35,279 nt of DNA from Bacteroidota bacterium. GTDB lineage: Bacteria; Bacteroidota; Bacteroidia; Bacteroidales; F082. A program made the position numbers and the translations under genes. Positions 1-35,279 of the stretch are shown in pieces. Positions within the stretch are counted from its first letter, which is position 1. Each line of letters begins with the position of its first letter. The notes beneath the pieces are model-generated. The model was not told the origin of the DNA. It saw only the letters and a list, made by a program, of their open reading frames with translations, and made no database searches. The DNA is taken from contig QMPA01000009.1 in NCBI GenBank assembly GCA_003650365.1, positions 1-35,279 on the forward strand, given 5' to 3'.

Positions 1-762
1 CCTTTCTGCTTTCGGAACAGTTTTGTCGAGATATGTATTCAGTAAAAAGTCATAAGTGTAGCCTGCATAAGTTCTGCCCAATTGATAAGCATACTCATAT
101 AAACTTGCTTTTTCGAGCGAATCGATATTGTAAACATAATTGATTCTTCCCGTGAAAAGATCGTAGCTGAAATCCCCTTCAAAATCATCGGTAATTAAAG
201 CGGTTGCAAAATAAACACTTGGTTTTTCACCATGAACATTCATCTGGTTTATTTCAATCCACGAATTCACATAAACAGCTTCCAGATCCTGATCGTGTGA
301 GTAGTAAGTATTATAAATCAGGGACTCATCTCTTTGGGTGTATATGGTTTCTTCCAGTTCAATCTGGGCAATATTAATGACGAAAGCATTGGAATCTACT
401 TCCATAAACTCAGCTACTTTGTGTTCATCAAAAACAGAAAAACCAAAGGCCGATAGTTCTTTTGTAAAACCAAAGGCGTAATTGGCTATAAATAGTGAAT
501 CGTTAAGGTATTGCAGGAATTTGGAATTTGCCATCAACACTGAATCAAATTGTGTTTCATCGGTAACACCTAGCGAGTCAAGCAGAAAAGTTTTCTGATT
601 GGTTTTAAACAAAAACTCCGGGAAAAACACCAGGGCTGACCTGTTTATTTTCTTATCTACAAAGCCAGCTGCAAACTTACGTTCAGAATTGCACGACAAC
701 AACAAACCTCCAACAAGGAACGTTATTATCAAGAGAATATATTGCCTTTTATGAGTGATCAT
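1..762 (-). CDS. Lipoprotein of unknown function, 3' end outside window
   Basis: The frame is open from an ATG at 762 to the window edge (254 codons), so the C-terminus is missing. The first 24 residues form a lipoprotein signal peptide: basic start, hydrophobic stretch, then a lipobox ending LLLSC with the lipidated cysteine at residue 24. The mature protein is soluble, acidic and rich in Tyr, Phe and Asp, without repeats, metal motifs or membrane segments. I do not recognise the family. It is transcribed divergently from the surface operon starting at 1043, with 280 bp between the start codons. A sequence TATTTTTG (minus strand, 771-778) matches the Bacteroidota -7 box but lies so close to the ATG that the transcript would be nearly leaderless. 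An envelope location is well supported; function is unknown. Confidence 0.8.
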   Translation of the reverse strand, partial: MITHKRQYILLIITFLVGGLLLSCNSERKFAAGFVDKKINRSALVFFPEFLFKTNQKTFLLDSLGVTDETQFDSVLMANSKFLQYLNDSLFIANYAFGFTKELSAFGFSVFDEHKVAEFMEVDSNAFVINIAQIELEETIYTQRDESLIYNTYYSHDQDLEAVYVNSWIEINQMNVHGEKPSVYFATALITDDFEGDFSYDLFTGRINYVYNIDSLEKASLYEYAYQLGRTYAGYTYDFLLNTYLDKTVPKAER

Positions 763-962
763 TAAGCCAGCAAAAATAGAAATTCCATTGGTAATGCAAA
801 AACGATAATTTGAAAATATCCCTTAAGTTTCAATTCCCAAAAAAACCTCAGGACTAATGTAATAGAACAGGAAAATGACACATATGTTATTTAGAACGTA
901 TTTAAATTAAGCAGTTAAGCGTAATTTAAATATGCAATTACCATACATATGAAAGGTTTTAT

Positions 963-970
963 TACTTTTG
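963..970 (+). promoter_or_regulatory. Bacteroidota-type -7 promoter box for the surface operon
   Basis: TACTTTTG fits TAnnTTTG exactly and lies about 70 bases upstream of the ATG at 1043, giving an AT-rich leader. No good TTTG -33 element is seen at the usual 19-21 base spacing, so the assignment rests on one box. Confidence 0.5.
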
Positions 971-1042
971 CCCGGAAAATTTTTAATCTTAAAACGAGCT
1001 TTCTTATTTATTCTAAAATTATTTAACCAAATTTATTTGATT

Positions 1043-1618
1043 ATGAAGACTTTAGTAAAAATTCTAATTAGTATTATTTTAATTGCAGGAATTACTGCAA
1101 CGATGAATGCACAGGTTGACAACGTAGATGCCCATGACATTACGATCACAATTCCTGAAGTTGCACTTCTTGACATTGAGCCCAATGGAAGTACAATTAC
1201 AATTGGTCCGGCAGCACCTTTAGAGGAAGGTGATCCTATTGATTTTTCGGCTGCCACCGACAACACATTATGGATGAATTACTCCTCAATAATAGGCTCA
1301 ACTACAGAACCTTCACGTGATGTAACTGTGTCTATTACTAATGGGACCTTGCCGGGGGGTATGGAACTAAAAGTACTGGCAGCAGCAGATGCTGGTAGTG
1401 GAGCTGGAACAGTAGGCACAGCAACTGCGGAAGTAACCCTTAGTGCAACAGGACAAAATGTAGTAACAGGGGTAGGAAGTTGCTATACAGGTACTGGTAC
1501 CGCAAACGGACATCAGATGACTTATACATTGATATTGTCAGCCCCGGCCAATTATGGCGATCTTGACTTTGATGATGCAACAACATTAACTGTTACATAC
1601 ACCCTTACAGATAATTAA
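1043..1618 (+). CDS. Secreted beta-rich putative surface subunit, paralogue of 5257-5814
   Basis: This is a 191-residue protein. The ATG at 1043 is chosen because it begins a clean signal peptide (basic start, ILISIILIAGI core, cleavage after MNAQ); the frame extends upstream to a TTG at 968, which would bury the signal. The mature part is all-beta in character, rich in Thr, Gly and Ala, and nearly free of Lys and Arg. It aligns along its whole length with the product of 5257-5814: shared blocks are L-x-DIEP, W-x-NYS, V-x-I-x-NG, a GxGAG stretch, YTGxGxxNGHQxTY and the final strand TLTVTYTLTDN. Such short exported proteins with a conserved C-terminal strand recall fimbrial subunits and, in the last strand, WxL proteins, but that is inference. 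It is the first gene of the operon and is followed by a terminator hairpin, as expected for an abundant major subunit. Confidence 0.8.
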   Translation: MKTLVKILISIILIAGITATMNAQVDNVDAHDITITIPEVALLDIEPNGSTITIGPAAPLEEGDPIDFSAATDNTLWMNYSSIIGSTTEPSRDVTVSITNGTLPGGMELKVLAAADAGSGAGTVGTATAEVTLSATGQNVVTGVGSCYTGTGTANGHQMTYTLILSAPANYGDLDFDDATTLTVTYTLTDN

Positions 1619-1635
1619 GAAGGGTAGAATTAATG

Positions 1636-1680
1636 AAAAGGCACTCCTGTTGAAAACAGATCAACCGGGACTGCCTTTTT
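1636..1680 (+). terminator. Rho-independent terminator or attenuator inside the surface operon
   Basis: AAAAGGCA at 1636-1643 pairs with TGCCTTTT at 1672-1679. A second inner stem, GTTGA with TCAAC, closes a short loop, and a run of five T follows the stem (1676-1680). It lies 18 bases after the stop of the first gene and before the ATG at 1713. All five genes run the same way, so it would reduce rather than end transcription of the downstream chaperone- and usher-like genes. Confidence 0.75.
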
Positions 1681-1712
1681 ATGCATACAGGTTTTTAAGA
1701 TACCCAATTATT

Positions 1713-2525
1713 ATGATTAAGCATAATTTATGGATGTCTGTTATTTGGGCGTCACTTTTTCTATTATTTTTTTCCAGTAGTACTTTAGCTAATATTATTG
1801 TTGTGAATGGCTTAACCCATGAATACAAAGCTTTATCTGGAGAAACATATCGGGGAACAGTAGAAGTACAAAACAATAGTGATAAGGATCAGTATGTAAA
1901 GATTTACCAGAAAGACTACTTTTTTTTCCATACGGGTGAAATACTATATAACGATCCCGGAAGTAGTGAGCGCTCAAATGCGAATTGGATCACACTTAGC
2001 AACAATTACACAAAACTTGCTGCCGGTGAAAAATTGTCTATTCAATATGAAGTTACAGTACCAAATTCTGACTCGCTTATCGGGAGTTATTGGAGCCTGA
2101 TAATGATAGAAGGTGTTAATGACATTGACACCAATAACATAACAGGTGGAATAAGCATTCAGTCGGTGATGCGTTATGCTGTTCAGATTATTACAAATAT
2201 AAATGAAAGCGGACTGAGGAAATTGGAGTTTATTAATGTCAGCTTACTAAACGAAGACAGTACCAAGTTTCTGCAAGTAGATATAAAGAATACCGGTGAA
2301 AGATTCATGAGTCCTGTATTAAAACTGGAATTATTTGATTCTATAGGTAATTCAGCCGGTATATTTGAAGCTGTAAAACGGAAAGTCTATCCCGGAACAT
2401 CTACACGCTCACGGGTGATTATTGATGACGTTCCACCGGGCCTGTACCAGGCACTTTTAATAGCTGATAATGGAGATGAATATGTATTCGGACTTAATCT
2501 ATCTCTTGAAATCGAAGATGATTAG
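1713..2525 (+). CDS. Exported two-domain Ig-like protein, chaperone/WxLIP-like
   Basis: This is a 270-residue protein. The ATG at 1713 starts a signal peptide (MIKHNLWMSVIWAS, then a hydrophobic core and cleavage near STLA); an upstream TTG at 1650 in the same frame lies inside the terminator hairpin and is rejected. The mature protein appears to hold two beta-sandwich domains, roughly residues 28-145 and 150-265. The first has the pattern seen in PapD-like and WxL-interacting proteins: V-x-V-x-N-x-SDK, a strand with YFFFHTGEI, then WITLSNNYTKLAAGE and a GSYWSLIMIEG strand. The second begins with VDIKNTGERFMSPVL. No Cys pair or membrane anchor is seen. Its stop overlaps the start of the barrel gene by 8 bases, so the two are probably translationally coupled. 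A periplasmic chaperone or surface partner for the small subunits is my inference. Confidence 0.7.
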   Translation: MIKHNLWMSVIWASLFLLFFSSSTLANIIVVNGLTHEYKALSGETYRGTVEVQNNSDKDQYVKIYQKDYFFFHTGEILYNDPGSSERSNANWITLSNNYTKLAAGEKLSIQYEVTVPNSDSLIGSYWSLIMIEGVNDIDTNNITGGISIQSVMRYAVQIITNINESGLRKLEFINVSLLNEDSTKFLQVDIKNTGERFMSPVLKLELFDSIGNSAGIFEAVKRKVYPGTSTRSRVIIDDVPPGLYQALLIADNGDEYVFGLNLSLEIEDD

Positions 2526-5250
2526 AAAACCTCTAATCAAGATTGTAATTTTCTTGTTCTTCTCTGTCACGAGTGTTTATGGAGAAAGACTAGAGCTCTC
2601 CACACCTATTAGTAAAGAAGTTCAGGCCAAGCCTGGCAAAGTTTGTTCAATACTCTATCAGCTTGACAACGATTATAACGAACAAAAAACCGTAAGCACC
2701 AGGCTGATATTACCCGACAAATGGCAAGTAGTCACACAACAGGATCATCAGGTTCTGGCAGCACACGAAAGCAGAACAGGACTATTTAGCTTTCGTATTC
2801 CTGAATACACACCTGCCGGCCAATACACTATTTCTTACGAAATAACAGGTATTTCTGATAAATCAACTTCAACAAGATTTGAAGTGATAGTTCAGGTTGA
2901 AGAAGTTGTAGAATTGTCTATGGAACTCATTTCTTCAAACAATCACATTGTTGCCGGAAATCAGGCTTCAGCCCAGTTTATTGTTTATAATGAGGGAAAT
3001 TCTGCACAAACTGTTCTGCTCGAGGCCAGTAACTGCTTGATTAGTGGGAACAACACCATCCTGCTCAATCCGGGGGAATCGCGAATCGTCAATGTAGATG
3101 CAAACTCACTGGACAGTTACACCAGGGTTACCAGCCAAAGTTTCCGCTTAACAGCAAGAATCAGCGGACAGGAAGAAGTGTTTACCGACTTGTATCATAA
3201 TTACAAAGTCATACCTGTAAAGGAGGCCGAAAATGACCTATTCTTTAGGTTTCCTGTCGAGATCAGTGCCCGGTACATTTTCAGGAATTACAAAGATGAC
3301 TTTCGTTCAGGGTTTCAAGGACAGATCTACGGCAACGGTTTTATCGACTTGCCCAAAACAAAACAATTGACTTTTCTGGCAAGGGGTCCCAATCAATTTG
3401 ATCTTTCAGTATTGGGGATGTACGATCAATATTATATTGCTTATCAACAAAAGGAATTTAGTGGGTTTTTGGGCGACAAAGCATACAGGCTGAGCCCGCT
3501 TACAGAAATGTCGCGTTATGGCAGGGGCGCCGAAGGGCAACTACGAATAAAGCGTATTGAAGTCGGTGCTTTTTACCAGCAACCCCGATTTTATCCTGAT
3601 ATTCAGGATGAAATGGCCGGCTACTTAAATGTCAGATTTTATAAGGGCAATACTATTGGGATTAGCTATTTGCGTAAAAGGTATTCGGAAAACCCTGATG
3701 ACGCACATCTTATCAGCCTAAAGTCAAGCCTGAGACCATTTGCAAATACAGTCCTTGATATTGAACTGTCAAAGGGTTTCATCGGCGATAAAAGTGATTA
3801 TGGTTTCTATACAAACTTTATTGGTAATTGGGGAAAAGTAAATGTTTCGGCAACGCTGTTGTATGCGGGTAAATACTATCCGGGCTATTATACAAATTCA
3901 CTGTTTTATACGGTAATGGCCAACTGGCGAATCACCAAAAGGCTTAATGTGAGTGCGAATATCCGACAAGACTATAAAAATGCTGCTCAGGATACCTTAT
4001 TTGGTACAGCACCATACAACCAGGGTTATTATGTTGGTGTAGGATACATGTTTCAAAATAATATAGACCTACGCTTGTATTACGACTATAAAGAACGGAT
4101 AGACCGGGCAGAAAAAAAGAAATTCCATTACCGCGAACATGTAATCAGGTTGTATTATTCGCACGACATCAGGCGATTTAGCTATTCGCTAAATGGCGAA
4201 GTTGGAAATACCGAAAACATGCTTATCACCACCGGCAACCGGTTTTCTGATGCATACCGCCTGGCTCTCGACTTGTATTACCGTATTGGTAACCGGATAC
4301 AAATAAGTGCCATGGGTAGCTTTATGTCGAACAACCGATATTCAGAAACAACACAAAATCTTTGGGTAATAGGAGGAAGCATTTCAGGTAGAATAGCTAA
4401 GAAACTTTATTTATTTATTCGCTACCAAAGCGATTATGAAATTGAAGAGTATTATCGGGACAGAAGTATCTTTACGGCTAATATCGACTGGTATATCAGC
4501 AGGAATCACAAATTATCGGCAATTGGAAATTATGCCCTTGTTCAAAAGCAGTTAGATTTAAAGGATTATTCAGCAGGATTTACCTACACTTATAGCTTTG
4601 GTGTCCCTTTAAAGAGAACGGCAGAAGCGGGGTCTATCAATGGAAAGATTAACAATATTTCTGCCCAGCGTGTTGAAGGCATTATTTTGCAATTAAATGG
4701 CCACTCTGTAATAACCGGGAATGATGGTAGTTTTGCATTGAAGAATATAAATCCCGGGACATATTTCTTACTAATCGACAGAAGCACGATTGGATTTGAT
4801 GAACTACCTGATGTTCAAACACCAATTAAAGTAGAAGTTATCGGTGGACAAGAAACTTTTATAACTTTTGGTTTGACTACTGCGGCAAAAGTTTTTGGTA
4901 AAATAGAAGTGAAAAACGAGGGAAAACAGTCGAAGATACTTAGTAGTGATGGTGATATCGGACACCTGATACTGGAGTTAATGAATGATGATGAATCAAT
5001 AAAAATTATAAGCGATGAGATGGGTAAATATGTGTTTCCACAGGTTCGCCCCGGAAAATGGAATTTGAAAATCTATCCAAATGGTATGGCCAGAAACTAC
5101 CGCATTGAAAAGGATATCTATCAGTTAGATTTAGAGCAAGGTGAGCAAATTGATATTCCCATTATACTTATTAAGAAAGAAAGGAATATTATTTTTGTAA
5201 ACAATACACTTGACTTGACAGAAAGCAATCTTAAAGTCGAAAAAAAGTAA
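2518..5250 (+). CDS. Usher-like outer-membrane beta-barrel with Ig-like and CarboxypepD-regulatory-like domains
   Basis: This is a 910-residue protein starting at the ATG at 2518, which overlaps the upstream stop and opens a typical signal peptide (MIRKPLIKIVIFLFF..VYG); an earlier in-frame ATG at 2470 would hide the signal. Domains in order: two Ig-like domains (about 25-125 and 130-235, with NEW3-like patterns such as VAGNQASAQFIVYNEGN), then about 460 residues of alternating strands rich in Tyr, Arg and Gly that look like an outer-membrane barrel (240-700). Two carboxypeptidase-regulatory-like domains follow (about 705-785 with GSINGKI and NGHSVITGNDGSFALKNI, then 795-880 with DEMGKYVFPQVRPGKW). 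The order resembles fimbrial ushers and large CarboxypepD_reg outer-membrane proteins, but I cannot see the plug of a classical FimD usher. It is probably the export or assembly platform for the operon's small proteins. Confidence 0.75.
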   Translation: MIRKPLIKIVIFLFFSVTSVYGERLELSTPISKEVQAKPGKVCSILYQLDNDYNEQKTVSTRLILPDKWQVVTQQDHQVLAAHESRTGLFSFRIPEYTPAGQYTISYEITGISDKSTSTRFEVIVQVEEVVELSMELISSNNHIVAGNQASAQFIVYNEGNSAQTVLLEASNCLISGNNTILLNPGESRIVNVDANSLDSYTRVTSQSFRLTARISGQEEVFTDLYHNYKVIPVKEAENDLFFRFPVEISARYIFRNYKDDFRSGFQGQIYGNGFIDLPKTKQLTFLARGPNQFDLSVLGMYDQYYIAYQQKEFSGFLGDKAYRLSPLTEMSRYGRGAEGQLRIKRIEVGAFYQQPRFYPDIQDEMAGYLNVRFYKGNTIGISYLRKRYSENPDDAHLISLKSSLRPFANTVLDIELSKGFIGDKSDYGFYTNFIGNWGKVNVSATLLYAGKYYPGYYTNSLFYTVMANWRITKRLNVSANIRQDYKNAAQDTLFGTAPYNQGYYVGVGYMFQNNIDLRLYYDYKERIDRAEKKKFHYREHVIRLYYSHDIRRFSYSLNGEVGNTENMLITTGNRFSDAYRLALDLYYRIGNRIQISAMGSFMSNNRYSETTQNLWVIGGSISGRIAKKLYLFIRYQSDYEIEEYYRDRSIFTANIDWYISRNHKLSAIGNYALVQKQLDLKDYSAGFTYTYSFGVPLKRTAEAGSINGKINNISAQRVEGIILQLNGHSVITGNDGSFALKNINPGTYFLLIDRSTIGFDELPDVQTPIKVEVIGGQETFITFGLTTAAKVFGKIEVKNEGKQSKILSSDGDIGHLILELMNDDESIKIISDEMGKYVFPQVRPGKWNLKIYPNGMARNYRIEKDIYQLDLEQGEQIDIPIILIKKERNIIFVNNTLDLTESNLKVEKK

Positions 5251-5256
5251 ACTGAT

Positions 5257-5814
5257 TTGAAGAAGACCAAACACCATATTACTACACTTGCGCTAATACT
5301 TGCTTTGTCGGCTATTGTATCTACAACACAAGCCCAGGTTACTGATAATGCTAATTTGCGATTAAAACTATATCAGCTTGCATTTATTGACCTTGAACCC
5401 GATAATGGCATTATTTCTTTTTCATTAGCGCAGCCAACAAATCCGGGCTTACCAGCCGAGTCTGGCAACAACAACTCGAAATGGATCAATTATTCCTGCT
5501 GTGTAAAAAACAGCAAACCTGACCGCTACATTACAGTAGAAATAAACAATGGAAGCATTCCGCCAGGACTTGAGCTTCAGCTAAGTGCCTCGTCGTATTC
5601 CGGAACTGGGGCGGGGTTACTGGGAAGCCCGTCAGGAACTGTCGTTTTAACTGCCATTGCGCAAACTCTAATTAGTGGGATACGCGGCTCCTATACAGGG
5701 AACGGTGCAAATAATGGCCACCAACTAACATATAATTTGGTTATCACAGACTATAGCTTGCTTGATTATGATCAGTCATCAACAATCCAGGTAGTTTATA
5801 CAATTGTTGATTAA
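5257..5814 (+). CDS. Secreted beta-rich putative surface subunit with TTG start
   Basis: This is a 185-residue paralogue of the first subunit (1043-1618). The start must be the TTG at 5257: a stop codon lies just upstream in the same frame (5248-5250), the signal peptide MKKTKHHITTLALILALSA..TQAQ begins there, and the protein has no internal Met. Shared with its paralogue are the IDLEP block, W-x-NYS, the NGSIPPGLEL segment, GTGAG, YTGNGANNGHQLTY and the final strand STIQVVYTIVD. It contains an adjacent Cys-Cys after NYS that the paralogue lacks. It lies 6 bases after the barrel gene and 9 bases before the next, clearly in one operon. The weak start codon and distal position suggest a lower-abundance minor or tip subunit, which is inference. 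Confidence 0.8.
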   Translation: MKKTKHHITTLALILALSAIVSTTQAQVTDNANLRLKLYQLAFIDLEPDNGIISFSLAQPTNPGLPAESGNNNSKWINYSCCVKNSKPDRYITVEINNGSIPPGLELQLSASSYSGTGAGLLGSPSGTVVLTAIAQTLISGIRGSYTGNGANNGHQLTYNLVITDYSLLDYDQSSTIQVVYTIVD

Positions 5815-5823
5815 ACAAAACCA

Positions 5824-6327
5824 ATGAAAGGAATAGAAAATAAAATACGCCACTTATTGACATTAGCTATGTTTCTCCTTAGTTTTTCTACGCTTTTCGG
5901 ACAAGCGACCGTAACTGTCTGGGGGAACTGGCGGCAAAATGTCGAAGCTACGGAAATTACCAATGCTGGTGATGATTTTCCAAATGTTTACGAAAGTGCA
6001 GCAGACCAATCAAGGTTAAGAGTAAGAAGACAACCTACTTCGCAATTATTTCCTTGGAGGATTGACGTAAGGGGTGATATTGTTACATGGGACAATAGGT
6101 TGGAAATATGGATCAGAAGAACCAATGATGGAATTAGTATTACTCCGGGCGCCACGATAACCGGAGGGATGGTTTACCAACAGATATCAATTTTCGATCA
6201 ATACTTTTTCGAGGGGAATGGTTCTATCAGAAGAATTGCATTGCAATACCAATACAGGGGTGTTTCAGTAGTTATTCCTGCTAAAACATACAGACAAACA
6301 ATTGTTTACACCTTAACAGAGCTTTGA
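5824..6327 (+). CDS. Third small secreted protein of the surface operon
   Basis: This is a 167-residue protein with a signal peptide (MKGIENKIRHLLTLAMFLLS..LFGQ) and an all-beta mature part that is richer in Arg and Trp than the two paralogous subunits. It is not an obvious full-length paralogue, but its last strand, TYRQTIVYTLTEL, matches the ends TVTYTLTDN and QVVYTIVD of the other two. I do not recognise the family. As the last gene of the operon it may be an adaptor, tip or anchoring subunit. It ends 9 bases before the convergent propeller gene, and I see no strong terminator between them. Confidence 0.7.
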   Translation: MKGIENKIRHLLTLAMFLLSFSTLFGQATVTVWGNWRQNVEATEITNAGDDFPNVYESAADQSRLRVRRQPTSQLFPWRIDVRGDIVTWDNRLEIWIRRTNDGISITPGATITGGMVYQQISIFDQYFFEGNGSIRRIALQYQYRGVSVVIPAKTYRQTIVYTLTEL

Positions 6328-6336
6328 GCACCAGCA

Positions 6337-7728
6337 TCATTTGTCTTTATGCACTAATGTAACCCCCAATTTACTTACTATCCAAACCGCCTCGTTTTTG
6401 TCTTTGAAAATGTCCAGAATGCGGTCATCTGCAAGGCCCGAGTCTTCTGTAAAATGCTCCATTTTATTTTCACTGTAATGATATATGCCATCCCTTCCCG
6501 TTCCCAGCCATATACTTTCCTTGTTCTCGACAAATATTACATTAACGTCCCATTTTCCATCAGCTTTCAAAAGCTGTTCCCAACTGCCCTCATTAAACTG
6601 ATAGAAAGCATTTTCACCAGCCAGCCAAATACCGTGTCGGTCTTTTTTGATCATTGAATATTCCTTATCAATAAGCCCGTCCTTTTTGCCGTATTTATAC
6701 CATCCGTTGCTCTTAAAAACAGCCACTCCCCCTTTTGCAAAAGCAATTACATCTTCGCCATTCATTGTCAGGGATTCGACTTCATCTTTTAGTTTAAAAT
6801 CATTTTTAGTAAATGATTGCCATTTTCCTTCTTTAAACAAACCCAGGCCCGCAAATTTCAGGTTGTTGTATGCAAATGCCCATATTCGGATCTTATTATC
6901 TTGTTGCAATTTTACAATACGATTCCCACTTAAGCCATCTTTTTTATTGTAGTGTTTCCATCCATCAGTTCCCTGCCTGGCAACACCATTGTCCATGGCC
7001 GCCCATATATTCCCATCCTTATCTTCCAGAACAAATAAAACCTTTTCGCTTTTTAGCTCTTTTTCTTTGTAGGTTTTCCAATTCACTCCGTCAAATTCAA
7101 AGGCTCCTTCCATTGAACTCAACCAAATATTGCCCTTACTGTCCTGAAAAAGTCTTGTAAAATAATCAGTTGTATAACCCGGAATAATGGCAGAAGTGCC
7201 ACCAATAATATCATTAAAATCAACCCAACGATCACCACTATACATATGTAACATGCCATTGGAAAGGGAGAAATTCATTTGTGCTGAAGCGTTAACTACT
7301 TGCAAATATTCACTTGTAATCCAAAGTCTTCCCTGCCGGTCTTCCATAAAAAACTTTGGTATAAATTTATCGTCATCTTCTTTTACGAAGCTTGTCCAAT
7401 ACTTGCTGTTATAAATAAAAAGGCCTTCGGAACTACCTACCCAAATATTTCTTTTGCTATCTTCAAATAGCACATTAACCCTGCCAATTGTTTTAGGTTT
7501 TCCTGACTTACTGTCTTCGATATTTTTAAGCGCATACCATTTCGATCCGCTATAAGCCGTTAAGCCATTCGAAGTCCCAATCCATACCACACCCTTTGAA
7601 TCAACCAGGGTTACGGTGACCTCCGAAGAGGTAAGGCCATCTTTTTTTGTATGGGACTCGAAACTTTTTTGTGCTGTCAAGTGGAAATGGCAGACACAAA
7701 GTATCAGTAGAAATAGTTTTGTTTTCAT
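6337..7728 (-). CDS. Secreted two-component-regulator-propeller (Reg_prop) protein
   Basis: This is a 463-residue exported protein (signal peptide MKTKLFLLILCVCHFHLTAQ). The rest is made of propeller repeats of the type W-x-G-T-x-x-G-L-x-x-Y: VWIGTSNGLTAYSG, IWVGSSEGLFIYN, IWLSSMEGAFEFD, IWAAMDNGVARQG, IWLGTGRDGIYHYS and VWIVSKLGVTLV, with degenerate copies between. In Bacteroidota these blades usually form the periplasmic sensor of hybrid two-component systems. Here the protein stops after the propeller, with no membrane segment, kinase or DNA-binding domain, so it cannot signal alone. It may be a binding or scaffold protein, or lend its sensor role to a kinase elsewhere. It converges on the surface operon. 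Confidence 0.85.
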   Translation of the reverse strand: MKTKLFLLILCVCHFHLTAQKSFESHTKKDGLTSSEVTVTLVDSKGVVWIGTSNGLTAYSGSKWYALKNIEDSKSGKPKTIGRVNVLFEDSKRNIWVGSSEGLFIYNSKYWTSFVKEDDDKFIPKFFMEDRQGRLWITSEYLQVVNASAQMNFSLSNGMLHMYSGDRWVDFNDIIGGTSAIIPGYTTDYFTRLFQDSKGNIWLSSMEGAFEFDGVNWKTYKEKELKSEKVLFVLEDKDGNIWAAMDNGVARQGTDGWKHYNKKDGLSGNRIVKLQQDNKIRIWAFAYNNLKFAGLGLFKEGKWQSFTKNDFKLKDEVESLTMNGEDVIAFAKGGVAVFKSNGWYKYGKKDGLIDKEYSMIKKDRHGIWLAGENAFYQFNEGSWEQLLKADGKWDVNVIFVENKESIWLGTGRDGIYHYSENKMEHFTEDSGLADDRILDIFKDKNEAVWIVSKLGVTLVHKDK

Positions 7729-7882
7729 CGGTTGCGACCTTTTTTACAAAAAAATCAGACTTTAAAAGTAGGCCTTTTTTACGAGAGAGAATAGAAGTAT
7801 GGATGTTAAACACTCCCTAATAGACAAACGCTTAACTACAATCGGTCAACAGTAAGTTGATAAAGTCCAATTGCTATTTCTA

Positions 7883-9154
7883 TTAATTATCAGCATTCAT
7901 CCTGACAAAGTCACCACTTTTAGGAAACTGGTAAACTTTCAGATCGAATTGGGGGATAACGGCAAGGATATGATCAAAAATATCGGCTTGAATGTCTTCG
8001 TACTTTGCCCACTCGATGGTTGTTGTAAACACGTAAACCTGAATGGGAAGGCCTTTTTCTGAAGGTTGTAATTGCCGTACAAGGAAAGTCATGTCGTCAT
8101 GAATATCAGAACGGTTATGTAAATAAGCTTTTAAGTATGCTCTGAAAACACCAATATTTGTCTGGCGGCGGCCGTTTACAAGAACCGAAGGGTCAACTTT
8201 ATTTTTGGTATTATAATCGTTAACCGTTTTTTCTGTTTCTTCAATATAGGCGCTCAGTACATGAATTTTGCTAAATCTTTCCAGCATTTCTGGTGTGCAA
8301 AACCGAATACTATCCATATCAATATTAATGGAGCGTTTGATCCTTCGCCCGCCGGAATCTTCCATTCCACGCCAGTTTTGGAAGGAATCGGAAATAAGAC
8401 TGTAAGTGGGAACGGTTACAATTGTTTTGTCCCAGTTCTGGACTTTTACCGTTGTCAGGTTAATCTCAAGAACCGTTCCATCGGCACCATATTTTGAAAC
8501 GGTAATCCAGTCGCCAATTGATAGCATTTTATTGAAAATCAATTGTAAACCACCAACAAAGCCAAGAATAGGATCTTTAAATATCAGCATGATTACTGCC
8601 GATATTGTACCCAAGCCTACGACAAGTGATCCAATATTTTTATCGAAAAGTACGCCAATTACCACCATCCCGGCAACGATGTAAAGAATAATTTTTAAGA
8701 TTTGAATCAATCCTTTTATGGGATGATCTTTCGCAAAATCATAGCGGTCGTAATAATCATTAATGGTTGATAACACACTGTCAAGTACGAGTACAATGTT
8801 GAAAACAAAGAATACTTCCAGCGCACTTTGGATAAAACTGGAAACAATACTCAAGCTAAGAATGGCATCATCGATAAAATAATAAAGGATGAGTGCAGGA
8901 ACGAGATAGGAAACTTTTCTGAAAAAACGGTGTTGAATGAGTAAATCGTCAAATTGATTTTTGGAACGCTGGACTAAGGGGATCAATAATTTACGCATGA
9001 GTTTCCAGGCTGCAATATATCCGATGTAAGCGATAAGGATGAGAAAGATCAGCGTGATAGATTCACCAAAATGTGTAGCCCAAGATTCTGAAAGTCCTGT
9101 TTTGCCCAGCCATTCGGTTAGGAAATCTGTGAATTGTCTGACATATTGTTCCAT
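7883..9154 (-). CDS. ybdG: MscS-family mechanosensitive channel, YbdG-like
   Basis: This is a 423-residue inner-membrane protein, close in length to E. coli YbdG (about 415). Five hydrophobic segments lie in the first half. The last is the pore helix region LVVGLGTISAVIMLIFKDPI, followed by the MscS beta-domain entry GLQLIFNKMLSIGDWITV. The segment DSFQNWRGMEDSGGRRIKRS is characteristic of the YbdG subgroup rather than MscS or MscK. A soluble cytoplasmic domain of about 200 residues ends the protein. The family opens on membrane tension to release solutes in osmotic downshock; YbdG gives a small (MscM-type) conductance and affects osmotic signalling. It is a stand-alone gene 74 bases from its upstream neighbour, with no clear promoter box. 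Confidence 0.9.
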   Translation of the reverse strand: MEQYVRQFTDFLTEWLGKTGLSESWATHFGESITLIFLILIAYIGYIAAWKLMRKLLIPLVQRSKNQFDDLLIQHRFFRKVSYLVPALILYYFIDDAILSLSIVSSFIQSALEVFFVFNIVLVLDSVLSTINDYYDRYDFAKDHPIKGLIQILKIILYIVAGMVVIGVLFDKNIGSLVVGLGTISAVIMLIFKDPILGFVGGLQLIFNKMLSIGDWITVSKYGADGTVLEINLTTVKVQNWDKTIVTVPTYSLISDSFQNWRGMEDSGGRRIKRSINIDMDSIRFCTPEMLERFSKIHVLSAYIEETEKTVNDYNTKNKVDPSVLVNGRRQTNIGVFRAYLKAYLHNRSDIHDDMTFLVRQLQPSEKGLPIQVYVFTTTIEWAKYEDIQADIFDHILAVIPQFDLKVYQFPKSGDFVRMNADN

Positions 9155-9228
9155 AATTCCAATCTCTAAGCTGTTCCTAAGAAAATACTGTTTTGAGAGT
9201 GCCTAAATAATCTGTTGTCGGAAATTAT

Positions 9229-9933
9229 TTAAAGCCTATTGATGGCCTCCATATATTTATCGAGAATAAAGTTGAGCTTTTCCTTATCAGCTTCCGCATC
9301 ATAAATACGTATTAGGTCCATTACTCCTTTTTCATAATAAACACTTGTAAGGGCAGCATCGAAATTGTTATTCTGAAGGTTATATTTGATGGCATTTGTC
9401 ATTGTTTCAAACGCATCCCAATCCAAAAAGGCTGGTATCTGCAAATAGTGAGTTCCTTCATCAATAAGGTCTTTGAAAAGTCGGGAGTCGATTTTTTCTA
9501 CCTTGAAGAATTTTCTGACCTTGATAATACTTGAATAAGGGGAAATAGCCCGGTGTTTTTTGAAACCGATGCCCGTATTGGAAAACTTAGTAATTACCTC
9601 GCCAACATTTTTGTACAACAAGCCTTTAAACCGAATTACCTCCGACAGACCATTTTTAAACTGAATTGTTCCGGGTGTTGCTGAAAAATTGAAAGCAACT
9701 TCTTTATTGATATTGTGTACAGTACGTATAATGAATTCACTGTTAAATTCTCCTGATGTTAAAGCAAAAAGAGAATCGGGCTCTTGCAATTCAGGGACTG
9801 TTAACCCGTGGTAGCCCGGAAAGGGCTGCTGTGATTCCAGCATTAAAATGTTGCAATTCATTTCATCCTGAACTGATGCCAGGGTCTCTTTTTTAATAAG
9901 CGTTCCAACGGTTTGAATAATATTTTGGCTCAT
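9229..9933 (-). CDS. Conserved-looking cytoplasmic protein of unknown function
   Basis: This is a 234-residue protein without signal peptide or membrane segment. It begins MSQNIIQTVGTLIKKETLAS and looks alpha/beta, with an amphipathic alpha-helical C-terminus (residues 185-234). I see no nucleotide-binding, metal or catalytic motif and do not recognise the family. A near-match to the -7 box, TATCTTAG, lies on the minus strand at 9968-9975, so it may be transcribed alone. Its base composition is like its neighbours. The steady codon use and full-length frame support a real gene. Confidence 0.7.
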   Translation of the reverse strand: MSQNIIQTVGTLIKKETLASVQDEMNCNILMLESQQPFPGYHGLTVPELQEPDSLFALTSGEFNSEFIIRTVHNINKEVAFNFSATPGTIQFKNGLSEVIRFKGLLYKNVGEVITKFSNTGIGFKKHRAISPYSSIIKVRKFFKVEKIDSRLFKDLIDEGTHYLQIPAFLDWDAFETMTNAIKYNLQNNNFDAALTSVYYEKGVMDLIRIYDAEADKEKLNFILDKYMEAINRL

Positions 9934-9997
9934 GATTTTTATGTTTTTTATATTTTTTGCGGGAGGGCTAAGATAAAAATAATTTCAGAAAATGAGT

Positions 9998-10582
9998 TTA
10001 TGATTTATTTAATAGTAGAAAAAGCTCTCTTCCGCTTCGTGGTTTGATAGAATTGTGTGCGATCTTAAAAGCTTCAAAATCAAAATACACAGTAAATAAA
10101 TCTCTGTATTCTTTTTCTGTTCCACCGTATGGAGGCCCTTCAAAATCAAAGACATGGTTAAATAAAAGGCCAACCAGTTTGCCCCCATTGTTTAACAATT
10201 CATAAACTTTTTCTGCATATTCTGTTCGCCTTTCCAGCGGAATTGAACTAAAAAAAGTTTGTTCAACCACCAAATCGTATTTTCCCTTGTGGGCAAAAAA
10301 GTCATCAGTAATAATATTGGTGTCGGGAAATTGCGGGCAGCGTTTTTTAAAGGAAGCAATACTTTGCTCGGCAAAATCTAGTAAAAACGTATTCCGAAAA
10401 CCATTGGCAAACAAATATTCTACTTCCCACGCATTTCCTGCACCGGGCACTAAAATTCGCAGACTCTTATTATTTAACTGATCGAAATAGGTTTTTAAGG
10501 GTGTCGAAACGTTGCCAATATCCCAGCCTGTTCGTTCATCCAAATAGTGTTGGTTCCAGTATTGCTTCGAGAATTTTTTCAT
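9998..10582 (-). CDS. TPMT-family SAM-dependent methyltransferase
   Basis: This is a 194-residue cytoplasmic class I methyltransferase. The opening YWNQHYLDERTGWDIG and the glycine-rich SAM motif LVPGAGNAWE (residues 44-53) are typical of the thiopurine methyltransferase (TPMT) family. DFF follows the second acidic motif, and EQTFFSSI matches the family's E-x-FFC/L region. Bacterial members methylate small thiols or selenium and tellurium compounds, or are uncharacterised, so the thiopurine label describes homology only. The gene stands between an unknown gene and the peptidase with no tight linkage to either. Confidence 0.88.
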   Translation of the reverse strand: MKKFSKQYWNQHYLDERTGWDIGNVSTPLKTYFDQLNNKSLRILVPGAGNAWEVEYLFANGFRNTFLLDFAEQSIASFKKRCPQFPDTNIITDDFFAHKGKYDLVVEQTFFSSIPLERRTEYAEKVYELLNNGGKLVGLLFNHVFDFEGPPYGGTEKEYRDLFTVYFDFEAFKIAHNSIKPRSGRELFLLLNKS

Positions 10583-10659
10583 CTACATTCATTGCATCTT
10601 AAGTGCTAGCATATTGAGCCAGACTCTTCCATGTTTTTCAAACGCTGGAAGGTCCTTTT

Positions 10660-12060
10660 TCATTCTTCTGCTGCAAACATCGGATCCCAGGGAGGGAGCA
10701 GTATGGCTTCGTTTTCAAGTATTTCCAGAGTTTTCGGATCGATGTATTTTTTATTAACAACCAACCTGAACATATATTCATCGAACCATTCATCAGTCAT
10801 TGTCAGGTAGCCTTTGTTTCCTTTGTCGGCTCCCCAACTATTTTCCAATTGCCATTTGTCAACAGTTCCATCAGGAAGAATATTTACCCCAACCAAAGCC
10901 ATTCCGTGGGTCGATCCGCTCTCAAAAGTCTGAATACGGGCTTTTTTATCATTTCCAAAAGTTACACCAAAAAGATCGTTATAGTTGTAGTTGTTCACAT
11001 CCAGTGTTCCGTTCTTGCTGTCTAATTGTTTTCCGACATCGCAGGAAAAATACATGGCTTCGTTGCCCAGAATTGACTTTTTTGCAAATGCTTTGATTTC
11101 ATCAACGGGTAAATTAATGTAACGCCAATTGACACCTTCAACCAAATTACGGTCGAATTCCACTTCATACAATTTGTTGTAATCTTTGGCAGGGTCATCC
11201 ATAAGCATTACATAATCATTCAAATCAATCCCAATTATTTCATCGTAAAATTGTTTGGGTGAATAAGTAATTTCCTCACTAATCTTACCATCCTTGTCTT
11301 TGTATTGCCAGCTAAATTGTTGCGGGGGTTCGCCAAGACTTAATACCAATATACGGTAAATTTCGGCAAGCATTTTGTTTTTTTGTTCCAGTTTAAACTC
11401 TTCATGTACCAGTGACATTGTAATGCTTCTTATTTCAAGTCCCTGTTCTCTGAGTTTCCTGCGCAACAAACGCGACATCATTGCAGTTTTTTCACTTTGG
11501 TAGGTGTCGGGCATGGCCGAAGCCGGAACCAAGCCATATTTATTTACGATATCAGCAAAGGTTGTCCACTGGCCGCCATCACCAATGGGGTTCTTAAACA
11601 GCCATTCTACTTTACGGTCGTCCAACGGTAAATTGGCTGTTGCAATAGCAATCTCCAAAAACAGATTGGCTTTTTCTAATTGATCCCAAAAGAAATTATA
11701 AGTCTGTGAGAACTCGAATTCGTTCAATGCATATTTTTCCTGAACCATTGGGCGTAGTGTGTTCAATCCTGTATAAAGCCAGCACCTGCCTGATTTTTTC
11801 TGATTGGTAATACCTTTGACATCAACACGATTAGAAAAGTAGTGGTTAATTTTCCCGTCATTTCCCCGGTTGATGGCCAGCTTTTTAATATCGTTGTGGC
11901 TTATTGCATTCAATAAAGCTGTGTTTTCAGGGTTTTGCTGAAAGCTTTCCCTAAGCTGATCAATTGTTTGCTGATCAAGGCTACCCTTCAATTCCTGGGC
12001 ATTTAACTGAACCGTCAAAAGCACGACTAACGCACTTAAAATTGTAATAGATTTTTTCAT
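10660..12060 (-). CDS. pepC: Exported C1B-family aminopeptidase C / bleomycin hydrolase
   Basis: This is a 466-residue papain-fold cysteine peptidase. Catalytic residues are visible: Gln87 in TNQKKSGRCW, Cys93 in GRCW, His385 in STHGMALVG and Asn407 in LENSWG. Unlike the cytoplasmic PepC of lactic bacteria, it has an N-terminal signal peptide (MKKSITILSALVVLLTVQLNAQ), so it should work in the periplasm or outside. Family members form hexameric rings whose C-terminal tail sits in the active site and sets aminopeptidase action; here the tail is ILLPPWDPMFAAEE. It probably trims peptides for uptake. Its leader contains a heptamer tandem repeat, and a long hairpin separates it from the SUI1 gene. 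Confidence 0.92.
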   Translation of the reverse strand: MKKSITILSALVVLLTVQLNAQELKGSLDQQTIDQLRESFQQNPENTALLNAISHNDIKKLAINRGNDGKINHYFSNRVDVKGITNQKKSGRCWLYTGLNTLRPMVQEKYALNEFEFSQTYNFFWDQLEKANLFLEIAIATANLPLDDRKVEWLFKNPIGDGGQWTTFADIVNKYGLVPASAMPDTYQSEKTAMMSRLLRRKLREQGLEIRSITMSLVHEEFKLEQKNKMLAEIYRILVLSLGEPPQQFSWQYKDKDGKISEEITYSPKQFYDEIIGIDLNDYVMLMDDPAKDYNKLYEVEFDRNLVEGVNWRYINLPVDEIKAFAKKSILGNEAMYFSCDVGKQLDSKNGTLDVNNYNYNDLFGVTFGNDKKARIQTFESGSTHGMALVGVNILPDGTVDKWQLENSWGADKGNKGYLTMTDEWFDEYMFRLVVNKKYIDPKTLEILENEAILLPPWDPMFAAEE

Positions 12061-12065
12061 TTTTA

Positions 12066-12112
12066 AACTTTTAACACTTAACTTTTAACTCTTAACTCTT
12101 AACTCTTAACTC
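12066..12112. repeat. Tandem 7-bp repeat in the leader of the peptidase gene
   Basis: Nearly seven copies of AACTCTT (variants AACTTTT and AACACTT toward the gene) run without a break from 12066 to 12112. They begin 6 bases before the peptidase start codon at 12060. On the transcribed strand the unit reads AAGAGTT. Copy number could vary by slippage and alter spacing in the untranslated leader, but no promoter box is visible inside the tract. Confidence 0.8.
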
Positions 12113-12131
12113 ATGCTCAGCCTTTTGGATA

Positions 12132-12175
12132 GTGGTCGGACGACTTTTTGACTTGGCGTATAGTCGTCTGACCAC
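12132..12175. repeat. Palindromic repeat, GTGGTC-GGACGACT family
   Basis: GTGGTCGGACGACT (12132-12145) pairs with AGTCGTCTGACCAC (12162-12175) with one mismatch, around a 16-base loop. The same arms recur at 17242-17287, so this is a dispersed repeat. It lies between the SUI1 and peptidase genes and could also end transcription, though there is no strong T-run. Confidence 0.75.
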
Positions 12176-12184
12176 ATCACTTCG

Positions 12185-12526
12185 TCAACCCCCACTTAAC
12201 TTACATTTATAACCAAGCCCTTCGAGTAATCCCTTTACTTTTTCCCGAAAGTCGCCTTGAATGATAATCTCTCCATCTTTTACAGAGCCACCGGTTCCAC
12301 ATTTCGACTTGAGTGTTTTCCCCAATGCTGTCAAATCTTCAGACTGTCCGACAAAACCGGTAACCAATGTTACTTGTTTGCCTTTTCTTTGTTTTTTATC
12401 GCGGCTAATGTAAAGGTTTTGTGCCGATGGGCTTAGTGTTTCAACTTCTTCCTCCTTCTCGTCGAATGCTTCAAAATCGGGATTTGTTGAATAAACCATT
12501 CTGCTGTTTCTATTTTTTGCTGTCAT
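12185..12526 (-). CDS. SUI1/eIF1-like translation factor (YciH family)
   Basis: This is a 113-residue protein with a SUI1 domain over about residues 35-113: VTLVTGF, then LTALGKTLKSKCGTGGSVK, then IIIQGDFREKVKGLLEGLGY. The opening MTAKNRNSRMVYSTNPDF matches bacterial YciH-type proteins and supports the start at 12526. Its start overlaps the end of the lipid-kinase gene by 17 bases, so it is probably co-transcribed and coupled. Eukaryotic and archaeal relatives proofread start-codon choice; the role of bacterial YciH is less settled, with a suggested part in repressing translation under stress. Confidence 0.9.
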   Translation of the reverse strand: MTAKNRNSRMVYSTNPDFEAFDEKEEEVETLSPSAQNLYISRDKKQRKGKQVTLVTGFVGQSEDLTALGKTLKSKCGTGGSVKDGEIIIQGDFREKVKGLLEGLGYKCKLSGG

Positions 12527-13469
12527 TTTTTGGAATTATTATTTTTAGGGATAAAGGCTTCACTTTAATTTCTAATTTCTTTTTCAATTTCACGGCCTCA
12601 CCATCAAGGTTAATCGCTCTTTCGCTTCGTATAACCTGAAGTCCGCTTGATGGGATAATTTTAACAAGTGATGACTTATGAATACGTTTTAGAAGCAAGA
12701 GATTGGCAACAGTTGGCATGTCAAAAATACGCGGTTTCTGGACAATACAAACATCCAGTTTTCCATCATCCAGTTTTGCATGGGGTGCAATTGAAGTATT
12801 GTATCCAAACTGACTGGAATTGGCAAAACTGATAAAAAAAGCCCTGACTTCCAATCGTTTTCCATCATTAAATTGAATGACATACTTTCTTGGTTTGTAG
12901 TTGAAGTATTCCTGAATCACAATACGTAAGTATGAAAAGAATCCTCTTTTATTACTCTCTGAAAACTTCTCTGCTACCAATGCATCGAATCCAATACCGG
13001 CGATACTCACAAAAGGTTTTTCATTGATCGTTGCCGTGTCAATGGAAGTAATATTAGATTCGTTAATGAGTTGAATTGCCTTCGGAACAGAAAGCGGAAT
13101 TCCCATATGTCTGGCCAGACCATTTCCGGAACCTACTGGAATAATGCCGAAAATAGTTTCTGAATTAATTATTTGCGAGGCTACTTCATTAATGGTTCCG
13201 TCACCGCCAACAGCTATAACAATATGAATTCCAGCTTCAACAGCCTCCCTGCTCAATTGTTTTGCGTGTCCTTCTGACTTGGTCAGACAAATCTCATAAT
13301 TGTATATTTCGCTGTTAATGGCCGAATGGATAATTTCGGAAATGTTTTGATTTGTTTTTCTTCCGGAAAAAGGGTTGACAATAAAACGGATTGATCTTTT
13401 TTCTTGCCTGGAATGATCTTTCAACGCATTGGTCTTCATTGGTTTTTTTGGAAGCTCTCCCGATTGCAT
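12510..13469 (-). CDS. Diacylglycerol-kinase-family lipid kinase (YegS/DgkB-like)
   Basis: This is a 319-residue protein with the DAGK catalytic fold: RFIVNPFSG (residues 28-36), the ATP-site motif GGDGTINEV (88-96), and GSGNGLARHMGIP (113-125), followed by the beta-sandwich half with DDGKLDVCIV. The family phosphorylates diacylglycerol, sphingosine or other lipids; the substrate cannot be read from sequence. There is no signal peptide, so it should act at the inner membrane from the cytoplasm. The start at 13469 lies 7 bases after the lipoprotein gene; a Met 10 residues later (13439) is an alternative. It overlaps the SUI1 gene downstream. Confidence 0.9.
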   Translation of the reverse strand: MQSGELPKKPMKTNALKDHSRQEKRSIRFIVNPFSGRKTNQNISEIIHSAINSEIYNYEICLTKSEGHAKQLSREAVEAGIHIVIAVGGDGTINEVASQIINSETIFGIIPVGSGNGLARHMGIPLSVPKAIQLINESNITSIDTATINEKPFVSIAGIGFDALVAEKFSESNKRGFFSYLRIVIQEYFNYKPRKYVIQFNDGKRLEVRAFFISFANSSQFGYNTSIAPHAKLDDGKLDVCIVQKPRIFDMPTVANLLLLKRIHKSSLVKIIPSSGLQVIRSERAINLDGEAVKLKKKLEIKVKPLSLKIIIPKNDSKK

Positions 13470-13476
13470 CCTGCTT

Positions 13477-13821
13477 TTATTTAGTCAACCTGACTTTCAC
13501 CAACCTGGTTTCTTCATTTGCATGATTGCCGGCTTCGTCCGTAACATTGTAAGTCGCTTCATATTCACCAACCACATCTACATTAACATTTTCATTAAAC
13601 TGTAACCTGTCGGTAATATCAATTGTATCATTGTTTTCGGTAATATCCCAGGCCATGGCACCCGCATCAACATAGGGGGAAAGGCCCGCACTCCATGTAG
13701 TGGGATTGGCTCCCAGTAACACAATAAACGGCTTGTTTTTGTCACCATTATCATCTTTGTTACAAGATGAAGCAAGGAAAAACATAATGACTGTAATTAA
13801 TAAAATGGCTTGTTTTCTCAT
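13477..13821 (-). CDS. Small lipoprotein with one Ig-like (DUF5011/HYR-like) domain
   Basis: This is a 114-residue protein. The lipobox LASSC places the lipidated Cys at residue 20. The mature part is one beta-sandwich domain containing PYVDAGAMAWD and GEYEATYNVTDEAGNHANEE, the G-x-Y-x-x-x-Y-x-V-x-D-x-x-GN signature shared by DUF5011 and HYR domains common on Bacteroidota surface proteins. Such domains usually act as spacers or binding modules; here one domain forms the whole protein. A -7 box at 13847-13854 probably drives this gene together with the lipid kinase and SUI1 genes. Confidence 0.8.
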   Translation of the reverse strand: MRKQAILLITVIMFFLASSCNKDDNGDKNKPFIVLLGANPTTWSAGLSPYVDAGAMAWDITENNDTIDITDRLQFNENVNVDVVGEYEATYNVTDEAGNHANEETRLVKVRLTK

Positions 13822-13846
13822 TGTTATTTCTTGTTGTTTGTAAATG

Positions 13847-13854
13847 CAAATTTA
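13847..13854 (-). promoter_or_regulatory. -7 promoter box upstream of the small lipoprotein
   Basis: On the minus strand TAAATTTG fits TAnnTTTG. It lies about 25 bases upstream of the ATG at 13821 and probably serves the three-gene run down to the SUI1 gene. No clear -33 box is seen. Confidence 0.5.
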
Positions 13855-13964
13855 TAAAAATGATTGGGTAGTCTCGTGTCTCTTACAAAAATTGAAAACA
13901 GATTTGTTAACATTAATTACGTTATGTAAAAGTATTTGAGCGCATGAACCCTAATGCAAATAAC

Positions 13965-13972
13965 TATCTTTG
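13965..13972 (+). promoter_or_regulatory. -7 promoter box upstream of the M23 peptidase
   Basis: TATCTTTG matches TAnnTTTG and lies 59 bases before the ATG at 14032. A TTTG at 13935-13938 is somewhat far (26 bases) for the matching -33 box. Together with the box at 13847 it makes the 210-bp gap a divergent promoter region. Confidence 0.55.
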
Positions 13973-14031
13973 CAGATCACTTATAAACAGTATTCATTTT
14001 GAAAAAATCAATATCTAAATTAATCTAAAAA

Positions 14032-15771
14032 ATGACTAATAAATATAGTAAATCCCTTCTAATGTTACTTTTTCTAGTGCTCGTAATTAATGGTTTTGGG
14101 CAAAATCCCAAATATCAATCAGCTAATTTCCGTTCTCCGCTTGACATCCCACTCTATCTTTCCGGGACATTCGGTGAACTTCGCTCCAATCATTTTCATG
14201 CCGGCATCGACATCAAAACTGAGGGTGTGGAAGGGAAAGAAGTATTTGCCATAAGTGATGGTTATGTTTCGCGCGTTAAAGTTTCGACAAGCGGTTATGG
14301 GAAAGTGCTCTACATTACTCATCCCAACGGATTCGTATCAGTTTACGGGCATTTAAAAAAGTTCAACGATACTATCCAACAATTTGTAAAAAAACTGCAA
14401 TACAAAAATGAGCGATTTCTTGTTGAGGCTTATCCGGAAAAGGGGAGCTTAAAAGTAAAAAAAGGAGAAGTTATTGCGTTGTCTGGAAATACCGGTGGAT
14501 CGGAAGGTCCGCATTTGCATTTTGAGATTAGGGAGGAAGCTACACAATATCCTGTAAACCCCTTATTTTTTGATGGTATTCGCATTGAAGATCAGGTCAG
14601 GCCAAGAATAGCAGAATTGGCAATTTACCCAATTGTAAAACAAACCTTAATCAATGGAAAAAATGACACAGCCTTTTTTTCTGTTGAAAAAAAAGGGAAT
14701 CAATATACTTTGGTTAGTAATAAGAAAATTACCATTGCAGGGCCATTTTCATTGGGTATCCGCACTTACGACCAAATGAATAAAATCAGTAATAAGAATG
14801 GTGTTTTTCGTGTAGAACTTCTGCTAGACAACGAAAAAGTGTTTGGACTTGAAATGGACAAATTGTCTTTTGCAACCGTCCGCTATTTAAACAGCCTGAT
14901 CGACTATCCTTATTTCAAACTCAAAAAGCGCCGTTTGATCAGGACACAGGTCGACACCAATAACCGCCTTTCTATTTATCATGATGTGGTTAATAATGGT
15001 ATTTATTCCTTTTCCGATACTTTGTTGCACAGCTTTAAATATATTGTTAGCGATGCTTACGAAAACAGCTCCGCTTTTTTATTTGAAATTGAATCTATAA
15101 AACCACAAATGGCAGATGGCATAGAGGATGCCGTTTCAAAAACCGGAAGTTTTTTTAAATATAGTCGTGAAAATAATCTTAAGGAAGCTGGCATTTCGCT
15201 ACAATTTCCGGCCAATGCATTTTACCGATCCTTTTATTTTCAATTGAAAAGCCTTCCCGCAAACGACAAAAGTTTCGCTCCAGTATATATGGTTCATGAT
15301 AAATATACCCCTGTACAAAAGAGTTTTACAATAAGTATAGTTCCTGACTCGATTCCAGTGGATTTAAAAACCAGAATGTACATTGCATACTTAACTGATG
15401 AGGGAAGTCATTTTTATATTGGCGCAAATTGGAAAGGCAATAAACTGACTGCAAAATCAAGAATACTGGGAAACTATACTGTAATGGCCGATACCATCAA
15501 TCCGGAAATTAAAACCCTTAATTTTTATAATGGGAAAAATGTTTCCAAACAAAATACTTTAAAACTTAGCATAAAAGAAAAGCAAACAGGAATTAAAACT
15601 TACCGGGGAACGCTTAATGGCCGTTGGATTTTAATGGAATACAACCCAAAGAAAAACAGGCTTACCTACACTTATGATGAACATATCCAGAAGGGTAAAA
15701 ATGATTTTAAACTTATAGTGAAAGATTTGCTTGGAAATGAGGCTGTTTATGAGGCAACAATTATTTACTGA
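14032..15771 (+). CDS. Exported M23-family (LytM) metallopeptidase
   Basis: This is a 579-residue protein with signal peptide (MTNKYSKSLLMLLFLVLVINGFGQ). The M23 domain is near the N-terminus: HFHAGID gives zinc ligands His56 and Asp60, a YGHL segment follows, and HLHFEIRE (His161, His163) supplies the catalytic and third-ligand histidines. All key residues are present, so it should be an active endopeptidase acting on peptidoglycan cross-links in the periplasm. About 400 further residues are beta-rich without recognised motifs, as in other long Bacteroidota M23 proteins, and may bind wall or partner proteins. It is a single gene. Confidence 0.92.
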   Translation: MTNKYSKSLLMLLFLVLVINGFGQNPKYQSANFRSPLDIPLYLSGTFGELRSNHFHAGIDIKTEGVEGKEVFAISDGYVSRVKVSTSGYGKVLYITHPNGFVSVYGHLKKFNDTIQQFVKKLQYKNERFLVEAYPEKGSLKVKKGEVIALSGNTGGSEGPHLHFEIREEATQYPVNPLFFDGIRIEDQVRPRIAELAIYPIVKQTLINGKNDTAFFSVEKKGNQYTLVSNKKITIAGPFSLGIRTYDQMNKISNKNGVFRVELLLDNEKVFGLEMDKLSFATVRYLNSLIDYPYFKLKKRRLIRTQVDTNNRLSIYHDVVNNGIYSFSDTLLHSFKYIVSDAYENSSAFLFEIESIKPQMADGIEDAVSKTGSFFKYSRENNLKEAGISLQFPANAFYRSFYFQLKSLPANDKSFAPVYMVHDKYTPVQKSFTISIVPDSIPVDLKTRMYIAYLTDEGSHFYIGANWKGNKLTAKSRILGNYTVMADTINPEIKTLNFYNGKNVSKQNTLKLSIKEKQTGIKTYRGTLNGRWILMEYNPKKNRLTYTYDEHIQKGKNDFKLIVKDLLGNEAVYEATIIY

Positions 15772-15814
15772 TTTTGGCGCAAGCAATAAAGTATGAAGCT
15801 GTATTTTTTCTAAA

Positions 15815-16074
15815 GGGGACTTCTAATAATTACTTCGCATCAAGATTTTCAGCGTTTTTCATAGACGATGAAAATTTATGAAGTACTATCGGGATAATAC
15901 GAGGAAATTTGAAGAAGTATATGAAAAACACTGAAAACCCTATGGGAACAAATATAATAAACAATCTGACTGCGTTAAAATTTGTCTCAATAGCTATGGC
16001 TATTCAGAAAAATTTGCGCTTTGCATCTTGTTCATTGTTTGTTTCTTGAAAGAAAGGAATTAATAGAAGTCCCC
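15815..16074. mobile_element. MITE-like 260-bp element with nested palindromes
   Basis: The ends are inverted repeats: GGGGACTTCTAATAATT at the left (15815-15831) and its near-complement AATTAATAGAAGTCCCC at the right (16058-16074), with a TAAA on each outer side that could be a 4-bp target duplication. Inside lie two further long stems. TTTTCAGCGTTTTTCATA (15846-15863) pairs with TATGAAAAACACTGAAAA (15920-15937), with one mismatch in 18. AAACAAT (15959-15965) pairs with ATTGTTT (16034-16040) around an AATAGC-TATG-GCTATT hairpin. There is no coding frame of note. This architecture fits a non-autonomous miniature transposon, or a structured RNA made from one. It fills the gap between two genes and its right end forms part of the stop codon of the next gene. 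Confidence 0.6.
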
Positions 16075-16574
16075 TAAAGTCTAAACCAAGACATTTCCAT
16101 TCGGGCCTTCCTGCTTTTGCAATTGTCCTTGATGAGTTTAAAGAAAATATCGCCATTGTCCTCCAGGGAGTATTGGTAGTGTCCTTCATCCCCCTGGCAA
16201 GTTTCAGCTCCAGAAGTGTTTACAAATGTCAATACATTTTTTACAACTGATAATTCTCCTTTGATCGCTGTTTTCTGATCAACAGAAGGCATTTCAAGAG
16301 TAAAGGAAAACCGGTTCAATGTAAGAATAACCCCATCGTAATTACTCACCCATGTTCCGGTATACATGGGCTCAACTGTTAAAGTTGGTTCCTCTTCTTG
16401 CTGGGTCTCGGTAGTTGTTTGCGCAGGAACAGCCTCGTTTTTAGTATCGTCTTGTAAAATAAAATAAGCAACTACTACTGATAGGATAGCAAGTAGAATT
16501 ATGATAAGCAAAAACAGCATGAGTGGGCTTTTCTGTGCTTTGGAACCTCTTTTTTTATTTGATTTTACAGCCAT
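16074..16574 (-). CDS. Single-span membrane protein with lipocalin-like C-terminal domain, unknown function
   Basis: This is a 166-residue protein. A basic, Lys-rich start (MAVKSNKKRGSKAQK) precedes one strong membrane helix (about residues 18-41). A Thr/Glu/Gln-rich linker follows (45-65), then a compact beta-rich domain starting TGTWVSNYDGVILTLNRF that resembles lipocalin-like stress domains, with two Cys that could pair (near residues 124 and 151). The inside-positive rule puts the C-terminal domain in the periplasm. Its last codon and stop lie at the inverted-repeat end of the MITE-like element, so the original C-terminus may have been altered. It is 28 bases downstream of the SlyD gene and probably co-transcribed. 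Confidence 0.7.
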   Translation of the reverse strand: MAVKSNKKRGSKAQKSPLMLFLLIIILLAILSVVVAYFILQDDTKNEAVPAQTTTETQQEEEPTLTVEPMYTGTWVSNYDGVILTLNRFSFTLEMPSVDQKTAIKGELSVVKNVLTFVNTSGAETCQGDEGHYQYSLEDNGDIFFKLIKDNCKSRKARMEMSWFRL

Positions 16575-16602
16575 ATTTTTCTTGCGAAGATAATAAATGT
16601 AA

Positions 16603-17049
16603 TTACTCTTTTACGTCAATAACTTTCCCTGAAAATCTCAGGTCTTTTCCGGCCAGCGGATGATTAAAATTCATAGTGACAGCTTCGGGCATCACTTTGG
16701 TAATTCTTCCCATATGCTTGTTTCCGTCGTTGTCGTTCATGGGAATTGTATTTCCAACTTGCAGCATTTTTTCGTCAGTTTTTCCATCCACTGCAAAGGT
16801 GTCGATGGGAATATCAAAAATGGCATAAGGGTCACTTGGGCCATAAGCATCTTCTGCTTTGAGGATAAAACTGAATTCGTCATTTGCTTTTAATCCGGAA
16901 AGGTTTTCTTCAAAAGCAGGAAGCAACTGGCCAATACCAAATTGAAAGGCTGCCGGTTTTTCTTCGTTCACTTTTTCAATGATCTTATCATCATCCACTG
17001 CTGTTAGGGTGTAGATGAGTTTTGCTGTTTTTTTTGGTCCGATTTGCAT
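16603..17049 (-). CDS. slyD: FKBP-type peptidyl-prolyl isomerase, SlyD-like
   Basis: This is a 148-residue cytoplasmic protein of the short SlyD type. The FKBP fold is shown by IYTLTAVDDDKIIEK, the FQFGIGQLLPAFEENLSGL block and EDAYGPSDP. An insert-in-flap domain follows (about 70-125), then the closing segment VTMNFNHPLAGKDLRFSGKV, which is nearly diagnostic of SlyD. The His- and Cys-rich metal-binding tail of E. coli SlyD is missing, so a nickel role is not supported. It catalyses prolyl isomerisation and acts as a folding chaperone. A -7 box at 17067-17074 lies 18 bases upstream. Confidence 0.92.
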   Translation of the reverse strand: MQIGPKKTAKLIYTLTAVDDDKIIEKVNEEKPAAFQFGIGQLLPAFEENLSGLKANDEFSFILKAEDAYGPSDPYAIFDIPIDTFAVDGKTDEKMLQVGNTIPMNDNDGNKHMGRITKVMPEAVTMNFNHPLAGKDLRFSGKVIDVKE

Positions 17050-17066
17050 AATGAATTATTTTTCGG

Positions 17067-17074
17067 CAAAAATA
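17067..17074 (-). promoter_or_regulatory. -7 promoter box of the slyD-like gene
   Basis: On the minus strand TATTTTTG fits TAnnTTTG, 18 bases before the ATG at 17049. The hairpin cluster begins immediately upstream, so any -33 region lies inside the repeats. Confidence 0.5.
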
Positions 17075-17087
17075 AAAACTTTGGCCA

Positions 17088-17445
17088 GACCCGCTAAGTC
17101 GCCGAAGGACTTAGCGGGTCGAAAACAGAGGATTTATCGACTTCCAACCCCCTAAGTGCAATAGGCCACTCAGCGGGTTTGTCAGATGCCAGACCCGACG
17201 GGTTTTTTTCAACCCGGCGGGTCGAATTTGCTAATGACTTTGTCGTCCGACCACTAATACTGCGGCACAAAATAGTGGTCAGACGACTATTCGGAAAAGT
17301 GCCGTTCACGCTAAGTCGTCGAAGGACTTAGCGGGTCGGGAATGGTGAGTGTGATTTTCTCAACCCGCTGAGAGCAAATCCCGATAGCCATCGGGAACTC
17401 AGCGGGTTTGTCTGACCCGACGGGTTGGAAAAAACCCGGCGGGTC
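17088..17445. repeat. Cluster of six palindromic hairpins (REP-like), two families
   Basis: The 402-base gap between two genes is almost filled by stem-loops. (1) 17088-17120: GACCCGCTAAGTC with its perfect complement, 13 bp. (2) 17146-17179: AACCCCCTAAGTG with CACTCAGCGGGTT. (3) 17192-17223: GACCCGACGGGTT with AACCCGGCGGGTC. (4) 17242-17287: GTCGTCCGACCACTA with TAGTGGTCAGACGAC, also at 12132-12175. (5) 17309-17333: CGCTAAGTC with GACTTAGCG, a decayed copy of (1). (6a) 17362-17408: AACCCGCTGAG with CTCAGCGGGTT, enclosing CCCGAT/ATCGGG. A near-copy of (3) follows at 17414-17445 (6b). GC is well above the surroundings. The block lies at the 3' end of the copper/nos gene run and could end its transcripts or stabilise their 3' ends. 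No transposase is nearby. Confidence 0.85.
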
Positions 17446-17451
17446 TGTAGA

Positions 17452-18312
17452 TCAAAAAAATACGATTAAAGCCGGCAGTAAAAAAACACTTTCCCCAACA
17501 ATGCGGTAGCGTTCATCTTTCTGAAACCAATCAGGATAGAGCATGATGAGCAGAAGTGTCAGGTTCATCAAGGCCAGTATCATGAGGGCGGCGAATTGAA
17601 GATTGGTGCTAATAAAGAAGATGGATATTTTGATGATGATAAAAACCAGGATGTGCAGAACGATAAGAAACCTTCTGCTGAGTTGCTTTCCGAAAAGCAC
17701 CGTGAAACTACTGTGGCCTTCTTTTAAATCATTTTCGTAATCGAAGTATGAAGCCATTATTCCCTCTGCCCATGCCAGAAGGATAAATATGCTGATGATA
17801 AGAATGGTATTTGTTTCAGGAATCTGATCACTCCAAACCAAAGGTGCCAGCCAGATTCCGAAAATATAAACAAAGGCGATTACCAGTTCTTTTTGAAGCA
17901 GGAGTAGTTTTTTGTTCCCCCAAAAAAACAAGGCCAAAAAGTACGTCAGCACCAAGCCGCCGAGGAGCAATCCAAACTTAATTATTTGATGGTCGAGGAA
18001 TACCAAGCTTAACAATAGGGCAGCCAACCCAAAGAGAACAGATAATGTGAGCAGTAATTTTCGGTATTTGAAATGAAAACGGTGTCTGTAAATCCCTGTT
18101 TTCCCTTTCGATTTAAAGCCGTCAATCAAATGGTCGAGTGTATAAAATGACCAGACAGCAGATGGAAGGATGAACCACCAAACGGGATTGGGATCGACCT
18201 CAAGGATTCTGCTTGCAAAATAACCAACAGCAATTGCTCCAACTACAACGTCAATACTTAGGGTTTGGATTGTTTGATGAAACGAAAAAAGTTGTTTCTG
18301 AAAAGAAATCAT
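17452..18312 (-). CDS. UbiA-superfamily-like integral membrane protein
   Basis: This is a 286-residue protein with about eight or nine membrane helices. Two Asp-rich loops stand where UbiA prenyltransferases have theirs: YTLDHLIDGFKSKG (Asp60, Asp64) and YFDYENDLKEGHSSFTVLFG (Asp191, Asp195, followed by the family's G-x-x-T-x-x-x-x-x-G pattern). The first loop is a variant of the usual NDxxDxxxD, so activity and substrate are open; the normal reaction is transfer of a prenyl chain to an aromatic acceptor at the inner membrane. It is the last gene of the copper/nos run, 4 bases after the YceI gene, which is notable because some YceI proteins bind isoprenoids. Confidence 0.78.
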   Translation of the reverse strand: MISFQKQLFSFHQTIQTLSIDVVVGAIAVGYFASRILEVDPNPVWWFILPSAVWSFYTLDHLIDGFKSKGKTGIYRHRFHFKYRKLLLTLSVLFGLAALLLSLVFLDHQIIKFGLLLGGLVLTYFLALFFWGNKKLLLLQKELVIAFVYIFGIWLAPLVWSDQIPETNTILIISIFILLAWAEGIMASYFDYENDLKEGHSSFTVLFGKQLSRRFLIVLHILVFIIIKISIFFISTNLQFAALMILALMNLTLLLIMLYPDWFQKDERYRIVGESVFLLPALIVFF

Positions 18313-18316
18313 TTTG

Positions 18317-18922
18317 CTATTGTGGTGGTTTAATCCCTACCAAAGTTACTACAATCTTAAAATCGTTTGGCACGATAAAACTTTGGTCGCTTTTGGCATC
18401 TTCTTCTGACATGCTGGTGTTTCCAAAATCGCTCCTGTCGAGGATGATTTCTTCGCTTATTGCCTGCAGGGTATCAGATTCAAGGATTAAATCGTATTGA
18501 AAATTAATGCATTTAGTAACTCCCAGAATAGTGATATCGCCATAAATGGTGGAGGAATTTTCCGCATTCTCAATATGGTCGATAGTGAAGTTAGAAAACT
18601 GATATTTTTCAGAATGAAAGAATTCAAAAGATTTCAGCGTGTTTTGCAGTGTTAGCCGCATCAATTCGTAGTCGATGTCGATGTCAACAATGCTGTCCAT
18701 ATTAACATTGAGATTGCCATCAACAATTTTTCCATCTACAACTTTCAATTCACCGTTTTCGAATAGGACATATCCATGATGGATGTCACAAGCCCATTCA
18801 ACTTTACTTGAATCTGTGTCAATAATATAAATAGTAGTATCCGATGTAACTTCTTCTGCAATAACAGAATAAAGGCTGAATTGTAAAAATGAAATTGTTA
18901 ATATGGTGAAAAGGAATTTCAT
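18317..18922 (-). CDS. Exported YceI-family protein
   Basis: This is a 201-residue protein with a signal peptide (MKFLFTILTISFLQFSLYSVIAEE) and one YceI domain (about 30-198): YIIDTDSSKVEWACDIH, GELKVVDGKIVDGNLNVNMDSI, FFHSEKYQFSNFTI and GDITILGVTKCINFQYDL. YceI proteins are periplasmic lipocalin-like barrels; characterised members bind polyisoprenoids or amphiphiles. It starts 3 bases after the pentapeptide lipoprotein gene and ends 4 bases before the UbiA-like gene, so it belongs to the same transcript as NosY. A role beside copper-site assembly or quinone-type lipids is inference from position. Confidence 0.88.
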   Translation of the reverse strand: MKFLFTILTISFLQFSLYSVIAEEVTSDTTIYIIDTDSSKVEWACDIHHGYVLFENGELKVVDGKIVDGNLNVNMDSIVDIDIDYELMRLTLQNTLKSFEFFHSEKYQFSNFTIDHIENAENSSTIYGDITILGVTKCINFQYDLILESDTLQAISEEIILDRSDFGNTSMSEEDAKSDQSFIVPNDFKIVVTLVGIKPPQ

Positions 18923-18925
18923 CTT

Positions 18926-19867
18926 TTAGTCATCATTACTTCCCACACTACAAACTCCGGTTATTTTATTATCTATTATCAATTCTTGAATTTCTGGCGG
19001 AATATTAATTGCATCTGTAAAATCAGTTTCCATAAATTCAACAGCAAAGAAATTACAACCCTTAATATCAGCACCCCTAAAATCGGCTTCTTGTAAATGT
19101 GCTCCCCGGAAATCAACATTCCACAAGCGGGAGTTGATAAAACTTGTTTCTTCAAGTCCCGCACCCGTAAAATCGGAATAACTAAAGTCTGACGAATCAA
19201 GTTTCGCACCTGCAAAAACAGTGATAATAAACTTAACATGCACCATCTTGCTTCCTGTAAAGTCAGCATCAGTAAACTCCGATTCCTTCATCAAAGCATT
19301 GGTAAAATCACTATTGCGAAAGTTTGCCCGATGCCCTATCACCCCAAACATATTTGCACCCCTGAAATCGGAACATTCCAGATTGGCATCATTTACATGA
19401 ATCCTAAAAAGAGTTCCCCTACCGAAGAGGCAACTTGAAAGGTTCGACCTATTGAAACTGGACCATTTCATATCGGAAAACCTGAAATCAGAATGGGACA
19501 GGTCAGCGTCATCGCATTTGGCAGAGCGGAAACTTGAGCCCCTGAAGTCAGCATTTTGAATATGTATGCCATTCCAATAGACTTCGTCGAGGTCAGCAAA
19601 CCTAAAATCGTCCTTGTCCTGGGGTATGGCCGTGATTCCTTTCTTGCGTTTCTCACCGTTATCAAGAAACATCTCCTCATTAATCACAGTCTTTCGTATT
19701 GATTTGCTGGTGAAATTGGCCAGTTTGTACATGTTTGATGTATCTGGAACAGCTTCATTATTACAGGCATACACATTCTGATTATTAGAACTGTTGCACG
19801 AATGAAAAAAAATTGTGCCTGTAATCAGCATGAAAAATAAAAAGCCGGATGAAATCCTTTTTGTCAT
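18926..19867 (-). CDS. Pentapeptide-repeat lipoprotein next to NosY
   Basis: This is a 313-residue protein. A lipobox ends FFHSC (lipid Cys24). After a linker, residues about 85-285 are pentapeptide repeats of the A(D/N)FxG type, for example NADFRGSSFRSAK, ANFRNSDFTNALM, ADFTGSKM and EADFRGADIKG. Such repeats fold into a right-handed four-sided beta-helix. It starts 2 bases after the nosY stop, so the two are one transcriptional unit. In classical nos operons the partner of NosF and NosY is NosD, also a right-handed beta-helix periplasmic protein, which is missing here. This protein may do the same job in an unrelated helix fold; that is a hypothesis. Other pentapeptide proteins mimic DNA and protect gyrase, but an exported lipoprotein should not. 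Confidence 0.85.
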   Translation of the reverse strand: MTKRISSGFLFFMLITGTIFFHSCNSSNNQNVYACNNEAVPDTSNMYKLANFTSKSIRKTVINEEMFLDNGEKRKKGITAIPQDKDDFRFADLDEVYWNGIHIQNADFRGSSFRSAKCDDADLSHSDFRFSDMKWSSFNRSNLSSCLFGRGTLFRIHVNDANLECSDFRGANMFGVIGHRANFRNSDFTNALMKESEFTDADFTGSKMVHVKFIITVFAGAKLDSSDFSYSDFTGAGLEETSFINSRLWNVDFRGAHLQEADFRGADIKGCNFFAVEFMETDFTDAINIPPEIQELIIDNKITGVCSVGSNDD

Positions 19868-19869
19868 TG

Positions 19870-20700
19870 TTAAATGATATCACTTTTATTAAAATGCCTG
19901 TTGCCTAATATTCCAAATATAAAACCCAGGATAATAGGGTAGGAGATGGCAAAAATAATAAATGCCCATCTGCTAACAGTATCAAGGATGTAATAAGAGG
20001 CAGCTCCCATAACCGTCAATTTTGGGTCGAATAATACCAAAACGGCAGTTCTGAATACCTGTAATGGGTTAAGCATTCCCAAACCAATTACCATTTCGGG
20101 GTTAACCCTGAACTTCAGCATGACTCCCATTAAAATAAGATCAAGAAAAGCAACCAATAGCAACCAGATGATAAATGCAGAACTTACTGCCAGGTCTTGA
20201 GAATGTGCGTATGAAGAGATGAACATACTAATTCCAAGAAAACAAAAAATCATTGAAGCCAATAAGCCGCTATAAAGTGCAAATAAGTCCCAGGGAACAT
20301 CGATATTTGTGATTGTACCCCAAATTGCAGCACCGAGAAGGGCAATAAAAACAGGAACAAATACAGCAATAAATTTGCTGATAAACTTGCCCCAGAAATA
20401 GGCTGTAAACGATACCGGCAATGAGAGTACGTATTCCATTACATTTGATTCGCGATCGCCGACTACTGAGCGTACTGTTGAAATTAAGACATAAATCGGA
20501 AGTATTACCATGCTCACTTGCATGAAAGTTACCATCAGCCGGCTTAATCCCACAAAGCCAATAATCTGGGATTCGGTAATTCCCATGGCAAACATCACGG
20601 CTACAAATCCGCCAAACATAAGGCTGTAAACCCAAAACCATTTTGACCTTAAGTTCTGCCTGATGTCGAGTATTAATATTTGTTGAAATCCTGAGTTCAT
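19870..20700 (-). CDS. nosY: NosY-like ABC transporter permease
   Basis: This is a 276-residue membrane protein with six hydrophobic segments. GDRESNVMEYVLSLPVSF after the second segment and GLGMLNPLQVFRTAVLVLFD before the last are typical of NosY permeases. With NosF it forms a type V-like ABC complex that couples ATP hydrolysis to a periplasmic beta-helix protein (NosD) in copper-site maturation of nitrous oxide reductase. The matching ATPase is encoded upstream at 21940-22599, separated by nosL and a frameshifted inserted gene. The next gene starts 2 bases downstream. The assignment to the nos family is good; the client enzyme is not in the window. Confidence 0.88.
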   Translation of the reverse strand: MNSGFQQILILDIRQNLRSKWFWVYSLMFGGFVAVMFAMGITESQIIGFVGLSRLMVTFMQVSMVILPIYVLISTVRSVVGDRESNVMEYVLSLPVSFTAYFWGKFISKFIAVFVPVFIALLGAAIWGTITNIDVPWDLFALYSGLLASMIFCFLGISMFISSYAHSQDLAVSSAFIIWLLLVAFLDLILMGVMLKFRVNPEMVIGLGMLNPLQVFRTAVLVLFDPKLTVMGAASYYILDTVSRWAFIIFAISYPIILGFIFGILGNRHFNKSDII

Positions 20701-20829
20701 ATTATTCTTCTAAAATATTCAAAATGACAATTATACTTTTTAAACTCCAATATACAAATTCCAAACCTCAAATAAATTCCAAACTGCAAATCTCAAACAA
20801 ATTCCAAAAATCAAAAGTCAAATTCCAAA
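20701..20829. repeat. Degenerate AAATTCCAAA repeats flanking the four-helix-bundle gene
   Basis: This gap is made largely of repeated variants of AAATTCCAAA with CTCAAA and CTGCAAA spacers (four clear copies). It is strongly A/C-biased on the plus strand. Together with the T/G-rich tract on the other side of the four-helix-bundle gene it marks the edges of an inserted cassette. Confidence 0.6.
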
Positions 20830-21194
20830 CTACTTTGACTTTTCAATTATTGCAGAAAATATTTTTTTCAATTCAATTGCTTCTTGAATTAATGGTTCAA
20901 CTAATTGCTCGTTACCCAATTGGTTTGTTTCATTAATTAACCTTAACCAATAAGCAGTTTCTTTCGCTTCTTTTCTGCATATTTTAACCCGAAATACAAA
21001 ATCCTTCTTATTGAATGATTCATTTGCCTCAATATAATTGAACCACTAGAACCAGATGACCGAACAACTTGCTTTGCATCTTCAATATTTGCAATTGACT
21101 TCTTTAAAGTTTTGACAAAGAGTCTAACCTCTTTTGCAAATTGAAAAGTTCTCTCTTCCAGATCATAAGGTTTGTTATTTGATTTTTTAATCAT
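20830..21194 (-). pseudogene. Four-helix-bundle (S23/bAvd-like) protein gene, frameshifted
   Basis: The first frame, from the ATG at 21194, gives MIKKSNNKPYDLEERTFQFA and on to QVVRSSGSSG, typical of the four-helix-bundle family (about 120 residues) related to proteins encoded in 23S rRNA intervening sequences. It then turns into a basic tail and stops at 20943. The expected family sequence continues in the other frame: YIEANESFNKKDFVFRVKIC, then a KEAKETAYWLRLI stretch, to a stop at 20830-20832. A single missing A near 21036-21041 explains the break; the repaired protein would be 121 residues. It is either a true pseudogene or a sequencing error. It sits between nosL and nosY, flanked by simple repeats, as if inserted. 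Confidence 0.85.
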
Positions 21195-21276
21195 TGGTTA
21201 TTATTTGACCTTTGTTTTTTGTAGTTTGAGTTTTTCAATTATTTGTTATTTGAGTTTTGCTTTTTGTTATTTCAGT
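21195..21276. repeat. T/G-rich degenerate repeat tract
   Basis: This tract holds repeated variants of TTATTTGAGTTTTG and TTTTTTGTAGTTTG between nosL and the four-helix-bundle gene. It is the T/G-rich counterpart of the A/C-rich tract at 20701-20829 and probably the other edge of the same insertion. Confidence 0.5.
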
Positions 21277-21744
21277 CTAGTGGTGCATGTCCATTTTTTT
21301 TGCTTTGATAAACTCCTCTCGCATGGTAATTCCATCATGAATCCGTTGAACTGTTGTTTCAAAATCGAAAGTGGAGTCGGCTTTGTTTTTTAGCGCACCG
21401 TATCCATATCCCATTGGGGTTCTGTCTCCGTAACGGTACCATGCTTTTTGAACCTCTATCCATTCGCCTGTTTCACAATCACCTATCCACGATTTGGCAT
21501 TTTCACCTCCATATTTAATCCAATCATTGGTGCCCATATATTCAATAAGGCACCCAAGGTCGTCGTACCAAAGCACTTCTTCGTGCATATTGATTGATTG
21601 AACAGAATACTTCTGGTCTGCCATTCCCATGAGGCAGTTTACACAAATGTCGCGGTCCCAATTAATTTCACGAGGACTTTGGTCGATTTCCCTGTTGCAG
21701 GCAAAAGCCAAGAGTATCAGGGGTATTGCGATTAGTTTTTTCAT
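21277..21744 (-). CDS. nosL: NosL-like copper-binding lipoprotein
   Basis: This is a 155-residue lipoprotein with lipobox LLAFAC (Cys16). The mature N-terminus contains DICVNCLMGMADQKYSVQ, the NosL signature with a C-x-M copper motif (Cys37, Met39) and the D-x-KY-x-x-Q strand. FDFETTVQRIHDGI and a C-terminal KKMDMHH add more His and Met. NosL binds Cu(I) and hands it to the NosDFY complex for the CuZ site of nitrous oxide reductase. The gene is 195 bases downstream of nosF, with a GC-rich palindrome between, and is followed by the inserted four-helix-bundle gene. Confidence 0.9.
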   Translation of the reverse strand: MKKLIAIPLILLAFACNREIDQSPREINWDRDICVNCLMGMADQKYSVQSINMHEEVLWYDDLGCLIEYMGTNDWIKYGGENAKSWIGDCETGEWIEVQKAWYRYGDRTPMGYGYGALKNKADSTFDFETTVQRIHDGITMREEFIKAKKMDMHH

Positions 21745-21785
21745 CTGTTAAAGTTTTATTGATGATGTACAAAGTGTTTTTTTTG

Positions 21786-21886
21786 ACCCCACCCCGGCCC
21801 TCCCCCGAGGGGAGGGTGAGGCGTACTCCCTATTATTTGGAGAGATCCAAAAGTCCTCCCCACGGGGGAGGATTTAGGAGGGGTGG
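21786..21886. repeat. GC-rich double-hairpin repeat between nosF and nosL
   Basis: Two hairpins, CCCTCCCC-CGA-GGGGAGGG (21798-21816) and CCTCCCC-ACG-GGGGAGG (21855-21871), are enclosed by CCACCCC (21789-21795) and GGGGTGG (21880-21886). The base composition is far from the AT-rich surroundings. It resembles the C/G-rich intergenic repeats found in many Bacteroidota genomes and may have been acquired. It may weaken read-through from nosF to nosL. Confidence 0.8.
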
Positions 21887-21939
21887 TGTTTTTTCATGAT
21901 TATCTTTTTTAGCCCTGACCTAAAGGTCAGGGTAACTGA

Positions 21940-22599
21940 TTAATTACTTGAAACTATTTCGGGAACTACGGTTTTATCAACAACAATATTTCCCAGGTCC
22001 ATTTCGACAACCCTGTTTACAAGGGTCTTGATTTCATTCATTCGGTGGCTGCTTAAAATCATTAAACTGTCTTTTCTGAAATTTTGAAGGTGGTCGAAAA
22101 GAATTTCCCGGGCTTGTGGGTCGAGGTTTGCAGAGGGCTCATCGAGTAGTAATATTTTTGGTTTTCTTCCGAGTGCAAATGCGATGAGTAATTTTTGTTT
22201 CATTCCTCCCGAAAGTTTGAAAAAGGGTTTATGGAGATTCTCCTCAATTTGCAGTCCCATTGAATGAGAAAGCTTGACAAATTCTTCTTTTGGTGTATTG
22301 GTTAATTTGGTGAAAAAGTTTAGCAATTCTTTAACCGTCATTTTAAGCGGGGGAGGCGTTTGGGGAACAAAACCAACATCTTGCAAAATAATACCCCTGT
22401 CTTTCCGGGGGTTCTTGTCAAGCACTTCCATCTTGCCCTCATAAATATATTGCCCCAGAATACATCTTATCAGGGTGGTTTTTCCTGCACCATTTTGTCC
22501 AATGAGCGCAATTTTCTCACCCTCATTAAAATTGATGGTGAGGTTTTTAATGACTTCCTGTTTCTTGAAAGTCTTTGAAAGGTCTTGTATATTTATCAT
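21940..22599 (-). CDS. nosF: NosF-like ABC transporter ATPase
   Basis: This is a 219-residue cytoplasmic ATPase: Walker A GQNGAGKTT (34-42), Q-loop near VPQTPPPLKMT (78-88), signature LSGGMKQ (129-135), Walker B ILLLDEP (149-155) and H-loop SSHRM near residue 184. It is short, compared with about 300 residues for many ABC-2 ATPases. Neighbouring nosL, nosY and iron-sulfur genes identify it as the NosF partner of the permease at 19870-20700. It energises copper-site assembly in the periplasm rather than classical uptake. It is 42 bases downstream of the NapH-like gene. Confidence 0.9.
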   Translation of the reverse strand: MINIQDLSKTFKKQEVIKNLTINFNEGEKIALIGQNGAGKTTLIRCILGQYIYEGKMEVLDKNPRKDRGIILQDVGFVPQTPPPLKMTVKELLNFFTKLTNTPKEEFVKLSHSMGLQIEENLHKPFFKLSGGMKQKLLIAFALGRKPKILLLDEPSANLDPQAREILFDHLQNFRKDSLMILSSHRMNEIKTLVNRVVEMDLGNIVVDKTVVPEIVSSN

Positions 22600-22641
22600 T
22601 TAATCATTCTCTCATTTACGCATTCACTCATTTCTTTTTTC

Positions 22642-23592
22642 CTACAAAACCGTTCCCCAACCCTTTAGGGTGTACGAAAGCGCATTGCCGGCACAGGTAT
22701 CGATACACAATCCGCAATTTGTACAATCGGAGCCAGTATAATGCGTTTCCTGGGTTGCCTTTCCCCTCTGTACAAACCAAAGTTCGTGGGGTACCAGGCA
22801 AACTGTCTGGCAATCGCGGCAATATCCACATTTATCCAAATCGAATTTAATGGTTAATGGTGATAATTTTCCAACTAAACTCCATGTTGTTCCTATCGGA
22901 CAAACATAACGACACCAGAAACGCTTACTGTACACAATTTCAAATAACAGAATACCAAAAACCCAGAAAAGTAAAAGTCCCGGCCCGTAAATCATGGCAC
23001 GCGAAACAATACCTACTACATTGAGGTTTTCAAATACAAGTTGTTGTGTCGCTAGAGCGAGGATGATAAATCCAAACCAGAAAACAAACCTGATTCCTGT
23101 ATGGAAAGCATGTTCCTTTATCTTTTTTGTTTTGACAAGATAGTTGTGCAGTCTCTCACCCATTTCTGCCAGAAAATGGTAAGGGCACATCCAGGAACAA
23201 TAGGATCTGCCGCCAAGTAAAAACCAGAAAATCAAAATGGTAAATAGCCCTATCCAAAAGTTCATTGTTAAATGGACGATATAGCCTGTTGTGGAAGAAA
23301 TGGCTAATTCCTGCAAGGCATTAAACGGGTCCATCAGATAAAAACCGATTAGTCTTGAACCACTCAATGAACCTTCCAATATTGCCAGGTCGAATACAAA
23401 TGAAAGTACGAAAAGCAGGTTCATAAATATGAGTACGCTCCAACGAATGTTGCGCCATTTGTGTGTGCCTTTATGCGAATCGCACCAGACTTTATAATCC
23501 ATTCCCAATTCGGTATGTGGCATGTCTGCCATCGGTTTGGGTTTCAAAGGAGTTTTGTGTTTTCCGCTTCTTATAATGTCAAATGCTGCCAT
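22642..23592 (-). CDS. napH: NapH-like membrane iron-sulfur protein
   Basis: This is a 316-residue membrane protein with four or five helices. Two CxxxCP motifs sit at helix ends: YCSWMCP (Cys132, Cys136) and WCRYVCP (Cys227, Cys231). Two 4Fe-4S clusters follow in the C-terminal domain (Cys255/258/261/265 and Cys290/293/296/300). This is the NapH/NosR-C-terminal type, which passes electrons from the quinone pool to a periplasmic acceptor. It is 3 bases downstream of the NapG-like gene and should form a quinol-oxidising pair with it. In clade II nos clusters such NapGH-type pairs feed nitrous oxide reductase. Confidence 0.88.
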   Translation of the reverse strand: MAAFDIIRSGKHKTPLKPKPMADMPHTELGMDYKVWCDSHKGTHKWRNIRWSVLIFMNLLFVLSFVFDLAILEGSLSGSRLIGFYLMDPFNALQELAISSTTGYIVHLTMNFWIGLFTILIFWFLLGGRSYCSWMCPYHFLAEMGERLHNYLVKTKKIKEHAFHTGIRFVFWFGFIILALATQQLVFENLNVVGIVSRAMIYGPGLLLFWVFGILLFEIVYSKRFWCRYVCPIGTTWSLVGKLSPLTIKFDLDKCGYCRDCQTVCLVPHELWFVQRGKATQETHYTGSDCTNCGLCIDTCAGNALSYTLKGWGTVL

Positions 23593-23595
23593 GGC

Positions 23596-24411
23596 TTACG
23601 ATTTTATAGGTTCAACAACAATACTAGGCTTCTCTGTAGGACAAACCATCACACAAACTCCGCAACCGGTACAGCCTTCCAAAACTCGGGGGTGTAATTT
23701 ACCGCTTCCTCTTCCGGGTACAAAAACAATGGCGCTTTCGCCAATTGGACATTCTGTAACACATAGATTGCAAATCTCCCTATCGAATTCTTTGTCTTTC
23801 AGAGGGGTGGCATAAGCAAATTTACTGTCAGGAGCCCTGTAAATTCCTTCAAAATCAGTTCCTCGGGAAATTCCTTTAAAGCCCTTACGTTGATGTGCCA
23901 GACAAGTGTTTTTGTTGATATGTGCTTTCCCCATCAACACCGCTTCTTTCATGGCAACCTTCTGAACCTCAAATGGGTTAACTTTCGATAAATCAACTCC
24001 GGGTTCTTGTGAAGCCTTTTCAACTGCAAGTGCCCCGGCATCTTTGAATTGCTCGAAGTTCAAAACGGCAGTCGGACAAGTTTCGACACATTGTAATGCA
24101 TCACATGAAAAATCGCAGGGCTGTTCGCGAACATCTATGTAAGGTGTTCCGTAAGAGAGCCCTTCATGAGCGCCTGCTAATTTAATCGCTTGAACGGGAC
24201 AAATCTGAACACAAAGACCACATTTAATGCATCCGTACATGAATTCAACTTCACCGATAGCACCGGGTGGGCGAAGGAAATCTTGCCTTAACTGCTCCCC
24301 ACTATGGGAAATATCGAGGTATTTTACACCGACACCTGCAACAGCAAGTACCCCGGCAGCAACACTGCCTGAGATTATGAATTCCCGTCTGCCAATTTGT
24401 TTCTTAGCCAT
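23596..24411 (-). CDS. napG: NapG-like periplasmic ferredoxin with Tat signal
   Basis: This is a 271-residue protein. The N-terminus has a twin-arginine signal (GRREFIISGSVAAG), so it should be exported folded with its clusters. Four 4Fe-4S sites are visible: Cys61/64/67/71; Cys99/103/108/112; Cys214/217/221 with Cys170; and Cys247/250/253/257. This matches NapG/NosG proteins that take electrons from NapH. It is encoded 113 bases downstream of the copper receptor and directly before napH. No terminal reductase is present in the window, so the electron acceptor is unknown. Confidence 0.9.
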   Translation of the reverse strand: MAKKQIGRREFIISGSVAAGVLAVAGVGVKYLDISHSGEQLRQDFLRPPGAIGEVEFMYGCIKCGLCVQICPVQAIKLAGAHEGLSYGTPYIDVREQPCDFSCDALQCVETCPTAVLNFEQFKDAGALAVEKASQEPGVDLSKVNPFEVQKVAMKEAVLMGKAHINKNTCLAHQRKGFKGISRGTDFEGIYRAPDSKFAYATPLKDKEFDREICNLCVTECPIGESAIVFVPGRGSGKLHPRVLEGCTGCGVCVMVCPTEKPSIVVEPIKS

Positions 24412-24488
24412 GGAAAAATAGTTTAATTATTTGGTTTTATTATTGCGAAGTAAAGATATATATAATTCATTGACGTGTGAATAATTAG

Positions 24489-24503
24489 CATCAATAATTG
24501 ATG
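24489..24503. promoter_or_regulatory. Perfect 15-base palindrome upstream of the iron-sulfur genes
   Basis: CATCAATAATTGATG is a perfect palindrome around a central A, 78 bases upstream of the napG-like start and just after the receptor gene. It could be an operator for the napG-napH-nosF run. It is not an FNR box, whose half-sites have the opposite orientation. Confidence 0.3.
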
Positions 24504-24524
24504 AAAGTTTCTGACCAAAATTAT

Positions 24525-26609
24525 TTAGAGATTGAATCTCAAACTAATATTAAAACTCCTTCCCGCTTCGTAATAATCGCTACCCGTACCCGATCCCATA
24601 TTTTTATATGCCCTGCTTAAATGTTCGTAATAATTGGCGTCAAATAAGTTTGTAACCGAAGCTTTGATTTCCATGAATTTAAAGGGCGTATAACTGGCTG
24701 CAATATCTGTAACGATAAAGGCATCGCTTGCGCTTTCATTGAAACTGGTGGATATCCTGTTTTGCTCAGCGGCATATCGTGCCCTGATTTCAGCGTTTAC
24801 CTTTTTGGATTTAAAGCCAAATGCTGTATTGATTGTAAATGGAGGAATCTCAGCTAAAGGCTCGTCCCATGAAATATTTTGTGCATTGGTATAACCACCG
24901 CTTAATCCATATTTAAAATACTTCGCAAAAAAGAAGTCCACGCCGGCTTCAAAACCATACATTCTTGCGTTGTCAATATTCGTAAAACGTTTGGCATGGG
25001 CAGGCGGTTTACAAGGCATGAATTTTTTTTGCAAAGTCGTGTCCACAAATGCTGTGATGTAATTATTCAGGTAGGAATAAAATACGTCAGCATAAATATG
25101 AACCACATTCCACTGCTTGCTGATGATGATGTCGGTTTGGTAATTGACTTCAGGTTTCAGGTGGGGATTACCCACATATTCGTAGGCATCTGCACCAACG
25201 GAGAAATGGTTGATGAATTTTTCACCCAAATCAGCTGAGCGTACACCACGGCCACCGGCCCATTGGATGTAAAAGCTGGGGTCGAATTGCCAGGTTAGCG
25301 AAGTATTCACCGAGAAATTGAAATCTGCATCAGGTTGAATGTCATTGTTGTAAAGTTCTGAGAAATCAGCTGCGGGGTCGTCAATTGCGTAAGTCACATA
25401 ATCCAAGCGCAGACCGGCCACCCACAATAGATTTGAATTGACCTGGTATTTGTTTTCAAAAAATACGCCTAAATCTTTCATTTTTGAATCTTGCCAGCCT
25501 TTGTCCGTAAACTCTTTTGGTTGTGGAAGCGTGTCACCGGTACAGCCATTTATTTTTACTAATCGTTCGCGTGAACCATCTTTGTTGGTGTAGGCATAAT
25601 CGAGCCCTACAAATTGAAGGATTTTTTCTCCGGGTTTCAACCCAAATTCCAAACGGCCGCCCAATGATTTGGAAGTGACGCTTGTTACCGCTTCGGTGAT
25701 ATTCCAGCTGGGGCGTTTGCGTGTTGACATTTCATGCTCAACAAATGAGCCATAAGCTTTTGCTTTTAAAGAGAAAATCAATCCTGATAAATCTTGCACC
25801 ATATAATCCAGATAGGCCATGGTACTGTTGTCAAAATCAGCATCCATCGGTAATCCGGCATGGTCAATATCTTTGGCAAATCCTTGACGCCAGGTAAATT
25901 GAATACGGTTTTGCCTGTTCTTTCCGTGGTTGTTCCCCACTTTTACGGCATATCCAAACCTGGAATAGGAAGAGGGGATTGTAGTGCCATCACCACTTTG
26001 ATAGTCACCAAAGTCTTTATAATCGGCATTGAGCGAAACATCGAAGCCTTTGCTCAACAATTGAACATTAGCCTGGCCGAAATAATTTCCTCCATTGGAA
26101 ATGTAACCGCCTTCTACAGCAGCTTTCACTTTAAATACATCTACTTTCTCAGGTCGTCTTGTTACGATATTAATCAACCCACCAAGTGAAGGGCCAAACC
26201 TTACGCTATAAGGCCCTTTGATGACTTCTGCTTTTTCGACTTCCTCCGGCGAGACCTGTGAAATTGCAGGGTCCATGCGGTTTGGGCAGGCATTAGATGA
26301 TTTGGTACCACCATCAATTTGAACATTTAGTTGTTCGTATTTGAATCCTCTTAAAACTGGTTCCATGGCGTAATTCCCTCTTTTTGCAATGCTAAAGCCG
26401 GCTTGTGTTTTAAACATTTCACCAACATCGTGTACGTCCTGTAATTTGATGGATTCGGCAGAAATATTGGTTTGTAATAGTTTAACATCCAAATTACCGG
26501 TCACCAGTATTTCTTCCATGGTGATGGTATCTGTTTGTGCAGAGATAGTTGTGCTAAACAGCAAAACCAGGATTATTAGCCAATATTTAATTATTGTATT
26601 TATTCTCAT
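24525..26609 (-). CDS. TonB-dependent copper receptor, OprC/NosA-like
   Basis: This is a 694-residue outer-membrane receptor: signal peptide (..TTISAQ), plug domain (about 30-155, with NVQIDGGTKSSNACPNRMDP and EVIKGPYSVRFGPSLGGLIN) and a 22-strand-type barrel ending FNISLRFNL. The CPNRMDP segment is the hallmark of the OprC/NosA copper receptors. The Cys-x3-Met (Cys108, Met112) and His-x-Met (His292, Met294 in VEHEMSTRKRP) pairs match the copper site known from Pseudomonas OprC in type and in spacing. NosA of Pseudomonas stutzeri is needed for copper loading of nitrous oxide reductase. It is the first gene of the copper/nos run. Confidence 0.9.
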   Translation of the reverse strand: MRINTIIKYWLIILVLLFSTTISAQTDTITMEEILVTGNLDVKLLQTNISAESIKLQDVHDVGEMFKTQAGFSIAKRGNYAMEPVLRGFKYEQLNVQIDGGTKSSNACPNRMDPAISQVSPEEVEKAEVIKGPYSVRFGPSLGGLINIVTRRPEKVDVFKVKAAVEGGYISNGGNYFGQANVQLLSKGFDVSLNADYKDFGDYQSGDGTTIPSSYSRFGYAVKVGNNHGKNRQNRIQFTWRQGFAKDIDHAGLPMDADFDNSTMAYLDYMVQDLSGLIFSLKAKAYGSFVEHEMSTRKRPSWNITEAVTSVTSKSLGGRLEFGLKPGEKILQFVGLDYAYTNKDGSRERLVKINGCTGDTLPQPKEFTDKGWQDSKMKDLGVFFENKYQVNSNLLWVAGLRLDYVTYAIDDPAADFSELYNNDIQPDADFNFSVNTSLTWQFDPSFYIQWAGGRGVRSADLGEKFINHFSVGADAYEYVGNPHLKPEVNYQTDIIISKQWNVVHIYADVFYSYLNNYITAFVDTTLQKKFMPCKPPAHAKRFTNIDNARMYGFEAGVDFFFAKYFKYGLSGGYTNAQNISWDEPLAEIPPFTINTAFGFKSKKVNAEIRARYAAEQNRISTSFNESASDAFIVTDIAASYTPFKFMEIKASVTNLFDANYYEHLSRAYKNMGSGTGSDYYEAGRSFNISLRFNL

Positions 26610-26937
26610 TTTTATCTGTGTCTTTATCCTGAAAGTTTATTCTTCTGAAATTTGGAAATGGTGTGAAGCCAATGCGAAAGAAGAAACCCAGCGCATCCCA
26701 TATTTTAGTTTGCGGGAGTCTTATTTACTTCTGCTACCTCTAAACCAAAAAAGGTAGTTTGTAAAATTGCGATAGCTTCCAATACTTTCGCACTGGCAAA
26801 TGCTCTAAAACTATTTCGTACATTGTAGTGAATTCTGCATGAGGCAAATTTTAAACCAAATACATTAAACCAATAATGGCCAAATACAGAATGAAACTTA
26901 ATGCGACTGCTTTACAGAAAAAAATCTGCAAATAGTT
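26610..26937. other. Intergenic leader of the copper receptor gene
   Basis: This 328-base gap lies between a small membrane-protein gene and the receptor. I see no recognised riboswitch or RNA gene and no exact TAnnTTTG box; the best candidate is TACCTTTTTTG with TTGG about 22 bases upstream, near 26750-26790 on the minus strand. A stretch at 26705-26911 (minus) is open for 69 codons but has no ATG start. The leader to the receptor is therefore long, about 140 bases. Confidence 0.4.
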
Positions 26938-27330
26938 TTAAGAAATAATTTCGGGAGGGGGAGAGGGGATTTTCAGGTAAACTGATGATAAAAATGATTT
27001 GACAAAATCTGAATAAGCTTTGTTGATACTGAGCGGCTCAGTAAATTCAATTCCTGTTGGGTTTAAAAATACCAGGCTATTGATGTTATTGTTTGTTTCA
27101 GGTAGCGGTGCTTCTTTCTTGCTTTCCGGGTTTTCTTCTACCCTGCTAATAATTGCACTCAGGTATGCGATGTCGCCAATCAGCGTGGTGCAGGCCTTGA
27201 TATTTGCATCTTGATTACTGATTGTTGTTTGCGAGTTTACTAAAAAATTATGCACATAAGGATAGTTTGGGGCAAGTAGGAAGCCCAAAAAGACCAAAAG
27301 TAAAACACTATTTAAAAGTATTTTTTTCAT
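26938..27330 (-). CDS. Small membrane-anchored or exported protein of unknown function
   Basis: This is a 130-residue protein from the ATG at 27330; an in-frame TTG at 27417 is rejected because it puts a random tail before the hydrophobic segment. MKKILLNSVLLLVFLGFLLA is a signal anchor or uncleaved signal, followed by a polar domain of about 105 residues with one Cys and a Pro-rich end (PSPPPEIIS). I do not recognise the family. It stands between the oxidoreductase operon and the copper receptor, in the same direction as both, with its own likely promoter. Confidence 0.6.
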   Translation of the reverse strand: MKKILLNSVLLLVFLGFLLAPNYPYVHNFLVNSQTTISNQDANIKACTTLIGDIAYLSAIISRVEENPESKKEAPLPETNNNINSLVFLNPTGIEFTEPLSINKAYSDFVKSFLSSVYLKIPSPPPEIIS

Positions 27331-27336
27331 GCTGTA

Positions 27337-27344
27337 CAAAAGTA
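27337..27344 (-). promoter_or_regulatory. -7 promoter box inside a GTAC-TTTT-GTAC palindrome
   Basis: On the minus strand TACTTTTG fits TAnnTTTG, six bases from the ATG at 27330, so the transcript would be nearly leaderless. The box is embedded in the palindrome GTACTTTTGTAC (27334-27345), where a repressor could bind. Confidence 0.45.
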
Positions 27345-27431
27345 CAACTTTTTGGAATAGGGAAATATGGGAATAAGGGAGATATGGTTTAATTGGGGAA
27401 ATGGGGTTTGTTGACAATTAAACAGATGTGT

Positions 27432-27977
27432 TTACTTCACTTCAACTACATTTTTCATTCCCATAGTGATGGCATCTTCATTTAGTGGGATGAGTTTATG
27501 ATACCTTTCATGAAGGGATTTTTTAAGTCCCCTGATTACATTCTCCAATTTTACAATCGGCTTAACTTGAAGGTATCCGCCCAGCACAACCATATTGAAT
27601 ATTTTGGTATTTCCCATCTGTGCAGCAATTTTTGCACCTTCTATTTTATAGATTTTAATATCCTTTCTTGTTGGATGATGCGAAATACCATTGGGATCGT
27701 AGATTAAAACGCCACCCGGTTTTACAGCTTCTTCAAATTTATCCATCGACTGCTGATTGAGGATAACGGCTGTATCATAAGCTGTTAAAGTTGGCGAACT
27801 GATTCTTTCATCACTCACAATTACAGTTACATTGGCTGTTCCTCCACGCATTTCGGGGCCATAAGCCGGAAACCAACTCACTTCCTGATCTTGCATAATT
27901 CCTGAGTAAGCCAATATTTTTCCCATGGATAAAACACCCTGTCCACCAAAACCTGCAATGATTATTTCTTCTGTCAT
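27432..27977 (-). CDS. 2-oxoacid:ferredoxin oxidoreductase, gamma subunit
   Basis: This is a 181-residue subunit with the family start IIIAGFGGQGVLSMGKILA, then the EVSWFPAYGPEMRGGTANV block (32-50) and a GGVLIYDPNG strand. It is the gamma domain of the KorDABC/VorDABC-type enzyme, which decarboxylates a 2-oxoacid to the acyl-CoA with reduction of ferredoxin. It is the last gene of the operon, 23 bases after the beta subunit. The substrate (2-oxoglutarate or branched-chain 2-oxoacid) cannot be settled from this subunit. Confidence 0.92.
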   Translation of the reverse strand: MTEEIIIAGFGGQGVLSMGKILAYSGIMQDQEVSWFPAYGPEMRGGTANVTVIVSDERISSPTLTAYDTAVILNQQSMDKFEEAVKPGGVLIYDPNGISHHPTRKDIKIYKIEGAKIAAQMGNTKIFNMVVLGGYLQVKPIVKLENVIRGLKKSLHERYHKLIPLNEDAITMGMKNVVEVK

Positions 27978-28000
27978 TTTTTGTGCCTTTTAATCGTTTA

Positions 28001-28795
28001 CTATTTTTTCTCCACCAATTGACCATCTACTTTCAGATCGCCCAATTCATAATAGGGAAACATATTTTCTTCCATCCAAATGTTAGATGCAACCGGTTCC
28101 ATTTTCCATCCTGAATTACAGTTGGAAACAATCTCGATAAATGAAACACCCGGTTTTCCATCCAATTGATTTTGGAAAGCTTTTCGGATACAGCGTTTGG
28201 CTTTGCGTACTGCTGATGGTGTGTGTACTGCCTGACGGGTAACATAATACGTTCCTGGTAATTGCGCCACTAATTCGGTCATTTTCAAAGGGTTTCCCAT
28301 CGATTGCAGATCTCTGCCATAAGGAGACGTAGAAGTCTTCATTCCGGGCAAAGTTGTTGGTGCCATCTGACCACCGGTCATTCCATAAATACCATTGTTG
28401 ATAAAAACCATCACAATTTGTTCGCCCCTGTTACAGGCATGAATGGTTTCGGCGGTTCCGATAGCTGCGAGATCTCCATCACCCTGATACGAAAAAACAA
28501 GCTTGTTTGGCCACAAACGCTTGACAGCGGTTGCCAATGCGGGAGCACGTCCGTGGGCGGCTTCCTGCATATCAACATTCATAAATTCGTAAGCCAATAC
28601 GGAGCAACCCACCGGTGCAATACCAATGGCGTCATTTTCCTGCCCCAACTCTTCAACCACCTCCATAATCAAACGGTGTGCAGTTCCATGACCACAACCC
28701 GGGCAATAGCTCAGGTTTTTATCGGTCATTAACTTTGTTTTGACGTAAACCTGATTTTCGGGTTTAATAATATCCTGTAAAGTTATTTCAGCCAT
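28001..28795 (-). CDS. 2-oxoacid:ferredoxin oxidoreductase, beta (thiamine-diphosphate) subunit
   Basis: This is a 264-residue subunit. The CPGCGHG motif (Cys31, Cys34) and the thiamine-diphosphate motif GDGD (105-108) with NNGIYGMTGGQ (133-143) are complete; the latter supplies the metal and cofactor ligands. The subunit carries out decarboxylation of the 2-oxoacid. It starts 3 bases after the alpha subunit. The GMTGGQ-x-APTT segment is seen in both 2-oxoglutarate and 2-oxoisovalerate enzymes. Confidence 0.93.
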   Translation of the reverse strand: MAEITLQDIIKPENQVYVKTKLMTDKNLSYCPGCGHGTAHRLIMEVVEELGQENDAIGIAPVGCSVLAYEFMNVDMQEAAHGRAPALATAVKRLWPNKLVFSYQGDGDLAAIGTAETIHACNRGEQIVMVFINNGIYGMTGGQMAPTTLPGMKTSTSPYGRDLQSMGNPLKMTELVAQLPGTYYVTRQAVHTPSAVRKAKRCIRKAFQNQLDGKPGVSFIEIVSNCNSGWKMEPVASNIWMEENMFPYYELGDLKVDGQLVEKK

Positions 28796-28798
28796 CGT

Positions 28799-29884
28799 TT
28801 AATCTCCTATTATTTTATTTTTCAACGCTTCCAATACTTCTTCCGGTGAGTGAATCACACCACCATAACGTCCAAAATGCTCCACTTTTGTTCTTTCGCG
28901 AACCGTTAATCTTATATCTTCCACCATTTGTCCGGCACTCATTTCTACCGACAAAAATCCTTTTACACCTTTGTTTACTAAATCATCAATAGGCTGTTTT
29001 GGGAAAGGCCATAAAGTAATTGGGCGCAGCAAGCCGACTTTTATTCCTTCTTCCCTTGCCAGCTGCAACGTTTTTTGCGAAATACGTGCACTTGAACCAT
29101 AAGCAATAATGATGTAATCGGCATCATCGCAATCAATCATTTCATAACGCACTTCTTCTTCGCGAATCTGTTTGTATTTATCCTGTAAATGGAAATTGTG
29201 TTTTTCCAGTTTGTGCGGATCAAGATCGAGGGAAGTTAATATACGACGTTCCTTTCCTTTGGGTTTTCCATTGGTTGCCCATGGATAACGCGCAATTACT
29301 TCCTCATCTGTAAGCCTTGGGATAGTATCAAAAAGTTCTACCTTTTCCATCATTTGGCCAATCAATCCATCCGAAACAATCAAAACCGGCGTGCGGTATT
29401 TGAAAGCCAGATCGAAAGACAAGGGTACAAAGTCTGACATTTCCTGTACTGATGCCGGTGCCAGAACGGGCAAACGATAATCACCATGGCCACCACCTTT
29501 TACCGACTGAAAATAATCAGATTGTGCTGGTTGAATGTCACCCAAACCGGGACCACCCCTTACAACGTTTGCTACTACACAGGGTATCTCAGCTCCGGCC
29601 ATATAAGAAAGACCTTCCTGCATTAAACTGATACCCGGGCTTGAGGATGAGGTCATTACTTTTTTTCCTGTTCCGCCTCCACCGTAAAGCATATTAATTG
29701 AAGCAACTTCGCTTTCTGCTTGTAATACAACCATTCCTGTCCGCTCGAAAGGTTTCTCAGCCATCAGATACTCTATTACCTCACTTTGTGGTGTAATCGG
29801 GTAACCGAAATAGCCATCAACACCGGCTCTTATTGCCGCTTCTGCTAAGGCTTCATTCCCCTTCATTAATCTTAATTCACCCAT
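28799..29884 (-). CDS. vorB: 2-oxoacid:ferredoxin oxidoreductase, alpha subunit (KorA/VorB type)
   Basis: This is a 361-residue subunit. It contains the pyrophosphate-binding-side motif GYFGYPITPQSE (24-35), AESEVASINMLYGG, MTSSSSPGISLMQEG and the transketolase C-terminal domain with YGSSARISQKTL. It pairs with the beta subunit to form the active site. Annotation pipelines usually call this length and type VorB (3-methyl-2-oxobutanoate), while the gene order with a separate small ferredoxin also fits 2-oxoglutarate synthase (KorDABC). In anaerobic Bacteroidota either would serve amino-acid breakdown or reductive carboxylation. Confidence 0.9.
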   Translation of the reverse strand: MGELRLMKGNEALAEAAIRAGVDGYFGYPITPQSEVIEYLMAEKPFERTGMVVLQAESEVASINMLYGGGGTGKKVMTSSSSPGISLMQEGLSYMAGAEIPCVVANVVRGGPGLGDIQPAQSDYFQSVKGGGHGDYRLPVLAPASVQEMSDFVPLSFDLAFKYRTPVLIVSDGLIGQMMEKVELFDTIPRLTDEEVIARYPWATNGKPKGKERRILTSLDLDPHKLEKHNFHLQDKYKQIREEEVRYEMIDCDDADYIIIAYGSSARISQKTLQLAREEGIKVGLLRPITLWPFPKQPIDDLVNKGVKGFLSVEMSAGQMVEDIRLTVRERTKVEHFGRYGGVIHSPEEVLEALKNKIIGD

Positions 29885-29890
29885 AATTCC

Positions 29891-30127
29891 TTACTTATTT
29901 TCAGTTACTTTTAGCCGATAGACGGTGATTACACCATCGGGGCATACAATTGCACAATTGGTACATCCTGTACACGCATCGGGATTTTCCATATAAGCAA
30001 AGTGGTATCCTTTGCCATTCACCTCTTTAGCCAATTTGATGACGTCGGTTGGGCATGCAGGGACACAAACTCCGCATCCTTTACAAACTTCAACATCAAC
30101 AACAATAGCACCTCTCATTTTTGCCAT
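29891..30127 (-). CDS. 2-oxoacid:ferredoxin oxidoreductase, delta (2x 4Fe-4S) subunit
   Basis: This is a 78-residue ferredoxin-like subunit with two complete clusters: Cys15/18/21/25 (CKGCGVCVPACP) and Cys52/55/58/62 (CTGCTNCAIVCP). It carries electrons from the thiamine site to free ferredoxin. It is the first gene of the operon, 6 bases before the alpha subunit. It starts MAKMRGAIVVDVE; a second Met at residue 4 is possible. Confidence 0.92.
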   Translation of the reverse strand: MAKMRGAIVVDVEVCKGCGVCVPACPTDVIKLAKEVNGKGYHFAYMENPDACTGCTNCAIVCPDGVITVYRLKVTENK

Positions 30128-30159
30128 AACAATCAGAAATATCTTTAAATATGTGCGGG

Positions 30160-30167
30160 CGAAGTTA
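30160..30167 (-). promoter_or_regulatory. Probable -7 box of the oxidoreductase operon
   Basis: On the minus strand TAACTTCG matches TAnnTTTG except for one base. A TTG about 21 bases further upstream is at the right distance for a -33 element. The leader to the ATG at 30127 would be about 25-30 bases. Confidence 0.4.
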
Positions 30168-30310
30168 CATCTTTAAAAAAATCTAAATCAATTTTTCAAA
30201 GGTATTTTTAGGAAAATGCGTAATTTATAAAGGATTCAATTTAGTAAGGGTGATTCTGAAGTTAATGATACAGGGAAATGCAAATGTATGGCTACAAAGT
30301 CTTGTGACAC

Positions 30311-30346
30311 AAAAATGTCCACATGAGTAAACATGCGGACATTTTT
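30311..30346 (-). terminator. Rho-independent terminator of the lipoprotein gene
   Basis: AAAAATGTCC pairs with GGACATTTTT (10 bp), then one mismatch and CATG/CATG, around a six-base loop. Both ends carry A/T runs, so it can work in both directions. It lies 39 bases after the stop codon at 30385 and isolates this gene from the oxidoreductase operon. Confidence 0.85.
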
Positions 30347-30384
30347 GATTATCAATATCTTGAACATTAAAATAGCAAGAACCG

Positions 30385-30867
30385 CTATTTTAGGCCATCG
30401 TATTTAACATCGAATTTACCATTTGTTACGGAAACCGTTGCGGAACCATCCAGAGGGGAGGCTTCAAAACTAAAATTTCCGGCAAATTGATTGCTTACAG
30501 TATTGTACTTAGTAATTGTAAGTGAGCCGTTAATCGGGTACATTGGCATATTTGCTGCTGTAACGTAAGTAATTGCTAGAGCTCCCAATTCAAATTCACT
30601 TAAATCGTAAGTCTTGGTAGCAATTGTATCGGGCAACAGAAAGATTATTTCCTGATCGGAATCATCTTTTCCCGAAATAGTAATTAAGCCCAAAGCTCTG
30701 GCAGAAGTTACTTTACTGGCTGTCCAGTTGACACCATTTTCAGTCAAACTCAAGCTGCCATTGTCATCACCGCCACTTGGGCCATCATTTTCTTTCGCAC
30801 ACCCCATCATTACAACAGCCACAAAAGCTACTGCTATGAAGGCAAACATTTTAATTTGTGTTTTCAT
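30385..30867 (-). CDS. Small lipoprotein, beta-rich, unknown function
   Basis: This is a 160-residue protein with lipobox VVMMGC (Cys23). It has a Gly/Asp-rich linker (KENDGPSGGDDNG), then a beta-rich domain running from LSLTENGVNWTASKVTSA to a closing FDVKYDGLK strand. It resembles the DUF6252-like lipoproteins of Bacteroidota in layout (NG-x-x-W-x-A near the start, NGKFDV near the end), but I am not certain of the family. It is a single gene with its own -7 box and terminator. Confidence 0.75.
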   Translation of the reverse strand: MKTQIKMFAFIAVAFVAVVMMGCAKENDGPSGGDDNGSLSLTENGVNWTASKVTSARALGLITISGKDDSDQEIIFLLPDTIATKTYDLSEFELGALAITYVTAANMPMYPINGSLTITKYNTVSNQFAGNFSFEASPLDGSATVSVTNGKFDVKYDGLK

Positions 30868-30922
30868 AAAATTTAAAATTAATTTGGTTTAAAAATAAAA
30901 CAATCCTCATTTTTGAGGCGTG

Positions 30923-30930
30923 CAAATGTA
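30923..30930 (-). promoter_or_regulatory. -7 promoter box of the small lipoprotein gene
   Basis: On the minus strand TACATTTG fits TAnnTTTG, 55 bases upstream of the ATG at 30867. No clear -33 element is seen. Confidence 0.5.
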
Positions 30931-31268
30931 ACAATTCATTCAATTAAAAACGTAGTCGAAAAAACTTGCTAATCCCAGTCGTAACAATGGATTGGATACT
31001 TTCGGATTCATAGAAAATAAAGTGCTATAATTAAAGCAAATGGCTGCTATTATCTTAACAAGTTTGCGGTGCTTTGTTCAATATTATTTTTAGCGATAAC
31101 AAAATAGAGTATAAATTAACTACCATTAAAATCTTAACTGACAGTTGACATCATGATATGTTTAATCCCTGTTTAGAAAAATAATTAGAAGCGTCACAGC
31201 TTTATTTATAAAATATTGGGAAACCTAAAAAACAAACAGAACGCAAAATTTTACAAATTGAATATTCG

Positions 31269-31276
31269 TACTTTTG
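31269..31276 (+). promoter_or_regulatory. -7 promoter box of the BNR-repeat protein gene
   Basis: TACTTTTG fits TAnnTTTG, 28 bases before the ATG at 31305, the usual distance for this phylum. A -33 box is not evident. Confidence 0.55.
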
Positions 31277-31304
31277 GACCGCAATTCATTAACGCAAAAA
31301 AGTC

Positions 31305-33815
31305 ATGAAAAAAGCCCTTCTTTTTATTCCGGTACCAATCATATTGTTAATCTTCTTACTGAGTAATTTGCAGGAAAGTACTCCTAAAATAAACAAACAG
31401 TCAATTGTTAAAGGTCCGAGTGATTGGATGTCGCAACAACGCATGTATCCTTATGACGAAATTAAACAGGATGTGTACTTGAGTGAAATGAAAAAAGCCA
31501 ATCAGCATTATGCAAACCGAAACGGGGAAATCGAGTGGGAATTTGTAGGCCCGACAAATATTGGCGGAAGGATTACAGATATTGAGATGCCTGCAGGCCA
31601 ATCACTGGTTATATATATAGGTGGTGCATCGGGTGGTGTTTTGAAAACTGAAGATGCCGGTAGCAGTTGGGAGCAGAAGTTTACAGGAGTCCCAACAATT
31701 TCGATTGGTGATATTGCCATCGACCCGAAAGACCCCGATATTCTTTATGTGGGAACTGGAGAGGCCAATGCATCAAGTTACAGTTTTCTGGGAAGCGGCA
31801 TTTACAAATCGCTAGATGGTGGCAATTCCTGGCAATATTCAGGACTGGAAGAATCAGCTTATATCGGCAGAATTATTGTCGACCACACAAATTCACAAAG
31901 GGTTTTTACCGCCGCTTGCGGAACACTTTTTTCACAAAATGAAACCCGCGGTATATACCGTACCGATGATGGTGGCGAAAATTGGGAGCAAGTTCTTTCC
32001 GTCAGTGATTCCACCGCCGCAATTGATTTGGTACAGCACCCAACCGATCCCAATATTCTGTATGCTGCTTTCTGGGAAAGAGAACGTGGCCTGACCTGGC
32101 GCAAATCTTTCGGGCCATCCTCTGGCATTTGGAAAACAACCGATGGTGGAGACAATTGGGTTGAGCTAAGCAATGGATTACCGGGAGATACTGACAAAGG
32201 CCGTATTGGACTCACTATTTCCGTATCCAATCCCGATGTTTTATATGCCATGTACGACATGCCCAGCCAAACAATGTATGTTTACAAAACCATCGATGGC
32301 GGCGCAAGTTGGCAGCGGGTCGATAATAATTACTTGCATGGGATGGGTTCTTCTTTTGCCTGGTATTTTGGGCAAATCCGGGTCGATCCAACTGACGAAA
32401 ATCGTGTTTATACTTTGGGTCAGATTATGTTCAGGACAAACAATAGTGGCGATAATTGGTCTCAAATCGACAACAATGTGCATGTAGATCATCATGCCAT
32501 GTTTTTCGACCAGGAGTCGGGTATTGTTTACCTTGGAAATGATGGCGGCCTGTATCGGAGCAGCAACAATGGCAATTCATGGACCAAAATCAATAACCTT
32601 CCTCTTACCCAGTTTTACGGTTTCGACATCAGTAATACCGATCCTGACTTCATGATTGGGGGAACGCAGGATAACAACTCAATCCGTACTATTGGTGGCA
32701 ATACAATGAATTGGCAGGTAGTCTGGGGTGGCGATGGCATGCAATGTGCCATCAACCAACAAGACAATGACATTGCTTATGTCGAATCGCAATGGGGAGG
32801 CCTGGGTCGCTCTTTTAATGCTACATCAACATGGCCAAGTTTTGATTATATTGCTGATGCCATGTACAATGACAGAACGAATTGGTCGGCCCCTATTGCA
32901 TTGACGCCTGAAAATGATCAGGTTGTTTACTTTGGAACTTACCGTGTTTGGAAGTCAACACAAAATGGAAGCAGCTGGTCGGCAGTTAGTGAAGACCTAA
33001 CCGACGGTGGCTCGAATAGTTTCAATACCCTGACAACACTTGCTGTTTCTCCACTCAACGAAAATTATGTATTGGCAGGTAGTGCCGATGGAAATGTACA
33101 TATTTCCTTAGATGCCGGTTTTGGATGGAATTCTATTTCCGATGGACTTCCCGATAGGTGGATTACCCGTGTGGCTTTCGACCCCATTGATGAAGAAACA
33201 ATTTATGTAACTGTTTCCGGTTTTCGCTGGGACGAAGCTTTGCCCCATGTTTATAAATCGACCAACCTTGGTGATAGCTGGATCGAAATTAGTGGTGACT
33301 TACCTGAAATACCGATAAATACGATTGTTATTAATCCAACAAATAATGAAGAACTGATTGTGGGCACCGATGCAGGCACTTACATCACACACAATGGCGG
33401 TGCAAACTGGGAGAGTATGTCAGGAAACATGCCACAAACACCTATTGTTTCCCTACGGATAAATCCTTTGACAAATTGGCTGTACGCTGCTACCTATGGC
33501 AACTCGATTTATAAAGTTGATCTGGATGATTTGTATGTGGGCAATAAAGAGCAGATTGCTTCAAGCCAAAATTTCGATACAAAGATGGTTTACAATGGTT
33601 CTTCAAAATACATTCTTATTGAAAATAATGAGCCACAATCATTTCAAATCAATGTTTTTTCCTTGTCAGGAAGGAAACTGGGAACATTTTCAAGTGGACT
33701 ACTTCAGGTTGAAAAAGCTCAATTTGATGTGACGAAATATTTTGAGACTTCTAAAGAGATGCTGTTATTTGAAATAGTGGGAAAATCACAAAGTCAAACT
33801 TTGAAAGCGATTTAG
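31305..33815 (+). CDS. Large secreted BNR/Asp-box beta-propeller protein with C-terminal sorting domain
   Basis: This is an 836-residue exported protein. After a hydrophobic signal (MKKALLFIPVPIILLIFLLS) come at least eleven Asp-box-like motifs of the S/T-x-D-x-G-x-x-W kind (TEDAGSSW, SLDGGNSW, TDDGGENW, TTDGGDNW, TIDGGASW, SSNNGNSW, STNLGDSW, THNGGANW and others), forming two propellers as in xyloglucanase- and sortilin-like proteins. The last 75 residues (IEN, then FQINVFSLSGRKLGTF and further strands) look like a type A T9SS sorting domain. Sialidase catalytic motifs are missing and no glycosidase residues are obvious, so I call it a surface or secreted propeller, not an enzyme. It is followed by a palindromic repeat. 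Confidence 0.85.
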   Translation: MKKALLFIPVPIILLIFLLSNLQESTPKINKQSIVKGPSDWMSQQRMYPYDEIKQDVYLSEMKKANQHYANRNGEIEWEFVGPTNIGGRITDIEMPAGQSLVIYIGGASGGVLKTEDAGSSWEQKFTGVPTISIGDIAIDPKDPDILYVGTGEANASSYSFLGSGIYKSLDGGNSWQYSGLEESAYIGRIIVDHTNSQRVFTAACGTLFSQNETRGIYRTDDGGENWEQVLSVSDSTAAIDLVQHPTDPNILYAAFWERERGLTWRKSFGPSSGIWKTTDGGDNWVELSNGLPGDTDKGRIGLTISVSNPDVLYAMYDMPSQTMYVYKTIDGGASWQRVDNNYLHGMGSSFAWYFGQIRVDPTDENRVYTLGQIMFRTNNSGDNWSQIDNNVHVDHHAMFFDQESGIVYLGNDGGLYRSSNNGNSWTKINNLPLTQFYGFDISNTDPDFMIGGTQDNNSIRTIGGNTMNWQVVWGGDGMQCAINQQDNDIAYVESQWGGLGRSFNATSTWPSFDYIADAMYNDRTNWSAPIALTPENDQVVYFGTYRVWKSTQNGSSWSAVSEDLTDGGSNSFNTLTTLAVSPLNENYVLAGSADGNVHISLDAGFGWNSISDGLPDRWITRVAFDPIDEETIYVTVSGFRWDEALPHVYKSTNLGDSWIEISGDLPEIPINTIVINPTNNEELIVGTDAGTYITHNGGANWESMSGNMPQTPIVSLRINPLTNWLYAATYGNSIYKVDLDDLYVGNKEQIASSQNFDTKMVYNGSSKYILIENNEPQSFQINVFSLSGRKLGTFSSGLLQVEKAQFDVTKYFETSKEMLLFEIVGKSQSQTLKAI

Positions 33816-33841
33816 CTTTAAAATATCTTCTTCATTTGTTA

Positions 33842-33873
33842 GGTCCGACGGGTTTTTTCTAACCCGGCGGGTC
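33842..33873. repeat. Palindromic repeat of the CGACGGGTT/AACCCGGCG family, possible terminator
   Basis: CCGACGGGTT (33845-33854) pairs with AACCCGGCGG (33861-33870) around a TTTTCT-type loop. It is nearly identical to the hairpins at 17192-17223 and 17414-17445. Placed 26 bases after the BNR gene, it may serve as its terminator, but the T-run is in the loop rather than after the stem. Confidence 0.75.
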
Positions 33874-33891
33874 TAAATATTTGACAATTTA

Positions 33892-35103
33892 ATGAAACCA
33901 CCAAAAATCCACATCGCCCTCCCTGTCCTGAACGAAAGCAAAAATCTTCCTGCTTTTATCGACTGCCTAAAAGCCCAGAGTGAACAGAATTTCCGATTGG
34001 TTGTCTGTGTGAATCAGTATGAAAGCTGGTGGAATGATGAAGAAAAATCAGCCCAGTGTTTCGATAACCAAAAGAGCATAGAATTCCTACAATCGGTTCA
34101 AGGTTTAGCTATTGAAATAATCGACAAAAGCAGCAAAGGAAAAGGCTGGCTCCGAAAGAAAGGTGGGGTAGGCCATGCACGAAAAACAAGTATGGATTTG
34201 ATTGTGCAAACCGCTGCTGACAACGACCTGATTGTGAGTGTGGATGCAGACACATTTTATCCGACTGATTATCTGGATTCACTTCAAAAAAGTTTTCAGA
34301 AGCATTCAAAAATGATTGGCCTTGCTGTTCCCTACTACCACAAACTGGAAGGCGATGAAACGGACAGACTGATACTTCGTTACGAAATATACATGCGCTA
34401 CTACGCATTAAACATGTTGCGGATTAAAAATCCTTACGCTTTTACGGCACTTGGATCTGCTATGGTTTTTCCGGTTTGGGCCTATAATAAAGTTGGCGGA
34501 TTGACGCCGGTTTTGAGTGGCGAAGATTTTTACTTTTTGCAGAAACTGGTAAAAAACGGCAAACTCGGCTTGTGGGCTGATACAATTGCCTACCCTTCTT
34601 CCCGCTTTTCTGACAGGGTGTTGTTTGGCACCGGACCAGCACTGATTAAAGGGAAAACCGGCAATTGGGATTCCTACCCTATTTACGGTTTTCATTTGTT
34701 CGATAAGGTGGAAGAAACTTTTCACTTGTTTCCCTACCTTTATCAAGAAGACCTGAAAACACCCATGGATGATTTTCTGAAGAAGCAATTCAATACTGAG
34801 CATATCTGGCAACCCCTGCGAACAAATTACAAAGACATCGGTAATTTTGTAAAAGCCTGTGTTAATAAAGTAGATGGATTACGCATTCTTCAATATTTAA
34901 GACAGGAGCAAAGCAAAATTGAACAAACTAATGAGGAGGTTTTAGTCTGCTTTCTCACGAAATATTTTACTCACAGATTGAATAAGCGTTTCCGGGAACA
35001 ATTTGATAATTTGAGTTTTGACCATTCGTCAATTGGGCAGTTAAATAAAATTAGGGATTTGCTTTTTGAGGAGGAAATGAGCTTACGGGAAACAATGTTG
35101 TGA
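33892..35103 (+). CDS. Family 2 glycosyltransferase
   Basis: This is a 403-residue cytoplasmic protein with a GT-A fold: HIALPVLNESKNLPAFIDCL at the N-terminus, the metal-binding DAD motif at 118-120 (VSVDADTFYP), GSAMVFPVWAYNKVGG (acceptor loop) and SGEDFYFLQKL, whose ED is the usual catalytic acid position. There is no membrane helix and no QxxRW processive motif, so it should add single sugars. The acceptor is unknown. The C-terminal 100 residues are helical and charged. It is alone in this window, downstream of a hairpin. Confidence 0.88.
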   Translation: MKPPKIHIALPVLNESKNLPAFIDCLKAQSEQNFRLVVCVNQYESWWNDEEKSAQCFDNQKSIEFLQSVQGLAIEIIDKSSKGKGWLRKKGGVGHARKTSMDLIVQTAADNDLIVSVDADTFYPTDYLDSLQKSFQKHSKMIGLAVPYYHKLEGDETDRLILRYEIYMRYYALNMLRIKNPYAFTALGSAMVFPVWAYNKVGGLTPVLSGEDFYFLQKLVKNGKLGLWADTIAYPSSRFSDRVLFGTGPALIKGKTGNWDSYPIYGFHLFDKVEETFHLFPYLYQEDLKTPMDDFLKKQFNTEHIWQPLRTNYKDIGNFVKACVNKVDGLRILQYLRQEQSKIEQTNEEVLVCFLTKYFTHRLNKRFREQFDNLSFDHSSIGQLNKIRDLLFEEEMSLRETML

Positions 35104-35104
35104 T

Positions 35105-35122
35105 ACTGCATTGCAATGCAGT
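35105..35122. terminator. Possible terminator hairpin after the glycosyltransferase gene
   Basis: ACTGCATTGCAATGCAGT is a perfect 18-base palindrome starting 2 bases after the stop codon and followed by GTTTTA. The loop is tight and the T-run short, so it may be a weak terminator for two converging genes. Confidence 0.45.
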
Positions 35123-35191
35123 GTTTTATGTAAGATAAATACAATAGTGTAGCGTCTATTTTTCAATAACTTTTACACGACTTGGCACACC

Positions 35192-35279
35192 TTAATTTGA
35201 TTCAAAATATTCAATGCGATATTGTCCGGAATTAAACTCCATCTGTAAATCACAATTTCGATCGCCATCAATTGCTGTA
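35192..35279 (-). CDS. C-terminal end of a leftward gene entering from the right edge
   Basis: Twenty-nine codons are open from the window edge to a TAA at 35192-35194, reading DGDRNCDLQMEFNSGQYRIE and ending YFESN. The composition is protein-like and it would converge with the glycosyltransferase gene, but the length is too short to name a family or to be certain. Confidence 0.4.
   Translation of the reverse strand, partial: TAIDGDRNCDLQMEFNSGQYRIEYFESN

Follow-up and report, generated by a model that had tools for sequence, protein, structure and literature searches.

A probable chaperone-usher-like assembly operon of Bacteroidota with a chaperone-like protein remotely related to WxLIP

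The window (the whole stretch of 35,279 nucleotides that was analysed) carries near its start, on the + strand, a five-gene operon spanning 1043-6327 (Table 1), which is probably a chaperone-usher-like assembly pathway of Bacteroidota that builds surface fibres. A surface-assembly operon of the chaperone-usher or WxL kind in Bacteroidota had been predicted here, and all five genes of that prediction were found, with an 8-base overlap of the chaperone gene and the barrel gene (2518-2525) and with gaps of 6 and then 9 bases downstream of the barrel gene, exactly as described; of the span originally given, 963-6327, the end is right but the start is not, the ATG of the first gene being at 1043. 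The junction from the first subunit gene to the chaperone gene is 94 bases long (1619-1712), with a predicted hairpin inside it. The operon shares its gene order of pilin, chaperone, usher and minor subunits with six chaperone-usher operons of E. coli K-12 (fimA-I-C-D-F-G-H, sfmA-C-D-H-F, elfA-D-C-G, yehD-C-B-A, yraH-I-J-K and yadN-V-htrE-yadM). Chaperone-usher pathways are described for Proteobacteria, Cyanobacteria and Deinococcus-Thermus in the accessible portion of PMC4654587, where Bacteroidota is not among the phyla named. A foreign origin of the operon was rejected on base composition, its GC content being 39.3% compared to 39.1% for the remainder downstream, and spread on plasmids was rejected because the barrel has no match in 72,556 plasmid records.

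Table 1. Features of the operon and its control region in the window
Feature	Coordinates	Strand	Remarks
Candidate promoter element, TACTTTTG	963..970	+	80 bases before first ATG
First, probable major, subunit	1043..1618	+	191 aa; AlphaFold2 model pLDDT 93
Terminator-like hairpin with T-run, between first subunit and chaperone genes	1634..1680	+	-18.9 kcal/mol
Two-Ig-domain chaperone-like protein	1713..2525	+	270 aa; WxLIP-related by profile
Usher-like outer-membrane (barrel) protein	2518..5250	+	910 aa
Second subunit	5257..5814	+	185 aa; TTG start; paralogue of first subunit
Third subunit	5824..6327	+	167 aa; probable distant member of subunit family

Within the limits of their contigs, 24 loci (that of the window, L014-L033 and L040-L042) show the order subunit(s)-chaperone-barrel-subunit(s); these loci were fetched by their barrel, so the presence of the barrel is by construction and that of its neighbours is not. 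In 23 loci the labelled gene that precedes the barrel is the chaperone, the contig of L021 beginning inside the barrel; one to four subunits precede the chaperone in 22, the contigs of L021 and L041 beginning too late; and 23 have a subunit after the barrel, L031 ending within the barrel and the post-barrel subunit of L029, which is cut, scoring E=4.5e-5 only. In 12/24 the genes after the barrel include the distant third kind of subunit. Conservation of the gene order had been proposed as a check, and the order is kept among homologues whose barrel identity is as low as 23%, which makes it more than chance; its persistence in the 24 loci, within contig limits, and its agreement with the order of E. 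coli fim-type operons were counted in favour of the chaperone-usher-like reading. The pairwise identities of chaperones and of barrels agree over 20 loci (r=0.94, with 0 of 2000 permutations as high), an agreement that fits inheritance as a unit and would also follow from common descent. Within these loci, the chaperone of L041 (426-1133) lies in two reading-frame pieces and L027 (6332-6661) has a shortened subunit frame, each of which is possibly a decaying gene or an assembly error.

The barrel is present at full length in five of 60 relatives, with one further match to the C-terminal domain, and over most of its length in three other genomes among 395 of the class, with two more matching in the C-terminal part only. 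A scan of one genome per species over 84,980 species yielded 20 barrel loci from carriers titled Bacteroidota or, once, Chlorobiota; it was led by two short peptide patterns, by which relatives can be missed. Among the carriers with a name are Maribellus sediminis and Emticicia sp. CRIBPO; in Emticicia sp. CRIBPO two complete copies lie in tandem. A search led by the chaperone detected the family in 39 genomes, the window's own included, among 395 of the phylum, in two clades that were split by score and not by tree: clade 1 comprises the strong matches of 23 genomes (E 1.5e-35 or better) and clade 2 the weaker ones of 18 (E 3.7e-7 to 3.7e-22). Both clades occur together in two genomes, one of them that of the window (contig C21). 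The clades are homologous in their chaperones (99.9%, E=3.4e-33; 99.8% without signal peptides) as well as in their barrels (99.7%, E=3.7e-27). A same-strand barrel relative (>500 model positions) accompanies the chaperone in 14 of 20 chaperone-led regions, six of these 14 barrels having been in the alignment used for labelling barrels; among the 14, the barrel of L073 is 3.6 kb from the chaperone. In addition, one barrel (L076) is cut by the contig end, and L086 and L092 have a large neighbour under the 500-position mark that had been placed in the alignment of clade 2 barrels. No barrel was found beside the chaperone in three of the 20 (L080, L082, L083), and in two clade 2 loci (L084, L089) the barrel is upstream of the chaperone; both points were counted against the chaperone-usher-like reading. 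The best reading overall is a chaperone-usher-like pathway patchily spread in Bacteroidota, with its second clade also in the genome of the window. That second system (L073; contig C21:7000-21000) comprises a chaperone-like gene (6232-7101), a MORN-repeat protein (7106-8221), a weak subunit-like gene (9150-9740) and a barrel of 1085 aa (10659-13916), with a T9SS sorting-domain protein upstream. The clade 1 chaperone genes of L080 and L082, which have neither barrel nor subunit found alongside, belong to one genus and lie near a response-regulator-like gene (by eye).

The chaperone-like protein has a hydrophobic N-terminal stretch suitable as a signal peptide, and a C-terminal membrane helix, a feature of WxLIP, is absent from 22/22 chaperones, in whose final 40 residues no hydrophobic run is longer than 10. 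The Pfam family WxLIP_PGBD (PF06030) matches the window's protein under the cut-off (E=3.7e-4), ten of the 22 family members at E<=0.1, and the clade 2 chaperone of L091 above the cut-off. A profile of 22 chaperones matches the solved EfmWxLIP1 (E=6e-6 and 6.7e-6 for its two distinct sequences) over both domains (DUF916 and DUF3324 homology) and outside the signal peptide, and the match reaches E=2e-10 with clade 2 added to the profile. By these profile comparisons the two-Ig protein is remotely related, over both domains, to the WxLIP of Gram-positive bacteria, and WxLIP is the nearest solved relative that was found for it. Accessible parts of PMC10599100 propose from AlphaFold2 complexes that WxLIP fills a gap in WxL with a strand, and this prediction that WxLIP completes the WxL sandwich was counted for a strand-lending chaperone.

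The likeness of the two-Ig protein to fimbrial chaperones, which had also been predicted, is perhaps a more remote relation to the PapD type, and is suggestive, at the level of sequence profiles, for clade 2 only. Clade 2 chaperones align with E. coli fimbrial chaperones at 93.9% with signal peptides and at 73.6% (E=2.9e-5, 191 columns) in their mature parts (hhalign), compared to values no higher than 0.4% with 20 column-shuffled profiles and below 10% with ten cross-family pairs, and PapD_N matches six of ten clade 2 chaperones at E<=0.05 (best 8.8e-4). The direct profile match to E. coli chaperones fails for clade 1, which is the clade of the window (0.5% mature), a failure that was weighed against the chaperone-usher-like reading, as was the drop of both clades together from 86.9% to 18.4% without signal peptides. 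The mature parts were compared because other profile pairs reached 51-62% through signal peptides alone, and the statement that a PapD relation of the chaperone had been shown was given up, since it rested on alignments that included signal peptides and is weaker on mature parts.

The WxL/WxLIP (Csc) clusters of Firmicutes are a second system to which the operon may be compared. A Gram-negative complex of this kind, in which a WxLIP-like scaffold would hold the small proteins at the outer membrane or peptidoglycan and the barrel would export or anchor them singly with no fibre, is rather unlikely; it has on its side that WxLIP is the nearest solved relative and that one WxLIP-like protein with several small secreted proteins matches the WxL cluster plan, as given in accessible parts of PMC10599100 and PMC1534035, but it is opposed by the subunits, of which 0/45 and 0/13 in the two families have two W-x-L motifs and none has a WxL Pfam match, by the lack of a membrane helix in the chaperones, by the usher-like protein that adjoins in 24 barrel-fetched and 14/20 chaperone-fetched loci, and by the alternation of hydrophobic residues at the N-termini of subunits, which fits exchange between subunits. 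The operon, which adds an outer-membrane barrel and is without WxL domains, is not a WxL cluster; the predicted WxL kinship holds for the two-Ig protein and not for the subunits.

Structures were predicted with AlphaFold2 for two of the five proteins, the barrel protein and the first subunit. The barrel model (24 sequences; pLDDT 86, pTM 0.63) has two predicted N-terminal Ig-like domains (~24-235), a predicted barrel (~242-700), in which 26 strands are listed, and two predicted C-terminal prealbumin-like domains (sandwiches, ~705-890). Classical ushers have a plug domain inserted in the barrel, but the model has none, the strand list of 242-700 being without a gap of more than 13 residues. The top eight Foldseek matches of the model are FimD ushers (E 3.3e-15 to 3.5e-12), with TM-scores to these chains of 0.26-0.28 of the query; after them come unrelated sperm and cilia proteins at ~1e-11, mixed with PapC, so the E-values are flattering here. 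In VIA-align, in whose lists the absence of a family does not exclude that family, the MtrB barrel is on top (Z 19.2, rmsd 6.2, 407 aligned), FimD follows (3ohn: Z 15.8, rmsd 6.0, 350 aligned; 9bog: Z 15.7, rmsd 8.7, 410 aligned, taking in 268-885 of the model, which is the barrel plus the C-terminal domains) and porins and receptors are at Z 13-15, so that the usher match is partly that of a generic barrel. An usher-like layout of the barrel protein is likely from the model, and fold alone does not prove it. A sequence link to ushers was looked for and not found: the family Usher (PF00577) is not among the Pfam results of 24 barrels at E<=0.01 and is absent from 37 genomes (the window's own and 36 relatives) with a positive E. 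coli control, and barrel profiles gave 0.5%, 3.7% and 0.6% against ushers (hhalign). The lack of sequence similarity to ushers, together with the lack of a plug in the model, tells against the chaperone-usher-like reading, and because neither the usher family nor the plug was found where it was looked for, the operon is not filed as a member of the known chaperone-usher systems, from which it also differs in the two N-terminal Ig domains, the prealbumin-like C-terminal domains and the 26 strands of its modelled barrel. The prediction that the barrel lacks the classical usher layout is less well supported, since the best Foldseek matches are FimD and the overall domain order is similar, although the model has no plug and its N-terminal domains are of another kind.

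An ordinary porin had been named in advance as an outcome that would speak against the original prediction; the best Foldseek match is not a porin, yet VIA-align has MtrB first and porins close. Domains of the family CarboxypepD_reg are common in Bacteroidota receptors, and this family matches the C-terminal domains in 24/24 barrels, which together with the VIA-align ranking speaks for a porin that serves uptake or export and carries regulatory domains, the small proteins then being surface or periplasmic accessory binding proteins. SusC-type receptors carry such domains at the N-terminus, unlike the barrels here; no TonB plug family is among the Pfam matches of the 24 barrels, FimD is first eight times in Foldseek, and chaperone and subunit genes are conserved as neighbours of the barrel gene, all of which makes a porin improbable compared to the chaperone-usher-like reading.

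The first two subunits are paralogous, as predicted (34% identical, BLASTP E=1e-41). The third small secreted protein had been set apart from them; in profile-profile alignments with the subunit family (hhalign: 96.9% with signal peptides; 62.7%, E=7.2e-5, 85 columns in the mature parts) it probably belongs to that family as a distant member, and may be a tip or end subunit. A firm assignment of all three to one family was given up because it leaned on signal peptides and is weaker on mature parts. The signal peptide of the first subunit ends in ..NAQ (by eye) and is followed by an alternating stretch, DITITIP; the model of this protein has seven strands, the last at the C-terminus, with residues 24-39 (the first ~16 mature residues) unpaired. 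Its best Foldseek match is CfaB (E 0.075), and 15 of 50 rows are chaperone-usher pilins (manual count); its VIA-align matches include TLP-1a (Z 7.3, rmsd 4.0, 136 aligned) and CfaB (Z 6.8, rmsd 3.4, 108 aligned), and 41 of 50 rows are such pilins (manual count), in which the PDB is rich. The predicted structure ranks weakly among chaperone-usher pilins, as Z values of 5-7 are also reached by models that have no clear relative and may reflect a common arrangement only. The subunits match E. coli pilins through the signal peptide only (hhalign, 0.5% and 0.2% without it), and the subunit families have no convincing match in Pfam, NCBIfam (window proteins) or the PDB; the weak matches and the missing pilin profile link were counted against the chaperone-usher-like reading. 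Two or more cysteines are found in 8/45 and 2/13 mature subunits, so cysteine pairs are rare compared to E. coli pilins (13/13).

Alternation in the N-terminal stretch, defined as at least three alternating hydrophobic residues within the first 18 mature residues after a cut site placed by rule of thumb, is present in 29 of 36 subunits before the chaperone (4.5 expected from shuffles) and in 10 of 23 after the barrel (3.8 expected), the low share after the barrel being a further point against the chaperone-usher-like reading. Such alternation is noted as a sign of donor strands in Csu and classical pilins in the accessible portion of PMC4654587, and its frequency in first-position subunits was counted in favour of the chaperone-usher-like reading. 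Most first-position subunits have ~165 mature residues; the post-barrel subunit of seven loci (L021, L024, L026, L027, L028, L030, L033) has 143 and is without the alternating start, as would be expected for a tip or end subunit. Membership of the set in the type V (FimA/Mfa1) pili of Bacteroidota, with which it would have in common the phylum, beta-sandwich subunits, a proposed beta-rich surface polymer and the idea of a donor strand, is extremely improbable: no shared family was found, with no FimA Pfam match at E<=0.1 in the 45 and 13 subunits; no lipobox cysteine was seen at the likely cut of the subunits, which by rule of thumb begin with Q after an AQ-type site; and a dedicated chaperone-barrel pair is present here, whereas to our knowledge type V pili have none.

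A hairpin with a T-run like that of Table 1 is predicted in 14 of 21 homologous junctions from the last pre-chaperone subunit gene to the chaperone gene, compared to 2.7 expected from single-base shuffles, the 14 not being independent since some loci are near relatives; these hairpins were counted for the chaperone-usher-like reading. A general promoter and terminator scan gave no excess (20 vs 22.2; 5 vs 5.5) and does not list the hairpin of the window, and the lack of a terminator excess and the unlisted hairpin were weighed against that reading. The hairpin would allow the first subunit to be made in excess. The element at 963..970 fits what we take to be the consensus of the Bacteroidota -7 promoter element, TAnnTTTG, and is a weak candidate because this consensus is matched upstream in only 7 of 17 loci.

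The chaperone-usher-like pathway may be pictured as follows. The three small proteins would enter the periplasm by Sec, each as an Ig-like fold one strand short; the WxLIP-like protein would bind each subunit and lend it a strand of its first domain (donor-strand complementation), by which the subunit would stay soluble. Chaperone-subunit complexes would be taken up by the N-terminal Ig domains of the barrel protein, the chaperone strand would give way to the N-terminal extension of the subunit that comes next, and the polymerising fibre would grow through the barrel to the surface, its base being held by the two C-terminal prealbumin-like domains of the barrel protein. The first gene would encode the main shaft subunit, overproduced since the hairpin would reduce transcription into the chaperone and barrel genes, and the later subunit genes would encode minor, tip or end subunits.

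A more far-reaching proposal, held tentatively as possible and rather less probable than its opposite, is that the two Bacteroidota clades form a separate chaperone-usher class, in which the barrel arose apart from FimD/PapC and the chaperone has a common ancestor with WxLIP and possibly PapD; if so, donor-strand assembly would link the WxL systems of monoderms with the pili of diderms. An usher-like pathway of Bacteroidota that works with a chaperone of the WxLIP type would extend the known range by one phylum, bring a new parts list and assign a role to many genes that lack a name; it also raises the testable claim that WxLIP proteins act as donor-strand chaperones in Gram-positive bacteria as well. 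No description of this gene set was found among the listed papers of full-text searches, outside which lie preprints and most subscription papers, so its absence from print is unproven.

Elsewhere in the window, the - strand at 18317-24411 carries what we take, by eye, to be nos accessory genes, presumably NosL-like (21277-21744), an ABC ATPase (21940-22599), a permease (19870-20700) and two ferredoxin-type proteins (22642-24411), with no NosZ recognised by eye among the listed frames of the window. The convergent neighbour of the operon (6337-7728, - strand), whose end is 9 bases away from the last stop of the operon, has two-component-regulator propeller repeats (Reg_prop).
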